In this document: positions 1 to 64,000 of the stretch, piece after piece
Position numbering within the stretch: the stretch's first letter is position 1
Layout: each line of letters begins with the position of its first letter
DNA from: an uncultured Bacteroidales bacterium
GTDB lineage: Bacteria > Bacteroidota > Bacteroidia > Bacteroidales > FEN-979
Reading direction: 5' to 3'
NCBI GenBank assembly: GCA_903903985.1
Contig: CAIVAT010000187.1
Coordinates: 1-64,000, forward strand
DNA: 64,000 nt
Notes under the pieces: model-generated
Seen by the model: the letters and a program-made list of their open reading frames with translations, nothing else
Database searches by the model: none
Told to the model about the DNA's origin: nothing
Translations under genes and position numbers: made by a program

Positions 1-55
1 CCAGGTTGGCAATGATCTTTTCAGTAATCGCAGCATAAACTTCAGCATTGTTCAT
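1..55 (-). CDS. ArdC-like antirestriction/ssDNA-binding protein, N-terminus only (runs off window)
   Basis: Reverse complement from 55 reads MNNAEVYAAITEKIIANL, which resembles the N-terminus of ArdC/DUF1738 proteins; preceded by a radC-RNA-like leader. Confidence 0.55.
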   Translation of the reverse strand, partial: MNNAEVYAAITEKIIANL

Positions 56-59
56 TTTT

Positions 60-300
60 AATGCCCCTGCCCCGGGGACTTGTTTTGGCATCTGGCTCGC
101 CGGTTGGAATTTCTATTGCTCAAGCAATAACCGGATCGGGCGAATAAGGTCAAGGGTGTTGGTCAGATTCTAATTTGAATCTGAAAACATGAAACTTAGC
201 CCTTGACAGTTTCGGGCAGATGTATCGTGAACCAGTTTTGATTTGATATAGGTAACTTTAGGAAATTCCAAGTTAGAGACTCCTAAAACCTGATCAACTC
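60..300 (-). ncRNA. radC RNA motif-like structured 5' leader, copy A (upstream of ArdC-like gene)
   Basis: Nested stems GTCAAGGG(149-156)/CCCTTGAC(200-207), TCAGATTC(163-170)/GAATCTGA(177-184), CCGGTT(100-105)/AACCGG(129-134); conserved CCCCGGGGCAGGGGC next to start codon; shared with copies B and C. Confidence 0.75.
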
Positions 301-322
301 AAATGGGTTTTCTTTTGGCCAA

Positions 323-357
323 GCTTTTTCTTTGCCCCGAGCCATCAAAGAAAAAGC
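323..357. repeat. 12-bp perfect inverted repeat GCTTTTTCTTTG...CAAAGAAAAAGC, copy 1
   Basis: 323-334 pairs with 346-357; second copy at 6341-6375. Confidence 0.7.
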
Positions 358-382
358 GGGACCAGGGAAGTTGTGACAAAAA

Positions 383-408
383 AAAGAGCCCTGGTTTCAG
401 GACTCTTT
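383..408 (-). terminator. Rho-independent-like hairpin downstream of 426..746
   Basis: AAAGAGCCCTG-gttt-CAGGACTCTTT followed by T-run on minus strand. Confidence 0.7.
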
Positions 409-425
409 CTTGGAAGAGAGAGTGA

Positions 426-746
426 TTAGAAGGGAATTTCGTCGGTCGGATCCGGTTTCAGTGCAGGTGTTGAAGTTTTCTTTGTTTTGAGCGATTTCTT
501 TGAAGGTGCCAGTGGTTCAGCTACTGTGGATGTTTCTTCTTCCACCAGTTTGTTTACATAAACTGTGTGGGTGTTTTTAAACTGATCCGGTTCTTTCATT
601 TTGGCTACTTCAAAAGATAAGTACTGTTCTCCTTTGAATTCGTGGGTGAGTTCTGTAATGGCCGCTAAGTTAAAGCTAACTTTGATGATGTCCAGATTCG
701 CAACAATTTTACCTTTTCCGATGTAGATTTTCGTGTAAGTTTTCAT
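426..746 (-). CDS. Small conserved Bacteroidetes protein with SSB-like acidic C-terminal tip (DPTDEIPF)
   Basis: Likely start is MKTYTKIYIGKG (746) rather than 794; C-terminus ...PDPTDEIPF. Confidence 0.55.
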   Translation of the reverse strand: MKTYTKIYIGKGKIVANLDIIKVSFNLAAITELTHEFKGEQYLSFEVAKMKEPDQFKNTHTVYVNKLVEEETSTVAEPLAPSKKSLKTKKTSTPALKPDPTDEIPF

Positions 747-1058
747 GACTGAGTTTTTTAGGGTTAAATTATATGCAAGTGTCATTAAGCTCACGGAGGG
801 GCACTCAAGGAGGAACTGGAATACCGGAGACTTACCCTAGGATATGCCGGGAAAATCCTTGAATGAGAGGAACTGTACCCTGGAATGAGGTAATAACTTA
901 GCATAGAATTAATACCTGAACTCTGTCAAATAAACAGTGGAAATGCACTAGAAAGGTAGAATTGCGAATAAATCAAGAAAGTCGATTGAAAACTGAAGGG
1001 ATAAAGAACTCCTTCTCCAGCGCGCCTGAGCATTGTGCATACTGAAAAGTGGAATTGT

Positions 1059-1760
1059 TTAAAAATATTTTCTATTTTTCGTAATCCATCGTTTTAGATT
1101 TTCATAGTATTTCCAAACAACAGTGTTGTAGTCATCATTTAATATATCCTTGTCCTCCAGGTTAATAGAAGTCCAATGACTAATCATTTGCATGTTGATT
1201 TGATAAAGCATTAAATCTATTTTGCTTAAATTCTTGTATTGGGTTGAATAATTTATAGTATTATTTGGATCTGCTGCCATTGCAAAAATCTTTCCAATAA
1301 ATAAATCAATGGCTTGAAAGGAAAAATTATTGCAGATTTTAAAATTCTGTTTTATCTCAATTACCTCCGTATCACTACATTTATTGTCATAATAATCAAC
1401 GATAAACTTAGTTCTATCAAATCCCATTTCCAAAAATAGAGGCAGCATTTTAATATGTTCTAAACAATTTCCAATATGCTCTATTAGCTTTTCCGAAAAG
1501 ATTGAAGATAAAATTTTGCTTTGAGAAATTTGCACTTTTAAGCTTGAGGAAATATAACACTCTTGCAACCGAAAATAAACGTGTAACATTTCATGAGTAA
1601 AGGAATCGATGCATAAGTTGCTTTTATTAATATAAAAAGTAACATCATTATTTATAGAATAAACCCCATAGTTATCATGAGAATCGTGGAATGTCACGTT
1701 ATACTTAGAATTGATTTCATCCCACAAAGTAGAATTCCGATAATCAATCAGTTCCTTCAT
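1059..1760 (-). CDS. Hypothetical protein with HEMLH (HExxH) zinc-peptidase-like motif
   Basis: 233-aa ORF; FTHEMLHVYFRL segment. Confidence 0.6.
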   Translation of the reverse strand: MKELIDYRNSTLWDEINSKYNVTFHDSHDNYGVYSINNDVTFYINKSNLCIDSFTHEMLHVYFRLQECYISSSLKVQISQSKILSSIFSEKLIEHIGNCLEHIKMLPLFLEMGFDRTKFIVDYYDNKCSDTEVIEIKQNFKICNNFSFQAIDLFIGKIFAMAADPNNTINYSTQYKNLSKIDLMLYQINMQMISHWTSINLEDKDILNDDYNTVVWKYYENLKRWITKNRKYF

Positions 1761-1779
1761 AATTTATTGAACATTACCA

Positions 1780-1905
1780 ATACACACCCACCGACAGCCG
1801 AAATGCAGTTTTCACTTGATGAAATTATTCGATATTTTACAAAGTCTGTAGGTTTGGCGATTACTATCAAAGTCAACCCACTTTTCGGTTGACAGCTCGT
1901 TAGCT
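1780..1905 (-). other. Integron attC-like site at 3' end of the HEPN gene cassette
   Basis: R''-like GTTAGCT (plus strand, 1899-1905) complementary to AGCTAAC at 2587-2593; inner hairpin GTCAACC(1872-1878)/GGTTGAC(1887-1893). Confidence 0.5.
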
Positions 1906-1926
1906 ATTGAGACAACAAACATGATA

Positions 1927-2571
1927 TCATATCTTTCTTGCTTTATTTTCCTTTTCCAGACCAATTTCTAAATAGGCAATTAGTGAGGAACAACAACCCC
2001 CAACAATTGGATTATCGAACATTACAGAGGATTCGAAAAACTTATTTTGTATCAGATTGAATAATTCATAAATTGTTTTCATCAAGACATTTACCATTCG
2101 AATTGTTGCAATTTTTATTGGATCAGCCCCTTCTTTAAGATTAAGATTGTAGTCAAAATGAGATATCAATCTATTTCTCCAATCTCTACAAAATTCTGAT
2201 TCGACAATAATCTGACAGACTTTTTTTTCAACAGTTTTTTTTAATCCTTTATCGCAAATAAATGTTGATAGGTTTTGAATAGTAATATTTTTTTTACCTG
2301 CACTTTTTGGTGGATCTGTGATACGACAAATTCCTAATAATATATTTTCCCACAGCATATTTTGTAATATCTTGAAAAAAAAGAATGGTGCTGTTTTATT
2401 CATGATTGCAATACGAGAATCACTTTCTGAATAAAGATATTTAAATTCGTTGAAGTTAAGACTGATGGAAATTACTCCATTGTATAATAAATTATACTGG
2501 GAGCCTAATTCCTTGCCTAGTTTATCGATATGCTCACTTTTAACCTGTTCTGCTGATTGATCTCTTCTCAT
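1927..2571 (-). CDS. HEPN-domain protein, AbiU2-like
   Basis: Segment CRDWRNRLISHFDYNL has the RX4-6H (RNxxxxH-type) HEPN signature in an alpha-helical ~214-aa protein. Confidence 0.5.
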   Translation of the reverse strand: MRRDQSAEQVKSEHIDKLGKELGSQYNLLYNGVISISLNFNEFKYLYSESDSRIAIMNKTAPFFFFKILQNMLWENILLGICRITDPPKSAGKKNITIQNLSTFICDKGLKKTVEKKVCQIIVESEFCRDWRNRLISHFDYNLNLKEGADPIKIATIRMVNVLMKTIYELFNLIQNKFFESSVMFDNPIVGGCCSSLIAYLEIGLEKENKARKI

Positions 2572-2586
2572 GAATTTTGGAATTAA

Positions 2587-2737
2587 AGCTAACGCTTCAC
2601 TTAAATTAGCAGCGTGGGCATTAGCAGATTTTAAATTCGAATTTCGTCCTCAATTTAGTAGCCAGAACCAGTTCGATTAACCACGATGCCCTGCATTGTT
2701 GGCTGACGGCTCGTTGCTGCTATACTTTGTTATAGGC
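2587..2737 (-). other. Integron attC-like site between HEPN and TPR cassettes
   Basis: Long imperfect palindrome: TAGCAGC(2607-2613)/GCTGCTA(2716-2722), GGGCAT(2616-2621)/ATGCCC(2686-2691); R''-like GTTATAGGC(2729-2737) complementary to GCCTATAAC(4639-4647) at the other cassette end. Confidence 0.6.
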
Positions 2738-2762
2738 AGCCATATTTTACAATCGACAATAT

Positions 2763-4595
2763 TTAATCATTTTTTTTCCTCATTGAAAAATAACCTATTA
2801 TTGCACCAATAGTTCCGGCAATAAGCATTGTTATTAACAGGATAGTTCCATTATTTTTACCTGCGTTCACTCCAGTCCCTGTGGAAATACACGTACCTAT
2901 TTCATTAATTAATGCAAAAACAATTCCGATAACAAATCCAATACCTGCACCACCTAATCCTCCTAATAAACCGACGCCAACTGAAGCAGCAATATTATCA
3001 TTGTCTGCATTTATTCGCACCTTTTCAAGATACGCAAGGTGTTTATTATTATCGTCGACAAATTGTTGAACAGTGGCTTTTAAATTTATTAATACACCAA
3101 GCAAAGTGTCATTATATTTTCTTTCTTTTTGTAAGAAGTCATAAACTTTGAAGTTACCACTGTGACTTTTCGTATTATACGCCATTGCATTGAGTGGGAA
3201 ATGCCATTGTGTTTCGCTGGTTATTCTTTTTGTGAATTCATCCACAAAGGATGGTTGTATTGCAATCATCCTTCCTCCTGATTTATAGTATTGCAATGTA
3301 TTAACAGTTCCTATCATGCTGAGAATTTCATTGAAACTTTTAGCTTGGTTTGGGTTTATTAATGGTTCGCAATAGTTCCAATTATTATCTTTTTCTAGTA
3401 AATCAATAGCTTTTTTGGAAGTGAGGTAAGTATTTTTATTTACCAGTCTTTCTATTATATCTAGATAGTCAGACGCATTACTTCCTAGGATTTGCTGTTG
3501 TCTGCATTGATGTAAAAGTTGACTTGCTTTCTCTGTGGATTCCTGTTGGAGCTTTTTAAGTAAAGATTGAATACATGGCTTTGGGCATAAATCAAGGTCT
3601 GATAAGGTTTTTAATGAATAGAAACGGTCAGTGTTAATGACCTTTTCAAGAACAATTGCTGCTTGGGTTTCATTGTTATTTGCCGCAAGGGCTTTTGCTT
3701 GTGTAAAACCAGCTTCAACCATTTGCGGCACAATAATAAAACCCTTACTTGCATAGTCAGTTGCTTCATTTAATTTGCCTTGTATATAGCAACTCCGTCC
3801 AGCAAAAAGATATGATTCAGCAGCTTGGAGTTTAATTGAGTCGTTTGTCGGTACTTGCCCTGATAGATTCTTATTTAAATCACCTGTTAAATAGTTTGTC
3901 GTTACACTTGCACCTGAATTTGTCTCCGCTACTGCATACTTTGCGGCTTTTTTAAAATATTCTTCCGCTTTGTCTAATGCCAAGTGGTTGGGAGAATACA
4001 TATATATCAGACCAATTCTGTGCAAAGCGAAAAAATCTGACGGCTCAATTTTTTCAGCTTTTAATAAATTAGTTAATGAATCTTCATAAAAATCACTATC
4101 AAATATTGCGTTCTTTAAAAACTTAATGCCTTGTTCAATGTAGTATTGTCGTTCCTTTTGAATGTCTGGTATCCTCAATAGAACCGCGATATTGCCCATA
4201 AGCAGATTGGTGATTCTCTGTTGTTCAATAAGAAGTGAAAGTTTCCAATCGAGCATTGAAGCCATGTCATTGAGTTCGCTTCTTAAACCTCCAATACCAT
4301 AGGATATTTCTTGCAAATTATCTGAAAGAAGTTCAAATCCATCTTCAAAAGTTCCACAAATTACATTTGTAGATTGTTGGATAGCAGCAACTTGTTCTCT
4401 TGTGGCTGTCTTAATAGTGTCACTAATTTCTTTTGTCTGGTATGATACGATTAAAGAGAAATCTTTGGTCTGTTTTCCACTCGAATTCATAACTGATTTG
4501 GTAACATCCTCAACATACGATTGGTTTTGGATGTGTTTACTCCACTGTGATAAATAATTTTCGTCAGAGAACCGATTGTAGTAAAATGTTGACAT
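2763..4595 (-). CDS. TPR-like repeat protein with C-terminal glycine-rich transmembrane segments
   Basis: 610 aa; helical repeats mid-protein; C-terminal GVGLLGGLGGAGIGFVIGIVFAL...ILLITMLIAGTIGAIIGYF. Confidence 0.55.
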   Translation of the reverse strand: MSTFYYNRFSDENYLSQWSKHIQNQSYVEDVTKSVMNSSGKQTKDFSLIVSYQTKEISDTIKTATREQVAAIQQSTNVICGTFEDGFELLSDNLQEISYGIGGLRSELNDMASMLDWKLSLLIEQQRITNLLMGNIAVLLRIPDIQKERQYYIEQGIKFLKNAIFDSDFYEDSLTNLLKAEKIEPSDFFALHRIGLIYMYSPNHLALDKAEEYFKKAAKYAVAETNSGASVTTNYLTGDLNKNLSGQVPTNDSIKLQAAESYLFAGRSCYIQGKLNEATDYASKGFIIVPQMVEAGFTQAKALAANNNETQAAIVLEKVINTDRFYSLKTLSDLDLCPKPCIQSLLKKLQQESTEKASQLLHQCRQQQILGSNASDYLDIIERLVNKNTYLTSKKAIDLLEKDNNWNYCEPLINPNQAKSFNEILSMIGTVNTLQYYKSGGRMIAIQPSFVDEFTKRITSETQWHFPLNAMAYNTKSHSGNFKVYDFLQKERKYNDTLLGVLINLKATVQQFVDDNNKHLAYLEKVRINADNDNIAASVGVGLLGGLGGAGIGFVIGIVFALINEIGTCISTGTGVNAGKNNGTILLITMLIAGTIGAIIGYFSMRKKND

Positions 4596-4825
4596 GTTAT
4601 TATTGTTTTATAATGTGGGCTGGGTCCGTCTTATGGTCGCCTATAACGATTGATAACTGCCATATTGCAGCTATTTTTAACTATAGATGCAACACATATT
4701 CAACGTCTAAGCAGTAAAGATAAATCTTAATCACAATATTTTATACACTCCTACTAATATTATTTTGAATTTTCTCTCCCAGACCGTCCATGTCAAACAA
4801 CTTTGACCATCCGAGGAAAAATAAA

Positions 4826-4843
4826 GCCCCGGTTTCCCGGGGC
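4826..4843 (-). terminator. Hairpin terminator downstream of radC
   Basis: GCCCCGGtttcCCGGGGC-type stem with A/T-rich flank. Confidence 0.6.
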
Positions 4844-4849
4844 CAAAAC

Positions 4850-5590
4850 TCATAAACACCCTTCATCAGCGAATGAATAGTAAGTATCGTTTCCAACAAT
4901 GATGTGATCCAGCACCGCTATTTCAAGCAGTTTCCCGCCATCCACGATCTTTTTTGTGATCTTGGCATCTGCTTCCGATGGTGTCGGGGTCCCCGAAGGG
5001 TGATTATGACCCAGGATGATATTGCAGGCTTGATTATCCAGGGCAAACTTCCAGATCTTCTTCGGGTCCACCACCGTTCCGGAGATACCCCCTTCTGAAA
5101 TCCTCAGCTTCTTCATGATCTTGTTTGCCCGGTTCAGGGTCAGAATCCAGAATTCCTCATACGGCAGATCCCCGATCAGGGACTGAAAGATTTCAAAGGC
5201 ATCCCGCGATGAGCTGATCTTTGTCCTGCTGGCTGCTTCTGATTCATTCCTGCGTCTTGCCAGAGAGAACATGGCAACGATAGCGAGGGCACGGCATTCC
5301 CCGATCCCTTTGATCTTCTGCAATTCCGTGTAGCCGAACTTCCAAAGGTCTGCCAGGTTATTCCCGCTGGCCATCAGCAGGGTCTTTGCGATATCCAATG
5401 CGTTTTCCCCTGAAATCCCGCTGCCTATGACCAGACTCAGCAGTTCTGCATCAGACATGCTGGAGGTTCCCTTCATCAACAGCTTGTAACTCGGCAGATC
5501 ATCCTCGGCCCAGAGCTTCATGGGAAGACCATGTTTGTAATAGGTCAGCGGATCAAGAACGGTAGGTGTGTTTAAAAATGACTTTTTCAA
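4850..5590 (-). CDS. radC: RadC family protein (JAB/MPN domain)
   Basis: LGHNHPSGTPTPSEAD...VLDHIIVG motif; TTG start at 5590 directly after the leader RNA. Confidence 0.9.
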   Translation of the reverse strand: MKKSFLNTPTVLDPLTYYKHGLPMKLWAEDDLPSYKLLMKGTSSMSDAELLSLVIGSGISGENALDIAKTLLMASGNNLADLWKFGYTELQKIKGIGECRALAIVAMFSLARRRNESEAASRTKISSSRDAFEIFQSLIGDLPYEEFWILTLNRANKIMKKLRISEGGISGTVVDPKKIWKFALDNQACNIILGHNHPSGTPTPSEADAKITKKIVDGGKLLEIAVLDHIIVGNDTYYSFADEGCL

Positions 5591-5599
5591 TAGTTTGGC

Positions 5600-5830
5600 C
5601 CCTGCCCCGGGGACTTATTATGGCATCTAGCTCGCCGGTAAGAATTTGTGGTTTCCATACCGGATCGGTGAGAATAATGTCAAGAGTGTAGGTCAGATTC
5701 TTCTTTGAATCTGAATACATTCACATGCTCTTGACAGTTTCACAATACAATTGCCGTGAACCAGTTCAGATACGATACAGGTACCTTTATAAATTCTTAG
5801 CGGAGAGGTTCCTACAACCAGACCACCGGG
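5600..5830 (-). ncRNA. radC RNA motif-like structured 5' leader, copy B (upstream of radC)
   Basis: GTCAAGAG(5679-5686)/CTCTTGAC(5728-5735), TCAGATTC(5693-5700)/GAATCTGA(5707-5714), CCGGTA(5635-5640)/TACCGG(5658-5663). Confidence 0.8.
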
Positions 5831-5850
5831 GAGGTACGACCATAAAAAAT

Positions 5851-5875
5851 GGCAGACAGTCTGGGACTGCCTGCC
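5851..5875 (-). terminator. Hairpin terminator of the 5882..6052 gene
   Basis: GGCAGACAGTCtgGGACTGCCTGCC with T-run on minus strand. Confidence 0.65.
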
Positions 5876-5881
5876 TTGGTA

Positions 5882-6052
5882 TTAATTTTCAATTCTGAAT
5901 TGCTTCTGAAATTCTTTAAATTCCCATTCGTAAAGGGCCGATTGTTCTTCGGTCATTTCTTCAGCAAAACCTGGGTAGTAAATGTTTTCAATGTGTTGGA
6001 CAAACATCTCTTCGATGGATTGTCTGCGGGTTTCTTTCGTAAGTGCGGTCAT
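5882..6052 (-). CDS. Small hypothetical protein (MTALTKETRRQSIEEMF...)
   Basis: Start moved from 6205 to the Met at 6052 because the 5' part of the ORF is leader RNA. Confidence 0.5.
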   Translation of the reverse strand: MTALTKETRRQSIEEMFVQHIENIYYPGFAEEMTEEQSALYEWEFKEFQKQFRIEN

Positions 6053-6059
6053 GGCAGTG

Positions 6060-6265
6060 AGTTTTAGATTGTGAATACTTGAAAATTTCTGACCGCGAAG
6101 CGTTAAACCGGATCGATTGGATGATGTCCAGGGTGTTGGTCTGATTGACTTTTCAATCTGAATACACTGAAAGCGACCATTTCTTGTCGCCCTTGACAGT
6201 TCCAAGCTGCAGCGTTATACCAGCAGGAAGCCCTGTCGATATAGGTAGCTTAGTAAGGATTTCAA
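6060..6265 (-). ncRNA. radC RNA motif-like structured 5' leader, copy C
   Basis: GTCCAGGG(6126-6133)/CCCTTGAC(6190-6197, one mismatch), TCTGATTG(6140-6147)/CAATCTGA(6154-6161); extra GCGAC/GTCGC hairpin. Confidence 0.65.
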
Positions 6266-6340
6266 GTATTATATTGTGGGGTGGGTTTTTGCTGACTTTT
6301 TACTTCAAAAAGCTGCCCGTTTGAGGTTTCTTTTTGCCAA

Positions 6341-6375
6341 GCTTTTTCTTTGCCTTCAATCATCAAAGAAAAAGC
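6341..6375. repeat. 12-bp perfect inverted repeat GCTTTTTCTTTG...CAAAGAAAAAGC, copy 2
   Basis: 6341-6352 pairs with 6364-6375. Confidence 0.7.
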
Positions 6376-6665
6376 GTCGCCGCAGGGTGTCTGCAATGAA
6401 AATAATCCTATTTACCCCATATACAGGACATTGTGAGCGCACTTCTCACATTTTCCTGCAAATGTCTGTCAGAAGACCACGCCCCGCCCTGTGGCGTTTC
6501 ACAATTGTGAGGCCGTTTCTTAGTCAGGATATATGAAAAATGCTCCCCTAAGCCGGTACTGCTCCCCTATGCAATAGGGGCGGCAGTATCACCATATACA
6601 GACACACGCAGTGTGACTGTGGTTTGTAATGCTACGAATGACTTTAGGATTGTAACCTTGTGAAG

Positions 6666-8174
6666 TTATGACTTGCCAAGGAACAGCATATCATGTGCAG
6701 GCTCACTGCTGCCCATACTCTGAAAGAACATCCAGTAGTAAAGATTATCTACGGCATCACTCAGGTCAGTGGCTTTCCACCTGGGCTGATCTGTCTTTCG
6801 TTCAGATGATTTGTCCTTCTTAAATTCAGAAGGCAGAACTGGCGCTGCATCCATTGACACAAACGTCTCCCGGGCATTGTTCATGTTTATCTTAAATGAT
6901 GGGGCGTTAGGATTATCATTAGACAAAAACTTATGCCAGAAGAGAAACTTATCCATGTGAGATATCTCATGCAATTCAGCACATAGCGTGACTGACCAGC
7001 CGGCACTGCTGAGTTGGTCCATTACATCATCGAAATATGTTTGCCTGCTGGCTGCATCATTGCGCCTGGTACCGTCACTGCCACCGTATAAGTTGATATG
7101 CTTATTCTTGTGGTATTGATAGTAGTCAATGAAATTGGTTACCAATACTTTGAGCGTTTCGTTTTCAACATAAAAGTTCTTTATGATTGGAAACTCATTT
7201 ACTGATCTGTGCCATTGGCTTATGATCATGCAGTTTTGAGTAGAACCGAAATCAAATGAACCGTACAGATATTCATCCGGCAGGCAATCTGCATCTCCCC
7301 TGCAGTCAAGGCCGCCCTGCTCCCCCAGGTCATGACTGATCGCGTCATAAAACGAATAGTTGTATGCATCATAATAGCAGTGTGCATTTTCATTGAGGGA
7401 TGGATAAAAACCGTTGATATTTCTTTTCCGCCTTTGGTTATCGACTTCTATTTCATAAACCATTTGGGGAAGTACCCGGTTGAGGTCACGGAAATATCTT
7501 GAACCAAGAATGAATTCATTTTCCCGGGCACTGGCTTCAAGGAATAGGAATTCCTTCGGGAATTCGGTCATCAGCTCTTCATAATCAAAAACCCAGTCAC
7601 CTGCAGGGGTCAATGGTTGTGATCCCAGGAACATGGTCCCATGGTGAAAACGGACATGGCCAAAGCGGTCATTGTTGCCGCGATTAGCAGGCAATACATC
7701 GCTGTCAATGGCTGATTTTTTCAGCAGGGTGGACTCGTCGAACACCATGTAATCATAGGATCCGCTGCGGGCCATTTCCGGCCGGTCGAAAGAATTATAT
7801 TCAACGACAAAGCCATTGAAGAAATGAATGCAATTTGTGTAATCAAGCGGTGGCTGAAACGGTTCAAGCCAATTGAACTTTTTTGGCGCTTTCATCCCGA
7901 CAAAATAGTGGATACCTCGGTAGAGACCACGGCGTTCCCAGTGATCGATGATCGGTGGGAGTGATTTTGTTCTTATGTGGAAATAGGTAAGGCCATTGAG
8001 GGAAATTTTTCCACGCGGCATGTTTTTAAGGCAATCTATCACCTGGTCGGCAATGATGGTAGTCTTGCCGACGCCTCTTCCTCCGATAAACATTTTATGT
8101 GGCCGGCTGGAGAGTTTTATAATGGTTTGTGGTTCATTATAAAAAGGCGCTTCAGTAATTTGCGGTACAATCAT
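6666..8174 (-). CDS. Phage large terminase-like ATPase/nuclease
   Basis: Walker A GGRGVGKTT, Walker B-like YMVFDES, nuclease-like YGSFDFGSTQN. Confidence 0.8.
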   Translation of the reverse strand: MIVPQITEAPFYNEPQTIIKLSSRPHKMFIGGRGVGKTTIIADQVIDCLKNMPRGKISLNGLTYFHIRTKSLPPIIDHWERRGLYRGIHYFVGMKAPKKFNWLEPFQPPLDYTNCIHFFNGFVVEYNSFDRPEMARSGSYDYMVFDESTLLKKSAIDSDVLPANRGNNDRFGHVRFHHGTMFLGSQPLTPAGDWVFDYEELMTEFPKEFLFLEASARENEFILGSRYFRDLNRVLPQMVYEIEVDNQRRKRNINGFYPSLNENAHCYYDAYNYSFYDAISHDLGEQGGLDCRGDADCLPDEYLYGSFDFGSTQNCMIISQWHRSVNEFPIIKNFYVENETLKVLVTNFIDYYQYHKNKHINLYGGSDGTRRNDAASRQTYFDDVMDQLSSAGWSVTLCAELHEISHMDKFLFWHKFLSNDNPNAPSFKINMNNARETFVSMDAAPVLPSEFKKDKSSERKTDQPRWKATDLSDAVDNLYYWMFFQSMGSSEPAHDMLFLGKS

Positions 8175-8791
8175 TTTAATTTCTTTTTCGGCCTGACTGA
8201 ATCATCGATGGCGAACAGATCAGCGTACTCCCCCAGCGGTGTAATGACTATTTTCGCCATGACTTCATCGTAGAGTTTTATCAACGCATCCTGGGCTGCT
8301 TCATCAATGAGCTTAAATCTCGGGCTGTTGATCAGGTTAAAATTTATTGATAGCAGTTGAACCGGTGGCTGGATTTTGGAAGCATCCGGCATATCAAGGT
8401 CATCCTTATCAAGGTTGTTAGCCTTGATAATTTTCTCCAGGGCTTTTTCCATGGCTTTGAGATTTTTGGATTGTTTTGCCATTCTATAGATATCGGTAGC
8501 CCACTGTGTAACAATGTAGCGCATTGCCTCCCTTGATGCTGACCGCACATCACCGAAAACATTTTTGGCCGTTCTAAGGTCATAGTAGGCGGTGCGCTCA
8601 CTGATAGAGAATCGTTTCATCATTGTTTTGACAATGTTTGCATCATTCTCAGATTCATTCAAAAGCAAAGAATGAGCGGCCTTCAGGCGCTCTAATACTT
8701 CAATATCATCTGAAGCTAGTTCTAAATTTTCAGCATAATGCTGGCGAATACGATCAACGACCGTAGAAGCGGAGAGTTGGTAAGTACTCAT
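8171..8791 (-). CDS. Phage HTH protein, small-terminase-like
   Basis: MMKRFSISERTAYYDLRTAKNVFG HTH; 4-nt overlap with terminase gene. Confidence 0.5.
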   Translation of the reverse strand: MSTYQLSASTVVDRIRQHYAENLELASDDIEVLERLKAAHSLLLNESENDANIVKTMMKRFSISERTAYYDLRTAKNVFGDVRSASREAMRYIVTQWATDIYRMAKQSKNLKAMEKALEKIIKANNLDKDDLDMPDASKIQPPVQLLSINFNLINSPRFKLIDEAAQDALIKLYDEVMAKIVITPLGEYADLFAIDDSVRPKKKLK

Positions 8792-9069
8792 AAGTCATCC
8801 ATTTTAGCGTTTTCTATTAATTTGAAGGCAAAGGCCTGCGCAGGAGATGAGCCGTTTTTGGCCAGCTCCATGATCGATTTCCGGACTTCTGCCTCCTGGA
8901 GAAGCCGGCCACGCTGAAAGCGTATATAGGGTGCGTCATCTTCATCCTTAAGCAGTGCTTTAAAATCCTCCTGATTGAATTCAAGGATTACTGCGATCTG
9001 TTTTTTGCTGAGCATCAGCGAGGATAGTTCCTCAAGCTGAATGAGCAATTCTTCACTTATTTCTTTCAA
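8788..9069 (-). CDS. Phage-associated HTH-like hypothetical protein
   Basis: 93 aa, LSKKQIAVILEFNQEDFKALL; overlaps neighbours. Confidence 0.5.
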   Translation of the reverse strand: MKEISEELLIQLEELSSLMLSKKQIAVILEFNQEDFKALLKDEDDAPYIRFQRGRLLQEAEVRKSIMELAKNGSSPAQAFAFKLIENAKMDDL

Positions 9070-9643
9070 AGTCGCTGGTATTATTGAGTTCGTTTACTAT
9101 CCAATTTTTATGAAATTCCGCAATCTCTTTAGAGTTGCAGATCACCCCGGCTTCAATGCGAGGGTTACGCGTATAGTTTGCCGAAGAGACAATACTGATC
9201 CCCCATGTTTCATTCTCGATGACTGTGACCTTGGCATGGCACTTGGCAGCTTTAATATCGGTGCTTATCTGTTTGAGAAATTGAAGTTCCGCGGGTTTGT
9301 GAATTCCATTGCGGTAATCGAAGATTCCGGATAGTTTTGTAATAAGGCCTGAGGAAACGAAAGCATAGAGTTGGCGAATGGCGAACTCCGATATCGCCCA
9401 GGTTGTAAAGTAAACTTCCGCCGGGCCTGTTTGATTGAGAAAGTGAAACAGCAGATCATGTGTGGACCATTCTCCCATGGAAGCATAATGCTTTGATTCA
9501 CCCGGGGCGATGATGCCGATAACATCATCAATTTTCTGACCGACTTTCCCGATTGCCAAATGGGTTATGCCCATCACCGAGGCGGATGCCGGGGTGTGGG
9601 TTTCCTTTTGATTTGTCAGTTCATTTACTTTGAAAAGCGACAT
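9053..9643 (-). CDS. PLD-like (HKD-type) domain protein
   Basis: CHAKVTVIENETWGISIVSSANYTRNPRIEAGVI; likely start MSLFKV with TGATG overlap at 9643. Confidence 0.6.
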   Translation of the reverse strand: MSLFKVNELTNQKETHTPASASVMGITHLAIGKVGQKIDDVIGIIAPGESKHYASMGEWSTHDLLFHFLNQTGPAEVYFTTWAISEFAIRQLYAFVSSGLITKLSGIFDYRNGIHKPAELQFLKQISTDIKAAKCHAKVTVIENETWGISIVSSANYTRNPRIEAGVICNSKEIAEFHKNWIVNELNNTSDFERNK

Positions 9644-10314
9644 CAGGGTAAAAGTTGCAGGATTTGTGAGAGCTGGGCTTCCCATTTTGAAAGGCAGCCG
9701 GTATTGTATATGATTGAAGCAGCCTTTTCAGGCAGTCCAATCTGTTTTTTGTAATAGGAGATCTTTGATCGAATGTTCGAGCGTCGTCTGAGAAGTTCAG
9801 CTTCTGTTAATCCGGTCAATGATATGTCGGAAACCACGGCCTTCATTTCCTGCTCCGGAGGTAATACTCCATGAATCTTGAAATGTTCATGCCGCTCATA
9901 TGCTTTTGTGATTTCATCAGAAAGATCAAGTATCTGCAGGGCATTTAACCTGCGCTGGTCTTCAGGCACAAGCTCCAGCGTAGCATGGAGATGGTCTCGG
10001 ATTTTCAGTTTTGATTTTATCTGGTCGAAAAGCAACTGATCATCCCTGGATTGTGAATTGGAATTGCTAACCTGTTGATTTGCAATAGCGGCAGTTTCGG
10101 GCGGCATAAAGGGAGTACTCCTTTTTGGTATTGCGGGAGATACATGCAGCAGCTTTCCCAGTTCATAGATCAGGTTTTGTGTTGATGTCTCCGACTGATC
10201 GCTGCGCTCAAAGATCCGTTTCATGTTTTGGCTCTGCCCAAAACGAGAATAGAGCTGCACCCCTATTGCATAATCACGCTCGGAATTAAGCCAGGAGTTA
10301 ATTTCATTGTTCAT
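9643..10314 (-). CDS. Phage-operon hypothetical protein (paralogue of the truncated ORF at 22437)
   Basis: 223 aa; DYAIGVQLYSRFG...LIYELGKLL and LHATLELVPEDQRRLNALQILDLSDEI. Confidence 0.55.
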   Translation of the reverse strand: MNNEINSWLNSERDYAIGVQLYSRFGQSQNMKRIFERSDQSETSTQNLIYELGKLLHVSPAIPKRSTPFMPPETAAIANQQVSNSNSQSRDDQLLFDQIKSKLKIRDHLHATLELVPEDQRRLNALQILDLSDEITKAYERHEHFKIHGVLPPEQEMKAVVSDISLTGLTEAELLRRRSNIRSKISYYKKQIGLPEKAASIIYNTGCLSKWEAQLSQILQLLP

Positions 10315-11014
10315 TGAGTAGAAGTTTTTGGGTTCTTAAGAATTCGTGCCAATCGGGAGCTTTGCGGTCGGGCGCGAAGGAGAATGACTTCTCATGTACC
10401 CGATATTTCATAAGGATGTCCTCCCTATTATATATGGTGTAGCCTGCCAGAAGGAATTTCACCCACAGGGCATAGTCTTCCGCCAGGGTAGATGGAGTGG
10501 CTCCATAGCCACCAACTTTCGTGATAGCCTCCTTGCGGAAGGCTACGCCCGGGTGATTGACAAACCAATGCCCGTTCATCCAACATGCTTTCTTCCTGGT
10601 AACTTCAGATGGATGGTTACTGTACCAATCCATTGTTTTGTTGAACAGGTGTATTTGCACCCCGCAAATATGCCTGTCAGGATGGTCCGTAAAATACTGG
10701 TCATGGGTTTTGAGCAGTTTTTTTTTCGCAATATCGTCGGCATCCATGCGAACGATCAAATCGCCATGGCAATGCTGAAGGCCGAAGTCCAGCGCTGCAG
10801 CGATTCCTTCGTTTTCGTTTTTCCGCACAATGTTGACGCAGCAGTCACGCTGAGTAAGGCCGTACAAATATTTAGTGAGCGGTCCTCTGGGGTTGTTGTC
10901 ATCAACAATGATGAACCTAAAATCAGGATGATCCTGGTTGATGATTGATTCAACAGCCTCCTGAACCCATTCAACCGGAGTTGAGAATACCGGCATTAAT
11001 ACATTGATCGTCAT
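10304..11014 (-). CDS. Family 2 glycosyltransferase
   Basis: INVLMPVFSTPVEWVQEAVESIINQ...FIIVDDNN...VRMDADDI. Confidence 0.9.
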   Translation of the reverse strand: MTINVLMPVFSTPVEWVQEAVESIINQDHPDFRFIIVDDNNPRGPLTKYLYGLTQRDCCVNIVRKNENEGIAAALDFGLQHCHGDLIVRMDADDIAKKKLLKTHDQYFTDHPDRHICGVQIHLFNKTMDWYSNHPSEVTRKKACWMNGHWFVNHPGVAFRKEAITKVGGYGATPSTLAEDYALWVKFLLAGYTIYNREDILMKYRVHEKSFSFAPDRKAPDWHEFLRTQKLLLNEQ

Positions 11015-12441
11015 GATTTACTGAAATATATGGGAATTAATTTATCATCATGCCAATGGACTTTGAAGAAGGCATTTTTGTACTGGTTGCCCGGGAAGAG
11101 GTTGGGCTTGAATTTTGTCAGTTTGCAGATCACCGGAAAACTCAGTTGATCCTGGTACGTCCATTTGATAATTTCCCACCACCATTTAGCCATCACCTCC
11201 CGTAGTGTTGCTGAATGGATTCTGCGAACCATAACGCCACAGGCAAACAGTCCCCCATGCCTGGGGTAAATGGTGCTGTAAAATTCAATCTGGCCATCAA
11301 TGTTCTGGCTTTGGTATTTTACCAAAGGTTTTGATTCTATTGCTTCTTCATAAATGCAATCACGATCAGGATGCGTGTATAGCGCCATATCCTGATCACC
11401 CAATGAGTCAAGGCAATGTATGACGAAATCGGGAGAAGTGATCTCAATGGAGCCATCAACGAAAATCAAAATGTCATACCGGTCGAGCGTGTATGCTTCC
11501 CAAGGGAAGAGTTTGAAGAACTTTGCCCGAAGCCTGGCCGGGAGGTCCGTGGTTGGATACTGAACCGGGATGATTTTCCAGCGCTGTCCGTCGGATTGTT
11601 CATTGGATGGGGTTGCATGTAAAACGTCCAGTGAGTCTGAGATACAAATGAAATCTGCATCGACAGACTGTTTAGGAACCGGATACAAGCATGCATAACC
11701 TCCAAAGATGGTAGTGTAAACAGCAACTTTTCTGTACGTCGGCTTTTCGTTGAACACATCGAGCCTGTCCATGATGAGGGATTTCCACTGGGCACCATAG
11801 AATTTCTCCATTCCCCTGCCAAGTTCATTTTTTGCGGTTGCTTCATAATCTCGCAGCGTGCCATGGGCATTGATTGTCTGCTGGCCGATGTGGTAAAAGA
11901 ATGATTTATCGTCACAGTACTGCCTGAGACCGGCCGCTTGCATCTTCAGGGACCAGTCGAATTCTACGCCATAACCTTTTGTAAAGGATTCTTCAAAGAA
12001 TCCGATTTTCTCAAACACATCGCGACGGATTACCGGAGCGGTGAACTCAATGCATTTCACCTCACGGATCCCTGGGGAGCCGTTATTTTTACACTGCTTC
12101 ATCCAGCAGTTATACGATGGCGTGATCATCGAATAAGGATGAAGGTCCATCAGATCATGAATCCGTTTAATGGAATTCTGAGATATTTCGATGTCAGAAT
12201 TCATGAGCCAGAACGCCTGGTAATATCCTGCATCATTTTTCATGATCTCCCTGATTGCCCTATTCCAATTTGCAGTGAATCCCAGATTGGTTTCAAAGCG
12301 AATGACCCTTTCCTTGGGAAGCAGGGTAAGCATGTTGATGTCTGAACCGTTGTCAATGACAATGGCATCGGGTACTGATTCACAAAGCCTGAGCGTAAGC
12401 TCTGGCGTGTTGTAATGCAGTATAAGTTTGGCAATGTTCAT
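11011..12441 (-). CDS. Two-domain glycosyltransferase: GT2-like N-terminus plus TOD1/MUCI70 (DUF616)-like C-terminus
   Basis: N-term AIVIDNGSD...LMNSDIEIS; C-term YDILIFVDGSIEI...GLFACGVMVRR...WTYQDQLSFPV. Confidence 0.75.
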   Translation of the reverse strand: MNIAKLILHYNTPELTLRLCESVPDAIVIDNGSDINMLTLLPKERVIRFETNLGFTANWNRAIREIMKNDAGYYQAFWLMNSDIEISQNSIKRIHDLMDLHPYSMITPSYNCWMKQCKNNGSPGIREVKCIEFTAPVIRRDVFEKIGFFEESFTKGYGVEFDWSLKMQAAGLRQYCDDKSFFYHIGQQTINAHGTLRDYEATAKNELGRGMEKFYGAQWKSLIMDRLDVFNEKPTYRKVAVYTTIFGGYACLYPVPKQSVDADFICISDSLDVLHATPSNEQSDGQRWKIIPVQYPTTDLPARLRAKFFKLFPWEAYTLDRYDILIFVDGSIEITSPDFVIHCLDSLGDQDMALYTHPDRDCIYEEAIESKPLVKYQSQNIDGQIEFYSTIYPRHGGLFACGVMVRRIHSATLREVMAKWWWEIIKWTYQDQLSFPVICKLTKFKPNLFPGNQYKNAFFKVHWHDDKLIPIYFSKS

Positions 12442-13193
12442 AATTCAAACCGGGATTTGTGTGGAAACGTGGTTTTAAGGAAGCTTTTCAGATTGTCCGT
12501 CAAGCCGGCGTTATTGTGGTTGAGATACGTCTTCCCCTTGCACTTTTCGATCAGATCGCCCTCGGATGAATCGTAGAATGGTCCGTCGGCGTTATCATAG
12601 AATTGAATGGCGAAATCTTTGCTGAACAGAAGTGGTTCGGAAAATGGGAAAAAAGTGTTGAAGTACAACGACGATGTGAGCAGTCGTTTTTCGAGCGCTG
12701 AATATGCAGTGATGACCCATTGCATTTTCTCTTTGTTGAACAGTTCCGGAAGATGGGTTTCCGTGTTCCAGCCAGGATAACCCTTGGCTATGAGCACATC
12801 AAGGGTGCGATACAATTGTGACCACCAAGTGCTGGTTCTTTCCGGAACATCCTTGAATGGATACATTGCCTTGAACCGGCCAATTGTGGTGAGATCAACA
12901 TCCGTCAGAATGTAAATGTCATCATACATCCGAATGTAGTGAAGCGAAGTATCGGGATGGGCGTTGAAAAGAAGTTGTTTGGTGATGGCATCGTATAGGG
13001 TATTCTCCTGGATACTTTCTACCCTGTCATGCAGAATATGAAGGAATGAAGCGGGATTGGCCCAGCATGGCACATCCCCTACGATGACAACCCGGAAATC
13101 AAATTTGAAGTACCTTTCGATGGAACGAAGCGAATAGCGGAGTTCTTCCCAAGTGGCTTCTCTATCGAAGTAAGGATAATAGACATCAATCAT
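12438..13193 (-). CDS. Glycosyltransferase/Stealth-like phosphotransferase-type protein
   Basis: LRYSLRSIERYF...HYIRMYDDIYIL; sits in the GT trio. Confidence 0.5.
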   Translation of the reverse strand: MIDVYYPYFDREATWEELRYSLRSIERYFKFDFRVVIVGDVPCWANPASFLHILHDRVESIQENTLYDAITKQLLFNAHPDTSLHYIRMYDDIYILTDVDLTTIGRFKAMYPFKDVPERTSTWWSQLYRTLDVLIAKGYPGWNTETHLPELFNKEKMQWVITAYSALEKRLLTSSLYFNTFFPFSEPLLFSKDFAIQFYDNADGPFYDSSEGDLIEKCKGKTYLNHNNAGLTDNLKSFLKTTFPHKSRFEL

Positions 13194-13333
13194 GACACGA
13201 AAATAGTGTCACAATTGTGGTTTATAAAGGACAGGAAATTTTAAATTAGGTAGTTCCGAAGATGAGGACCAATGTCACTTTATAGGAATTGTAATTAACC
13301 GAAGAAAAGGGAGTAACTTAATCTATGAAGTTA

Positions 13334-13678
13334 TTATCTCCCTTTACTAATAGTTTTTGCAATCTGAATTCCCCCAATAACAAATAGAAGCAATCCGATG
13401 AATAAAAAACCTCCAATATCACCATTGTTTCGTCCATTATCATCCTTACTACCGAAAGCAACAACGACAACAACAGCTATTCCTATGAACACGAGAATAA
13501 TTCCCGTTTGAGATATTCCAGTTTTTTTCGGCTCAGTATTATTATTTTGTTCATCAATTTCCGATATATCTTTTGTATCAAATATATCTTTCTTTCCCTC
13601 TATAAAGTATGGGCGAATATAATTAACAAAGATAATGAGTAGAATTAGAACAATTATAATTACACTAAGTGTACTCAT
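13334..13678 (-). CDS. Small membrane protein, hypothetical
   Basis: 114 aa with three hydrophobic segments. Confidence 0.5.
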   Translation of the reverse strand: MSTLSVIIIVLILLIIFVNYIRPYFIEGKKDIFDTKDISEIDEQNNNTEPKKTGISQTGIILVFIGIAVVVVVAFGSKDDNGRNNGDIGGFLFIGLLLFVIGGIQIAKTISKGR

Positions 13679-13813
13679 GGTTACAAATTTTTAAAGTGAA
13701 CTTTTATCCCAAATTATGCTTTGCGTTTATCGACTTATGTTGTAAAAATAAGGCAATATACGATAGTTATTACATTTACAAAAATAATATCTAATTATTT
13801 ACACAAAAACAAA

Positions 13814-13839
13814 AAACCCTACCATCGCTGACAGGGTTT
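13814..13839 (-). terminator. Terminator downstream of capsid operon
   Basis: AAACCCT...AGGGTTT stem followed by TTTTTTGTTTTTG on minus strand. Confidence 0.7.
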
Positions 13840-13877
13840 CCATGCACACACACTTCACTTGAACAGACACACATCTT

Positions 13878-14576
13878 TTACCAGGATGCAGATGTTGGAT
13901 CGTAAACGATAGCACCAGTGAAAACAGCCAGAGGCTTGCTTTGTTTCGATGTGAAAACAATTTCGTGACCTCTCTCCTTCTCCACTGAGGAACCCCATTT
14001 CGATTGAATATCGTCAATGTGTACCACGTTGCAAGGTTCTCCAATGAGATACTTCTTGCCGTCAGCACAGTTACGGAAGATGATGCAACCTTTGAACGAG
14101 TAACCATTCAGCGCAATCCAGGACATGACGGCATCACCCCAACCAGGGTGAAAACCTTTTAAGGAGATTTCCCAACCTCCGGAATCGACGTTACCGCCTT
14201 TGATCTTCTTCTGGCTTGGCTCGATCACATCATCGGTCATGTAAAACCGTTTCATGTATTTTCCGGTTTTAAGCGGGATGGAGGTGATGGTAATGCCATC
14301 AGCACTCCGGTCTGGAAATGCATTCCAGTTGATACTATCTTCGGGGATCAACAGGATTTCGCTTTTAACACCGCCGCCGGCCCCTGGGTTATTGCCTGCC
14401 GGCCGGGCAAGGTCCATAAGTGAAACGGCCACAATTCCAAGCTGACGCGGGGCGAAGGCTGTAGTGACAAGCACACCGATTACCCATATTGGGTTTACCC
14501 CGATTGCCGTTCCAATGGTGGCCCCGGTAAGGACCACCATGAACAGCATTACCATAATTTTCAAACTATATTTCAT
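13878..14576 (-). CDS. Phage structural-region protein with N-terminal membrane segments
   Basis: Follows capsid gene; GHEIVFTSKQSKPLAVFTGAIV tail resembles the 16950..17456 product. Confidence 0.5.
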   Translation of the reverse strand: MKYSLKIMVMLFMVVLTGATIGTAIGVNPIWVIGVLVTTAFAPRQLGIVAVSLMDLARPAGNNPGAGGGVKSEILLIPEDSINWNAFPDRSADGITITSIPLKTGKYMKRFYMTDDVIEPSQKKIKGGNVDSGGWEISLKGFHPGWGDAVMSWIALNGYSFKGCIIFRNCADGKKYLIGEPCNVVHIDDIQSKWGSSVEKERGHEIVFTSKQSKPLAVFTGAIVYDPTSASW

Positions 14577-14614
14577 GATCTTGAATTTTTCAGGTTATGA
14601 CTTGAGTGAATAGA

Positions 14615-15583
14615 TTAGTTTGATGCACTTCCGGCATCGGGAACAAAAGCCCAAACTACTTCTGCAAGTGCGAAGCCTACGTTTTCATGCCAGTCGGCAT
14701 ACAGGAATACCTGGCGCTTGGAGGTTTCAACGAAAGGTTTGCTGGCGCCATCGTTAAGTTTTAAAAGGCGAATGAAGTTTGCCTTGGGTGTGGCAAAAAG
14801 GATATCGCTGCCGATCATTGAAGGCAAAGCCTGCAATGTGAGGGGTGTGCCATCGATTACAACGCTTCCGAACTTCCCGTAATCCTGGTTGGCTCCATAC
14901 AGGTCCCTCCTTTTGCGGGTGTAGAAAGTCAGATTCTCAGGGGAGCAAAAAACATTCATCGGAATGGATTTATAAGGTCCGGTGATCGTGTCAGCGAACT
15001 TCTCCACCTGGTCAATTACGTTGGATGCGGTGATGGCCACGTTTTTGTTGGCGAAATTCATTTTAGAGGATCCACCCAAAGCGTGTTGAGCTTTGAGAAT
15101 GGTAAGGAACCCGTCCATTGATTTGCCGGTAGCCTGGGCGGTGCCATCAACGATGGCAGCGTAGGAACCACTACCGATCAGGGAGAGTTCACGATCCTGG
15201 GCAACCTGCTCAAGGAGCATTTTGTAAAGGATGTATTTTACCAAAGGCCATTCTTCCCGGGACTTTGACTCATCGGCCAGGAAGCCAAGCCAGGAACCAT
15301 AAATTTCATCAGGATAAATTTCAACATCGAATTTATGACGTTTGTGTGTGATGATCAGCGGGGCGAAAGCAGGAGTACCTTTAGGCGTCCATCCTTTCTG
15401 AAATCCCTGAACGATAGCTGCGATGGTAGCCTGAGCTGCTCGGAAGTCGTCATTTTGCTTCACGGTAGTCATGAACTTCATCGATTCCGTTGGTTGGGTG
15501 AGAACCTTCAGAATGTCTTTTTCGCTTGTGCCCAAAAAGGTACCGAAGTCCTGTTTTAATTGAGCAATGTCGAGTACTGCCAT
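14615..15583 (-). CDS. Putative HK97-fold major capsid protein
   Basis: 322 aa, directly downstream of S49 protease/scaffold gene; MNVFCSPENLTFYTRKRRDLYG..., FLYADWHENVGFALAEVVWAFVPD. Confidence 0.65.
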   Translation of the reverse strand: MAVLDIAQLKQDFGTFLGTSEKDILKVLTQPTESMKFMTTVKQNDDFRAAQATIAAIVQGFQKGWTPKGTPAFAPLIITHKRHKFDVEIYPDEIYGSWLGFLADESKSREEWPLVKYILYKMLLEQVAQDRELSLIGSGSYAAIVDGTAQATGKSMDGFLTILKAQHALGGSSKMNFANKNVAITASNVIDQVEKFADTITGPYKSIPMNVFCSPENLTFYTRKRRDLYGANQDYGKFGSVVIDGTPLTLQALPSMIGSDILFATPKANFIRLLKLNDGASKPFVETSKRQVFLYADWHENVGFALAEVVWAFVPDAGSASN

Positions 15584-15611
15584 AATGAATAATAGTTAGA
15601 GGGTGAATAAA

Positions 15612-16868
15612 TTAAATATTTTCGTCTGCGATCCTGTTGTGCAGGAACTGGTCGGAGGCAATGGCATCGGCTGACTTGTCAGCGGCTTTGCCGCGACGGG
15701 TTTCTGCACCTGCATCTTCTGCCTTTAAAGCTTCATGCTGGCGAACGGTTTCAGCATGAACGCTCTGTAATGCAGTGTGGTCGGCGGTAAGCGCCTCAAA
15801 CTTTTTCGTTAATGTTGCCATGGCAGCATCGTGGGTGGCGATGATGGTGTTCTGGTCGGCGAGTTTATCGTTGACCTGGCCAACCATTTCTTCAGTGAGT
15901 TCCTTGCTTTCAATGTTCTCAGTGAAATTGAAAAACGATGCGATGGCAGTCCAGACTGCAAGCATTTTGATACTTTTCATATTGTGGTTTATTTGAAGGT
16001 TTGAATTGGTTGCAGTAATCGAATCGGCCTGCTGCAGGGCATACTCGTATGATCCGATTTCATCAACGAGGCCCAGGGCAATGGCATCACTGGCAAAATA
16101 TGTTTTTCCGGAAAGTGTGGAAGCAGCCAGTGAAGGCCTGTTTGCCGTAACGGATGCGTGGAATTTTGCATTGATGCGATCAAGCAGATCATGGCGAAGC
16201 TGATCGTAATTGCCTGCTCTGAGGTCCGCGAGGTGTTGGTTTTTTTCAGTGCTCAGCGTGGCATACACTTCATGTATCACAACACCGGCTTTTTCGAAAT
16301 AGGGCTTCATATCCATGTACTCAAGCATGGTCCCGATGGAACCCACGATATCAAGGTCGGAGCTGCAGATGATCTTGTCAGCCCCAGAAATAATCCAATA
16401 GGCTGCGCTGGCCGCCATTCCTTCCACGTAGGCCACAACCGGCTTGGAGCAATTCGTAACTGCATCCGAAAGGATGTCGGTATAGGAAGTTGTCCCCCCG
16501 GGAGAACTGACGACCAGGAGAATTGATTTTATGTTTGGGTTTGCATCTGCCGATTTGATATCCTTGGTGATGGAGACTGATCCCCTGGGGCCGCATTCAA
16601 CATCATCTTTCATGATGATGCCCCGTATTGGAATAATGGCAACAGAACCTTTAGAAAGGTTGGCAGCGTTCAAAGGCTGCGAAGCACTCTGCACTCCGCC
16701 ATCAAAACTCAGTACAAAAGGCCGGTTTGATTCCCGGGCTTTTGAAAAGTCTTCACCAATGATCCGATCTCCACGAAGCAGGGAAACAAGCATGGCGCCA
16801 TACGCATCAGGATTTTCAGCGTGAAGGAGCCAGTTTGAAGTGAGGATATCTAAAAGAAAAGGGTTCAT
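15612..16868 (-). CDS. S49 (SppA-like) phage prohead protease with C-terminal scaffold-like region
   Basis: VAIIPIRGIIMKDD...VSSPGGTTSYTDIL...YVEGMAASAAYWIISGADKI; coiled C-terminus. Confidence 0.85.
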   Translation of the reverse strand: MNPFLLDILTSNWLLHAENPDAYGAMLVSLLRGDRIIGEDFSKARESNRPFVLSFDGGVQSASQPLNAANLSKGSVAIIPIRGIIMKDDVECGPRGSVSITKDIKSADANPNIKSILLVVSSPGGTTSYTDILSDAVTNCSKPVVAYVEGMAASAAYWIISGADKIICSSDLDIVGSIGTMLEYMDMKPYFEKAGVVIHEVYATLSTEKNQHLADLRAGNYDQLRHDLLDRINAKFHASVTANRPSLAASTLSGKTYFASDAIALGLVDEIGSYEYALQQADSITATNSNLQINHNMKSIKMLAVWTAIASFFNFTENIESKELTEEMVGQVNDKLADQNTIIATHDAAMATLTKKFEALTADHTALQSVHAETVRQHEALKAEDAGAETRRGKAADKSADAIASDQFLHNRIADENI

Positions 16869-16949
16869 TGCACCTGCTTAAATGTTTACATCATTAAGAG
16901 GATACAATATTATTACGTGAATCGTTGCTGATAAAGGACTGCGAAACGC

Positions 16950-17456
16950 TTATTCAATGGGATCAGGTGGGGTAATGGGGTTGGTTATGGTAACAGGGGC
17001 ATAAGATGACGGCTGAGAAAATTCACCGTTAAAAACGACCTCCCAACCGTGATAGCCTTCAATTGTAGCCGGTTTTAATAATTTTCCGTTTTTCTTCATC
17101 GGGCAGTCAAGGGTTCCGAAATATCTGGAAACTCCATTTTTATCAATGACATTCAAAATCAGATGTCTTTGATTGAGTTGGTATAAAATAATCTCAACAT
17201 CCCTGCGGTCCTTAGGGATCAGCATTTTAATTGCGTATGAATATTTAATACCAGAGGGCAAATCATCTTCTTTTCCCTCAAGCTGGATTGATTCAGGCGA
17301 ACCATACAGATAATTCCATCCCTTCCCGGTGTGGAACATAATCGTTCCAACCAGTGTATTTGGATTTATCACGAAAGAAGAAATATCTTCCTTGAAAGCA
17401 TATTGAATGGGATTGATCCCGCCAATATTTCCATTGGTGTGTCTTAAGACTGTCAT
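16950..17456 (-). CDS. Phage structural-region hypothetical protein
   Basis: 168 aa, between protease and replication genes; GWEVVFNGEFSQPSSYAPVTI. Confidence 0.45.
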   Translation of the reverse strand: MTVLRHTNGNIGGINPIQYAFKEDISSFVINPNTLVGTIMFHTGKGWNYLYGSPESIQLEGKEDDLPSGIKYSYAIKMLIPKDRRDVEIILYQLNQRHLILNVIDKNGVSRYFGTLDCPMKKNGKLLKPATIEGYHGWEVVFNGEFSQPSSYAPVTITNPITPPDPIE

Positions 17457-17464
17457 TTCGTTAT

Positions 17465-18028
17465 TTAGATTAGGTAAAATAGATGCCCGACCATGATTGA
17501 TTTGTTGCTGAGAGTTTCAAGGTTTTTGCTTTTTTTCCGACTGCGCCAGTATGCTTTATAGATCATATCATAAGTCACATCTTCAAATTTGATATTCATA
17601 TCCAGACAGAATTGCAGGGCAACGCTTTTGATTGCACCTTTTGCTGTGCCAAATTCCCTGGTATAGCGGGTTTTATCATCCGCGTAAACGCGAAAGTGTA
17701 CCCGGAAATGATGTTCAATAATATTCTGAATGAAAATTTGGTTCTTCTCCGAAATGTAAACGGTATTGTTCCGGACATTGAGGTTTCTGAAGTTCACCAG
17801 CATGAAGGTAAAAAGGTTCCTGTCTGTGCCAGGGAGTAAAGGCGAAACATCTTTCGGAAGAATTTCAAGGAAAGGTATCACCAATCTGCCCAGGTAGGAT
17901 GAAGTTGTCGCAAGATAGTACGGATCTTCGTTCTCTTCATATTCCAAACGCATGATGTACCGGATATAATCCTGCAGGGATGGTTTCAACCTGATTGTTA
18001 TTGTTGCTCGCTGATCTTTTTTAGGCAT
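17465..18028 (-). CDS. Hypothetical phage-element protein
   Basis: Likely start MPKKDQRATITIRLKP at 18028 (ORF track starts at 18115). Confidence 0.45.
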   Translation of the reverse strand: MPKKDQRATITIRLKPSLQDYIRYIMRLEYEENEDPYYLATTSSYLGRLVIPFLEILPKDVSPLLPGTDRNLFTFMLVNFRNLNVRNNTVYISEKNQIFIQNIIEHHFRVHFRVYADDKTRYTREFGTAKGAIKSVALQFCLDMNIKFEDVTYDMIYKAYWRSRKKSKNLETLSNKSIMVGHLFYLI

Positions 18029-18160
18029 AAAGCGAAAGTAATTAAGTGGTAATGGATTGCAAAGGTCAATTCGTGTTAAGGTAAAAAAGGCACTGGTAAC
18101 GAAACCGAAGCACAACGGAGCTTTGAAAGATGCCTCCGGTCCCGGCCAGTGCCTAAGCGT

Positions 18161-18424
18161 TTATTTAAAAAATAGCGGTGTATTGCAGACGAACACCCGC
18201 TTATCTTCAAGATGCGGCCCAAGGATCTTCCTTGTGAGGTTCATCGAGACATAGCAGACCTGATAAAAGGATGCATTATCAATCCATTGAATGAGGAACA
18301 TCAGGCCAATCCTGCGTTTCCCACCGACAATAAAATCATCGATGGTTGCGAGGCGGAAGTTTTCCGGAAGCTCACTAAAGTAAGCGAAGCCGCTTGGATT
18401 TTTCTTAAAAGGTGGCAAGTTCAT
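18161..18424 (-). CDS. Hypothetical small protein
   Basis: 87-aa ORF in the same operon direction. Confidence 0.4.
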   Translation of the reverse strand: MNLPPFKKNPSGFAYFSELPENFRLATIDDFIVGGKRRIGLMFLIQWIDNASFYQVCYVSMNLTRKILGPHLEDKRVFVCNTPLFFK

Positions 18425-18486
18425 TTTGAGTGGGGTTTGGCTGAATTTTCAAAAAAAAAAAAACATTGGCTTTCGCCAGAGGCTAA

Positions 18487-18612
18487 TTACCGTTCCAACA
18501 GTCCAACAGTCCAACAGCGTCCAACACGTTCCAACAGGTTCCAACACTCTTTTTATCTTTAATATATTATAAATCAATAAAATATAAAACTGTTGGACTG
18601 TTGGAACGGTAA
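18487..18612. repeat. Iteron-type putative replication origin: 24-bp perfect inverted repeat, six direct CCAACA iterons, AT-rich core
   Basis: TTACCGTTCCAACAGTCCAACAGT (18487-18510) versus its exact reverse complement at 18589-18612; CCAACA at 18495, 18503, 18511, 18521, 18531, 18541; AT-rich 18547-18589. Confidence 0.65.
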
Positions 18613-18653
18613 AACCGGTTTTCATTCAAAAAAATCGTTAATTTTTTTTTTAT

Positions 18654-20846
18654 TCAGAATGGTGGTTCAGGGTTGAGATCAATCTCAGCCTGCAGGTCTA
18701 CGGGCTGTTTTTCCGATTTATCTTCCTTTTCAGCAGCGCTTTTCGCATTTGAAAAGGAATCACGAATAGTCCTTTCAAGGTTCACATCCAATTCGCCCGG
18801 GCCATATTTGAATACATAAGCAGAAGTGTTGCTTGTATCGAAGCGAACCCCGGGAGCATTGCCAAGGTAAGACTTGTGATTTTTGAGGTAATGGAGAATT
18901 GAAACCATGTCGATCCCGTTTTTACCAGTCTGCTGGCGCCATTTTTCCATATAAAGCGGATGGACCCTTGAAAACCGGATAAAAAGAAGGGTTAGAGGTT
19001 CATCAAACGGACCGGTTTTTTCATTACCATCCTTATCTGTGTATGACAGGGAGGGAGTGAAATTGATTTTGAAATCCACCCCTGACTGGATCTTACCTTC
19101 ATCGAGCAAATACTCAACGGTCTTCCAGAAACTTGAAATAGACTCTGAGCTGCTGATCTGCTTTGACATGGAAGCGATATCATGTTTAACCTGCGCGTAA
19201 AGAGTTTCATACGTGAAACTAAGCTCAAGGGGGTTTGCGCTTTCAAGGATTATCTTCACTGGAGCAAGCAAACAGCAATAATTGCGAACAAGTCTTTCAT
19301 CGTAAGGAAGTTTTTCCTTAATAAGGTCTGCCTTTAATTCTTCCTGGATAGCGGAAAAGGTCATTGCGAAACGCTCCTCCATTTGTTTGCGGAAATCAAC
19401 GATATTGCAGACAAGGGAACTGATCCCCTGAACCTCTAATCTTTTAAGTTCTTCATACCTGTCCATTTCATGTTTTGAATATTTCTTTTTGATAAAGGAA
19501 AGAAGGCATGACCTGGTTAAAAGGGCGTTGTCATCAAGCGTGGGAAGGTACTGACCGGATATGCAGAATGCGCCATTGATTTTATTGATCATGGTTCTGC
19601 TGTCGTTTGAAAGTTTTCCTTTCTCATGCCCTACCCCATCATAGGCAGCTTTCAATAACTGAAATCGCCGGGGATCAATGTCATTGGTATATTCATCACC
19701 CCAAACAATAGAATTCTTTGCCCGGGAAGCCTTTCTTGAAAGGCCGACATGGGTTCCGGAATTGAGGTTGAAAGCAGGCATATTGTGGTAAAAAAGGTTT
19801 GATAGTGACCATGCCAATTGACTTTTTCCGGACTGCTTTTCACCGAACAGGAACAGGTGAGGAAAAATCTTGTATTTCTCATAGATAAGATCGCGAAAAA
19901 CGGTAGCGATGGCAAAAGAGACAGCGATAACGGCATTGCTACCATAAACATCGGTCATGAGAAGCGACCACTCAGCAAAGGTGCATTGAGCTTCATTATA
20001 GACGAAATAGCGGTCATTTTCATACTCATCATCGTCCTCCCGGACACCGCTGTACACCACTGAGAATGCCGGAGAGAAGTACTTTTTACCATTATGGGTT
20101 GTTATCCCGAATTCATCTACAGGCTGCCAGGAACCGTTATAGATGCCATTGGCGAAAGCGTAAAATCCTTCACGCTGCCACCCTAAAGTTTTGAGTTCGT
20201 TACACACAGGAAAATCGTTTGAAATGAATTTTAAAATTTTGAGGTAGTGTGCCTTGCCACCGGACCAGATAAAGTTTCCTTCACCATAAACATAAGCCTG
20301 GAACTGCTCAACTGAAATAAAGTTCTTGGATGGTATGTCAATGATCTTTGACTCACCATGCTCATTCGTGATACGCACCAGGCGTTTGTTGTCGATTTTG
20401 GAATAGATGTGGAATAAGGGAACGATGATGAAATTTGATCCGCAAACCGGACCTCCCTCTTTGGTATGGAACCAATAGCAGTTCTTCCGGACAAACCAGC
20501 CCTGTTTATGTTCAGGGTCATTTTCATCATCGATGAAGTCCCGGGGCTGTTCATTTGTGGCCTTTTCAAAGGTTATTCTCCTGGACTCAGTGACAATCTT
20601 TTTGATTGTGTCATTAAAGGTTTTTTTTGAAACCTTGTACTTTTTTGATAGGTAGCTGATGATCAGGTCAGCTTGGGGGCCATTGTTCAGGGCAACAAGA
20701 TCCTGGCATATTTCATTGACAGCGTCGCCTTTCCGGATAATGTTATCTGCAGCCGTTTCAAGACGGATTTCTGCAGAAGAAATGACAGATTCTTTTGCAC
20801 CGGCATCAGTTTGGATCAGGTCAATCCCTTCAGGAAGTTCATTCAT
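18654..20846 (-). CDS. Phage/satellite primase-helicase-like protein (DUF927-like ATPase)
   Basis: Walker A LFLFGEKQSGKSQLAWSLSNLF; NSIVWGDEYTN Walker B-like. Confidence 0.7.
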   Translation of the reverse strand: MNELPEGIDLIQTDAGAKESVISSAEIRLETAADNIIRKGDAVNEICQDLVALNNGPQADLIISYLSKKYKVSKKTFNDTIKKIVTESRRITFEKATNEQPRDFIDDENDPEHKQGWFVRKNCYWFHTKEGGPVCGSNFIIVPLFHIYSKIDNKRLVRITNEHGESKIIDIPSKNFISVEQFQAYVYGEGNFIWSGGKAHYLKILKFISNDFPVCNELKTLGWQREGFYAFANGIYNGSWQPVDEFGITTHNGKKYFSPAFSVVYSGVREDDDEYENDRYFVYNEAQCTFAEWSLLMTDVYGSNAVIAVSFAIATVFRDLIYEKYKIFPHLFLFGEKQSGKSQLAWSLSNLFYHNMPAFNLNSGTHVGLSRKASRAKNSIVWGDEYTNDIDPRRFQLLKAAYDGVGHEKGKLSNDSRTMINKINGAFCISGQYLPTLDDNALLTRSCLLSFIKKKYSKHEMDRYEELKRLEVQGISSLVCNIVDFRKQMEERFAMTFSAIQEELKADLIKEKLPYDERLVRNYCCLLAPVKIILESANPLELSFTYETLYAQVKHDIASMSKQISSSESISSFWKTVEYLLDEGKIQSGVDFKINFTPSLSYTDKDGNEKTGPFDEPLTLLFIRFSRVHPLYMEKWRQQTGKNGIDMVSILHYLKNHKSYLGNAPGVRFDTSNTSAYVFKYGPGELDVNLERTIRDSFSNAKSAAEKEDKSEKQPVDLQAEIDLNPEPPF

Positions 20847-21225
20847 TTTTCAAAGCCCTCTCAATATTTTCAAGGTCCATAGCAATGACAACATCAACAT
20901 GCTTAGCGAATTCCTCAAGCTGGCCTGTGAGTCTTAATCTTCTGATGACATTAAATTGGGTAACCAGATCTTCAAGATGCATGTTCCTGGCACGAAAATA
21001 TCTGTTTTCCATTTCAAGCTGTTCGTTCCTGCGAAGGATCCATTCAAGGCTTTTCATGTAATCCCATGCATACTTCATGACATCAGAAGTCCTTTTCCAA
21101 AAAAGCCAGGATTCAGTTTTACCGGATTTCAATTCGGATCTTCCCAGAAGAGCGTTCACCTCATGAATCCGATCCATGAGCATACTGGGGGCTCCCCCAT
21201 AAATGGTTTGTGCATCAATTTCCAT
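20839..21225 (-). CDS. Hypothetical phage-element protein
   Basis: 128-aa ORF overlapping the helicase gene start. Confidence 0.45.
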   Translation of the reverse strand: MEIDAQTIYGGAPSMLMDRIHEVNALLGRSELKSGKTESWLFWKRTSDVMKYAWDYMKSLEWILRRNEQLEMENRYFRARNMHLEDLVTQFNVIRRLRLTGQLEEFAKHVDVVIAMDLENIERALKNE

Positions 21226-21233
21226 GGCTCTTC

Positions 21234-21485
21234 TTAGATCGCGTCATTTAGTGTTCCGATTCTTTGACTCAGCTGGTTCATCTGATTTGTGTTTTCTTCA
21301 CCCAGCATTATTGCTTCTTCAATAATGATTTGACTATAGCGTTTATTATCCGGGTCAAGGCAGCGGGAAATGTACTGCGTAGAAACAATCGTTCCTTTGG
21401 CCAGTAGCCGCAACCTTATTGTTTTAGGGCTGCCACGAAACAGTTTTTTTCTGAGTTCTATTAAGGAATCTCTGCTGATTTTCAT
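21234..21485 (-). CDS. Putative HTH DNA-binding protein
   Basis: Likely start MKISRDSLIELRKKL; STQYISRCLDPDNKRYSQIIIEEAI recognition-helix-like segment. Confidence 0.5.
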   Translation of the reverse strand: MKISRDSLIELRKKLFRGSPKTIRLRLLAKGTIVSTQYISRCLDPDNKRYSQIIIEEAIMLGEENTNQMNQLSQRIGTLNDAI

Positions 21486-21554
21486 AAATAATTGAAATTT
21501 GGCTTTATTGGAAATTAAGGATGTCACACACCGGGAGAAGGCTGAATGATTTTC

Positions 21555-21734
21555 TCAGCATTTTTTCAAGTCCTCCATTACCTCGCTTTCAAGGTAAAAA
21601 ACTCTGCTTCCGAGTTTATGAGCACGGAACACTCCAGCTTGGCTCAATTTATATAGAGCAGGTCTGCTTATCCCGATCGTTTTACAGATATAATCCGATG
21701 AAACCGGTTTTTCGATGATTGATTTTTCGTTCAT
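21555..21734 (-). CDS. Excisionase/HTH-17-like DNA-binding protein (59 aa)
   Basis: Not in ORF track (short). Reads MNEKSIIEKPVSSDYICKTIGISRPALYKLSQAGVFRAHKLGSRVFYLESEVMEDLKKC*. Confidence 0.75.
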   Translation of the reverse strand: MNEKSIIEKPVSSDYICKTIGISRPALYKLSQAGVFRAHKLGSRVFYLESEVMEDLKKC

Positions 21735-21829
21735 GGCGTTTGATGAATTTTACAAGCGGCAAATGTAATTAACCAGAATGCACCAAAATCATTAAGTTAT
21801 TAACAACTATTTGATTTGTAACGTATTAA

Positions 21830-21878
21830 GAACCCAAAAGAAAACAAAAAGGAACCAAATAAGAACCTCAAAGGAACC
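21830..21878. promoter_or_regulatory. 11-bp-phased GAACC direct repeats upstream of HTH gene
   Basis: GAACC at 21830, 21852, 21863, 21874 (steps 22, 11, 11), followed by palindrome TTGTTAACAA. Confidence 0.5.
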
Positions 21879-22211
21879 CGTTGTTAACAATTCAAAGCAA
21901 AACCGATTAGAATTTAGCCAATTAGAAAAGCTGATTCTCTTGATAAGATTTGATAAATAAAATTAGCCCCGGCAAAAACGAATTATGAACAATTTCAGGC
22001 TTAAAAATTGTCAATAAGCAGGGCACAAACCTGAAATACAGGTAAAAGAAAGGTGTATAATTTAATCAATCAGGAAAATGAGGATGGGGAGACGATTATT
22101 TTCTGGCTTTCGTTTAAAAAACGATGAAATATTTGCTTATATTTACAATGATTTACAGCAGTTTAAAAGACGGGGTCTTGGGTCCGAATCCCTTTTGAGA
22201 CTAAATATTTC

Positions 22212-22434
22212 TGCCTAACGAGTTGCCTAATATTTGGGATCACCTTCTGAAACATCAATAAACTCAGCCTGTTCAAAATGCTGGAAGAACCCCAGGCTGA
22301 TCACAGAAGGCCAATTGATTACCATGCCAAACAACGAAAACCAGCGGAAACGCTGGTTTTTTTTTGCTCCTGGTTGCGGCAGTATCATGCCTGTTTATAA
22401 CTTTTAAGATAAAGTTGCCTAAGAAGATGCCTAA
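22212..22434. repeat. Two pairs of TGCCTAA-N5-TGCCTAA
   Basis: 22212/22224 and 22416/22428, identical 12-nt spacing. Confidence 0.6.
22337..22360. terminator. Hairpin AAAACCAGCG-gaaa-CGCTGGTTTT with T9 on plus strand
   Basis: Direct reading. Confidence 0.6.
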
Positions 22435-22436
22435 CC

Positions 22437-22931
22437 CTATCTTTGATAGACAACTTCTTTAATTCTGCTCAAATGGCATCCCTGAATAATTACCAGCATA
22501 AAAAATCCAATGTTAAAACTTTGATTATAAGTACATTTACATTTTGTTATGGAAGACTGGTCATCAATGTCCAGTATTCGTAAAGCAATTTCTTTTCGCT
22601 CCTGGATTTCCCGGTAAAGAAGAACAGCATGAAGGTTATGGAGCATCTGGTAACACATTTTCTGCTCCGATCGAAGCCTGTCAATAGCGATAACCTCCGG
22701 ATGTAATGGCTGTTCTGGCTTTTGAATGTCTGGCGTTACCGGAGGTTTCACCAAAGCAGTAAGTTTCTCGGAGGCCGCCAAATGCTTGGCAATCCTGCTC
22801 AGTTCATACGAAAGGGTCAACCGGTTTTTCACGGTTGCTCCCCCGATGCGCAGCATCCTGCTGATTTTAGGGTTGTGCTTGTACCATTCAAAGAGGACAA
22901 GGCCGGCTAAGTAATCCAGGTCAGCCTTCAT
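22437..22931 (-). pseudogene. Truncated homologue of the 223-aa phage protein at 9643..10314
   Basis: DYLAGLVLFEWYKHNPKISRML...LSYELSRIAKHL and LHAVLLYREIQERKEIALRILDIDD align with the 223-aa protein; C-terminus diverges abruptly. Confidence 0.5.
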
Positions 22932-22975
22932 CCAAAAAAGAATTTCATTTCGAATACCACTGAAACCCTTATTGA

Positions 22976-23827
22976 CTATACCGTGTATCGGGCGCTGGGT
23001 TTATTATTTTTTGTCTTTATCAATCCATAAATTATGAATCCTATCCCTAAAACAATAAAGGGAATACTCAACAATTGTCCCAAATCAAATTGCATTTGCT
23101 CCTCAAATGGTACTTGCTTTTTCTTAATAAATTCGATAAAGAAGCGAGCTACAAAAATTAATGTAATTACCAATCCGAAAAAGAATCCATTTTTAAGGTT
23201 TTCTCGTCTTGTTTTATAAAGATAGAACATCAATCCGAATATCAGTAAATAAGAAATCGCTTCATATAGCTGAGCAGGGTGTCGAGGCAAATTATCTTCA
23301 CGCACAAAAATAAAAGCCCACGGAACATTTGTTGGAATCCCAATTATCTCAGAATTCATCAAGTTTGCAAGTCTTATAAAGCAAGCCCCTAAAGGTGCAA
23401 CAATTGCTATTAAATCAATCGTTTTAATAATTGATTCCTTTGTCTTTTTGGTATAAATAATCAAAGCAATTATTAATCCAAGTGTACCACCATGACTAGC
23501 TAATCCTTGAAAGCCCGAGAATTTATATCCGCCATCAACAGTCGGTTGAATTGGCAAAATAATTTCTAATGGATGACTAAAATAATAGGATGGCTCATAA
23601 AACAGACAATGAGCAAGCCTTGCTCCGGCAAAAATTCCAATTATTCCATATACTGATAGCTTTTCTAAATTAACAAGGGGAATATTTTCATTCTTAAAAA
23701 TCCAGTTTAGGATGTAAATACAGAGGATTAATCCAACAACAAATAAAACGCCATAATATCTAAGCGAAATCCCCAGTATTTTAAAAATCTCAGGGTCAAT
23801 ATTCCAATGTATGTAATTTATTATCAT
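22976..23827 (-). CDS. lgt: Prolipoprotein diacylglyceryl transferase
   Basis: RLAHCLFYEP, HGG, RLANLMNSEIIG, RHPAQLYEA motifs. Confidence 0.92.
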   Translation of the reverse strand: MIINYIHWNIDPEIFKILGISLRYYGVLFVVGLILCIYILNWIFKNENIPLVNLEKLSVYGIIGIFAGARLAHCLFYEPSYYFSHPLEIILPIQPTVDGGYKFSGFQGLASHGGTLGLIIALIIYTKKTKESIIKTIDLIAIVAPLGACFIRLANLMNSEIIGIPTNVPWAFIFVREDNLPRHPAQLYEAISYLLIFGLMFYLYKTRRENLKNGFFFGLVITLIFVARFFIEFIKKKQVPFEEQMQFDLGQLLSIPFIVLGIGFIIYGLIKTKNNKPSARYTV

Positions 23828-24174
23828 AAGTTTAAAATGGATCGTAGCGGTTCCTTAACCTTGCGCCCAACGATTGAATAAACTTAACTGACTGAGGTTA
23901 TTTTTGTAATGGTAAAATTACAATAAAATCAATACTTAAATTGGGTAATGTAAGCTTCCCCGATCTTCGGCAATTAAAATTAGCATCACAAGCCCTGAGT
24001 GCCCCTCCCAGTTTATTCAAGGAGAGGATCGTCCCCCAAGGGAAAAAGCATGATACATGTAAACAAAAGGAGGACATTTAAGGATATTTTATCGATTTTT
24101 GCACTGCTGTAATGTATTTAATTGAAGTGAGTGTTGAAGCTGATAATTCGTATCCCATTAAAGGATCAGTGAAC

Positions 24175-24568
24175 ATGAAATATTTTATCGCATTTGCAAC
24201 ATTGGTGTCCTTGTCGGCATGTTCCTCCGGGAAACTGACAACCGACGGTCTGAAGTCACGGGTTGAAGAGAAGACAGGTGTGACCTTCAGGTACGGGGCC
24301 AAAACAGATTCGACCGACCTGCTTTACTATGTTCAACAGCCCGCGGACCTGGCAAAAGGTCTGGGCAGGTTCGACATCACGAAATCGGGGTGCATATCCT
24401 ATTTCAATAACCCTGGCACCTGTCAGTTTATCATGGATAAAGCGTTTTAAATGGCAAAAGGATGGGTTTTATGCCGTGCTGGTAGCGGGCAGGGATAAGG
24501 ACAGCAATGTTGTTTTTAATATCACGACATCGTCCAGACCTATCCTGGAGGATGAATTACACCCCTGA
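24175..24568 (+). pseudogene. Small lipoprotein, interrupted by a 1-nt frameshift
   Basis: Lipobox-like LVSLSACSS; frame breaks at GCGTTTTAAATGG; removing one T gives ...MDKAFKWQKDGFYAVLVAGRDKDSNVVFNITTSSRP. Confidence 0.6.
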
Positions 24569-24646
24569 TACTGAATGTAATACTAACCGGCTCACAAAAG
24601 CAGGGGATCCATTTCACCCTGGAGTACTATTTTTAAGTTATCAATT

Positions 24647-24681
24647 GGGTAACAGGGTGACAGGGTGACAGGGTGACGGGG
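24647..24681. repeat. Short tandem repeat (ACAGGGTG, about 4 units)
   Basis: gggtaacagggtgacagggtgacagggtgacgggg. Confidence 0.7.
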
Positions 24682-24829
24682 TTTTTTTCTTTTTTACAGA
24701 TGTGGACAACTTTTTTTTCGGGCACACCCAGGAAATAGCTAATTATTCAGTTTTTCAACCTGCACTTTCGTTTTTCAGCCCGGTAGAACTTTGGAATCAA
24801 TAAATTTCTGCCAGCAGCATTCTTATTTA

Positions 24830-25399
24830 TTATTTTAACACCTTGCTTTTAATCAGTTCGGTGCTGACGTTTTTAATATAAGCGACGATGTTAGCGTATT
24901 GTTTGTGAAAACCATACCCTCCGTTTTGCAGTTCATCCAGGGCTTGTTCCCTTGTCCAGTTTTCAAAAACGATCCTGTACATGGCGATGACGACCCCGGT
25001 TCGGTCTGAACCATGTAAACAATGCACTAAGATTGGCTTTGTTCCACTTTTAAGGATACGCAGCGACTCAATAATTTCCTGGTCGGTGAACTTATTTGCC
25101 ACCATTTCAACCGTGTATAATCTTATCGGTGACCCTTCCACCAATCCTGAATCCAAATGGTGGGAACGAAGGTTTAAAACACCCCGGATCCCGGTCTTAA
25201 CAAGGCATGCGAACATAGCCTTATCAGGTTGATCTGACCTGTATATCGAGTCGTTTAATTTATAGAGGTTATGCAGATTGCACGCTTCGACTTTGGAGGC
25301 CCAGCTGTCGGGACGAACAGATGTTTTTTGACCAAATAACTGAACAAATGAAAACTGTATCAGTATTATTAAGAAGGCATGAAAAATGTTTGACCTCAT
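24830..25399 (-). CDS. Dual-specificity/tyrosine phosphatase-like secreted protein
   Basis: HCLHGSDRTG (CX5R) active site; N-terminal signal. Confidence 0.8.
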   Translation of the reverse strand: MRSNIFHAFLIILIQFSFVQLFGQKTSVRPDSWASKVEACNLHNLYKLNDSIYRSDQPDKAMFACLVKTGIRGVLNLRSHHLDSGLVEGSPIRLYTVEMVANKFTDQEIIESLRILKSGTKPILVHCLHGSDRTGVVIAMYRIVFENWTREQALDELQNGGYGFHKQYANIVAYIKNVSTELIKSKVLK

Positions 25400-25664
25400 A
25401 TTGTTCTTTTTTGTTTCCCGGGTTTTGAATACTTACCAGAAGTTCCAGGAGTGTTTATTTACCCACAAAGGTTTTTATTTTCGGTTTATGATGTTCCTGT
25501 CTGAATGTTCGCGGGTTATATTATCCGATGCCTAAAACCCGGAATTATTTGAGTAAAAATAGCAATAAAAAGAAAATACCGGTTCATTTACTCCAAGCCG
25601 GCCTTCTATCCTTGGATCTCCTGCAGGTTATATATTTTTATGACAGGATTTCGTTTACCGCAAT

Positions 25665-26264
25665 CTATTTCACTGCTACCAGTTGAATTACCGATGCTTT
25701 CCCCAGGTGAAATTCTCCTTCAGTTATTTCCAGTTCCAGTTGCTCCATTGAAATTAAATGAAGGTCTGAAAAATCTTCTTCCAGTTCGTTTAATGATAAC
25801 AGCATGGCCCCGTCTTTCGGACCACCGGAGTCATGCTGAAGCTGTTCTTTCGAAAAACCTGTCAGCATAAGGACTCCACCGGGTTTCAGAAACCGGAGGA
25901 GATCACGATGGATCCTTTGCCGTTTATCTGCTGGAGAATGAACAAATATGAGCGCCAGGGCATCAAAATGATCGTCCGGGTAATCAGGGGCCTCCAGATC
26001 CAGGATTTGGTAATCAATTGCTGTGTTGTGCCGGGCTGCCAGCTGCATGGCCTTTCTTCTGCCTTCCGCGCTTTGATCGAAAGCCGAAACATCCCATCCT
26101 TTTCCCGCTGCATAAACAGCATTCCTGCCTTCACCTTCGGCAGGGAGAAGAATTTTCCCGGCAGCCAGTTTGGCCAGCTCCCGTTTAAAAAACTCGTTCG
26201 GGCTGGTCCCGTATACATATTCAGCATCAGCGTACCGTTTATTCCACATTTCTTTGCTCATCAT
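25665..26264 (-). CDS. Class I SAM-dependent methyltransferase (TehB-like)
   Basis: ILLPAEGEGRNAVYAAGKGWDVSAFDQS motif I region. Confidence 0.85.
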   Translation of the reverse strand: MMSKEMWNKRYADAEYVYGTSPNEFFKRELAKLAAGKILLPAEGEGRNAVYAAGKGWDVSAFDQSAEGRRKAMQLAARHNTAIDYQILDLEAPDYPDDHFDALALIFVHSPADKRQRIHRDLLRFLKPGGVLMLTGFSKEQLQHDSGGPKDGAMLLSLNELEEDFSDLHLISMEQLELEITEGEFHLGKASVIQLVAVK

Positions 26265-26287
26265 GTTTTTTTAAAGGAACAATTGAA

Positions 26288-26524
26288 CTAACACGCACAG
26301 GGACGATTGACGACAAAGTACCCCAATAATCCTCCGAATGCAATGCTTGCATAGGGATTACTGGTAATGCCACAGGTTCCCGAGGCACATCCGGCATAAT
26401 AATAGTATAAAAAACCTCCCAGGCCACCCAATGCAATAAAAAGCAAAGGTTTCCAGAAATCCCAGGTTTTAAGACGTTCTTTTACCGGCAGATGGTTGTT
26501 GTTCGTTTGACAGGAATTCGGCAT
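26288..26524 (-). CDS. Small membrane protein (DUF6132-like)
   Basis: YAGCASGTCGITSNPYASIAFGGLLGY. Confidence 0.65.
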   Translation of the reverse strand: MPNSCQTNNNHLPVKERLKTWDFWKPLLFIALGGLGGFLYYYYAGCASGTCGITSNPYASIAFGGLLGYFVVNRPCAC

Positions 26525-26706
26525 ATCATCGATTTTATTTCGTTTGCAAAGTAACGAATAAAAATCTAATTAGTGGTATTTATGCGATTTATTTCATTGT
26601 AATAAAATCACAAACACGATCTTTACAATACAAGTGCCCTGGCGACGAAAAGAATCGCCGGAAATTTTATCTTTGTAACCGGAATCACCTAACTCCTCTC
26701 ACCGAC

Positions 26707-27309
26707 ATGCCAACTAAAAGTAAAGATATATTCCCGGTATTCCATGAAATCCTGGGCAGAGCAGAAAAAGAGATATTGTTGAACCAGCATGGCAAGGTCA
26801 TCTGGCTGACCGGTTTATCAGGGGCCGGAAAGACAACATTGGCGAAACACGTTGAAAAGGAGCTGTTCGTCAAGGGGTTTCTCACCCAGGTTCTTGATGG
26901 CGACAATATCAGGACCGGGATCAACAACAACCTTGGTTTTACCGACAGTGACCGCTTTGAAAACATCAGAAGGATAGCGGAGATATCGAAGTTGTTTGTG
27001 AATTGCGGTGTGATCACCATCAATTGTTTTATCAGTCCCACCGAAGAGATCCGGGATATGGCACGGAGGATCATCGGCGCGGATGATTTCATTGAGGTTT
27101 ATGTGAATGCACCATTGCGGGTTTGTGAAGAGCGCGACGTAAAAGGCTTGTATACCCGTGCCCGCCGGGGTGAGATCAAAGAATTTACGGGCATTACTTC
27201 ACCGTTTGAAACACCGGAAAATATTGACATTGAAATCCGTACAGATCTATTGTCTGTTGAAGAATCGGTGAAACAGATCCTCGAGTTAATCCTGCCACGG
27301 ATCGGTTAA
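26707..27309 (+). CDS. cysC: Adenylylsulfate kinase
   Basis: VIWLTGLSGAGKTTLA, VLDGDNIRTGINNNLGF, FETPENIDIEI. Confidence 0.93.
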   Translation: MPTKSKDIFPVFHEILGRAEKEILLNQHGKVIWLTGLSGAGKTTLAKHVEKELFVKGFLTQVLDGDNIRTGINNNLGFTDSDRFENIRRIAEISKLFVNCGVITINCFISPTEEIRDMARRIIGADDFIEVYVNAPLRVCEERDVKGLYTRARRGEIKEFTGITSPFETPENIDIEIRTDLLSVEESVKQILELILPRIG

Positions 27310-27367
27310 CCTTTCGGTACGTTAACTTTGGAGCGTTAAAACCCTGATCAATACACCTGCACCCTGG

Positions 27368-30300
27368 TCAATCCAGCAGGCAGCGAACTGAAAATCCATT
27401 GCTCCTGCCTGAATGATAATCGGAGACCGATCCTACCGCACTGTTAAGGCCGTGCGATCTGGCCCGGGTTGCTCCCTCCTGGTCGGATGTCCAGAAAATC
27501 GCTGCAGAGAAATCCGGCGGACTGAACGACCCCACCTGGTTCTGATAGATGACCCCGCCGGGCAAACCATTGAAGTTTCCGGCACCCTGGGCTTTCAGGG
27601 AATCACCCGCGATGGATTGGCCTCCATAATAACCGAACAGAACCATCCATTCCGCATCGGTAGGCACATGCCAGCCCGGCGGGCACAATCCCTGGGCTCC
27701 AGGCGAAGGATCATGGCGCATCAGTTCATCCCATTGATAAAGTGCTCCGTACAGGGTGCAGTTTGCCTCAAGGTTATTGAGGCAGTATTTGGTATCCTCA
27801 CAATTATCAACCTGGGGATCGGAAAAATTCCGCTTGATCCCATAATCCAGGTTTTTCGAAAACCAGCACTGGGTGCCGATCAAAACTGTCGGGTAACTTT
27901 TATTGTTGTCACGGACATCGTGAATGGGATTGCCGCAATTCACCGGAGCTGAAGCGCGTGTATCGATGACCATGCTATCGGTGGCGATACAATTCCCGGC
28001 TGTCGGATAGGTGTATTTGATGGTATGACTGCCAGGCCCGGCCAGCAGAGGATCGAAAATGCCTGTAGATGAATCGACGCCTGCCCCGGAATAATATCCC
28101 CCGGGACCCAGCGGAAGTCCGCCATGAAGTTTGAATGGTTTCGCATTAGTGGCAGTGATAAGGTCGCGGGGACAATCGTAGGTGACCATCGGCCCTCCAC
28201 CGGATGAAACGATCAGCGTACTTGAAACCGGTGTTCCGGCACAGGTGATATTGGAGATCATCGTGCACGTGACTATATCGCCGACTGCAGGCTGATAGGT
28301 ATAAGTAAAATTATTGCTTCCAACATTAACGCCGTTTACCTGCCACTGATACACAGGGTTCGCCCCCCCGAATTGTGCCACGGCGGTATAGATCACGGTT
28401 ACGCCGGCGCAAACCGGTCCGGACGGATTTGCCTCAATGCTGACACTGACCGGGAAAACAGGATTGACACTCATTGCCACTTTGTTCGACGTGGCCAAAC
28501 TTCCTGTTGAACAGGTCGCATTCGACTCCAGCATGCAATACACGGAATCTCCATCTGAGGGTGGATATTTGAAAACCGGACTATTGTCTCCAACCTGGAT
28601 TCCGTTCACCTTCCATTGATAAGTTGGAACAGGGCCGCCATTGATGGGGGTAGCGGTAAACAAGACAGAATCGCCGGCGCAAACGGTTGTCGGGGTATTA
28701 GCAATGATGGAAACGCCAACAGGAATGCCCAAAACAATCATATTGACCGGTATGGATGTAACAGGATTGGAAGTGCACAGGTTCAAATCAGAGGTCATTT
28801 TGCACGTTACAGCATCATTGTTGACAGGAAAATAAGAATAGGTGGTCGTTGTGGCTCCTGCAACATCCGTTCCATTCACCTGCCATTGGTAAATGGGTGC
28901 AGGTCCGCCATAAACTGGAGTTGCGTTGTAGGTCACCAGGGTATTCACACAGACCATGTTGTCGGATGCGATGATGAGGACATCTGCCGGAAAGTATGCG
29001 GCTACGATCATCACAATGGGTTCTGAAAATGCAGAAAATCCCAAAACGCATGATTCACTAGATACAACCTTACATTGTACAATGTCATTGTTGTTTGGAA
29101 CGTAGCTGTATGTTGCATTGGTTGCTCCAAACAAATTAGTACCGTTGAGGATCCACTGATAAGAAGGAACAGCACCTCCGTTTGTGGCTGTTGCCGTATA
29201 GGTAACGGAGGTACTCAGGCAAGCGGGGTTTGAGGAACAGACAACCGACACCGCGACAGGCTGTATGGTACTGACAATCATGGTAATGGGATTGGATATC
29301 ACCGGTACGGGCTCACATTCATAGCCCGATGTTATCTGGCAGGTAACAACCTGGCCCGAGGTGGGGATATAGGTATATGTGCTTTCGGTCCCCACTTTGT
29401 ATCCATCTACCATCCACTGGTATTCAGGATCTAATCCTCCATTCACCGCTGTAGAGGTAAAGGTGACTACCTGCCCGATGCATGTTGGGTTTGCCGATGC
29501 TGAAATGGAAATACTTACGGGAAAGCCTGAACTTACATGCATCACGATCGTGTTTGAACTGACCGGGTTAACAACGATACAGGAAATACTTGATTTCAAA
29601 GTACAGGTTACCTGGTCGCCATCGGAAGGAATGTATGTATAGGCAGCATTGCTTGCTCCGGGTATAACAATTCCATTTACCATCCATTGATAATCGGGCG
29701 TTGATCCCGGATTAACCGCAGCAGATGTAAAAGTAACATGGGTATTCGAGCATACGGTATTGATCGGGGTGGAAATGGTTAGCTGGGTCGTTTGCGGGGG
29801 AAGGACGGACATGGCAATTGAATTCGAAGGTGCCGGGTTGTTGATTGAACATGGAATATCGGAGGTCAGGGTGCATTCCACAACATCGCCATTTACCGGA
29901 TTGTAGATTAATTGAGACATATTTCCACCCACGACAGCTCCGTTTACCTTCCACTGGTAAACGGGAAGGGTGCCTTCGTTCACAGGAAGCGCGGTAAAAA
30001 CTGCTGGTGTGCCTATGCAGGCTGGATTTGCCGAGCATATGATGGATACACTGACAAGCAGAACCGGGGAAAAACTCATGACATCGGCATTGGAAAGCGC
30101 CGGATTCCCGGTTGAACAATCCACATTTGAATATAGCTGGCATTGAATGACATCGCCGCTGTTTGGCACGTATGAAAAAACCGGATTATTTCCTCCGACA
30201 AAAAAACCATTGACCAGCCACTGGTAGTATGGGCTGGTTCCTCCATTAACAGGATTCGCGGTATATACCACAGTATCTCCCTGGCAAGGCGGTATCAATG

Positions 30301-33300
30301 ACCTTGAAATCGTGATGCTGACAGGTGAACTTGGTATAATATGCAGGGTAACCGAATTGGAAATGACGGTATCTTCCTCAATGCAGGCATAATTTGACAT
30401 CAATGCGCATGACACCACATCGCCATCCATTGGGGAATAAGTAAACAGGTGGTTGTTGGTGCCGGTGTTGCTCCCATTGACTTTCCATTGAAAAGCCGGT
30501 GAAGGTCCACCATTCGTTGGTGTTGCGTTGAAAGTAACCATGCCCTCGCACACCGTGTCGTTTGGTGCTGCGATATACACGCTCACAGGCAACAAGGGGC
30601 TGACTCCCATGGCAACCTTGTTGGATAAAGCCATGTTATCCAGAACACAAGTTGCATTGGAAGTAACGATACAGGAAACCGAATCCCCATTCAACGGGGT
30701 ATATGAAAACTGAGATGCATTTCCAACCTGGTCAATACCGTTTACTTTCCATAGAAATTGTGGTGCATTTCCTCCATTTTCCGCAACGGCTGTGAATGTT
30801 ACCCGGGTTCCCTGGCAAACAGGATTTGCAGAAGGGGTGATGGATGCGCTTACAGTCCTGAGTGGGCTGACGTACATGGTAATTTCAGGTGAGTAAGAAT
30901 TATTCCCGGTTCTGCAATCGGCATTTGAATTAATTCTGCATTTGATCTTATCGCCATTTGCCGGAATATAATTGATGATGGGGCCCGAACCCCATTCCGG
31001 TTTTTGGGCGCCATTCAAATACCAGCGATACAGCGGACCGGTACCCGGATTTACCGGCATGGCTGCAAGGGTAACAGATTGCCCTACACAGCAGGTATCG
31101 GTGGATGCCGTAATGCTGACGGAGACCGGTGCAAGTGGAATGATATGCATCCTGATGGCGTTGGAGGTAGCCGTTTTAGGGAGTGGGACACAAAAGAGAT
31201 TCGATGTTATCGTGCACGTTATCAGTTCATTGTCATTGGGGTAATAATCAAAATATGAAAGGATTGTGTTGCCTCCATTGTTGATCCCATTTACTTTCCA
31301 TTGAAAACGTGGTTGGGAACCGCCATTCGTGGCGGTCGCCAGGTATCTGACCTGGGTTCCGGCACAGCGAATCGTATCCCCTTCGAGGGTGATTGAAACT
31401 CCGACAGTCATCACGGCAGCCGATTCAATCATGACAACTGTATTTGATAATGCAGGGTTTCCGTTGATACAGGATTGGTTTGAGGACAGCCGGCATTGTA
31501 TGGCATCACCCGAGGCAGGGGAATAGAGAAAAGTTGAATTGGTGGCTCCGGGCCAATCAGCACCGTTTACGATCCAATGATAGGTTGGGGCGGGCCCTCC
31601 GTTCTCCGGTGCGGCTGTATAGGTCACCTGGCTTCCCTGGCAAAAGGGATTATCAGAGGGTTCAATGGCTACACTCACGGGTTGTTCGGCATTGACTACA
31701 AAGGCCACGGAATTGGAGACAGCCGGATTCAAGCTGGCACACGATGCACTCGAGGTCATGGTAACCGTGACCACATCGCCATTGTAAGGCATATACGAAT
31801 AGGTTATTCCATTTTCCCCGGGAACCAGTTGCCCATTCTTACGCCAGCGATAAATTGGCGTCGGTCCTCCATTGACCGGAGTGGCTGTAAGCGTGACCGG
31901 GATTCCCAGGCACACCGGATTGGATGAGGCTTCGAGGCTGACACTGAAAACCGGCGAACTGGATACCACCATATTGATAGGGTCTGAAATTACTTCCAGC
32001 GGGGAAGCACATACCAGGCTGGTTTTCAATTTACAGGTGATGGCGTCTGCGTTGGTTGGTATATAGATCAGTACAGAATTATTGCTTCCCTTGACAATAT
32101 TATTTACCCGCCATTCATATTCCGGTGCCACCCCCCCGTTTGCCGGTGTGGCAGTATAGCGCACGACTTTCCCCTGGCAAACAGGGTTTTCGGATGCCGA
32201 CACCTGGACTCCAAGCGGAAGGGGTGTGGAAGAAGTCATGATGATGGCGGCAGATTCCGTTGTTCCTGTGATACAGCTTGCATGGGAAGTCATGACACAG
32301 GTCACCACATCATTATTCTGGGGGGCATAGGTATAGGAAGAATTTGTGGCTCCTGGTTTATCAGCCCCGTTTACCTTCCACTGATATAATGGATTAAGGC
32401 CGCCATTTGTTATTGCAGAAGTGAAAATCACCGACGTTCCAGGGCAAAAAGGATTGGTCGCAGTGGAAATGATAATGCTGTCGGTCGCATAAGGCGTGGT
32501 TCCGATAATGATTTGGTTGGAGACAGCCGGATTCCCACTCGCGCAGGCTGCATTGGAGGTTAAATAGCAGGTTACGGCATCTCCGTTAGCGGGGATATAG
32601 GGATATGTTGGCCCGGTACTGACACCGGTGCCATTCACACCGTTGACTTTCCATTGGTAGGCAGGGGCAGTCCCGCCGTTGGTCGGGGTTGTAAAAAGCG
32701 TCACCGGATCACCCGGGCATACGGGATTGTCTGAAGCCCTGATCAAAACACTTACGGGAGTCCCATCGTTCCTGTACATAAGAATGGCATTGGATGTGGC
32801 AGGCTTTGGAGAAGCGCATGCAAGGGACGAAGTAACCTGGCACGTAATAAAATCACCGTCCAACGGGGCATATGCATGTGTTGCACCAGTTCCTGAAGGC
32901 AAGCCGTTTATCAGCCATTGATAAACCGGATTGGTTCCCCCGTTTGACGGAGTTGCCGTATATAAAACGTTTGCCCCCTGGCAAAATGGGTTTGCGGAGG
33001 CACTGATGCTGATCCCTGCGGGCAACGACAAGCCGACCACCATTACAATGGTGTTTGAGGTTACTTCGGGGCTGACAAGGCACATCATATTTGAAGTAAC
33101 AGTGCACGATATCTGATCGCCGTCCATCGGTGTAAATTGCCAGACCGGGCTGTTGGGGCCGGTATGGTTACCATTCAGCTTCCACTTGTAAATGGGAGCT
33201 GAACCGCCGTTGATTGCCGTCGCCGTGTAGGTAACCAGTGTCCCGGTACATACGGTGGTTGCTGAAGCAGAAATGGTTACCGATGGGATAACATTTGGAT

Positions 33301-35794
33301 TGACGGTTTGTATAATGGAATCAGAAGATACAGGATTGTTGATCGCGCATGAAAATGAGGAAGTGAGCATGCAATGGATCGTATCTTTATTTGCAGGAAC
33401 ATAAGTAAAGGTGGCGCTGCTGGTACCTGCATTGCTGCAATTGACCTTCCATTGGTAACCAGAGGACGCCCCACCGGTTGAAGTTGACGCAACATAGGTC
33501 ACCGGTATGCCCATGCATGAAGGATTGTTCAATGTATTGATGGTGACGCTCACCGGAAGGTTCGGATTGACAGTCATCACGATCGTATTGGAAGTGGCCG
33601 GGTTACCGGAGGCACAACTCAAACCTGAATTGACGACGCATTTAAAAGTATTTCCATTTGTCGGGGGATAGTTGAATGTTGTAAGGTTGGCACCGCTTTG
33701 CACCAGAACACCATTCACAAGCCATTCATAAAAAGGTGAAGCACCTCCATTCAGGCATGTTGCAGTAAAAGTGACCATCTGCCCCATACAGGAGGGATTA
33801 GCGCTTGCGGTGATGGAGACACTCACAGGCAGGGCTGCCGCAACATTCATCGTGATGGCATTGGAAACAGCAGAACTGTTGATCGCACAATTCAAACTCG
33901 ACAACAGGGTACAGGTAATCACCTCGCCATTGACGGGAGTGTAATTGAACGTTGCGCTGTTTGAACCGGATGGGGTCCCGTTTACCTTCCATTGATAGGC
34001 AGGAGTCGGGCCACCATTGACGGGAATTGCTGTAAAAACGACGGAACTGCCTGTACATATTGGATTTGTAGAAACAGCGATGGCAACACTTACCGGCAAA
34101 CCACTGCTGATGCTGATGGTTATCTCATTGGAGAGAACAGGGATACCCTGGCTGCACAAACTATTGGAAGTCATCCGGCAAACAATCTTGTCATTGTTGG
34201 CTGGTGCGTAAGTATATATCGCATTGGTCGCTCCCGCAACCTCAGAGCCGTTCACTTTCCATTGGAATGAAGGAGTTGTTCCTCCATTCAATGGGTTTGC
34301 ATTAAACTGTATCGGCGTTCCCTCACAGGTATAATAGGAAGAGGCAGTAATGGAAACGCTTGGGGCCATCGTACCGCTCACAATCATGGTGATCGTGTTT
34401 GAGGTCGACGGGTTCCCTGTTGCACACGATAAACTTGAAGTAAGCAAACATTTAACCTGGTCGCCGTTTGATGGCTGATAGGTGTATGCAGGATTATCGG
34501 TACCAACAGTTAAATTATTTACGATCCACTCATAATGGGGAGTTGCTCCCCCATTGCCGGAATTCGCAGTGAGTGTCACCTGGCTTCCATCGCACAATGG
34601 ATTCGCTGAGGCAGAAATGTCCACACTTACCGCAGTATGTTGCAATACCGCCATGATGATGGCATTGGAAGGTGCGGGATTCCCGGTTTTACATACCGCA
34701 TTGGAGTTCAGGATACAGGTCACTACATCGTAATTCACCGGGGAATAGGTCATGACCGGATCATTTCCACCGGTGATTGTGCCATTTATTTTCCAGGTGT
34801 AAACAGGTGCCGGGCCACCATTGACGGCTGTTGTGCTGAATGTAACCATGTTTCCTGAGCAAACCGGGTTGGAAGACGCGGCAATGGAAAGGCCCACAGG
34901 TTGATTCGGGCTGACAGTCATGATCATTGGTACTGAAATTGCCGGGTTTCCCGACGTACAGGTCATACTTGATGTAACCCTGCAGGTGATCACATCCCCG
35001 TTCACGGGGATATAGCTGTAAGTACTATTGGTTGCTGAAGGGATATCAACACCATTGCGCTTCCATTGGTATAATGGGAGGTTACCTCCGTTTGACGGGG
35101 AGGCCGTAAGTGTAACCATATCTCCCAGGCATGATGGATTGGCCGATGACGATATTGCCACTCCAACAGGAAAATTTGATGTAACCGACATGACAACCGG
35201 GGCCGAGGATGCCGGGTTCCCCGAGGGGCATGCCAGGTTGGAGATGACCTGGCAGTGCACAATATCATTGTTGATAGGCGGATAACTGAAGATGGATGCA
35301 GAAACTCCGACATCCTGCCCGTTTACGAACCAAATAAATGTCGGTGATGATCCTCCATTGACCGCAGTTGCAGTGAAGGTTACCTGGGTGCCCGCGCAAA
35401 CCGATGTGGCTGAAGGGGTAATTGAGATAGAAACCGGTAAGGATGGCTGAACCGTTACAGTTAAATCTACAGAAAAAGTGACTCCCAAACCATCAACATA
35501 ACTGACATGCACTGTTTGAGCCCCCAGGGCATTCCAGGTCACAGTTACCGAATTATCTGTTGAAGTGCCTCCGTCCGTGATTGTACCTCCTGTAACAACC
35601 CAAAAATAGTTGTTCATAAATTGTTCGGTGGTATAAACATAACCACTGGTACCAATGCAGGGAGTTATCGATCCGGAAATGGTTGGGGTTGTAAAGGGTG
35701 CATCATGATGGGTTCCATCCATACCGGCCTGTCCAAACAAAATGTAAGGAAGGAGGACGAAGAAAAACAGTATGGTTTTAAAACCTGCTTTCAT
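27368..35794 (-). CDS. Giant secreted protein: ~27 related ~80-aa Ig/PKD-like repeats plus C-terminal FISUMP-type domain
   Basis: Repeats VSVSI-xxSxNPxCxGxxVTFTA...NGG..PxYQWKVNG...VTCxLTSNxxC; C-term VLIGTQCWFSKNLDYG...GFSVRCLLD. Confidence 0.85.
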   Translation of the reverse strand: MKAGFKTILFFFVLLPYILFGQAGMDGTHHDAPFTTPTISGSITPCIGTSGYVYTTEQFMNNYFWVVTGGTITDGGTSTDNSVTVTWNALGAQTVHVSYVDGLGVTFSVDLTVTVQPSLPVSISITPSATSVCAGTQVTFTATAVNGGSSPTFIWFVNGQDVGVSASIFSYPPINNDIVHCQVISNLACPSGNPASSAPVVMSVTSNFPVGVAISSSANPSCLGDMVTLTASPSNGGNLPLYQWKRNGVDIPSATNSTYSYIPVNGDVITCRVTSSMTCTSGNPAISVPMIMTVSPNQPVGLSIAASSNPVCSGNMVTFSTTAVNGGPAPVYTWKINGTITGGNDPVMTYSPVNYDVVTCILNSNAVCKTGNPAPSNAIIMAVLQHTAVSVDISASANPLCDGSQVTLTANSGNGGATPHYEWIVNNLTVGTDNPAYTYQPSNGDQVKCLLTSSLSCATGNPSTSNTITMIVSGTMAPSVSITASSYYTCEGTPIQFNANPLNGGTTPSFQWKVNGSEVAGATNAIYTYAPANNDKIVCRMTSNSLCSQGIPVLSNEITISISSGLPVSVAIAVSTNPICTGSSVVFTAIPVNGGPTPAYQWKVNGTPSGSNSATFNYTPVNGEVITCTLLSSLNCAINSSAVSNAITMNVAAALPVSVSITASANPSCMGQMVTFTATCLNGGASPFYEWLVNGVLVQSGANLTTFNYPPTNGNTFKCVVNSGLSCASGNPATSNTIVMTVNPNLPVSVTINTLNNPSCMGIPVTYVASTSTGGASSGYQWKVNCSNAGTSSATFTYVPANKDTIHCMLTSSFSCAINNPVSSDSIIQTVNPNVIPSVTISASATTVCTGTLVTYTATAINGGSAPIYKWKLNGNHTGPNSPVWQFTPMDGDQISCTVTSNMMCLVSPEVTSNTIVMVVGLSLPAGISISASANPFCQGANVLYTATPSNGGTNPVYQWLINGLPSGTGATHAYAPLDGDFITCQVTSSLACASPKPATSNAILMYRNDGTPVSVLIRASDNPVCPGDPVTLFTTPTNGGTAPAYQWKVNGVNGTGVSTGPTYPYIPANGDAVTCYLTSNAACASGNPAVSNQIIIGTTPYATDSIIISTATNPFCPGTSVIFTSAITNGGLNPLYQWKVNGADKPGATNSSYTYAPQNNDVVTCVMTSHASCITGTTESAAIIMTSSTPLPLGVQVSASENPVCQGKVVRYTATPANGGVAPEYEWRVNNIVKGSNNSVLIYIPTNADAITCKLKTSLVCASPLEVISDPINMVVSSSPVFSVSLEASSNPVCLGIPVTLTATPVNGGPTPIYRWRKNGQLVPGENGITYSYMPYNGDVVTVTMTSSASCASLNPAVSNSVAFVVNAEQPVSVAIEPSDNPFCQGSQVTYTAAPENGGPAPTYHWIVNGADWPGATNSTFLYSPASGDAIQCRLSSNQSCINGNPALSNTVVMIESAAVMTVGVSITLEGDTIRCAGTQVRYLATATNGGSQPRFQWKVNGINNGGNTILSYFDYYPNDNELITCTITSNLFCVPLPKTATSNAIRMHIIPLAPVSVSITASTDTCCVGQSVTLAAMPVNPGTGPLYRWYLNGAQKPEWGSGPIINYIPANGDKIKCRINSNADCRTGNNSYSPEITMYVSPLRTVSASITPSANPVCQGTRVTFTAVAENGGNAPQFLWKVNGIDQVGNASQFSYTPLNGDSVSCIVTSNATCVLDNMALSNKVAMGVSPLLPVSVYIAAPNDTVCEGMVTFNATPTNGGPSPAFQWKVNGSNTGTNNHLFTYSPMDGDVVSCALMSNYACIEEDTVISNSVTLHIIPSSPVSITISRSLIPPCQGDTVVYTANPVNGGTSPYYQWLVNGFFVGGNNPVFSYVPNSGDVIQCQLYSNVDCSTGNPALSNADVMSFSPVLLVSVSIICSANPACIGTPAVFTALPVNEGTLPVYQWKVNGAVVGGNMSQLIYNPVNGDVVECTLTSDIPCSINNPAPSNSIAMSVLPPQTTQLTISTPINTVCSNTHVTFTSAAVNPGSTPDYQWMVNGIVIPGASNAAYTYIPSDGDQVTCTLKSSISCIVVNPVSSNTIVMHVSSGFPVSISISASANPTCIGQVVTFTSTAVNGGLDPEYQWMVDGYKVGTESTYTYIPTSGQVVTCQITSGYECEPVPVISNPITMIVSTIQPVAVSVVCSSNPACLSTSVTYTATATNGGAVPSYQWILNGTNLFGATNATYSYVPNNNDIVQCKVVSSESCVLGFSAFSEPIVMIVAAYFPADVLIIASDNMVCVNTLVTYNATPVYGGPAPIYQWQVNGTDVAGATTTTYSYFPVNNDAVTCKMTSDLNLCTSNPVTSIPVNMIVLGIPVGVSIIANTPTTVCAGDSVLFTATPINGGPVPTYQWKVNGIQVGDNSPVFKYPPSDGDSVYCMLESNATCSTGSLATSNKVAMSVNPVFPVSVSIEANPSGPVCAGVTVIYTAVAQFGGANPVYQWQVNGVNVGSNNFTYTYQPAVGDIVTCTMISNITCAGTPVSSTLIVSSGGGPMVTYDCPRDLITATNAKPFKLHGGLPLGPGGYYSGAGVDSSTGIFDPLLAGPGSHTIKYTYPTAGNCIATDSMVIDTRASAPVNCGNPIHDVRDNNKSYPTVLIGTQCWFSKNLDYGIKRNFSDPQVDNCEDTKYCLNNLEANCTLYGALYQWDELMRHDPSPGAQGLCPPGWHVPTDAEWMVLFGYYGGQSIAGDSLKAQGAGNFNGLPGGVIYQNQVGSFSPPDFSAAIFWTSDQEGATRARSHGLNSAVGSVSDYHSGRSNGFSVRCLLD

Positions 35795-35977
35795 GATTGA
35801 CTACAATGAACTAAATCAGATAAAATGCTTAAAATGGTTATACGTTAAATCCTTCAAAATGATACGTTTCAATAAACATTTGTCCTCTTTTCCCATAAAC
35901 CCCGTTCCCCTGACCTCATCCCCATAGAGCAAAGGGGTAAATGTCCCACCTTTGTTGGGGAGTGATTTAGGATGGAG

Positions 35978-38900
35978 TCATCGGTTATATATCAGAACTT
36001 TTTTCACTACCTGGTAATCTGCACATTTGAAAACAACATAATACAACCCCTTCGGCAATTTTGGACGAAGGTCAATGACCCGCTTGAATTTACTTTTGAC
36101 AACGATGTCAGAAATTTTAAAAAGCTGAATTCCAAGGCCATCATACACCGATATATCAAAAATGTCTTCCACAGGAAGGCTGATTGCTACGGTAAAATGT
36201 CCGTCATTGGGAATAGGGTAAACCCAGAATCCCGGTTTAAAAGTAATTGGGCCTGGAAATTTACCGTCGAAGTAAAAATGTTCCGACGGTTCCGAACTGC
36301 ACCCTTTGAGGGTCACGATATTCCAATACCACCCTGCTTCCACCGGCGATAATGTCTGGCCCACCGAATCCGTAAGAAGTGCTCCTTCAAAATACCATTG
36401 GTTTCCAATCGCGGCACTGCTGGTGAGGGTATTATAATCCCTTGCGATCACGGGTGTTTCAGGAACCGGGAACACCTCCACTTGCATCGACGGCGACATC
36501 GGACCCCTGCCACAGGCATTGTTCCCATATACGCTGATTACACCCGAGGTTGATGATGCTGCAAAATCCAAAGCAATACTCCGTTCATTCACCCCGGTGG
36601 CAATGGTCACCCCTGCCGGCAGATTCCAGGTGTAGGAAGTAGCCATATCCACGGATAAAATTGAATACGGAACCGATGTTGATCCTGCGCAAACAAAGGT
36701 TGGGCCTGAAATTGACGAAGCTTCTCCTGGGAACAGATTAACGACCGGGAATATCTGATTGGATGTGACAGCGGTTGCACTGACACATGGCAAACTTGTC
36801 GTCATCTCAACATGGATCCCATCACCCGGAAGCGGAATGCAGGAATACAGGGAATCATTCCCTCCCACCGGGATATTGTTTTTATACCACTGAAAAACAG
36901 GAACTCCCCCATTCGAAGTCAATGCAGTAAATGTAACTGAGGTTCCTTCGCATACTTCATTCTGGTCAGCCATGATCGCGGCTTCCACCACCAAAGGAAC
37001 ATCAACGGTCATGCCGATCGTGTCGGAAAATACTGAAGGAACATTCACACAGGTTAATCCTGTCTTCATTTCCACATATACGCGGTCCCCTTCTTCCGGA
37101 ATGCAGGAATAAACAGGCAGACCTGCTCCAACAGGCAATCCATTCTTATACCACTGATAAACCGGGATTCCGCCATTCACCGGTGTTGCTGTAAACACAA
37201 CCTCTTTTCCATGACATACCGGGTTCAGGTTCACATCGATACCGACATCGATCGTCAACGGTTGATTCACAGTGATGGTGATCATATCGGAATTGGCAGT
37301 TGAATTCTGAAGACAAGCCAGGTTGGAGGTAATTTTCACATAAACCTGATCGCCATTGTTTGGAACATAGGTGAAAACCGGTAAGTTTAATTCAACGGAT
37401 GATCCATTCAGGAACCATTGATAGACCGGAATTCCCCCGTTTATCGGGGTGGCGGTTAAGGTAACCGGTGAACCCTGGCATACCGGGACAGGATCATCAA
37501 CAATGGTGACACTGACCGGAAGAAGCGGGTTTACGATCATGTTGATTGCATTGGAACTGGCGGTTTGTGTGGTCACACAGGGGAGTGTCGTGATCATGGA
37601 TACATGCACGACATCTCCGTTGGCAGGCAGGTAAGTATAATCGGGTTGATTCAAACCGACAGGCAACCCATTCAGAAACCATTGATAAGTGGGAACCCCT
37701 CCATTCACCGGGGTTGCGGTGAAGGTTACCACTGTTCCGTCACAGATATTGTTTTGATCTGCAGCAACTGAAACGCTTACCGGAAGCGGGTCATCAACCA
37801 TCTGTGTCAGCGTATCCGATACGGCCGGACTTCCGACTGCACAGATAAGATTTGAATTAATTTCAACAAAGACCCGATCGCCATGGGTGGGTATGTAGCT
37901 ATAGGTCGGCTGATTACTGCCGACGGCAAGTCCATTTTTGAACCACTGATAGAACGGATTGGTTCCCCCGTTTTCAGGAACAGCAATCATGTTAACGATG
38001 GTTCCTTCGCATACCGCACCGGGGGGGCTGGGAAAGATGTCAACGGAAACCGGTCGCAACGGATACACCACCATGGCAATAAGGTTGGAGGTGACCGGGC
38101 TTCCGGTAGTGCAGGATAATCCTGAAGTTAAAATACACGATACCGAATCACCATCCTTCGGAATGCAGGTATAGGTCGGGCTGTTGTTTCCAACGGTATT
38201 CCCATCCACCATCCATTGGTATACCGGAGCCGAACCGCCATTTTCAGGAATTGCAGTAAAGGTGACAGGGGTTCCTGCGCACAGGTTATTTGCAGATGGT
38301 GAAATAGTCACATTAACCGGCATATCGAAACTGACAACCATCACTACCTGGTTTGATAACACCGGAACAGATGATGAACAGGGATTGTTGGGCGTCAGCA
38401 AACAGGTAATGATATCTCCGTTTACAGGCATGTAGGTAAAGGTTGCCTGGTTTTCGCCGACATTGTTCCCGTTCACTTTCCACTGGAAAACAGGTGTAAG
38501 ACCCACATTGGTTACCGAAGCGGTGTAAGTAACCGGATTGCCGAAACAAACCGGATTGGCGGAAGGTACAATGATAATTCCTGCCGGAATCGGCAAGGTA
38601 ACTGTCATGATGATCGCATTGGAGGTGGCCGGGTTGCCTGTGGCACATGAAAAATCAGAAGTCAGGAGACATTTGATTATATCGCCCTCTGATGGGACAA
38701 AGGTAAATACCGGATTGTTAATGCCAACATTCAATTCATTGACCATCCATTGGTAAGTTGGTGAATTCCCGCCATTTACAATGGCAGCTGAGTAGTTTAC
38801 CGGTTGTCCGTAGCACGCCGGATTGTTCGAAGCCTGAATGGTAATATTCACCGGGAATTCAGAGCTTACGGTCATGGTAATCGGGATAGATTGCGCAGTA

Positions 38901-41900
38901 TTGGTCAGGACACATGTTGCGCTGGAGGTCATCTCACAAACCACCATATCCCCATTTGACGGGGCATAAGCCCATGTGGCCTGTCCATTGCCAACATGGA
39001 TGCCATTTACTTTCCACTGGAAGGAAGGGTTGTACCCGCCATTTTCGGGACTCGCCATAAAGAAAACCTGGCTGCCCTGACATGCCGGATTTTGTGAAAC
39101 CGAAACCGACACTGCCGTCGGGACAGGCTCAACCACATTCATGATGATCGGATTGGATGTCGCCGGACTGTTGGCCGGACATAGCATACCGGATGCCATC
39201 TGGCAAATCACTGTGTCACCGTGAATCGGTATATAGCTGAAATACGGTGAATTGCCTCCTGCAGGAGCTCCATTGACTTTCCATTGATAAACAGGAGAAA
39301 TGCCTCCGTTCACCGGGAGAGCAGTATACGTTACCGTGGAGCCAACACATGCAGGATTCCCGGAGCTCACAATGGATACTGCCGTGGGCATATTGGCATT
39401 GACCTCCATCACAAGGGGTGCTGATACAGCCGGATTGGCTGTTGCACATGAAAAATCAGAGGTTAACCTGCATGTTACGTTATCACCATGGGCTGGCATA
39501 TAGCTGTAAAAAGAAGTATCGTTCCCGACATTTATACCGTTTACCATCCACTGGTAAACAGGATTATAGCCTCCATTAACCGGTAAAGCCGTAAAGCCGA
39601 CCGACTCGCCCTGGCAGGAAGGATTCGCAGTGGGCACTACGGTTACCTCAACAGGTAAACTTGAGTAAACAGACATGACCACTGGAACAGAGGTGACCGG
39701 GCTGCCTACTGTACACGATAACCCTGAGGTAAGTTTACAGGTCACAACATCTCCATCAGCGGGCTTGTACGTATACGTCTGGTTATTTGTGCCAACCACC
39801 GCTCCATTTACCTTCCATTGGTATTGCGGCGACGGCCCTCCGTTCACAGGCACTGCCGTATAGGTTACAAAGCTGTTGATACAAACCGGATTTACTGATG
39901 GAAGAACCGATAAACTGACAGTTTGAATGGCACTTACCGTCATGGTTACCGTATTTGAAATGGCATTCAGCATTGTAGTGCAGGTTGAATTTGATGTCAT
40001 CTCACAACTGACCACATCACCGTTTAAGGGCGTATAGGAGAAAACAGCACTGCTTGTACCCGTGTCGACCCCGTTTACTTTCCAATGATATACCGGTGCC
40101 GATCCTCCGTTGAAGGGAGTAGCCGTATAAACGACCGTTGCACCTTCGCAAACAGGGTTCGCAGATGGTGCGATGGTGACACTGGCAGGGGTATTCGAAC
40201 TCACACTCATGATGATCTGATTGGAATTTGCCGGATTTCCCGTGGTGCAGTTTGCATTGGATGTGACACGGCAATACACCACATCTCCGTTTACAGGTGT
40301 ATAAGAGTAGGCAGGATTATTTGTGCCAACCAGGATCCCATTCACCCTGTAACGGTAATATGGGCTAGTCCCGCCATTGGTCACCGCTGCATTAAAAGTG
40401 ACCGGGGTCCCCAGGCAGGTCGGGTTTTCAGATACGGTAAGGGCAACCGACACGGGTGCCTGCGGGTAGACCGTCATGGCAATCGGGTCGGAAAGGGCAG
40501 GATTGGGGGTTGCGCAAATTAAACTGGTGGTAATCTGGCAGGCAACCACGTCGCCGATCGCAGGTGCATATTGATAAGTACGATGATTCGATCCGACATT
40601 AATGCCGTTCACTTTCCATTGGTATACCGGAGAATTCCCGCCATTGGTCGTTGTTGCAGTAAACAATACCAGTGTGGTGTAACAGATCGGGTTGTTGGAG
40701 GCAGTTATCGAGATGGTCACCGGTAATGCAGTAATTCCGTTCATCACAATCTGGTTTGAAACTGCAGGATTTCCACTGGTGCACACGGCATTTGAATTCA
40801 GGATGCAAGTCACGATATCACCATCAGCAGGCGGATAGGTAAACGTTGAACTATTGGTCCCGATATTTGACTGGTTGACCTGCCATTGATAACCAGGGGT
40901 ATCTCCGCCGTAAGTAGGCGTTGCCGTAAAAGTTACGGGGCTTCCGATACAAACCGGGTTAAAGGAAGCTACAATGGCAACACTGACGGGCTGAATGGGT
41001 AAAACAACCATGTTGATGTTGTTCGAAACAGCAGGATTGCCTGTTGCACAGGAAGCATTTGAAAAAACATGGCAAACCACAACATCCCCGTTCACCGGGA
41101 CAAAGGAGTATTCGGGGCTGTTGGTGCCCACATTGTTACAATTGACCACCCATTGAAAAACCGGAGCAGGACCACCATTTTGAACAGTGGCAGTTAAGGT
41201 AACCAGGCTTCCTACACAACAGGGATTGGTTGATGCGATAATGGTCACCGCAACCGGGAGATTGGGGCTTACACCCATGATCACGTTATTTGATACCGCA
41301 GTGGGGGTTGCAGCACACGACAGGTTTGAACTCATTATACAATGCACGATATCACCGTTTCCCGGAGCATATGTATAAACTGGACTGTTTTCCCCGGAAG
41401 GGGCTCCATTGACATACCAGGCAAAAAATGGATTATCTCCACCTCCGGAATGCGTTGCAGTAAAGGTAACACTGGTTCCCGCACATACTGAATTAGCTGA
41501 GGCGTTAACCGAAATGGTAACAGGAATCGGACTTGCCTGCTGAAGGATCACTTCATTGGAAGTAATGGGGTTGGTACCACTGATGCAACTTGCATTTGAT
41601 AATAAATCGCATTTGACAACGTCACCCGGCAAAGCAAAATAAGAAAAGTTTGCTGCGTTGGTGCCCGCTGCAAGGTTATTGACTTTCCACTGATAAACCG
41701 GAGCGGGGCCCCCGTTGGTTGGGATGGCTGAAAAACTGACTGGATTCCCGGGGCAAAACGGGTTCGTAGGTGTGTTGATGACGATCGCAGCTGGCAATGC
41801 CGGGCTTACTCCCATGGAAAGTGGATTTGATACAGCGGGACTTCCGCTCACACACGCTGCGTTGGAGGTGAGCTGACAGGTGACAACATCCCCGTTTGAA

Positions 41901-44900
41901 GGTGAATATGTAAATCCTGGTGAATTTGACCCGCTGCTGATCCCATTTACTTTCCACTGATATACTGGCGAGGTCCCCCCGTTCACCACGGCAGATGCAA
42001 AGGTTACACTGCTTCCAGGGCATACAAGGCTATTGCTGGCGGAAATCCTGATGCTTGCAGGGGTTTCTGTATGATGGAGCATGGTGATTCCATTGGATTT
42101 ACAAGGGTTCATGACTGCACATGTCAGGTTTGAGGTCATCTGGCCGGTCACAAAATCACCGTGTGTGGGGACATAGGTGTAAGTTGAACTGGTTGTTCCT
42201 ACGGGCAAACAATTCACGCGCCATTGATAAACCGGCAACGTTCCTCCATTGGTGGGGGTAGCGGTGAAAGTAACAGGACTTCCTTCGCAAAATGGATTTG
42301 TGGAAGTTGATATACTTACAGCAGGTGCAAGTTCAGGCTTCACCACCATAGTGATCGGGCTCGACGTGACAATCTTGCTTCCCGAATAACATAAAGCATT
42401 CGATGTCAGCCGGCAGGTTACCACATTGCCGGTAGCCGGCGTAAATATCAGGGTTGCATTGTTACTCCCTGTGTTGTTTCCATTGAGTTTCCATTGATAT
42501 ACAGGGGCTGTTCCCCCATTTGAAATCGTGGCCGTAAAAGTAACCTGACTGGCAGTGCAGGATGGATTTGTAAGGGTTGAAATGGATATAGTGACCGGCA
42601 GAACCGGCATTACGGTCATATTGATCGCATTGGAAGTGGCAGGATTTCCTGAACAGCACTGAAGGCTTGAGGTCACCTGGCAGGTAATGACATTTCCATT
42701 AACAGGAGAGTAAACAAAGGTATTTTGATTGGTACCGGCATTCACCCCATCAACTTTCCATTGGTAAACCGGGGATAAACCCGCATTGACGGCAACAGCC
42801 GTATAGGTTACCATTGCGGCCAGACAAGATGGATTTGCGGCTGTAGTAATCGTGACACTTACCGGAAGGATAGGGTTTACCGTCATGGAAATCTCATTTG
42901 AACCAGCCGGGTTATTCGTTGCACACGTCAGATCGGAAGTGACCCAGCATCGGATGAAATCACCGTTTGAAGGAATATATGAAAATGTCGGGCTGTTTGT
43001 TCCAACACTTAAACCGTTTACAGTCCAGGCATATGCAGGTGTGGAACCCCCATTGACCGCCTGTGCGGTATAAGTTACCGGCAGCCCGGTACACGAGGGA
43101 TTCGTTGATGGCATAATACTGGAGCTCACCGGGATGCCAAGGCTTGGGATGACCGTCATGGCAATGATGTTTGAAACTGCCGGATTACCTGTTGCACAGG
43201 ATGAACTCGAGGTCAGGGTGCAGGTAACTTGGTCGCCGTCCTGCGGAATGTATGTAAAAACCTGATTATTTGAACCGCTGTTCATCCCGTTTACTTTCCA
43301 TTGAAAATTCGGCGATGTTCCACCGTTTACGGGAGTCGCAGTAAAAACAACCTGAACATTCTGGCAAACAGGGTTTAAGGAAGTTACAATGGAAACGGAT
43401 ACCGGTAATTGCTGGCTGACGGCCATGGTAACAACGTTGGAAGATACGGGGGTCACAGGCGCACACTGGATATTGGAAGTCATCCAGCAAACAACCTGGT
43501 CGCCATGGTTTGGGAAAAAAGTGTAACTGGCACTATTTGTGACCACAGTAACTCCATTTACCTTCCATTCAAAGGTGGGAGCAGTTCCTCCGTTAAATGC
43601 GGTCGCGGTCAGCGTGACGGACGAGGCAACACAAACCGGATTTGAAGATGCGGAAATAGAAACACTTACTGGAATATTCGGGGTCACGGTCATGGTAACT
43701 GAATTCGACAGGGCCGGGGATACGGATTGGCACAGAACGGATGAAAAAAGTTTACAAAATATCACATCCCCATTTGCCGGAGCATAGTTATATACCGCAC
43801 TATTTGTTCCAACGGGGAATCCATTCAACATCCATTGATATACCGGGGATGTTCCGCCATTGACTGGAAAGGCCGTGAATGTCGTGGTAATACCCTGGCA
43901 AACAGGATTTGCAGATGCCTGAATGCTCACACTGACCGGAACGACCTGGTTTGTGATCATGGTTACCGGGGCCGATACCGCAGGATTGCCAAGGGTGCAG
44001 GAGGCACTGGAGGTAAGCTTGCATGTTACAGCGTCGCCATTGAATGGAACATAGGTAAAACTATTGGCTGCTGAACTGACTACGATATTGTTAACTCTCC
44101 ATGAAAACTGCGGGGAAGTGCCTCCATTGGCAGGCAGAGCTGTATAGGTCACTGATGTGCCCTGGCAAACCGGATTTGCAGAAGCAGAAACGGATATACT
44201 CACCAACTGGCTGGGGCTGACTGTCATCACGATGGGACTTGATGATGCCGGGTTTCCTATAACACAAGTGGCACTTGAGGTCATCTCGCATACTACAAGG
44301 TCGCCGTTAACAGGGGTCATGGAAAATACGGGACTATTGCCTCCACCTGGTAATCCGTTCACTTTCCATTGATAGACCGGTGCCGGACCTCCATTTTGAG
44401 AAACCGCCGTAAAGGTCACCTGAGTACCCTGGCATACCGGGTTGGAAGAAACGGAAATAAAAACTCCCGTCTGCCGTAAAGGACTGACAATCATGCTTAC
44501 AGGGTTAGAAACAACCTGTGGCAATGTATTACATTGGGCGGTTGAATAAAGGTCGCAGGTCACCACATCACCATTTGATGGAATGTAGCTAAACACACTG
44601 CTGTTGGTGCCAACCGGGTAACCATTTACCATCCATTGCAGAACTGGCGTGGTTCCTCCATTCACCACAGCTGCACTGAGTAAAACGGGCGTGCCTTCAC
44701 AAACCGGATTATTGTCAGGTGAAATAGTAATGGCGGGAACCACCAGGGGTAAAACCGTGACATGTAAGGTGCCTGGAGCAGTAGCCGTAGCATAGTTCAC
44801 CATGACAACCTCCGTGCCCGCCTGCGACCAGGCAACAACGATGCTGTTTGTGCCTGCTCCGGAAGTAATTGTTCCCCCGGAGGACAAGGTCCAGGTATAA

Positions 44901-45136
44901 TATGCCATGCCCGGATCTGTGGTGTAAATATAACCTCCGGTACCATAACAAACACTGTCGGGGCCGGTAATTGAAGGAATCAGACCGGGCTGATCGACAG
45001 AAGCAGTAGCTCCTTTCGTGACAGGGTATCCGTATAGGTATATTGTTGAAAAACAGAGCAATATCAACAGAAATCGAATGGTAAAACGATTATCCGTAAA
45101 TCCCGGTATATGGTGTGGTTTCTGGAATGAATTCAT
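35978..45136 (-). CDS. Giant secreted protein: ~30 copies of the same repeat plus C-terminal T9SS type A sorting domain
   Basis: Same repeat family; C-term VYPIPNDGHFTVAISLPVEDIFDISVYDGLG...LPKGLYYVVFKCADYQVVKKVLIYNR. Confidence 0.85.
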   Translation of the reverse strand: MNSFQKPHHIPGFTDNRFTIRFLLILLCFSTIYLYGYPVTKGATASVDQPGLIPSITGPDSVCYGTGGYIYTTDPGMAYYTWTLSSGGTITSGAGTNSIVVAWSQAGTEVVMVNYATATAPGTLHVTVLPLVVPAITISPDNNPVCEGTPVLLSAAVVNGGTTPVLQWMVNGYPVGTNSSVFSYIPSNGDVVTCDLYSTAQCNTLPQVVSNPVSMIVSPLRQTGVFISVSSNPVCQGTQVTFTAVSQNGGPAPVYQWKVNGLPGGGNSPVFSMTPVNGDLVVCEMTSSATCVIGNPASSSPIVMTVSPSQLVSISVSASANPVCQGTSVTYTALPANGGTSPQFSWRVNNIVVSSAANSFTYVPFNGDAVTCKLTSSASCTLGNPAVSAPVTMITNQVVPVSVSIQASANPVCQGITTTFTAFPVNGGTSPVYQWMLNGFPVGTNSAVYNYAPANGDVIFCKLFSSVLCQSVSPALSNSVTMTVTPNIPVSVSISASSNPVCVASSVTLTATAFNGGTAPTFEWKVNGVTVVTNSASYTFFPNHGDQVVCWMTSNIQCAPVTPVSSNVVTMAVSQQLPVSVSIVTSLNPVCQNVQVVFTATPVNGGTSPNFQWKVNGMNSGSNNQVFTYIPQDGDQVTCTLTSSSSCATGNPAVSNIIAMTVIPSLGIPVSSSIMPSTNPSCTGLPVTYTAQAVNGGSTPAYAWTVNGLSVGTNSPTFSYIPSNGDFIRCWVTSDLTCATNNPAGSNEISMTVNPILPVSVTITTAANPSCLAAMVTYTAVAVNAGLSPVYQWKVDGVNAGTNQNTFVYSPVNGNVITCQVTSSLQCCSGNPATSNAINMTVMPVLPVTISISTLTNPSCTASQVTFTATISNGGTAPVYQWKLNGNNTGSNNATLIFTPATGNVVTCRLTSNALCYSGSKIVTSSPITMVVKPELAPAVSISTSTNPFCEGSPVTFTATPTNGGTLPVYQWRVNCLPVGTTSSTYTYVPTHGDFVTGQMTSNLTCAVMNPCKSNGITMLHHTETPASIRISASNSLVCPGSSVTFASAVVNGGTSPVYQWKVNGISSGSNSPGFTYSPSNGDVVTCQLTSNAACVSGSPAVSNPLSMGVSPALPAAIVINTPTNPFCPGNPVSFSAIPTNGGPAPVYQWKVNNLAAGTNAANFSYFALPGDVVKCDLLSNASCISGTNPITSNEVILQQASPIPVTISVNASANSVCAGTSVTFTATHSGGGDNPFFAWYVNGAPSGENSPVYTYAPGNGDIVHCIMSSNLSCAATPTAVSNNVIMGVSPNLPVAVTIIASTNPCCVGSLVTLTATVQNGGPAPVFQWVVNCNNVGTNSPEYSFVPVNGDVVVCHVFSNASCATGNPAVSNNINMVVLPIQPVSVAIVASFNPVCIGSPVTFTATPTYGGDTPGYQWQVNQSNIGTNSSTFTYPPADGDIVTCILNSNAVCTSGNPAVSNQIVMNGITALPVTISITASNNPICYTTLVLFTATTTNGGNSPVYQWKVNGINVGSNHRTYQYAPAIGDVVACQITTSLICATPNPALSDPIAMTVYPQAPVSVALTVSENPTCLGTPVTFNAAVTNGGTSPYYRYRVNGILVGTNNPAYSYTPVNGDVVYCRVTSNANCTTGNPANSNQIIMSVSSNTPASVTIAPSANPVCEGATVVYTATPFNGGSAPVYHWKVNGVDTGTSSAVFSYTPLNGDVVSCEMTSNSTCTTMLNAISNTVTMTVSAIQTVSLSVLPSVNPVCINSFVTYTAVPVNGGPSPQYQWKVNGAVVGTNNQTYTYKPADGDVVTCKLTSGLSCTVGSPVTSVPVVMSVYSSLPVEVTVVPTANPSCQGESVGFTALPVNGGYNPVYQWMVNGINVGNDTSFYSYMPAHGDNVTCRLTSDFSCATANPAVSAPLVMEVNANMPTAVSIVSSGNPACVGSTVTYTALPVNGGISPVYQWKVNGAPAGGNSPYFSYIPIHGDTVICQMASGMLCPANSPATSNPIIMNVVEPVPTAVSVSVSQNPACQGSQVFFMASPENGGYNPSFQWKVNGIHVGNGQATWAYAPSNGDMVVCEMTSSATCVLTNTAQSIPITMTVSSEFPVNITIQASNNPACYGQPVNYSAAIVNGGNSPTYQWMVNELNVGINNPVFTFVPSEGDIIKCLLTSDFSCATGNPATSNAIIMTVTLPIPAGIIIVPSANPVCFGNPVTYTASVTNVGLTPVFQWKVNGNNVGENQATFTYMPVNGDIITCLLTPNNPCSSSVPVLSNQVVMVVSFDMPVNVTISPSANNLCAGTPVTFTAIPENGGSAPVYQWMVDGNTVGNNSPTYTCIPKDGDSVSCILTSGLSCTTGSPVTSNLIAMVVYPLRPVSVDIFPSPPGAVCEGTIVNMIAVPENGGTNPFYQWFKNGLAVGSNQPTYSYIPTHGDRVFVEINSNLICAVGSPAVSDTLTQMVDDPLPVSVSVAADQNNICDGTVVTFTATPVNGGVPTYQWFLNGLPVGLNQPDYTYLPANGDVVHVSMITTLPCVTTQTASSNAINMIVNPLLPVSVTIVDDPVPVCQGSPVTLTATPINGGIPVYQWFLNGSSVELNLPVFTYVPNNGDQVYVKITSNLACLQNSTANSDMITITVNQPLTIDVGIDVNLNPVCHGKEVVFTATPVNGGIPVYQWYKNGLPVGAGLPVYSCIPEEGDRVYVEMKTGLTCVNVPSVFSDTIGMTVDVPLVVEAAIMADQNEVCEGTSVTFTALTSNGGVPVFQWYKNNIPVGGNDSLYSCIPLPGDGIHVEMTTSLPCVSATAVTSNQIFPVVNLFPGEASSISGPTFVCAGSTSVPYSILSVDMATSYTWNLPAGVTIATGVNERSIALDFAASSTSGVISVYGNNACGRGPMSPSMQVEVFPVPETPVIARDYNTLTSSAAIGNQWYFEGALLTDSVGQTLSPVEAGWYWNIVTLKGCSSEPSEHFYFDGKFPGPITFKPGFWVYPIPNDGHFTVAISLPVEDIFDISVYDGLGIQLFKISDIVVKSKFKRVIDLRPKLPKGLYYVVFKCADYQVVKKVLIYNR

Positions 45137-45320
45137 AAAAAAAATATACTTTACAGAGGCAAAAAACTTTTTTTTTTTCTTATTATATAGTAAAATAAAT
45201 AAACAGTGGTATATATGCGATATGGGTAAATATACTAAAGATTTATCTAAGTAACAATTGTGGAAATCCGTAAGAAAAGATTGAGGAAATCAGGCACACT
45301 TGTTCATGCCTGAGAATGCA

Positions 45321-47945
45321 CTAATCGTTGTTCTTCCGGGGAGGCTTTTTAAAACGCAAAAAGAACTCAAGCCCTGTTGCCTGGTCTCCATCCATCGACG
45401 CTTCGATGTTAAAAGGAACCAGAGAAGGATTGGCAACCATGTTGATATTCTGCAGCTGCACAGCATCAATTTTAGCAAAATAATGACCAGGTACGAGCCC
45501 AAGAAAAGAAAAATAGCCATCTTCCTCCGACAGGGTTTTGGATATGAAAGTGGAATCTTGCCGGTAAAATGACACATAAACGCGCCCCAGTCCTTTTCTG
45601 ATCGAATCCCCTTGAAGGTATACCATTCCAGACACCTCACCCATGATCCTGATAGGTACATGGATGCACTTGTATTGGTTGGGATTGATCGTGATGCTGA
45701 TAATTGAATTGGGTATCTGCCAGGATACATTTTCGAAACCAGCACGGTCCAGCTCTATGTAGTAGGTCGTGAAGGGTTCAAGTTCAGAAACCCGGATTGT
45801 ACTGTCACGGTAATTCTTTTCAATTCGTCCGCCACTGACCCTTAAATTAATCCCAATTACCTTTTGTTCATCGCTTTCGTACTTACCATTGCCATTCATA
45901 TCCAAAAATGGGATGATCACCATTCCTCCTTTTCCCACAGCAGAGTTCCTTGAAAACTTCGCTTTCCCCCCTTTGCCCTCATACACCATGCTGCCTCTTG
46001 CGAACTGTAGAAATGAGGTAACATCCGAGCTGTTTCTCACAGATAAATTGGTTTGAACGGCGCTAAAATCATAGCGTACCCCTAGTTGGTATGTGTTGCT
46101 GTTGTTTGCGAAATTTTTTTCAAAAACGAAATTCAGTGTGCCATTGCGGAAGAACCTCTTTTCAATTTCAAGTTTCCCCGAAAGGAATCTGCCCTTGCTG
46201 ACAATGAACTGGGCCTGTGGAGTCAAAATTATTTTTGCCGGCAGTTTAATACCAAGCGAAAGGTTACAGAACACATATGGATTTGCAGGATCGATGAACA
46301 GGGCAGATGTTGTCAGGTTGGTACTGATCCCGAGCAAAGCCCCGGAAATCAATAATTCAGAAGCATAATAGCGGGATCCGGGCAAGACGAGTTGATTCAG
46401 GGTCAGACGGACCAGTGAGGAAAACACACGGGTATGAAAGGGTATGGAAATTACAGCCTTGCGCTCTTCGAGGTAATTCGCGTTGATGACCTTCTGGCTT
46501 TTACTCAGGTTGGTATAATAAAGTTCAATCAGTAAATCCCTGGGAAGCCGGTAACTAAGTATCCCTTTGAATTTCACACCCAGGGAATATTCCGCTGAAA
46601 TTAATAAACTGGTAGCCAGCCTGAGAGAAAAAGCAGCAAAGGGCATTACCGGGCGCAAAGGCATTGTTGAGAGATACTCCACGCCGGCCCCCAGCGTCAA
46701 TCTCCTGCTTGCACCATAATTTAAACTCAGTTTTGAGTATTTGCTGCTTTGGGAGTTTTCAACTACACCGGCGTTGAAGGTATATTCAAATCTCTGCGGA
46801 GGTAAGAAATTGAATGGTATGCGAATTTGTTGTTCACGGGTATGCTCTTCTCCCCACGGACCATAAAAGCGAAGTTTCACCAGTGAATTTCCATATACCA
46901 GCGGAACTTCAAATGAAAAATAACCTGAAGCATCAGCCATCACATAATCGACCAGTACATAATTCACATAGAGTTCAACAATCCATCCTGGTTCGGTGTA
47001 ATCGCTTAAAGTATAGGTGCAGAATGACCTTTGAAATGTTGTCGGGGTGTTTGATATCTGAACTCCGACTACCGGTGCGTTTAAAGAGATATTGGATTGC
47101 GTGGCAATTTTTCCGACATAGATCTGCTTGAACAGTTTGAGATCGTTGTTTGCGAAATGCCAGTAATAATTCTGCTGACTTGCATCAAATGGCATACTGC
47201 TTGCGTAATTCAGGTTAACTGACGCTTCCCCGCCCACCAGCAGTCCTCCCAAAGCAAGGTTTACCCTGATATCGCTCTTTTGATGTAATCGTTCGGTTGC
47301 TGAAACCGACCAGTCGGCTGCCCCAAAATGAAAAATTGGATAATTCCGCTTAATAACTGTGTCGGGACTGATATTCCCTTTGAGCCTGCTCAGGTTTGTT
47401 CGCATCATGGCCTGCCGCATCTCCCTGATCAGGGGCAATTCGAGCTTGGTGGTCAGTGTTACTGACATGTTGCTGAAGGAAAAGTTACAATCAAGGCCAA
47501 AAATTTCTCCAAAATAACTTGATTTAAGGTACAGGTTGTTCTCAGTTCGTATCAGGTCTCCTTCATTTAATTTATGAACATTCTTCTGGTATTGAATTTC
47601 GTTATTCACCCGGTCGATCAGGTATGGGGATTGCTGATTGATGAAAAAGCCCTTCACTGTATCATATCCTGGGGTTGGAAAATTCTGTATTTTCAGAAAG
47701 GTAAAAACATTGGTAACAGGCAGGTATAAAACCTGCCCATGGATATAGGCAGGCATCTCGGCGGTTCCGATCTGCCTGATAAATAAAACAACAGATATTT
47801 CCTCAAAATCAGAATCCTCCTGAGCCAATACCCGTTCCGGATTCAGGGAGAAGAGAAGACAAAACAGTAAGAAAGCATACCAAAAGCCTGACGCATCCCT
47901 GTATTTCTTAATTCCGTAATTCCTGTATGCATTATCTTCTGTCAA
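45321..47945 (-). CDS. Outer-membrane usher-like protein
   Basis: 874 aa; signal peptide; SFCTYTLSDYTEPGWIVELYVNYVLVDYVMADASGYFSFEVPLVYGNSLVKLRFYGPWGEE usher-like segment; beta-rich; C-terminal regulatory-like domain. Confidence 0.65.
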   Translation of the reverse strand: MTEDNAYRNYGIKKYRDASGFWYAFLLFCLLFSLNPERVLAQEDSDFEEISVVLFIRQIGTAEMPAYIHGQVLYLPVTNVFTFLKIQNFPTPGYDTVKGFFINQQSPYLIDRVNNEIQYQKNVHKLNEGDLIRTENNLYLKSSYFGEIFGLDCNFSFSNMSVTLTTKLELPLIREMRQAMMRTNLSRLKGNISPDTVIKRNYPIFHFGAADWSVSATERLHQKSDIRVNLALGGLLVGGEASVNLNYASSMPFDASQQNYYWHFANNDLKLFKQIYVGKIATQSNISLNAPVVGVQISNTPTTFQRSFCTYTLSDYTEPGWIVELYVNYVLVDYVMADASGYFSFEVPLVYGNSLVKLRFYGPWGEEHTREQQIRIPFNFLPPQRFEYTFNAGVVENSQSSKYSKLSLNYGASRRLTLGAGVEYLSTMPLRPVMPFAAFSLRLATSLLISAEYSLGVKFKGILSYRLPRDLLIELYYTNLSKSQKVINANYLEERKAVISIPFHTRVFSSLVRLTLNQLVLPGSRYYASELLISGALLGISTNLTTSALFIDPANPYVFCNLSLGIKLPAKIILTPQAQFIVSKGRFLSGKLEIEKRFFRNGTLNFVFEKNFANNSNTYQLGVRYDFSAVQTNLSVRNSSDVTSFLQFARGSMVYEGKGGKAKFSRNSAVGKGGMVIIPFLDMNGNGKYESDEQKVIGINLRVSGGRIEKNYRDSTIRVSELEPFTTYYIELDRAGFENVSWQIPNSIISITINPNQYKCIHVPIRIMGEVSGMVYLQGDSIRKGLGRVYVSFYRQDSTFISKTLSEEDGYFSFLGLVPGHYFAKIDAVQLQNINMVANPSLVPFNIEASMDGDQATGLEFFLRFKKPPRKNND

Positions 47946-47977
47946 AGTAAATTTAGATGTTTTTGTTCTGTGTCCTG

Positions 47978-48459
47978 CTATTCCTGGATAAACATCACCA
48001 CGAACGAACCGCTGTAGTCTCCCGGTGGGTTTGAAAGCGGGTTTCCTACTGTTAAAGTTCCACCGAGGTAAACCTCCAGGGTTCCACCGCCGGAATATGG
48101 CAACACAAACGGAGTGGGTGGTTCCGTGCTGCCAAGGTTCATGGTCATTGTTCCCCCGTTGTTACCCGTCAAAACCGCCGCAGAGCCTGCCAGGTAATGG
48201 ATAACCGTTCCAGGATTTCCCTCAATTTGGAAGATAGCAGGATAATATGTATAGCCCAGGCTGACCAGGATAATGTCTCCCACTGAATTTCTTAATCCCG
48301 CCGGATCAATAATGACCGATCCTCCTCCCACACCTTGAGAAAATGCACCGAAACTCAGGTTCCGGATAAATGATACTGATACCGGCCTGGGCGGCATTTC
48401 CTGTGCTTCTATAGTGTCAATAAGCAGAATAAAAAGCACTAAAAGCAACAAGACCCTGA
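47978..48459 (-). pseudogene. DUF4402-like secreted protein, signal peptide disrupted by IS (main part)
   Basis: VSVSFIRNLSFGAFSQGVGGGSVIIDPAGLR...GDYSGSFVVMFIQE; ORF upstream of 48468 is IS antisense sequence. Confidence 0.75.
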
Positions 48460-48467
48460 CTGTTTTA

Positions 48468-49841
48468 GATATTGTCCCAAACTTAGTTGAAATATAGGTT
48501 AAAAAGGAAGGACCAGACATAGCTGATCCTCCACTAAGGTTCCGTAAGTTTGAGTTGCGAAACAAAAAACATGGAACCAATGGATAAAAGTAATGAATTA
48601 AACCGTAAAACGCTTTCGTGGTTAAAAGAACAATCGATTGATTTACGGGTTGGTATTTTGCAGAACTATTTAAGTGTCTGTCAGATAATGATAAACGAGC
48701 TCCTTGAAGAGGAAGTGATTGATAAAGCCGGTGCCCGATACAGTCACCAGAAGCCAGAGAATGGCCGGTGGAGCCGTTGGGGCTATAACCCTGGCAGCGT
48801 GAAAATCGGAGATCAGAAAGTAAGGGTCGAGGTTCCACGGCTATTTGATAATTTGGATGAGAAAAACACTCCGCTCCAACGTTACGAAGAGATGAAAGAA
48901 CTCCCGGAACCGACAGATCAGTTGCTTAAAGGGGTATTGCTGGGCCTTAGCGTACGAGATTATGGGCAGGTGGTTGATTCGCTGAACGAAGGATTTGGGC
49001 TGTCTAAAAGTTCCGTCTCCCGTTCCTTTGTTGAAAGAACCGAAGAAAAACTGAAGGAGTTTGAGTCCAGGCCAATTGCGCATCACAAGATACTGGCCCT
49101 TTTCATTGATGGAAAATACCTTTCCAAAGAGCAGATAATTATCTGCCTTGGTGTTACAGAAAACGGAGACAAGATCCCGCTTTGTTTTACCCAGGCTGCT
49201 ACGGAAAATTCTCAACCGATCAAGGATATGCTGGAAAGATTGAAGGAACGTGGTTTGGATTATTCCAGTGGGTTGCTTTGTGTGATCGATGGTAGTAAAG
49301 GAATACGAAAAGCGGTTGAAGATTGTTTTGGTGAGATAGCAATCATTCAGCGCTGCCAGTGGCATAAACAAGAGAACATTTTGAAGTATTTGCCGGATAA
49401 ATATCATGAGTCCGTTAAAAGACAATATCAACATGCCGTAAACCAAGATAAATATGATGACGCCCGAGCTGAACTTGGGCAACTCAAGTCCGATCTGAAA
49501 TCACTGAATATGGCCGCTGCCCGTTCATTGGACGAAGCCATGGAAGAGATCCTGACCTTGCACAAACTCGGCATTAACACACTTTTTGCCCATTCATTTG
49601 CAACAACCAATTGCATCGAAAACCTTAACTCCCAACTACGTAAATATGTTGGCCGAGTGAAAAACTGGACGTTATCAAACGAGCGATACCGCTGGGTTGC
49701 AGCTGCTTTATTGGAGGTTGAACGCAAAATGCGAAAAGTTAATAACTTTGATAAACTGGATATGATGAAAAATGCAGTCATAAAAGAAGTAAAACGTAGA
49801 ACCTTAGCCAATCAAATTTCAACTAAATAATGGACAACCTC
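48468..49841 (+). mobile_element. IS256-family insertion sequence with 8-bp target duplication CTGTTTTA
   Basis: Ends GATATTGTCCCAAACTTAGTTGAAATAT and inverted GAGGTTGTCCATTATTTAGTTGAAATTT; CTGTTTTA at 48460-48467 and 49842-49849. Confidence 0.88.
48571..49830 (+). CDS. IS256-family (mutator-type) transposase
   Basis: LALFIDGKYL...LCVIDGSKGIRKAVEDCFGEIAIIQRCQWHKQENIL...TTNCIENLNSQLRKY. Confidence 0.92.
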   Translation: MEPMDKSNELNRKTLSWLKEQSIDLRVGILQNYLSVCQIMINELLEEEVIDKAGARYSHQKPENGRWSRWGYNPGSVKIGDQKVRVEVPRLFDNLDEKNTPLQRYEEMKELPEPTDQLLKGVLLGLSVRDYGQVVDSLNEGFGLSKSSVSRSFVERTEEKLKEFESRPIAHHKILALFIDGKYLSKEQIIICLGVTENGDKIPLCFTQAATENSQPIKDMLERLKERGLDYSSGLLCVIDGSKGIRKAVEDCFGEIAIIQRCQWHKQENILKYLPDKYHESVKRQYQHAVNQDKYDDARAELGQLKSDLKSLNMAAARSLDEAMEEILTLHKLGINTLFAHSFATTNCIENLNSQLRKYVGRVKNWTLSNERYRWVAAALLEVERKMRKVNNFDKLDMMKNAVIKEVKRRTLANQISTK

Positions 49842-49869
49842 CTGTTTTATTTAGGAATTTCTTTTTCAC
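49842..49869 (-). pseudogene. 5' fragment of the disrupted DUF4402 gene (GTG start)
   Basis: GTG AAA AAG AAA TTC CTA AAT AAA... joins in frame to KTVRVLLLLVLFILLIDTIEAQEMPPRP if the IS and one TSD are removed. Confidence 0.75.
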
Positions 49870-49873
49870 GGTG

Positions 49874-52800
49874 CTACCATTGGTTATTTATATAAACTTT
49901 CCTGTTAAACACTACATCACCCGTTGATAAACTAACAACATAAATACCTGTCGGATACGTCAGGTCCATTTCCTGGTACCCTTCAACCATTATTGCCTTG
50001 TGCAGCAACCGCTGACCAACCATGTTATAAATTGTAAGGTCGGCCTGTTTCCCTCCCTCCGGTTTTGAATAGATATACAGTCGGTTCCTGAAACTGTAAA
50101 CATAGAACGGATCTTCCTTTCCCGGTTGATACCTGAGGTCTTTCAGACTGAATATCAATGAGAAACGATTTTCATCCGTTCCGGGGTCCAGATGAATCCG
50201 ATACTCAGGATGCAAGGCAATATTCTGTTTTATCCCGGTTACGCGATCACAAAAATAGATGAAAAGATTTGATGGCATGTACTCGATATCGCAAATTCGA
50301 AAAAGAACATACCCTTTCTGCATTGTTTTAAATCCCAGTTTCACCTCGGTAATGGTATCAACCGGATAGGGAATTCCACTCACAGACAACCTGGATGTAT
50401 CGGGGGTAACAGCGTACAGGTTGGGGACCAGCACATCGGTATTCATCAGTTTCAGCGCATCGTGATGTACATCGAATCCCATAGTCGCATCCTGGTTGAA
50501 GTATAGGGTCATTGGGTCCCCTGGCGAATCCTGAATCTCATTTTTGGCGCTGATTCTCAGCAGCGGCCGCCATTCATCCGATGTTTTTTTATGAAAATAG
50601 GGCGATAAATTATTAACTCTCACGCTATTGGTAAAAATCAACGTGGATGCAACGGGATAGGCTCCATCAGAAACATGGAGGAAAAATCCCTGCATGGACC
50701 CAATGATGTTGTCGGCGATTCCGTCACTTGAAACCCCGTGGACATAAGTGCTGTAGGTCCCGGTGTACTGATCAGTATTCCCGGCATTAAAATAATAAAC
50801 AGCATCATCGATGTTGGTTCTAACCCATCCGGAACCGGCGTCCCAGTCAATGGGCGAAGGATATGGATTGCCGATCAGGTTGAAGCCGAGTGTGAATGGC
50901 CTGTTGCTGTTGAATAAAGTAAGCGGAATCATGTTTCTGTTATTCACAACGCCAAAAAGGTCAAGCGTATCAGGACTAAAAGAAGGGCCGAAGTTAACCG
51001 CATATCCCTCCATCGGATTGAGGATGCCCGCGGCGTTGGTGTAGTTTAGCCACCCGGTAAAGAACCGGTTTTCATCATACCTGTAAAATGTCGGGAAAGA
51101 GGCATTCAGGTTCATGTGATCACCAAACTGGCCTACGGTTGCGGCTTGAAAGGGCGAACTGAAATACTTATAACCAAATCCGACCGGAAGATATCGTTGC
51201 ATGATCAAATTGCCGCTGATTTCACCATTTCCCAAACCATCTACGAGTGAAGTTTGGGTTTGGTTCGATAACAGTGTTAGTTTTTTATTGGCGCTAAGCG
51301 TACCATTGCATAATAAAACACTCCGCAGCGTTTGATTTGGTGCAGAAATCGACGTAATACTCCCTGTTCCAATGATTATATTCTCAAAAAGGGTCGACGA
51401 ACTCCCTCCAATTACCTGGATACCGCCATTGAAATTAATGGTACCGCCATTATTATTGAAAGTGCCATTATTTGTAAAATTAAGGGCGATACTCATGGTA
51501 TCCGAAACCGGACCTGTAAGGGATCGTGTGGCGTTGATCGTAACGTTCCCGAAATTACTTGTAGCTGAACCACTTATAAGTGTTGCGCCATCAAAAACAA
51601 CGCCCCCGCTGTTATGAATAAATGTTCCGTTATTGATCCAATTGGAAAGCATGATAAACGCGGCAGCACTCTTTCCGACCAAGACACTTGCGCTGGAAAT
51701 CCGGATGATATTAAAAGTGGTTGTTGAACTTCCGCTAAGCGTTGTGCTTCCCACGAAATTTACCTGGCCCGAGTTGTGATTGAACGTGCCATTGTTTACC
51801 CAGTTGCCGGCAATTCCCAATGTTGACGACAAGGGCCCTGTTAAAATGCTTCCGGTATTAATCTGAATGTTGTTTAACGTATCAGGATTTGTCCCGCTTA
51901 GCACGGTAGTTCCGTTGAAAACGGTTGTACCATAGTTGTGATCGAACGAACCGTTGTTGATCCAGTTAGAATTTAACACCAGCTTACCAACCGTTGATGC
52001 CTTAAAACCGCTTCCGGTTGAATTTGTCAGGGTTCCGTTTACCAAAATGTCTATATCTGCCATTGCCTTGATCCCATTTCCGGTAAGAAGCAGGTGGTTA
52101 TAGGTTTGCAGGTATGGAAAAACCGCCGTCCCGGTTGCATTGGATAATTCGATGGTGCCCCCGGTCACTGAAGTAAAATCGCTGAAATTTCCTGCCGGGA
52201 AAACATAAAAACCAAAAGTGGAAGGGGTGAGCCTCATGGTTCCGGTGCCGCTGACCGTTCCCAAATCATGCCCAACAGTGCTGGCGAGATCCAGCTTGGC
52301 GGTTCCATTCAGGATAAGGGAATTTGCCCGATGACCTGTTCCGGTAGCAGTTACGGTATGCCCCGAGGCAATGATCACATTCTGTCCGTTCGGGTATGTT
52401 GTAGCGGCAGCTCCTGCATGTGAGACCGTTGACCATGTAGTGAGGGTGGTCCACGGTCCCCCCAATGTCGCATTCCGGCTGTAATACGTTAACGTTGTCA
52501 GGAATTCAGAGGGATAACCCGCTGTATATTCTCCGTCGAGATAGGAAACACCTGCAAAAGTGATTAGGTTCTGAGAAGTGTTGACCGCGGTACCCTGCGT
52601 CCATGCGCCATTGAAATACCGCCCGCCGATGTATTGATTTTCTGTTCCGTGCACATCCGCCTGAAGATAATTGTAAACGTGTGTCACGGTCAGGCCGCTG
52701 AAACCTGTACTGGTAACATGCCAGTAAAACATCAGTTGGTAATCTCCCGGGTCGGTAGTACAATAATGTTTAGAATTGACAGGTATTACCGTAACCGTTC

Positions 52801-55800
52801 CGGGAGCAGTATTGGCTGTCACATTGATTCTGACAGGTACATATTTCGATGGGCACCCAATGGGGAAGGTAAAATCGTGCGCAGAGGCCGGGTATGATTT
52901 TCTCACCCCGGCATCGCTGGTCAATCCATCGCTGCGGATATAGCTTGTTGCGGAATTTCCAACGATCGACCCGGTGGAGGTACTGGATAAAATCAACAGA
53001 TTGTTGCCGATGTCAAGCATCTTGCCTTGAAATGTCAGGATTCCCGTTATATCCATGACCGAAATCATGGTGACATCCTTTGCACTGTTCAGGGTAAGAT
53101 TACCAAATTTACCGGCGCCATTGCCTGACAGGATTTGTACCACTGGACCGGCAAGCAAAATATTACCGGAACCTGCATGGGTGGCTGAATTGTAGATATT
53201 CCCGATTACAGTAATTACATTGCCCCCGTCATTCAGAGTCGCGCTGTTTAAAGAAAGGTCGCTGTTGACCCTTACCACCGTGTTGGGCTGTAAGGCGATG
53301 ACCCCTGAAAGGTTGGTGTTGCTGATGGCCACCCGGCCAAAGTTTGTCCTGTTTCCTGCAACACCTGTAATGTTTTGTGTTGCGCCGTTGCCGTTGAAAG
53401 TCGTCAGCTGTCGTATTGAAATTGATCTGTAACCGCCTGTTGTCACACCAGTTCCGGCATCTGTATTCAGGTTTGTCAAACCGCCTGCAATGTTGACATC
53501 GAGGCTGTCGGTATCGAAAACAGAAGTAGCCTGGATTGTTAAAGTTCCTTTCAGTGTGAGGCCATGAACAGACAGTTTAAGGGTTTTGGACCTTGTTGTT
53601 CCATCTACCGTGAGGTTAAAAAGTGGTACCTGGGTATCAAGGGTCAGGTTGGTCATATTGCCCGTACCTTCGGTAGCGCTGCTGCCGAAAACGACGGTAC
53701 CTCCTGTTACCGTTGAACTTTCCGGCCTCAGGTAGAGGTCATTATAGGTGATGCTGGCTCCTCTTACAATATTCAAAGTACCTCCGGACATATTGAAAAT
53801 GCTGCCTGAATTCAATACCTCTAATTTAGCACGGCTTGGCTGAGAATTTCGCCCGTTAATGGTCACGGTACTGGTTCCCGATTGCTTATATACGAGAGAA
53901 CCAAGGCCATTGATCATGCTTCGCCTTACCTGGCCATTGACGAAAAGCAGTCCGCCACTGACTTCGATGGTTGGCGAGCCGGCACCGGAATATTCAATGT
54001 CATTATTTGCCAAGTCGGTCTCGTTTCCGATATAAATTCCACCGGATCTCACTTCCAGCATTCCGGCCAGGATCACATCCACGTCATCATCCAATGAGTC
54101 AGCAACATGAATAAATCCACCGTTTGCCGATAAACAGGTTGTTGAAGGGATATTGAATTTCTGGCTGGAGACGGTAACTGAAAGTGCAGCTGTTGAAAGC
54201 ATGAACGTTCCGTTGACAAGTGTCAGGGGCAAAATATTATTGGTAAAGGAAAAGGCAGTGGAGGTGACATTCAGTATCGGGGTTAATGAAGTCCCTTTGT
54301 TAACGGTCAGGGTATAAAAATCTGTAGTTGCACCCCTTCCGGAAATAGTGGCAAGCGAACTGCCGGTAAAGGTTACATCACATCTGTAAAGGTTGGGCGC
54401 CAGCAGATTGCTTAAATCAAAGATACCAGCATTCGCCAGGTTGCCACCCAAAGAGAGTGAATGGCTGACCGGTGTTCCTGTTGTTGCGATATTGAAAATT
54501 GCGCCGGCGGCTATGGTGAAGTTTCGGTCAACCCTGATGGTCTGGGCAAAATTGTTTTGCAGGATCAAATTACCTCCGTTTACCAACAGATCGAGTTTGA
54601 TGGTAAGGGAACGGGAAGCAACGCCATTCAGTTTGGCCAGTGCGGTTGCAGAATTTCCGTTTACAGTCATGATCCCATTCACAATAAGGTCCGAATTTGG
54701 CATGGTAATGACACGCCCGGTGGTTGGAGTAAGCATCAGGTTGCAGTAATTGGTAATCGACCGGGATGTTGGCGCACTGGAGATCAATGGAATACCAAAA
54801 TCAACACTTCCTGAATAATATTCAACCGTTCCCCCGCTTGATCCGAGAAAATTACCAAAATCTCCTGCAGGGAAAATGGCCGTGCCCCCGGTTGATGAAA
54901 TTTGGATTTTCCCGGTACTGCCGGGGATCACTGTTCCGAAGTTATGCCCCTTCGTTGTTCCAATAGTTAAAACGGAATTCAGTTTGATTGATAAACTGCC
55001 GGAAAAAACCGAATCGGTTTGTATGGTCACTGTATGATTATTACTGCCGCCATCACCGATAAAAACAGGGCTTCCCCGTCCGGGAATTTTGGTTGAAGGA
55101 GGTCCTCCATACGATTGGTTCGACCAGGTTGAAGGTGAAGTCCATAATCCATTGGCCCGACTGTAGAAGGCCGTAACGGAATCGAAAGGGGGAATTCCGG
55201 CAGTATAGTCACCCCTGAAACTGTTTTCATTGGGAAAGGAAATGGTGTTGGTGGTTTCATTCACCAGGGTTACATCATTCAGGTATGTCCAGAATGCCGG
55301 ATTGTATTTACCAGGGACATATAATGTATTATCCGGCAGATTTGCATAGTTAAACGAAAAGGCAACGGCATTTGACGGAATATTTGTAAATCCGTATTCC
55401 TCCACTTTCCAATAATATTGAAGGCAATTTCCGATGGTTGCAAACGGATGTTTCGCCGGAACAGGTTTAACTGCTACACTTCCATAAGTAGCAGGGATTG
55501 TTTTCAGGTGAACGATGACAGGTGTATACTTTGCCCCACTGCCAATGGGGAAAGTGTATGACGTGGTGTCGGCATATGTCCGGCGCAGTCCACCATCCGA
55601 TGGAGCACCTGAGGTGAGTATATACCTGTTTGTGCCCATCGTGCCCTCGATGGTAGCCAGTGCCGTTAAGGATAGCTGGTATCTTGCAATGTCAAACAAC
55701 CTGTCATTCACCAGGGTAAGTGTACCTGTTATTCCGATATCGGCGGCCAGGGAAACCTGGGCTGATCCGACTGAACCGGTTGTATTGTTGATTTCAAGAT

Positions 55801-58054
55801 TCTGAAACGTACCTAGTCCATTACCCGAAATTGATTGTGTTCCGGTCGATTTGTTCATGGTTATTTTCCCGGCACCAATATGTGTTCCGTTATTGACTAT
55901 ATTTCCTGCCACATAAACGGTTTTCCCGCCATCGGCAAGAATGCCGCTGGTAATCATCAGGTCGTTCCTGATGGTAAAAGAAGCGGCTGATGAAGCAAGG
56001 ATGAGACTTCCCGAGGTTTTATTGACCTGAAGGTTGTACAACCCATTGGTGATTGTCCCGAAATTCCATAAAAAGTAATTCCCGTATCCAAAAAAAGAGG
56101 TTGTATTATTATTTGGAGTATAGATTCCTCCGGGGTTGATAAAAAAATCATGGCTCACTGATACCGGAAAATTGCCGGTACCCGATGACAAGATTGCGTT
56201 GGCATATATATTGATCTGATTTGTGATCACCAGGTCGTATAAAAGGTTCACATTCGCATTTCCTGTTGATCCAAGTCGTTTGACTTCAATATTCCACAAA
56301 TATACCCTGGTAAATAAATCAACAGAAGGGGTATTGACCGGATTGGTTTCAAAAACAATTTTACCACCGGTCACAGAAAAATTCCCGGGATCACAGTTCA
56401 GATAAAGTCCGTTTCCATTGGTTGGGGTTCCATTGGTGCAGTCCCTGATAATTATTTCGCCTCCGGTCATGACGAAGGTCGAGCTGGGATTTGGGATATT
56501 GAAAATGGGCACCGCAGAGGTAAGCTCTCCGGCTTCGGTTTCGTCACCCCTCACGATCACGGTTCCACCGGTCTGAACATAGGAGGTCTTCCCGGAAGAA
56601 GTCCAGGTACTTCGCATGACAGAGGTATTTAAAACACCGCCCTCAATGATAACCATGGATGATGAATTGGCCGTATTCCAGAAGATAATCCCTGCACTAT
56701 GGCGGGTACTGAAATAACCATCAGAAATCCTGAAGGTTCCGAAGATTGACAGTGCACATTCCGCGTTCGTGGTTACCCCTACTGCATTGGCAGGAGCTTG
56801 CGGGAACCCCGAGTTATTCGAAGCGGTTGTATATACCGATACATCAGGGCTGGCAATCCACAATTGTGCCGCCAGTCCGATGGCATAATCCCCATTCTGG
56901 TCATCTGGACCGACAGGTCCCTCAGCCAGAGTAGGAATCAGAATGCTTCCTGTGAGTTTTAATGTACCATTCTTAATCCATAAGGCTTTTCTGACTTCAG
57001 GGTTATCCTGTGTGAAAGGGGTTGTTTGATATCGTTTGACAGCATTGGACCCATAGAGTGAAAAATTGGCAATGTTCGATGAATTTATCGTTAGAACATA
57101 CGTCTGATCAGTTCCCTTGTCAACAATCAGGTTGTAAAAGTCAGTAATACCGTTCAAGGTCACCGTGTTGTTCGCTTCCCCGGTAAACCTTACCGTTACT
57201 GCTCCGTTTGTGGCGAACTGGTCATAAACAGGTGCGGTAAGGTTTGTTAGCCGCACGATGCCATCGTTGGTGAAATTACCGCCAATATTCAGTTGATGAA
57301 AGTTGGAATGAAACCGGCCGGCCGGGGGCAATGTGCCCGGAATGGAATAGGCCGGAGTCATGTTGGTATTTCCCGTTCCGGTGGTGATTTTGCCGGTTGA
57401 TTCGACCGATAAATTCTTGCCGACTGTAACGACAATTCTTCTGGCATTGGTGGCATCGTTGATCTGGAAAGTCCCTTTCTGGATCATCAGTGAATCATAG
57501 ACCATGAGATTCGTATCGGGCAATGTGCCAATGGTCATCACCTGGCTGACAGATCCGAGGTTAATAAACAGATTGCTGTATGCAGCAATGGCATTGTCAA
57601 TATAAAAGCTTCCCGTTGTGGCATAATATTCAACGGTTCCGCCATTCAATGCCAGGAAAGTGCCCCCGTTGATTATCGGCATTTTCCAGTAAGAACCGCT
57701 GACCCTGCTGGTTCGAATACGCCCTTTCCCATTGAGGGTTATTGCCGGGATCGTATAGGTGGCCAGGTTTAAAACTGCACCGAGGTTGATCGTAATTGTA
57801 TGTCCCGTAGTGGAAATATTTGCTGACACCGTAATGGTCCGGCCTGTCAGGATGCATACAAAATCGTTGGAGGCAGGAGTCGCAGAACCTATTAAAGTAG
57901 TCCCGGTGGAGTCGGTGGTCCAGATATTAGTCCCGCTCCAGTTGCCTGACTGGTAACTGTAGTATTTTGTGGCAAAACCTTCAGAAGAAAAGATTAACAG
58001 TACCGAAACAAGGGTAACAAATGTATATATGGCTATTGAAAATTTTATTTTCAT
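49874..58054 (-). CDS. Giant beta-rich secreted protein with T9SS type A sorting domain
   Basis: Start likely MKIKFSIAIY; repeated YYS-x-GxWxxxxTW modules; C-term LTIYNMVGQRLLHKAIMVEGYQEMDLTYPTGIYVVSLSTGDVVFNRKVYINN. Confidence 0.8.
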   Translation of the reverse strand: MKIKFSIAIYTFVTLVSVLLIFSSEGFATKYYSYQSGNWSGTNIWTTDSTGTTLIGSATPASNDFVCILTGRTITVSANISTTGHTITINLGAVLNLATYTIPAITLNGKGRIRTSRVSGSYWKMPIINGGTFLALNGGTVEYYATTGSFYIDNAIAAYSNLFINLGSVSQVMTIGTLPDTNLMVYDSLMIQKGTFQINDATNARRIVVTVGKNLSVESTGKITTGTGNTNMTPAYSIPGTLPPAGRFHSNFHQLNIGGNFTNDGIVRLTNLTAPVYDQFATNGAVTVRFTGEANNTVTLNGITDFYNLIVDKGTDQTYVLTINSSNIANFSLYGSNAVKRYQTTPFTQDNPEVRKALWIKNGTLKLTGSILIPTLAEGPVGPDDQNGDYAIGLAAQLWIASPDVSVYTTASNNSGFPQAPANAVGVTTNAECALSIFGTFRISDGYFSTRHSAGIIFWNTANSSSMVIIEGGVLNTSVMRSTWTSSGKTSYVQTGGTVIVRGDETEAGELTSAVPIFNIPNPSSTFVMTGGEIIIRDCTNGTPTNGNGLYLNCDPGNFSVTGGKIVFETNPVNTPSVDLFTRVYLWNIEVKRLGSTGNANVNLLYDLVITNQINIYANAILSSGTGNFPVSVSHDFFINPGGIYTPNNNTTSFFGYGNYFLWNFGTITNGLYNLQVNKTSGSLILASSAASFTIRNDLMITSGILADGGKTVYVAGNIVNNGTHIGAGKITMNKSTGTQSISGNGLGTFQNLEINNTTGSVGSAQVSLAADIGITGTLTLVNDRLFDIARYQLSLTALATIEGTMGTNRYILTSGAPSDGGLRRTYADTTSYTFPIGSGAKYTPVIVHLKTIPATYGSVAVKPVPAKHPFATIGNCLQYYWKVEEYGFTNIPSNAVAFSFNYANLPDNTLYVPGKYNPAFWTYLNDVTLVNETTNTISFPNENSFRGDYTAGIPPFDSVTAFYSRANGLWTSPSTWSNQSYGGPPSTKIPGRGSPVFIGDGGSNNHTVTIQTDSVFSGSLSIKLNSVLTIGTTKGHNFGTVIPGSTGKIQISSTGGTAIFPAGDFGNFLGSSGGTVEYYSGSVDFGIPLISSAPTSRSITNYCNLMLTPTTGRVITMPNSDLIVNGIMTVNGNSATALAKLNGVASRSLTIKLDLLVNGGNLILQNNFAQTIRVDRNFTIAAGAIFNIATTGTPVSHSLSLGGNLANAGIFDLSNLLAPNLYRCDVTFTGSSLATISGRGATTDFYTLTVNKGTSLTPILNVTSTAFSFTNNILPLTLVNGTFMLSTAALSVTVSSQKFNIPSTTCLSANGGFIHVADSLDDDVDVILAGMLEVRSGGIYIGNETDLANNDIEYSGAGSPTIEVSGGLLFVNGQVRRSMINGLGSLVYKQSGTSTVTINGRNSQPSRAKLEVLNSGSIFNMSGGTLNIVRGASITYNDLYLRPESSTVTGGTVVFGSSATEGTGNMTNLTLDTQVPLFNLTVDGTTRSKTLKLSVHGLTLKGTLTIQATSVFDTDSLDVNIAGGLTNLNTDAGTGVTTGGYRSISIRQLTTFNGNGATQNITGVAGNRTNFGRVAISNTNLSGVIALQPNTVVRVNSDLSLNSATLNDGGNVITVIGNIYNSATHAGSGNILLAGPVVQILSGNGAGKFGNLTLNSAKDVTMISVMDITGILTFQGKMLDIGNNLLILSSTSTGSIVGNSATSYIRSDGLTSDAGVRKSYPASAHDFTFPIGCPSKYVPVRINVTANTAPGTVTVIPVNSKHYCTTDPGDYQLMFYWHVTSTGFSGLTVTHVYNYLQADVHGTENQYIGGRYFNGAWTQGTAVNTSQNLITFAGVSYLDGEYTAGYPSEFLTTLTYYSRNATLGGPWTTLTTWSTVSHAGAAATTYPNGQNVIIASGHTVTATGTGHRANSLILNGTAKLDLASTVGHDLGTVSGTGTMRLTPSTFGFYVFPAGNFSDFTSVTGGTIELSNATGTAVFPYLQTYNHLLLTGNGIKAMADIDILVNGTLTNSTGSGFKASTVGKLVLNSNWINNGSFDHNYGTTVFNGTTVLSGTNPDTLNNIQINTGSILTGPLSSTLGIAGNWVNNGTFNHNSGQVNFVGSTTLSGSSTTTFNIIRISSASVLVGKSAAAFIMLSNWINNGTFIHNSGGVVFDGATLISGSATSNFGNVTINATRSLTGPVSDTMSIALNFTNNGTFNNNGGTINFNGGIQVIGGSSSTLFENIIIGTGSITSISAPNQTLRSVLLCNGTLSANKKLTLLSNQTQTSLVDGLGNGEISGNLIMQRYLPVGFGYKYFSSPFQAATVGQFGDHMNLNASFPTFYRYDENRFFTGWLNYTNAAGILNPMEGYAVNFGPSFSPDTLDLFGVVNNRNMIPLTLFNSNRPFTLGFNLIGNPYPSPIDWDAGSGWVRTNIDDAVYYFNAGNTDQYTGTYSTYVHGVSSDGIADNIIGSMQGFFLHVSDGAYPVASTLIFTNSVRVNNLSPYFHKKTSDEWRPLLRISAKNEIQDSPGDPMTLYFNQDATMGFDVHHDALKLMNTDVLVPNLYAVTPDTSRLSVSGIPYPVDTITEVKLGFKTMQKGYVLFRICDIEYMPSNLFIYFCDRVTGIKQNIALHPEYRIHLDPGTDENRFSLIFSLKDLRYQPGKEDPFYVYSFRNRLYIYSKPEGGKQADLTIYNMVGQRLLHKAIMVEGYQEMDLTYPTGIYVVSLSTGDVVFNRKVYINNQW

Positions 58055-58112
58055 TTTTCGGACCATTCGGTAAAAAAACCATCCATTGCCACATAACACT
58101 CAAACAAATGCA

Positions 58113-59027
58113 CTACTTTAAAATAAGGTCCCCTTCTGCCATTTTTTGCACCTTGGTGTCAACAGGTGTCGAAAAAACCACGTGCAGTTTGCCAGATTTA
58201 TAGTCTATGCCCGGAATTCTGTCGAGGGTACATTGAAACCGGCGTACCAGGTTCGGTGTATAAACCGCAATCCCTTTGACAGACCCCACTTTTGTTTCCT
58301 TTCCCTGGTCAGAGATGTGTTTAACGATGATATCCCCGTAAACCGAGAAATTGCCAGTCCGGTTAAAAGTCAACCTGAATTTCGGGAGGGTGTCTTTCAC
58401 CATTTCAAATGCAAGGTCAGAAAGCGTAACCTTTGTATTGGCTTCTCCAAGGCGGATTATGACCGGAATTGTAATCCCGAAAATAGGGATCAGTTTGGCT
58501 GATACCGCCGTTGTATCAGCTGTAATTTCTTTTTCACCCAGTGGTTTGGCCTTTGGAATTGCTCTGAAATAGATATGCGAACGATATTCGCCGGGGTCCA
58601 TTTTGGCTCCTTTTACAAATTGCATTTTAATGATTTGAGATTTTTTAGGTGCCAGGGATACAGTCCGGGGATAAAACCTAAGGTATTTATCTGCAAAAAA
58701 TTGTCCTGAATCCGGAGCGGTGATGGCTTCAAACGAGCCATCGTCCTTCATCCTCATTTGTACAATGGAAATCAGGTATTTTGATGAATCGTTGCCCGTA
58801 TTTGCAAGGGTAAGTTCCTGCGATCTTACGGCTCCTTCAAAAACCACCCTGCGAGGCAGGATCAGCAGGTTCCCCTGTCCATAAATTTCAACGAATGCAG
58901 AACTACAAATAAGAGCAAGGATGAACAAACCCCGAATGAACAAAACAATCCGGAATGATCCGGACTTTTTCAAAGATAAACCTGAAAGTTGCATACTTCT
59001 TGAATTAATAAAGGCTGGCAGCTTCAC
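58113..59027 (-). CDS. PapD-like periplasmic pilus chaperone
   Basis: LLILPRRVVFEGAVRSQELTLANTGNDSSKYLISIVQMRM...LRFYPRTVSLAPKKSQIIKMQF. Confidence 0.8.
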   Translation of the reverse strand: MKLPAFINSRSMQLSGLSLKKSGSFRIVLFIRGLFILALICSSAFVEIYGQGNLLILPRRVVFEGAVRSQELTLANTGNDSSKYLISIVQMRMKDDGSFEAITAPDSGQFFADKYLRFYPRTVSLAPKKSQIIKMQFVKGAKMDPGEYRSHIYFRAIPKAKPLGEKEITADTTAVSAKLIPIFGITIPVIIRLGEANTKVTLSDLAFEMVKDTLPKFRLTFNRTGNFSVYGDIIVKHISDQGKETKVGSVKGIAVYTPNLVRRFQCTLDRIPGIDYKSGKLHVVFSTPVDTKVQKMAEGDLILK

Positions 59028-59076
59028 CCTGATTCACCAGAAAAGAGTACCAGATTATCTTTCCTGATTTGGTTTT

Positions 59077-59538
59077 TTAGTTGTAATTCACCGTAACATT
59101 CATGGGTGAAACAGAAACGAACACCCCAGCCAGTAATTCAGTTTCGGGATTCAGGATCGGATCACTGTCGAATGAACGAACGATCAACTTGCTATTTCCG
59201 TTGGGCACTTCCATCGGGGACGGCGGAACGGTTATTTTATAAGAATATGCTGTTGTTCCGGCAACTACAAACGAAGCGGCCGTAAAAGTGCCTGTGGAAA
59301 CTGGAAGTATGATATCTGACATTACAGCACTTGCACTCGATGGCACCAATTCAACAGAACCTGCAATGATAATGGCAACACTTTCAAAATTCAGGTCAAC
59401 TGATTTTGTAACGGTGATCGGTTCAACAACGGTTGCACTGATCCGCGTACCTGAAGAACCTTCCTGGGAATAAACAAAGGAAATAGTGAATGTAAAAAGA
59501 AGTATGAAAATTAGTGACTTTGTCATCATCCTGTCCAT
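59077..59538 (-). CDS. DUF4402 domain secreted protein (pilin-like candidate)
   Basis: VVEPITVTKSVDLNFESVAI...GVFVSVSPMNVTVNYN. Confidence 0.8.
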   Translation of the reverse strand: MDRMMTKSLIFILLFTFTISFVYSQEGSSGTRISATVVEPITVTKSVDLNFESVAIIIAGSVELVPSSASAVMSDIILPVSTGTFTAASFVVAGTTAYSYKITVPPSPMEVPNGNSKLIVRSFDSDPILNPETELLAGVFVSVSPMNVTVNYN

Positions 59539-59619
59539 TTTGAATAATTCGTATAAAGATACAATATTTTTATAGAATTCACACCAGCAGAGAAAAATTG
59601 CCTTACTTCTTCAAAAAAA

Positions 59620-59650
59620 AAGAAACGCTGTGTATGCTACAGCGTTTCTT
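59620..59650 (-). terminator. 12-bp stem terminator downstream of DUF4402 gene 59667..60200
   Basis: AAGAAACGCTGT/ACAGCGTTTCTT followed by T-run on minus strand. Confidence 0.8.
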
Positions 59651-59666
59651 TTTATGAATGGCAATT

Positions 59667-60200
59667 TTAGTTATAGTTTACAGTAACATCAAAGGGAACT
59701 GCTGACACATAAACCCCGGCAACCTGATTGGCGGCCACGGTAACATCTGCACCAACATATAAAGTTTCTTCCCCCGAAAGGGCTCCCAACTGACCGGTTG
59801 GTGTTGGTGAACTGGTGAAGTTATTGACAATCATCGTTTCACCACCGGCACCGGTTGTGTTGGTAATCGTCAGGTCTGTTGATGGGAGTAAAATGGAATA
59901 GGTGGCATCAGGTACCCCGCTTACTGTAAAGGTAGCGGCGGCAACCGTACCGGCAACAACCGGGAAGGTCACACCTCCAACCTGGCTGCGGGTAGCTGCT
60001 GCAGATGCTTCCAGGGTGACAACACCACCGGTTGCACTTACTGCCAAATTCCCGAAATTCAACGGGACGTCCAATACAATAGTGATAGGTGAAACAATTG
60101 TAGCGGTAGCAGTTGAAGATTCAGTTACCTGCGCCTGGGCTGTAACTGCAAACATGACGAGCAATAATGCCAATCCAAATAATCTTGTAATTGTTTTCAT
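59667..60200 (-). CDS. DUF4402 domain secreted protein (pilin-like candidate)
   Basis: IVSPITIVLDVPLNFGNLAVSATGGVVTL...GVYVSAVPFDVTVNYN. Confidence 0.85.
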   Translation of the reverse strand: MKTITRLFGLALLLVMFAVTAQAQVTESSTATATIVSPITIVLDVPLNFGNLAVSATGGVVTLEASAAATRSQVGGVTFPVVAGTVAAATFTVSGVPDATYSILLPSTDLTITNTTGAGGETMIVNNFTSSPTPTGQLGALSGEETLYVGADVTVAANQVAGVYVSAVPFDVTVNYN

Positions 60201-60378
60201 TGTTTTTGGGTTTAGGGGTTACTTTCTTTTTTTAAATTGTTATGTTGATTTATACTCGGTTCAATCTGCTATACGAAAAGTTTGTTTTATAGTTACAATC
60301 AGTTCATAAATCCTACACTTAAAAACAAAGATAGGTCAAGGATATTCTCTTTGCAATTGGTAATAACCATAAAAAAAA

Positions 60379-60396
60379 ACTCCGGAAAACCGGAGT
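60379..60396 (-). terminator. Terminator downstream of 60518..62239
   Basis: ACTCCGG-aaaa-CCGGAGT flanked by A9/T9. Confidence 0.75.
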
Positions 60397-60517
60397 GTCA
60401 AAAAAAAATAAAACATTATTTAGTTGGATTACACATTATTACAAAAAATGTGCCCCTGCCATTTGTCCGTCAATATTACCCTAACATAATGGATATAATC
60501 AAAAAATAAATATTTGA

Positions 60518-62239
60518 TCACTTGGAATTTTGGTTGGTCAGATTGCCTTTTATCGTCAGGGAACCGTTGTTCGTCATCGTGGCAGTGTTTTGTATGGTCA
60601 CATTGCCCATGATGGTAAGACCGGCTCCAACTGAAATTGTTAAATTGGCTCCTGTCAGTATGGACAGGCCTTTGCAGGCATTGCCTGTGGTCGAAACGAC
60701 CGGGCTGAATGGTTTGCCTGATGGGATTACCACGTTTTGGGTTCCAAGTGGCACCACGCCGGGAGTCCAGTTCAAAGCGTTGCCCCATTGAACCGATACA
60801 CTGCCATTCCATACAGTCGCCGGGTCGCTTATATAAATATTGTCCAGATACAAATTATTCCCGAGTTCACTGACCCCTCGAAAAAGAATTTTATTGGTTC
60901 CCGCCGGGATTGGGAAACTTTTGGATGCCCACTCGTTGGAAGCTGGTATATATGGCATGCCGGTTGCGCCTCCTGTATTCAAGGGTCCGGTTGGCCCACC
61001 CAGCCATGTTTTCAGCAATGAGAATGAGTTCCCGTCATCAGAGGATGCCCACAGTTCAAGTCGATCCACCTCTGTGGCATAGGTTGCATAGGCATGATCA
61101 AACGAAACGGACGGACCGGACAATGCACTGAGATCAAGGGTAGGCGAAATAAGATCAAAAGAATTGCCGGAAGGGATATTGTAAAAATCGGCGTATGCTG
61201 AACCCGATCCAATGCCAAATGCACTCACCGAACCGTCGCGCACCCAGGGTTTTTGAGCAATTGACCAGCAAACAGGGGGGTAAGTCGCAGATTCAAAATC
61301 TGCGACAAGCGGGAAACCGGTAATTGCAGCGCATAATGTCGCAGCAGACCAACCTGTTCCTGAAGAATAAGTGGGGATTGACGGCAGAACGGAATATGCT
61401 TTATAATAATAGGTGGTTGAAGGATTCAGACCCGTATGGCTGCAAGCTTCTGCAGATCCGTTATACAACACAGTTCCACCGCCGGTGATGGGATTTCCAG
61501 CCGAATAATTTCCGGAGGGTGTACCAAATGTATTCACCGTGTTGTAAGCCACCATCACATTGTTGCTGGCTATGTTTCTTTTCCAGGTCAGGTTAATTTG
61601 CGTGGTACTGGCTGCCTGGGCAAAAAAGCCGGATGGTTGCACCGGATTCGATAAGGCAACAAATGAAACCTGAATATTCGGTCGGTTTCCATTTGGGGTG
61701 CCCGACCCGGTAGGTGGCGTCTCATTTTGCTCCCAGAATTCATGCTGATTCATTGAATAGTCATACGTATCGAAAAAAACCGGGCCATTTGAGGCGCCAT
61801 TTCCACCATAATTAGCTTCACAGAGCACTAGAAGGTTCTGGTCACCGGTATTCAGGTAAACGAAATCTGCAATATCAATTGTCGTCCAGCCGGGAGAAGG
61901 AAAACTGGCAGAGGCATCATATACCAGCGTAGCTCCATCGATAAGTGCTCCCCAGGTAATTGGGTAAAAAGTTCCATCGGATACAAGTTTCAGGTAAATT
62001 TTAACTGGACAGGATTCAATTTCCCCGGACTCGGCATTCCATCCCAGAGCGGTGATCAGTTTGGAACTGCCCAACTCAGTGGATGTATAGATAGATGCAG
62101 ACCTGGCATAACCCTTCCATAAATTAAACGGGTAATGTCCCGAGGTAGTTCCATATCCGATTGTGATTTGCCCATGAAGTGTCATGCTGATATATATCAT
62201 TATGATCATCAAGTAGATAGGTTTCATATTAATCGTCAT
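60518..62239 (-). CDS. Secreted protein with FN3-like and MAM/adhesin-like domains
   Basis: PSGFFAQAASTTQINLTWKRN...; DFESATYPPVCWSIAQ...LDLSALSGPSVSFDHAYAT. Confidence 0.65.
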   Translation of the reverse strand: MTINMKPIYLMIIMIYISMTLHGQITIGYGTTSGHYPFNLWKGYARSASIYTSTELGSSKLITALGWNAESGEIESCPVKIYLKLVSDGTFYPITWGALIDGATLVYDASASFPSPGWTTIDIADFVYLNTGDQNLLVLCEANYGGNGASNGPVFFDTYDYSMNQHEFWEQNETPPTGSGTPNGNRPNIQVSFVALSNPVQPSGFFAQAASTTQINLTWKRNIASNNVMVAYNTVNTFGTPSGNYSAGNPITGGGTVLYNGSAEACSHTGLNPSTTYYYKAYSVLPSIPTYSSGTGWSAATLCAAITGFPLVADFESATYPPVCWSIAQKPWVRDGSVSAFGIGSGSAYADFYNIPSGNSFDLISPTLDLSALSGPSVSFDHAYATYATEVDRLELWASSDDGNSFSLLKTWLGGPTGPLNTGGATGMPYIPASNEWASKSFPIPAGTNKILFRGVSELGNNLYLDNIYISDPATVWNGSVSVQWGNALNWTPGVVPLGTQNVVIPSGKPFSPVVSTTGNACKGLSILTGANLTISVGAGLTIMGNVTIQNTATMTNNGSLTIKGNLTNQNSK

Positions 62240-63510
62240 TAAAGGTTATTTTTTTGAATATTAAACCCAACGGATTTCAGGTGTTCCCAGAAATCCGGGT
62301 ACGATTTCATCACTACATCCGGATTCCTGATGATCAGTGATCTGGTTTTCATCGCAAGTGGAGCGAGCGTCATGGCCATCCGGTGGTCGCCATAGGTTTC
62401 AAAGGTCAGTCCATCGGGAAAAACGGGTTTTACCGGTTTGATCTCCAGGGCCGATATCCAATCTCCCTCGCCGAAAAAAGCGACAGGAACCCTGAGTTTT
62501 TCAATTTCATTCTTCATGGCACGCAAACGGTCGGTCTCTTTGATCTGCAGGCTCTGAACACCTTCAAACCGGCCCCTAATTCCGATGCCGGCACAGGTGG
62601 AGATAACAGCCTGTGCAATATCAGGAAAATCGGTAAAGTCGAAATAAAAACCATCAATCTTCTTAACCGTTTTGGTCAACCGGATCCCCTGATCCGTGAA
62701 TTCGGTAGTGATTCCAAAATTCTGGTAAATAGCCGGCAAAACAGCATCCCCCTGAAGGCTGTCGAACAGCAAACCACGCAGTTCAATATCCACTACTTCG
62801 GCAAAAACAGCCGCTTCATACCAGAACGCAGCTGCTGACCAGTCCGATTCAACAGTAATTTCACCGGGGGTATAAGTTCCGGGTTGAACATGAACCCTTG
62901 TTTTCCCCAATTTCACCTGCGCTCCGAACAATTGCATCAGCCGGATGGTCATTTCAGCATAAGGCATCGATACTGACTTGCCTTTCAAGTGAATAACAAG
63001 ACCTTTCGGAAGGCAAGGGGCAATCAGCAACAAGGCGGTAGTGAATTGGCTGCTGACCCCGGGATCGATGGTTATCTCCTTGCCGGATAAATCTCCGCCA
63101 TTGATGAGCAAAGGCGGATAACCTGGTTTGGAGAGATATTCAATGGATGCGCCCAGATGTTTCATGGCATCAGCCAGGATGCCAATGGGCCGTTGTTTCA
63201 TCCGCTCGGAACCGGTTAACACCCATTTGCCAGGCTGTATGGATAAAAACGATGTTAAAAAACGCATCACTGTGCCTGCGTTGGCCGTGTCAATTTCGGT
63301 AACCTTTTTCTTCCCCTTGCCCTGCAGGATGGTCTCAAGCAGTTTTTGCAGCAACAATGTATCAGCAGCATCAGATAAATTATTGATTTTGAAATCATTT
63401 CCACATAATGCACGGATCAATAGCAATCGGTTGCTGATACTTTTTGATGCTGGAAGCTGGATGCTCCCTTTAAGAATTTTATCAGGTTTGCTGATGACAA
63501 TCGATTTCAT
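62239..63510 (-). CDS. aroA: 3-phosphoshikimate 1-carboxyvinyltransferase
   Basis: LPASKSISNRLLLIRAL, NAGTVMRFLTSFLS, GDHRMAMTLAPLA. Confidence 0.93.
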   Translation of the reverse strand: MKSIVISKPDKILKGSIQLPASKSISNRLLLIRALCGNDFKINNLSDAADTLLLQKLLETILQGKGKKKVTEIDTANAGTVMRFLTSFLSIQPGKWVLTGSERMKQRPIGILADAMKHLGASIEYLSKPGYPPLLINGGDLSGKEITIDPGVSSQFTTALLLIAPCLPKGLVIHLKGKSVSMPYAEMTIRLMQLFGAQVKLGKTRVHVQPGTYTPGEITVESDWSAAAFWYEAAVFAEVVDIELRGLLFDSLQGDAVLPAIYQNFGITTEFTDQGIRLTKTVKKIDGFYFDFTDFPDIAQAVISTCAGIGIRGRFEGVQSLQIKETDRLRAMKNEIEKLRVPVAFFGEGDWISALEIKPVKPVFPDGLTFETYGDHRMAMTLAPLAMKTRSLIIRNPDVVMKSYPDFWEHLKSVGFNIQKNNL

Positions 63511-63537
63511 TTGTTTTAAAGATAATTTCCTGCATGC

Positions 63538-64000
63538 CTAATGGAAAGCTGCCATCAGCAAGCTGATATCCTGAAATGGCAGGTTGTAGGATCTGCTGAT
63601 AAATTGATTTGTAAGTATACCATTATATATATATACCCCCTGCCGCACTCCATAATCGCGCTTGAGCAGGTTTTCGATACCCCCTTCGGAACCGATGTCA
63701 AGAATGATGGGAACAATGATGTTATTCAGTGCCTGGGATGCAGTGTGCGGAACTTTTGACGGAATATTCGGTACTGCATAATGGGTGACTCCATGTAATT
63801 TATACACGGGAGATTTATGGGTGGTAGGCCTCGATGTTTCAAAACAGCCACCCTGGTCAATACTTACATCAATGGCAACCGCCCCGTCTTTCATTTGCCT
63901 GATCATTTCTTCGCTGATGATACATGGTGACTTCCCTTCACGGGAGTGGATGGCACCAATGAGTACATCGGCCGTTCGCAATGATTCGACCAGGGCTTTG
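63538..64000 (-). CDS. ald: Alanine dehydrogenase, C-terminal part (runs off window)
   Basis: KALVESLRTADVLIGAIH...AIDVSIDQGGCFETSRPTTH...YAVPNIPSKVPHTASQALNN. Confidence 0.88.
   Translation of the reverse strand, partial: KALVESLRTADVLIGAIHSREGKSPCIISEEMIRQMKDGAVAIDVSIDQGGCFETSRPTTHKSPVYKLHGVTHYAVPNIPSKVPHTASQALNNIIVPIILDIGSEGGIENLLKRDYGVRQGVYIYNGILTNQFISRSYNLPFQDISLLMAAFH

Follow-up and report, generated by a model that had tools for sequence, protein, structure and literature searches.

Candidate folded-template promoters preceding ardC, radC and small genes in prophages and related elements of Bacteroidales

Conjugative plasmids, predominantly those of Proteobacteria and among them plasmids of E. 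coli, are known to carry single-strand promoters, and a limited literature search named no such promoters in Bacteroidetes or tailed phages. The early hairpin promoters of the tailed phage N4 are template-strand DNA hairpins used at genome entry; these are very short and read by a virion-borne single-subunit polymerase, unlike what is proposed for the leaders described here. In the Frpo/ssi elements of F and related conjugative plasmids the folded template strand mimics a duplex promoter that is read from the hairpin tip towards the base, and several copies are located 5' of anti-restriction and anti-defence genes (PMC11541004), all of which has a counterpart, observed or predicted, in our leaders. 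The Bacillus plasmid pLS20 resembles our elements in carrying several conserved regions rich in inverted repeats, EGeRS1, with ardC or another establishment operon downstream of each (PMC8708921). The EGeRS1 regions differ in being 420-750 bp long with no promoter found in their fold, and a single-strand promoter was rejected by the pLS20 authors on the ground that it is the non-template strand that is transferred (PMC8708921). Finally, the radC RNA motif, like our leaders a structured sequence, was named after its association with radC and is listed for Proteobacteria (PMC2864571).

The window analysed here is the whole stretch of 64,000 nucleotides from the genome of an uncultured Bacteroidales bacterium. 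It contains three mutually homologous leaders, A, B and C, on the minus strand 5' of the ardC start, radC and a 56-aa ORF (Table 1), where the first-pass annotation had placed them. More copies are present in the same genome (two in C167, others in C13, C92, C3 and C134), and the proposal that one mobile element carries a multi-copy, covarying regulon, with leaders preceding ardC, radC and a small gene, was right.

Table 1. Leaders, their candidate promoter features and neighbouring genes, in window positions.
Feature	Position	Strand	Sequence	Details
ardC-like gene, first 18 codons	1..55	-		truncated by contig end; orthologues in L014, L015, L020, L029
Leader A small 5'-UTR hairpin	64..96	-	GCCAGATGCC (conserved)	GGGGCA loop; directly 5' of ardC start codon
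Leader A, putative folded-promoter region of ardC	101..283	-		R2 68.1 bits, R1 176.6 bits
Leader A P0 gene-proximal arm	104..113	+	TTGGAATTTC	partner 262-271; from sequence, compensatory to leader B
Leader A TTGACA (-33/-35 box)	203..208	+		template strand, inside helix P1
Leader A side segment Px	216..242	+		27 nt, between both boxes, looped out in fold
Leader A -7 box	253..260	+	TAACTTTA	1 mismatch to TAnnTTTG; folded spacing 20
Leader A P0 gene-distal arm	262..271	+	GAAATTCCAA	from sequence, compensatory to leader B
Accessory hairpin	312..357	-	GCTTTTTCTTTG-N-CAAAGAAAAAGC	upstream of leader A
radC	4850..5590	-		RadC JAB domain and UPF0758 N-terminal; Pfam 8.6e-41
Leader B small 5'-UTR hairpin element	5599..5631	-		5' of radC start
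Leader B, putative folded-promoter region of radC	5635..5809	-		R2 61.7 bits, R1 172.6 bits
Leader B P0 gene-proximal arm	5639..5647	+	TAAGAATTT	from sequence, comparison with leader A
Leader B TTGACA	5731..5736	+		template strand
Leader B -7 box	5782..5789	+	TACCTTTA	1 mismatch; folded spacing 20
Leader B P0 gene-distal arm	5791..5799	+	AAATTCTTA	from sequence, comparison with leader A
56-aa gene	5882..6052	-	MTALTKETRRQSIEEMF...	kept behind leader in many elements
Leader C, putative folded-promoter region of small gene	6069..6281	-		R2 177 bits, R1 51.9 bits
Leader C P0 gene-proximal arm	6074..6084	+	AATACTTGAAA	from sequence
Leader C TTGACA	6193..6198	+		template strand
Leader C -7 box	6246..6253	+	TAGCTTAG	1 mismatch; folded spacing 20
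Leader C P0 gene-distal arm	6260..6270	+	TTTCAAGTATT	from sequence

Computational searches defined a leader family of 50 matches to model R1 and 98 to model R2, partly overlapping. Its members precede ardC, radC and small genes in prophages and related elements of Bacteroidales, with 3-5 copies per element. All members found belong to Bacteroidales-type genomes and viral contigs and represent 8 or more families within Bacteroidales, and no carriers outside the order were found in the rest of the class. Many exact pattern matches in unrelated genomes (L010, L012, L013, L019, L021-L023, L026, L028 and L031 are examples) were rejected as arising by chance and involving only the P3 hairpin. The products encoded downstream of the leaders include ArdC, RadC and ArdA; an ardC orthologue in L101 carries the Pfam domains ArdcN and MPTase-PolyVal. 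The product of the 56-aa gene had no match in Pfam or PHROG, and a 148-aa gene is also preceded by such a leader.

The leaders had been taken for the published radC RNA motif, RF01754, and that motif for one of Bacteroidetes, neither of which held. The window gave no match to the Rfam radC model at the gathering threshold, positions 1-7200 gave none at E<=10, and the best match in the whole genome scored 16 bits at an unrelated place. The published motif is proteobacterial (PMC2864571), whereas the leaders occur in Bacteroidales-type genomes. The family is absent from Rfam altogether, with no match to the leaders in a search of the window and 20 related loci.

The leader types were aligned separately, since a joint MAFFT alignment of all types misplaced helix P0. 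In a MAFFT alignment for which the structure was not used in fitting, 89.9% of the cells pair, as compared to 31.7-52.0% with the arms slid, and 19 pairs changed on both sides, a number reached in 0 of 500 shuffles. Covariation extended to 39 of 46 pairs in a larger set and was seen again in a set fetched with another motif. Two compensatory changes read from the window at the outset, G155-C201 to A5685-T5729 and C170-G177 to G6147-C6154, were located in the conserved helix P1 and at the closing pair of the conserved helix P3, respectively. A third, T105-A129 to A5640-T5658, belongs to a local CCGGT/ACCGG stem that is seen in the A and B types only; the family-wide structure places its bases in other pairs (P0 and P0b).

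The paired positions behave as in DNA, with no greater tolerance of G-U than of A-C. There were 69 G-U and 79 A-C cells in alignment A8, which like A10 was fitted to the model and so favours that structure, 23 versus 18 in alignment A7, and 24 versus 25 in a nearest-neighbour comparison. The TPP riboswitch, used as a control in the same 43 genomes, yielded 78 G-U cells versus 0 A-C cells. The leaders thus lack the RNA-type tolerance of G-U pairs expected of a motif such as radC RNA. When folded as DNA, the template strands of leaders B and C gave z-scores of -5.3 and -3.0.

Read on the template strand, the gene-distal arm contains a TTGACA box and a box of the form TAnnTTTG, which is the published -7 consensus of sigma-ABfr of Bacteroidetes (PMC7366714). 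Of 86 distinct leaders, 52 had the exact -7 box and 25 more had it with 1 mismatch; none had it at the corresponding place of the other arm. All 53 exact matches fell at a single alignment place and none on the sense strand (shuffled control: 15.1, both strands together); a search of the leaders' sense strand for promoters of the sigma-70 type listed none. Among 21 new sites fetched solely via the 5'-UTR hairpin, 12 had an exact antisense TAnnTTTG at the predicted distance and none had one on the sense strand. A looser two-box scan of new viral sites, allowing 1 mismatch, was not discriminating (10 antisense versus 7 sense).

The linear distance from TTG to TA ranged from 19 to 56 nucleotides, being 31-56 in most copies and 19-21 in copies without Px. 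With Px left out, 43 of 79 leaders had a distance of 20 and another 11 one of 21. Pairing ends directly before the A of the TA, which adjoins P0b in 73 of 76 leaders, and is followed on the same arm by a bubble of 10-14 unpaired nucleotides, 12 of them in 48 leaders.

Taken from these sequence features, it is probable that the leaders are promoters that become active once the gene's template strand, which is the plus strand of the window, folds. When single-stranded or extruded, this strand would fold on itself into a long imperfect hairpin, with P3 and P2 at the tip followed by P1 with the TTGACA box, a spacer duplex of P1' and P0c from which the side hairpin Px is looped out, the short helix P0b, the bubble of about 12 nucleotides and the P0 duplex reaching past the start point. 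The gene-distal arm would serve as the non-template strand, offering TTG(ACA) at -33 and, about 20 nucleotides on, TAnnTTTG at -7 to a host RNA polymerase of the sigma-ABfr type, with the TA at the end of the pairing resembling a pre-opened promoter. The gene-proximal arm would be the template, running directly into the gene behind the leader, be it ardC, radC or the small gene. With the DNA in its usual duplex form, the boxes face away from that gene and are too widely spaced in most copies, and the genes should therefore be quiet. They may be switched on briefly while the DNA of the element is entering a new cell, the stage at which anti-restriction proteins are required. The family, its base pairs and their DNA-like behaviour, the places of the boxes, the constancy of the folded spacing and the bubble are computational results; we infer recognition by RNA polymerase, the timing of expression and the cause of the folding, for which single-stranded entry and supercoil-driven extrusion are candidates.

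Some observations count against a folded single-stranded promoter. The D-type leaders have a weak -33 box, and some C-type copies tolerate a G-A mismatch in P1, the helix of the box. The element in the window is a double-stranded DNA phage with genes for a terminase and an S49 protease; both it and its relative in G007, which has a portal region, tape measure and endolysin, are tailed-phage genomes. No relaxase or transfer genes were recognised when the ORFs around the elements were read by eye.

An alternative that we consider unlikely is that the leaders are cis-regulatory RNAs, riboswitch-like or protein-binding, in the 5' UTR of an mRNA whose promoter is located further upstream. The strong covariation, the conserved internal loops, the position 5' of genes and the RNA folding z-scores of the sense strand, which at about -3.0 to -3.2 are beyond chance, are all consistent with this. 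RNA as the acting molecule of the large structure, as first annotated, is disfavoured because G-U pairs occur no more often than A-C mismatches, unlike in the riboswitch of the same genomes, and because the unpaired segment with the highest conservation reads as an exact -7 box when taken from the opposite strand; nor does Rfam give a match. The RNA-like hairpin 5' of the start codon, which accompanies many leader copies, is a separate small element.

It is more doubtful still that the boxes form plain double-stranded promoters pointed away from the gene, giving divergent or antisense transcription, and that their inverted counterpart in the other arm is secondary. Where Px is lacking, the linear spacing would suit a promoter on that strand, but the spacing of 31-56 in most copies is used by no promoter of the sigma-70 type while the folded spacing is constant, and the covariation between the arms would be left unexplained. 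About as doubtful is a fold without function, produced by template switching (quasi-palindrome correction) or marking a mobile inverted repeat: close relatives do show many double changes when compared with single changes, and G-U cells are as frequent as A-C cells, but asymmetric unpaired segments (the bubble and the P1/P1' loop) are retained, the arms occupy fixed places before orthologous genes and differ among copies, unlike transposon ends, and promoter spacing is kept only in the folded form.

The folded-template promoter reading agrees with one trait of the Frpo/ssi elements, an inverted-repeat region that precedes early genes and has a strand folding into a duplex-like promoter. Frpo/ssi elements have TTGACA/TATAAT boxes and are located in conjugative leading regions, whereas the leaders have Bacteroidetes -33/-7 boxes, a side hairpin within the spacer and a location in double-stranded DNA prophages with no recognised transfer genes. 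A blastn search with the L049 leader against 72,556 plasmid records, F included, gave no match. The best reading is that the leaders are Frpo-like in logic and, judged from this one-leader search, apparently unrelated in sequence. When we folded the region upstream of ssb in F, its layout was, by our own reading, as in the leaders: each arm has GGACA and the tip is rich in A+T.

If the proposal is correct, the folded-promoter trick arose or spread much more widely than conjugative plasmids. More tentatively, and with the balance slightly against it, temperate double-stranded DNA phages and related elements of Bacteroidales might possess a zygotic-induction regulon independent of conjugation, in which arrays of folded-template promoters tuned to sigma-ABfr fire only while the entering DNA is unwound or supercoiled and deploy ArdC, RadC and their companions before restriction. 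If the folded-promoter reading is right, the family would also offer a way to find anti-defence genes timed to entry, with the 56-aa and 148-aa genes behind the same switch as candidates. In that case a covarying 'RNA motif' can be a DNA element, and the count of G-U versus A-C cells is a simple test that could serve for other orphan motifs, radC RNA included.

The CTTTTTCTTTG...CAAAGAAAAAG hairpin was rejected as a terminator because it is not followed by a T-run. The accessory hairpin upstream of leader A is repeated upstream of leader C, at 6330-6375, and occurs in exact form at just these two places in the genome.

Three related leaders lie on the minus strand of the window, each 5' of a different gene, as proposed in the first-pass annotation (leaders A, B and C; see table). 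They can be aligned with each other and fold better than shuffled sequences (z about -3). Of the three compensatory pairs quoted in that annotation, two fall in helices found throughout the family (P1 and P3); the third belongs to a local stem present in the A and B types only. The suggestion that the leaders represent the published radC RNA motif (Rfam RF01754) was refuted by covariance-model searches and by the listing of the motif as proteobacterial in the original table (PMC2864571). The RF01754 model had no match in the first 7.2 kb even at E<=10, and its best score across the genome was 16 bits, at an unrelated place. Searches against Rfam yielded zero matches in the whole window at gathering scores and zero in 20 related loci.

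The first relatives, fetched with a pattern for the P3 hairpin, came from metagenome-derived genomes of Bacteroidales and a single phage contig. A model built from the ardC and radC types only (R1) recovered the small-gene leader type at full length and matched 60 places in 21 of the 43 genomes of the bacterial family. A model built from long leader forms (R2) yielded 98 matches in the fetched loci, and it recovered the D-type leaders, a further type absent from the building sets of both models. Within the order, 14 of 393 genomes were carriers, and these came from 8 families; no carrier was found in the class sample outside the order. Each element holds 3-5 copies, all on one strand, with four in the viral contig L032. 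The gene order in the relative G007 is terminase, leader and small gene, leader and radC, variable cargo, leader and ardC, leader and a 148-aa gene, and portal-region genes. Leaders of other elements are placed 5' of different RadC-domain genes, one of which has two leaders and adjoins a gene for the ArdA antirestriction protein (PF07275; L099:7630-8247).

Both the existence of the leader family and its base pairing are firmly established. The structure comprises helices P0 (closing), P0b (ACC:GGT), P0c, P1', P1 (GTCAAGG:CCTTGAC), P2 and P3 and the side hairpins Px and P1b. On a structure-free alignment, the hand-drawn model gave 89.9% paired cells, as compared to 31.7-52.0% when slid, and 19 double-changed pairs, exceeding all 500 shuffles. 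RNAalifold recovered P0b, P0c and the P1b hairpin unaided, and 39 of 46 pairs were changed on both sides in the 98-match set, for which the alignment was fitted to the model.

In structured RNA, Watson-Crick pairs can be replaced by G-U but not by A-C. A TPP riboswitch control from the same 43 genomes contained 78 G-U and 0 A-C pairs, unlike the leaders, for which the G-U and A-C counts were similar in three alignments (69 versus 79 in A8, 35 versus 40 in A6 and 23 versus 18 in A7) and in leaders of viral contigs fetched by another motif (18 versus 22). Comparisons of nearest relatives gave 24 G-U versus 25 A-C changes and 79 complete Watson-Crick exchanges. Hence, the Watson-Crick duplex is kept regardless of strand, by selection (or mutation). 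This pattern argues that the large structure acts as DNA rather than RNA. Folded as DNA, the template strands (+ strand of the window) of leaders B and C had z values of -5.3 and -3.0, respectively.

Bacteroidetes promoters have a -7 box TAnnTTTG and a TTTG near -33 (PMC7366714). On its gene-distal arm, the long hairpin has a conserved segment, CAAANNTA, that matches this -7 box exactly when read on the template strand. This box was exact in 52 of 86 leaders and had one mismatch in 25, with 0 at the equivalent position in the opposite arm; all 53 exact boxes among the distinct leaders were at a single place and strand. Helix P1 carries TTGACA. The TTG-to-TA distance is 19-56 nt along the strand, and without Px it is 20 in 43 and 21 in 11 of 79 leaders. 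In 73 of 76 leaders, P0b stops one base short of the A of TA, followed by 10-14 unpaired nucleotides on the distal arm before P0 resumes. The fold thus has the shape of an opened promoter. Because the boxes sit on the distal arm, a polymerase on the folded + strand would copy the proximal arm and continue into the gene, in the manner of Frpo, the single-strand promoters of F and related conjugative plasmids (PMC11541004). The leaders are not members of the Frpo family, either by sequence or by element type, but we consider it likely that they work like a single-strand promoter.

A small hairpin is located between P0 and the start codon, where 32 distinct copies share GCCAGATGCC..AA.AAG, a 4-bp stem and the loop (A/G)GGGCA. 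Covariation is free in the stem, with four T-G cells versus one C-A. This RNA-like hairpin seems to be a second, separate regulatory motif that would be part of the mRNA and probably acts on translation; the loop GGC may form a pseudoknot with an upstream GCC. A pattern for the hairpin identified 28 further viral stretches.

Viral contigs found only by this 5'-UTR hairpin served as a test set, with predictions fixed beforehand. An R2 match, weak in some cases, ended about 5 nt before the hairpin at about 16 of the ~26 judgeable sites. Among independent sites with enough upstream sequence, an exact antisense -7 box was present at the predicted distance in 12 of 21, as compared to 0 of 21 for the sense strand, and the spacing was 19-21 where both boxes were exact. 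A scan allowing one mismatch was non-discriminating at the new viral sites (10 antisense versus 7 sense). A further leader type, CAAAGGTATTGATCGCC...GTCAAGGG...CCCTTGACTAGAATCC, was seen in L147, L148, L149, L153, L154, L161, L168 and L172; it lacks Px, has a linear spacing of 19-21, and is missed or barely reached by R2.

The window element and its relatives are tailed-phage genomes, with genes for terminase, S49 head protease, tape measure and endolysin; judged by the terminase, the best phage relatives have Polaribacter, Microcystis and Flavobacterium as hosts. Other carriers, with primases of the VapE or DnaG type, resemble satellites or integrative elements. No relaxase was recognised in the elements examined. 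The single strand could arise by supercoil-driven extrusion, as in phage N4, or by single-strand entry through another route. One strand holds nearly all large ORFs in the whole prophage of G007 (C24; L135, L101 and L136), in which no integrase was recognised.

The radC-ardC interval is a defence-gene hot spot, since other elements hold restriction-modification genes there: L101 has two cytosine methylases plus an NgoFVII-type nuclease, and L104 has a PLD/SNF2 helicase plus a type IIG enzyme.

Positions of features in the window
Feature	Strand	Position	Remarks
Leader A	-	~60-300	5' of the ardC start (cut by contig end)
Boxes of leader A	+	203 (TTGACA), 253 (-7 box)	TAACTTTA, one mismatch; folded spacing 20
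Leader B	-	5600-5830	5' of radC
Boxes of leader B	+	5731 (TTGACA), 5782 (-7 box)	TACCTTTA, one mismatch; folded spacing 20
Leader C	-	6060-6281	5' of the 56-aa ORF
Boxes of leader C	+	6193 (TTGACA), 6246 (-7 box)	TAGCTTAG, one mismatch; folded spacing 20
Small hairpin		64-96, 5599-5631	Invariant (A/G)GGGCA loop and GCCAGATGCC; also L147-L174
Strong hairpin		312-357, 6330-6375	GCTTTTTCTTTG...CAAAGAAAAAGC, then TTGGC(A/C)AAAAG
Variable cargo between radC and ardC		426-4595	AbiU2-like HEPN protein (1927-2571), 610-aa TPR-like protein, two ORFs without assigned function
Very large ORFs		27368-58099	2808, 3052, 874 and 2741 aa; all four lie in the contig's host part

The strong hairpin, exact copies of which occur in the genome only at the two tabulated places, is located 80-130 nt 5' of most leaders; a role as terminator was rejected, as it has no T-run. 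Of the four very large ORFs, those of 2808 and 3052 aa have N-terminal starts like those of secreted proteins.

Follow-up and report, generated by a model that had tools for sequence, protein, structure and literature searches.

The window, as we call the whole 64-kb stretch of DNA analysed, carries on its minus strand, in this order, a radC-like phage gene (4850-5590; Pfam RadC, E = 9e-41), a gene for a TPR-repeat protein of 610 aa (2763-4595), a gene for a HEPN protein of the AbiU2 type of 214 aa (1927-2571), an orphan gene for a protein of 233 aa (1059-1760) and a small ssb-like phage gene with an acidic tail (426-794), which had no Pfam match and is named by appearance only. The TPR protein has a weak match to TPR_11 and C-terminal hydrophobic, membrane-like segments, and homologues occur in five other genomes of the order. 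The HEPN protein matches Pfam HEPN_AbiU2 above the cut-off (E = 2.1e-14) and contains an R-x5-H motif (RNRLISH); its relatives within the order are only 25-31% identical. The orphan protein had no Pfam match and bears HEMLH, a HExxH metallopeptidase-like motif. GC content is 0.28-0.38 within the cassette run described below versus 0.43-0.51 in the flanks, and this, like the gene content and the common orientation, is as described in the original prediction. Homologues of the TPR and HEPN proteins fall into disjoint sets of other genomes, so the two genes are not co-inherited. Searches for the TPR gene in phage, plasmid and IMG/VR collections, for the HEPN gene in genome contigs and for the third gene (1059-1760) in viral contigs gave no matches.

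Cassette ends and attC sites

Integrons are bacterial gene-capture systems, and a cluster of attC sites lacking an integron-integrase is known as a CALIN. The original prediction read the run at 1780-4700 as cassettes of such a cluster, on the rule that the first bases of a cassette are complementary to the R'' box at its own far end. The R' box opening the TPR cassette, GTTATAGGC (4639-4647, minus strand), is the complement of GCCTATAAC (2729-2737) at 9/9 positions, and that opening the HEPN cassette, CGTTAGCT (2587-2594, minus strand), is the complement of AGCTAACG (1898-1905) at 8/8, all four located exactly as quoted; the cassettes extend over about 2589-4647 and 1786-2594 and hold one gene each. 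Among mismatched pairs, 1.3-1.9% match as well as the TPR cassette and 8-12% as well as the HEPN cassette, so the complementary ends alone are moderate evidence. Across 13 cassettes, the window's two included, own ends match at 6.15 of 7 variable positions versus 3.19 of 7 for mismatched pairs, a value reached in 0 of 200,000 permutations (P < 5e-6), with the caveat that these single intervals were chosen visually, each start being paired with the neighbouring end, a choice that may somewhat favour good pairs. They include examples with 10/10 agreement on G009:C492 and G003:C95, where the bases after GTT at the cassette start are complementary to those before AAC at the cassette end.

The TPR and HEPN cassettes each end in an attC site. 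Only two attC sites exist, so the third gene is at most a candidate cassette: by eye, GTGTATTGGTAA at its start looks like the beginning of a cassette; downstream of the gene, neither an attC nor a complementary R'' was found, and it was rejected as a full cassette. Agreement with the GTTRRRY core had been put at a single mismatch; GTTATAG departs from it at two positions. A near-palindrome formed by the joined flanks of the two-cassette run, TTATCAAT-CGT-ATTGGTAA, was seen by eye and left unused, its junction being uncertain.

The attC sites were identified with covariance models built without the window, solely from other contigs and from genomes of the order. The motif GAGCCGTCAGCC, in the site after the TPR gene, occurs in exact form once more in the 5.2-Mb genome, on contig C119, and a looser pattern, AGCYGTCAGCCN{2,6}AATGC, matched in 6 of 295 genomes of the order (reversed control, 0). 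At the pattern loci we read six complete attC sites, in which R''/R' and L''/L' come with unpaired bases and a long loop, and set aside three additional matches that were not attC. A model from these six sites (R1) matched the window at 1779-1908 (31.9 bits, E = 5e-7) and 2588-2722 (20.5 bits, E = 0.001), and also picked up 32 sites in relatives. A second model (R2), trained on that set of 32 and again excluding the window, scored the same two places of the 64-kb window higher (1780-1908, 42.1 bits, E = 3e-10; 2588-2722, 33.3 bits, E = 1.6e-7), and its next match there had E = 1.6, leaving exactly two attC sites, both on the same strand. An R1 match at 5841-5969 (E = 0.009) was gone with R2, and a scan of the window at Rfam gathering thresholds gave no match, although attC may not be among the Rfam families.

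attC1, at the end of the TPR cassette (2588-2737, minus strand; model match 2588-2722), retains the 5' half, L'' and the central loop of the family, and its L' box has decayed. A family-like R'' would be AGCAGCAAC, directly before GAGCCGTCAGCC; the outer R'' that is reciprocal to the cassette start, GCCTATAAC, lies 16 nt outside the family position. Sister sites of attC1 occur at L046:3337-3471 and on G405:C4 (80.6% identical over 108 bp). The region 2587-2737, predicted to be a long imperfect palindrome with two internal stems, does fold with two stems (TAGCAGC/GCTGCTA and GGGCAT/ATGCCC), at an energy no better than that of shuffled sequence (z about -0.6). attC2, at the end of the HEPN cassette (1780-1908, minus strand), has the R'' box AGCTAAC and a degenerate R' box, GTGTATT; the R''/R' and L''/L' pairs, unpaired bases and central loop present in the family are mostly present in it. 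With no L' box in attC1 and a non-canonical R' in attC2, the window's own sites may be inactive. Both are degenerate members of an attC family found in this bacterial family and its order, Bacteroidales, and the suggestion that they form a new, divergent attC class was abandoned because both have sister sites in that family.

The source genome has further attC sites on C119, C102 and C118, with a weaker one on C90. Within the genus, G009:C492 has eight attC sites on one strand; the 28-kb array there (L090, L091; at least eight attC sites) consists mostly of genes for secreted or unknown proteins in one orientation.

No complete integron (intI, attI and cassettes together) was found, and the window has no intI. 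The source genome (G000) has no integrase over the TIGR02249 cut-off, and none of its TIGR02249 matches listed is on contig C187; as the MAG is 87% complete, the organism may still encode one. The G009 genome likewise has no integron integrase over the cut-off. A full-length IntI, aligned along its length with PDB 2A3V, is encoded in the same genus at G003:C64:6258-7229 (L009), beside heterodisulfide-reductase-like genes and with no attC or attI-like element nearby. A 71-aa C-terminal piece of a tyrosine recombinase is encoded at G000:C119:11923-12102, where it heads a cassette whose strong attC lies at the end of the contig. It was not counted as an integron integrase, being only 71 aa long and because most relatives have C-terminal matches of similar strength to recombinases in which the middle part of the IntI profile is missing. 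The CALIN-type reading of the original prediction, cassettes without a local integrase, is supported by the window-free attC models, the array sites of the same genus on G009:C492 and the reciprocity rule. The findings named in that prediction as able to refute it, no attC structure score and strict co-inheritance of the three genes in all relatives, did not turn up: both sites score as attC, and TPR and HEPN homologues belong to different genomes.

A prophage cargo slot

The cassette run occupies a cargo slot between the radC-like and ssb-like genes, a setting that the original prediction overlooked together with the conserved element ahead of the run. PHROG matches identify terminase, head maturation protease and primase, with the phage genes in order, and the terminase large subunit (6666-8174, minus strand; E = 1.4e-7) has counterparts of 79-91% identity on five genome contigs and on one contig of IMG/VR. 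The window is also collinear with IMG/VR contig 3300022555_003155 (L027), and together these phage gene matches and this collinearity place the run in a prophage. The radC-like gene is 89-90% identical at the nucleotide level in L027 and L208, and orthologues of the ssb-like gene (93% and 88%, respectively) stand at the far side of different cargo. In L027, the cargo between the two genes is a type I restriction-modification locus, named from translations. Other radC relatives have restriction-type genes (L039, L040), another cargo (L042) or almost nothing (L043, L045) in this place. G003:C95 belongs to the same phage type and runs parallel to the window past radC and on into the element (85.8% identity as far as window position 4661), after which come cassettes with attC sites of 128 and 122 bits and then the common flank again.

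A second slot is found in a second prophage of the same genome, on C167, which is 99.5% identical to IMG/VR contig 3300022555_003155; both carry a cassette run adjoining glycosyltransferase genes. On C167 (L141), about four cassettes with reciprocal ends lie at approximately 9288-12015 of the oriented strand (2141-4860 of L027), between a phage structural gene and the glycosyltransferase genes.

Several other features of the window were recorded. Promoter-leader-like repeats of 60-70 bp, 70-82% alike, occur at 48-297, 5583-5825 and 6106-6251, in phage intergenic regions adjoining the radC-like gene and near the window start, and such stretches recur beside the same genes in sister phages. Two giant adjoining proteins of about 2800-3050 aa with many similar repeats are encoded at 27368-35794 and 35978-45136, and a Mutator-type transposase-like ORF, named from its translation only, is inserted at 48550-49830 near an outer-membrane usher-like gene.

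A conserved attI-like element ahead of the first cassette

Directly ahead of the TPR cassette lies an element of about 59 bp (4642-4700, minus strand) that comprises CTATAGTTAAAAATAGC, a palindromic hairpin (CTGC..GCAG) and ATCAATC, and ends at the GTT of the first cassette. The stretch common to the window and C167 upstream of the first cassette has the same build: CTATAGTTAAAAATAGC, a palindrome and 8-14 nt ending at GTT. A model of the element from four other loci, with the window left out (R3), matched window 4642-4700 with 45.5 bits (E = 1.7e-6 genome-wide). R3 also matched C167, G003:C95 twice (radC slot and capsid slot), the capsid slot of L208, G414 and, weakly, G417; further copies were found in G416, G002 and G405, and G003 has three copies in all. 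The element thus recurs at two fixed slots in related prophages, the radC slot and the capsid/glycosyltransferase junction. Weak R3 matches in other families of the order (E = 0.003-0.09) have no significant attC beside them.

Conservation is lost at the GTT. Ten copies anchored there agree upstream, and downstream the information content is 0.46 versus 0.43 expected, a random level save for A at +1 and +8. At cassette starts across the loci, A recurs not only in GTTA: position +8 after GTT is an A in every one of the ten element junctions and, by eye, in most attC junctions. The first cassette is joined directly at the GTT of the element in the window, C167, G003:C95, G003:C25 and G405:C4, that is, at the same GTT in several independent loci, in two slots and in more than one genus. 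Eight of about 12 element copies have attC sites or a matching R'' downstream, three stand ahead of cargo with no recognizable attC (the capsid slots of G003:C95 and L208, and G414) and one is cut off by the end of its contig. None of the copies was found to have an integron integrase next to it, and the element is therefore assigned by its form, as a candidate attI that may serve as a phage-borne docking site.

Interpretation and comparison with known systems

We interpret 1780-4647 as a two-cassette CALIN in a prophage that sits at an attI-like site of the phage and relies on an integrase acting in trans (probability roughly 0.7). Under this scheme, the phage family carries the attI-like element at the radC slot and at the capsid/glycosyltransferase junction, a chromosomal integron of the host would supply the integrase in trans, and that integrase would recombine folded attC sites with the element, as IntI does with attI, joining the first cassette at the GTT of the element. 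The cassettes would then persist in the phage as accessory genes, and one of them probably encodes an RNase of abortive infection. A role in abortive infection is plausible for the HEPN protein because of its AbiU2 domain and R-x5-H motif. The data themselves establish the identity of the attC sites, the reciprocal cassette ends, the prophage slot, the recurrence of the element and the end of conservation at GTT; a genuine attI in the element, action of IntI in trans and a defensive cargo are inferred. More tentative, and in our judgement somewhat short of even odds, is the broader proposal that a family of Bacteroidales temperate phages possesses fixed attI-type docking sites and no integron integrase of its own, with host integron integrases in trans loading and swapping the cassettes, so that the phage acts as a mobile cassette platform drawing on host integrons.

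The main rival, which we regard as unlikely, holds that the cassettes entered at a secondary, attG-type site and that the 59-bp element is a transcription leader of the cargo slot, kept for expression, with cassettes landing downstream of it owing to the GTT there. The element stands upstream of genes, where a leader would be, and because cargo lacking attC follows it in places, it could act as promoter or leader for this slot; moreover, IntI is known to insert cassettes at many non-classical attG sites, as cited in two papers (PMC12444791, PMC12901181). Random secondary sites would, however, scatter, whereas the joins fall at the same GTT across independent loci, two slots and more than one genus, and the palindrome-plus-GTT build is that of a known attI. 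Considerably less probable is an exchange of ordinary accessory genes by homologous recombination through the radC and ssb-like flanks, the cassettes having formed earlier in a bacterial integron and arrived as a block. Such an exchange would suit the unrelated cargo that the slot holds in sister phages and flanks that are 82-93% alike, and the repeats near radC and the window start could support recombination, but it gives no account of cassettes that follow the GTT of the element both here and in the second slot of other prophages. Chance complementarity of the ends of three ordinary genes unrelated to integrons, compatible with the attC1 fold energy and the HEPN end match when each is taken alone, is already refuted by the two independent R2 covariance-model matches, placed precisely at the two gene ends, and by the 13-cassette end-rule permutation; sister sites in arrays within the genus also speak against it.

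Phage-borne integron parts, including CALINs, have been published (Qi et al. 2023; PMC9892861), among them the Shewanella prophage M16-3, in which a CALIN starts with its own attI, AAACGCGCATGCGCACTAATAAAATGTT, composed of a palindrome, about 12 nt and GTT, and which also holds a complete integron with IntI (PMC9892861). Both CALINs in phages and a single prophage CALIN headed by an attI of its own are therefore on record (PMC9892861); new here is the conserved element of about 59 bp ahead of the first cassette, recurring at two fixed places in related prophages. None of the papers searched was found to describe attI-like sites that recur without an integrase at two fixed slots in a phage family of Bacteroidales. 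If the preferred reading, a CALIN docked at a phage-borne attI-like site, is true, fixed attI-like sites in integrase-less phages would reveal a route by which cassettes get out of sedentary integrons and spread with phages, and phages would become users of the host integrase. The locus offers a concrete pair of site and IntI and ties integron cassettes to phage defence-gene slots.

Like other CALINs, the run has two attC sites, separated by about 0.7 kb, single-gene cassettes in a shared orientation and no integrase nearby. It differs in that a prophage cargo slot houses it, with a recurring attI-like element ahead of the cassettes, and in the decayed L' of one attC. Like M16-3, it combines phage-borne attC cassettes with an attI-type sequence of palindrome, about 12 nt and GTT heading the CALIN; unlike M16-3, the element here has no IntI beside it and occupies two fixed slots in a Bacteroidales phage family. 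As with the attI of chromosomal integrons, the conserved sequence ends at a GTT directly after which cassettes are joined, whereas no copy of the candidate element found here adjoins intI. The HEPN protein shares the Pfam domain and R-x5-H motif of AbiU2 HEPN proteins, yet it has only distant relatives within the order. Finally, the locus is similar to phage accessory (moron) and defence slots, in which cargo, including restriction-modification genes, is exchanged between two conserved phage genes, with the difference that the cargo here bears integron recombination sites.

Follow-up and report, generated by a model that had tools for sequence, protein, structure and literature searches.

A two-sided iteron array directly 3' of a predicted initiator helicase gene is the probable replication origin of a temperate tailed phage in a Bacteroidales genome

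Results

The window (the whole 64,000-nucleotide stretch of DNA that was analysed) belongs to an uncultured Bacteroidales bacterium. Window base 1 is also the first base of its contig, C187, so that the prophage is truncated at this end and only part of it is visible. The genes and features around the repeat element are as follows.

6666-8174, minus strand: terminase large subunit (phrog_2, 1.4e-7)
14615-15583, minus strand: putative major capsid protein, so assigned from its place after the protease and conserved in related phages (phrog_21862, function unknown)
15612-16868, minus strand: head maturation protease of the S49/ClpP type (phrog_53, 8.7e-48)
18161-18424, minus strand: conserved 87-aa ORF, next after the putative origin in most close relatives
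18451-18475, minus strand: short GC stem TGGCGAAAGCCA (minus strand) followed by a T-run, a possible weak intrinsic terminator past the array, with similar sequence in relatives
18487-18510, plus strand: outer arm of the inverted repeat, two TCCAACA units with an 8-bp step, forming the distal end of the array
18494-18547, plus strand: direct iteron array, six TCCAACA units (TGTTGGA on the gene strand)
18547-18590, no strand: AT-rich core, a putative unwinding element holding the recurring TATTGATTTATA / AAATCAATAA stretch
18589-18612, minus strand: inner arm of the inverted repeat, two opposite-orientation iterons, closest to the helicase stop codon
18654-20846, minus strand: 730-aa putative initiator helicase (AAA+ core, predicted fold)
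20839-21225, minus strand: 128-aa ORF directly upstream of the helicase gene, conserved in related elements

The repeat element sits between the 730-aa gene and the 87-aa ORF, 41 bp past the stop codon of the former (42 bp in the first-pass annotation). Its arms, 18487-18510 and 18589-18612, are complementary at 24 of 24 bp, confirming the perfect inverted repeat with two CCAACA units per arm that had been claimed. Direct CCAACA units start at 18495, 18503, 18511, 18521, 18531 and 18541, reproducing exactly the proposed steps of 8, 8, 10, 10 and 10 bp, while inverted units (TGTTGG) start at 18591 and 18599; written as a 7-mer, the iteron is TCCAACA, with six direct and two inverted copies. The core between the facing units, previously put at about 43 nt, is 44 nt long and 89% A+T. 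When 7-mers repeated in two orientations were scored in 637 overlapping 300-bp windows across the 64 kb, the element reached 32, the best score of all (median 11, 99th percentile 19, next unrelated window 21), and none of 40 dinucleotide shuffles of the region attained it. The stem and T-run at 18451-18475 were missed by a consensus terminator scan, leaving a weak candidate. The 87-aa ORF may be part of a replication or lysogeny module.

Iterons of many replicons also have a regulatory role, and two weak promoter-like matches were seen, as would suit an operator for transcription control by the helicase or a repressor instead of an origin. However, the site is 3' of the helicase gene, no consistent promoter was found, and control of transcription leaves the AT-rich core and the two-sided layout unexplained, so that we give this explanation very little credence.

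The 730-aa protein carries a Walker A motif (GEKQSGKS) in its AAA+ core, a C-terminal winged-helix-like domain (residues ~570-690) and an N-terminal DnaG-like helical remnant (residues ~15-100). Sequence searches against Pfam, NCBIfam and PDB gave no match, and its sequence matches were confined to phrog_22657 and a DNA primase family. An AlphaFold model built on a 48-sequence alignment (pLDDT 82.7), which replaced a 12-sequence model (53.6), had SCCmec Cch (5dgk, E 2e-14) and SaPIbov1 Rep (8tch, E 1.5e-11) as its top structural matches in the PDB, followed by MCM, poxvirus D5/E5 and SaPI5 PriRep; the protein is predicted to be an initiator helicase of the SaPI Rep/Cch fold with a C-terminal DNA-binding domain. 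The "helicase-primase" label that the gene had been given does not fit this protein, no recognisable primase domain (CHC2/TOPRIM) being present. Long relatives have DnaG zinc finger, DNAG_N and TOPRIM domains ahead of the helicase, forming DnaG fusions. The 730-aa protein begins past these domains, and its residues ~15-100 show weak matches (E about 1e-3 to 1e-8) to ~630-690-aa ORFs resembling host DnaG, so that we read it as a DnaG-helicase fusion lacking its primase part. Residues 15-100 look like a helical segment left from a lost primase domain.

Helicase homologues were found in viral contigs, Bacteroidales genomes and cultured phages, and rarely in plasmids. Arrays in these relatives were scored as 7-mers with one mismatch allowed, against an empirical control in which the threshold was the score passed by 1.0% of 1171 control windows from the loci themselves; this scoring replaced exact 6-mer counting, which missed arrays with mixed units or imperfect arms (L009, L010, L012 and L022). 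The layout is present directly 3' of the helicase gene in 28 of the 30 close relatives with enough 3' sequence to be counted, 24 of them above the threshold and four (L010, L012, L022 and L059) with visible mixed-unit arrays; the array is absent from this place in L054 and L070. Among distant relatives, whose proteins are mostly 1000-1300 aa long, 20 of 28 exceeded the 1%-false-positive threshold. No array lies directly 3' of the helicase in L091, L038 and L044, nor is there an iteron array directly 3' of the distant homologues in Porphyromonas gingivalis prophages, Cellulophaga phage Ingeline and a Microcystis phage (L117, L118, L119, L120, L125, L126 and L127). The arrayless loci indicate that the wider family does not always keep an origin at the helicase 3' end.

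Read from the stop codon, the conserved order is one or two units, an AT core with a ATTGATTTATA-like stretch, and opposite-orientation units at 10, 10, 10, 8 and 8 bp, a register that recurs in relatives with other unit sequences. Facing units are exactly 51 bp apart in 12 loci that between them use five different units, when each unit may have one mismatch; most other loci have distances of 43-44, 53-54, 61 or 64-65 bp. In some distant relatives, among them L036, L041 and L042, an inner array is flanked by three units at 8-bp steps to its left and by another 8-bp cluster to its right. Across the whole 43-kb genome of the relative G105, the array ranks first among repeat clusters and holds five of the six TCCCTACA copies; the GC-skew check that had been suggested, run on this genome, revealed no switch at the array site, which counts against an origin. 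The cultured Flavobacterium phages laban6-1 and 1H have TCTCAAC units directly 3' of their helicase homologue, with a similar core in laban6-1.

The unit itself changes widely. Close relatives use TCCAACA, TCCTACA, CCCTACA, ACCAACA, AACTACA, ACCTACA or TGCTACA, and the units of distant relatives include GTTCCAA, GTGCCAA, ATACTAC, AGCTACA, TTGTAAC and AAGACAA. The arm unit equals the unit of its own array in 20 of 24 loci, and equals that of a locus with another unit in 5 of 470 comparisons. Such a change matched on both sides of the core is what is predicted for a two-sided array read by one protein.

The inverted repeat might instead act as a hairpin, whether as a regulatory RNA or terminator, a pRN1-like stem-loop origin or an origin of rolling-circle replication. 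Its strand folding is far above that of shuffles (z -9.1 for DNA, -7.6 for RNA), a T-run follows the array, and in pRN1 the primase-helicase gene is directly followed on its 3' side by a stem-loop that is essential (PMC4234260). However, the long stem is not what relatives conserve: their arms can be as short as one or two units, whereas direct repeats persist at unchanged spacing, and the arms agree at 192 of 196 unit positions as against 9 of 14 at the spacer base. A stem would also need no four to six same-orientation units at a 10-bp step, and an Rfam search of the element returned no credible family. We therefore regard a hairpin function as very unlikely.

Since pac sites typically contain direct repeats and a terminase is encoded by these phages, the element might be a DNA-packaging (pac/cos) site read by that enzyme. 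The terminases of L011 and L050 are 70% and 72% identical to that of the window, and their helicases 91% versus 55%; the TCCAACA unit occurs in L011 only. Across relatives the unit tracks helicase relatedness and not that of the terminase or capsid protease, the array persists in L053, where the terminase is merely ~30-36% alike, and in the window the terminase gene is ~10 kb away from the array. A packaging site was rejected on this uncoupling, its remaining probability being very small. On the sequences compared, the array goes with the helicase gene and not with structural or packaging genes.

A windowed comparison pointed to two protein regions, residues 397-445 and 613-673, in which divergence tracks unit divergence (permutation p ~0.003 for the best windows, uncorrected for phylogeny or window number); residues 613-673 belong to the winged-helix-like domain predicted at the C-terminus. 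Both regions are offered as a lead, their link to the unit being only suggestive.

The host genome holds three further helicase-origin copies (C150, C24 and C167); the 126-bp element is found there as one 95% copy (C150) and two diverged ones (C24 and C167), each directly 3' of a helicase paralogue. A 24-bp terminal inverted repeat with several copies per genome could be taken for an inserted MITE-like repeat, or for a chance arrangement. Against this, each of the four copies in the genome is found 3' of a helicase paralogue, no target duplications were found in the host genome, diverged copies with other units retain the spacing and the array score is far beyond controls, reducing the chance of this explanation to almost nothing.

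In C150 the origin is 95% identical to that of the window and the helicase end 80% (last 76 aa), with just 49% for the protease; in C167 the protease is 76% identical and the iteron unit is different. Since the origin/helicase and the structural genes of C150 differ in their relatedness to the window, modules are exchanged. The four related modules of this one assembly (C187, C150, C24 and C167) use three different iteron words; the assembly is fragmented (87% complete, 3.8% contamination), so that the four elements may not all reside in one cell. The C167 copy adjoins conjugation-like genes (L010 13012-14953, TraK/TraB-like by eye), reflecting either insertion into a conjugative element or misassembly.

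The virion genes of the window are those for the protease, the terminase and the putative capsid protein, and tail genes would fall past the contig end. In close relatives there are, in addition, genes for an integrase, an endolysin, a tape measure protein and a portal-like protein. Each of the 15 viral records that hold a helicase homologue also carries a relative of the window terminase, and in 12 of these the identity is at least 63%. The relative G105 (43,171 bp) combines in one genome the gene set expected of a temperate tailed phage, namely a terminase, a head protease, an integrase, a repressor and genes for tail and lysis; it has an integrase, a CI-like repressor, a 707-aa helicase, head genes, a weakly matched portal, a tape measure protein and a GH108 endolysin. 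Helicase-terminase distances in G104 and G105 agree only when G105 is read as a circle, and judged from these gene distances both look like complete permuted genomes. A genome-integrated copy in G025 (L063/L075) shows, by eye, terminase, RadC and DNA cytosine methyltransferase-like genes, then portal-like and endolysin-like genes.

The full virion gene sets of relatives indicate that the window element is to be read as a phage and not as the satellite that had been proposed: these relatives are temperate tailed phages with complete genomes, and the contig start cuts the prophage of the window. A satellite or cfPICI identity was rejected on the portal-like, tape measure, endolysin and integrase genes of relatives. 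An iteron plasmid of the RepA type was rejected as well, given that plasmid homologues are few (three plasmid records only, each with a distant helicase homologue) and that the protein is a predicted helicase, not RepA. By its gene content, the element is most simply the early region of a full temperate phage with a tail, of a type that lives in lake Bacteroidales.

Several other genes of the window were noted. A RadC-like gene (4850-5590) lies on the terminase side of the prophage, and in G025 a RadC-like gene likewise follows the terminase (L075 605-1345). Three glycosyltransferase-like genes (10304-13193) lie within the head/packaging block; the trio occupies an equivalent place in G105 (L081 1323-4182), and at least one of them occurs in C167. 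Three giant minus-strand ORFs (2808, 3052 and 2741 aa; window 27368-58099) are outside the prophage.

Discussion

The reading of the element as a replication origin with SaPI-type likeness, first made from the window alone, is strongly supported by the conserved architecture, the two-sided co-change of the unit and the predicted SaPIbov1 Rep/Cch fold. We infer origin activity and consider the element to be, with high probability, an initiator-helicase origin from which a temperate tailed phage, integrated into the genome of a Bacteroidales host, replicates. Cch and SaPIbov1 Rep are self-loading initiator helicases with origins immediately 3' of their genes, and by analogy the 730-aa protein would attach to both sets of iterons, open the core and load itself; the iteron-binding protein could also be another phage protein. 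In the mechanism proposed for the 730-aa protein, its C-terminal winged-helix-like domain would bind the TCCAACA iterons, with the 10-bp-stepped units beside the core setting protomers on one helix face and the 8-bp-stepped, opposite-orientation units on both sides nucleating two facing helicase assemblies. Both assemblies would then melt the 44-bp AT-rich core, allowing the helicase to self-load on the exposed strands for a bidirectional start of replication. Priming would be left to host DnaG, because the 730-aa protein is without the DnaG-type primase domain of its long relatives.

Origins of this kind are known, and the novelty lies in the carrier, an initiator line fused to DnaG, the 10/8-bp grammar and how far the unit has changed. 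Fillol-Salom et al. confined this origin layout to PICIs among known bacterial replicons; judged from the genomes compared here, a PICI-only view does not hold, the layout being found also in full Bacteroidota phages, and this correction bears on the source of satellite replication modules. With only modest confidence, we favour a broader model in which the PICI-type origin is not satellite-specific but a widespread initiator-helicase origin of Bacteroidota temperate phages, in which the DNA-binding domain of the initiator and its iteron word (mostly TGT-W-G-N-N-N on the gene strand) co-evolved via many re-specifications at fixed spacing; co-resident prophages with different words may thereby avoid cross-initiation, and satellites may have taken the module from phages. 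The probable origin of a large, little-studied group of Bacteroidota phages is placed at a predictable spot, and its variants form a ready-made set of initiator/iteron pairs with which DNA recognition and opening by a self-loading MCM-like helicase can be studied. An incomplete literature search found no paper on iteron origins of Bacteroides prophages. If the origin of the streptococcal phage Sfi21 lies 3' of a primase gene, the novelty of the Bacteroidota phage origin would be reduced further.

Among known systems, the SaPI origin has two iteron sets flanking an AT-rich stretch directly 3' of the initiator gene (PMC6092414), and the C-terminal domain of SaPI Rep acts on iterons directly downstream of its gene (PMC7581432). 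The element shares with SaPI/PICI origins its place right after the initiator gene, the iteron sets flanking an AT stretch, the predicted initiator fold (8tch) and units that vary between elements. By contrast, the carriers here are helper-independent temperate tailed phages of Bacteroidota hosts, the long relatives of the window protein are fused to a DnaG (CHC2-TOPRIM) primase, and the 10/8-bp step grammar is fixed. The 730-aa protein also departs from PICIs and SaPIs in having no primase encoded with or fused to the initiator, and primase has been reported to be non-essential for SaPI replication (PMC7581432).

The best structural match is Cch of SCCmec (5dgk), and the C-terminal domain of Cch2 binds iterons downstream of its operon, for which direct and not inverted repeats are needed (PMC7581432). 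However, SCC elements are not phages, no more than three iterons (AAGTG) have been reported there, and sequence identity over the structural alignment is ~12%. In the satellite P4, the alpha protein fuses initiating helicase and primase (PMC7145576), and with ori/crr it likewise provides an initiator helicase acting on its own iterons (PMC6092414); it differs in that the window protein is without a primase domain and its site lies directly 3' of the gene. In pRN1, too, the replication gene is followed directly on its 3' side by an element of ~100 bp that is essential (PMC4234260), but its conserved stem-loop is without iterons, whereas here iterons and spacing are conserved and arm length is not. 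Finally, the Flavobacterium phages laban6-1, 1H and relatives (Duneviridae) share iterons (TCTCAAC) 3' of the gene and, in laban6-1, a AAAATCAATAAATTA core, although protein identity is 23-24% and their protein is a long, TOPRIM-containing one. Because these cultured phages have an equal layout, the proposed origin is directly testable.
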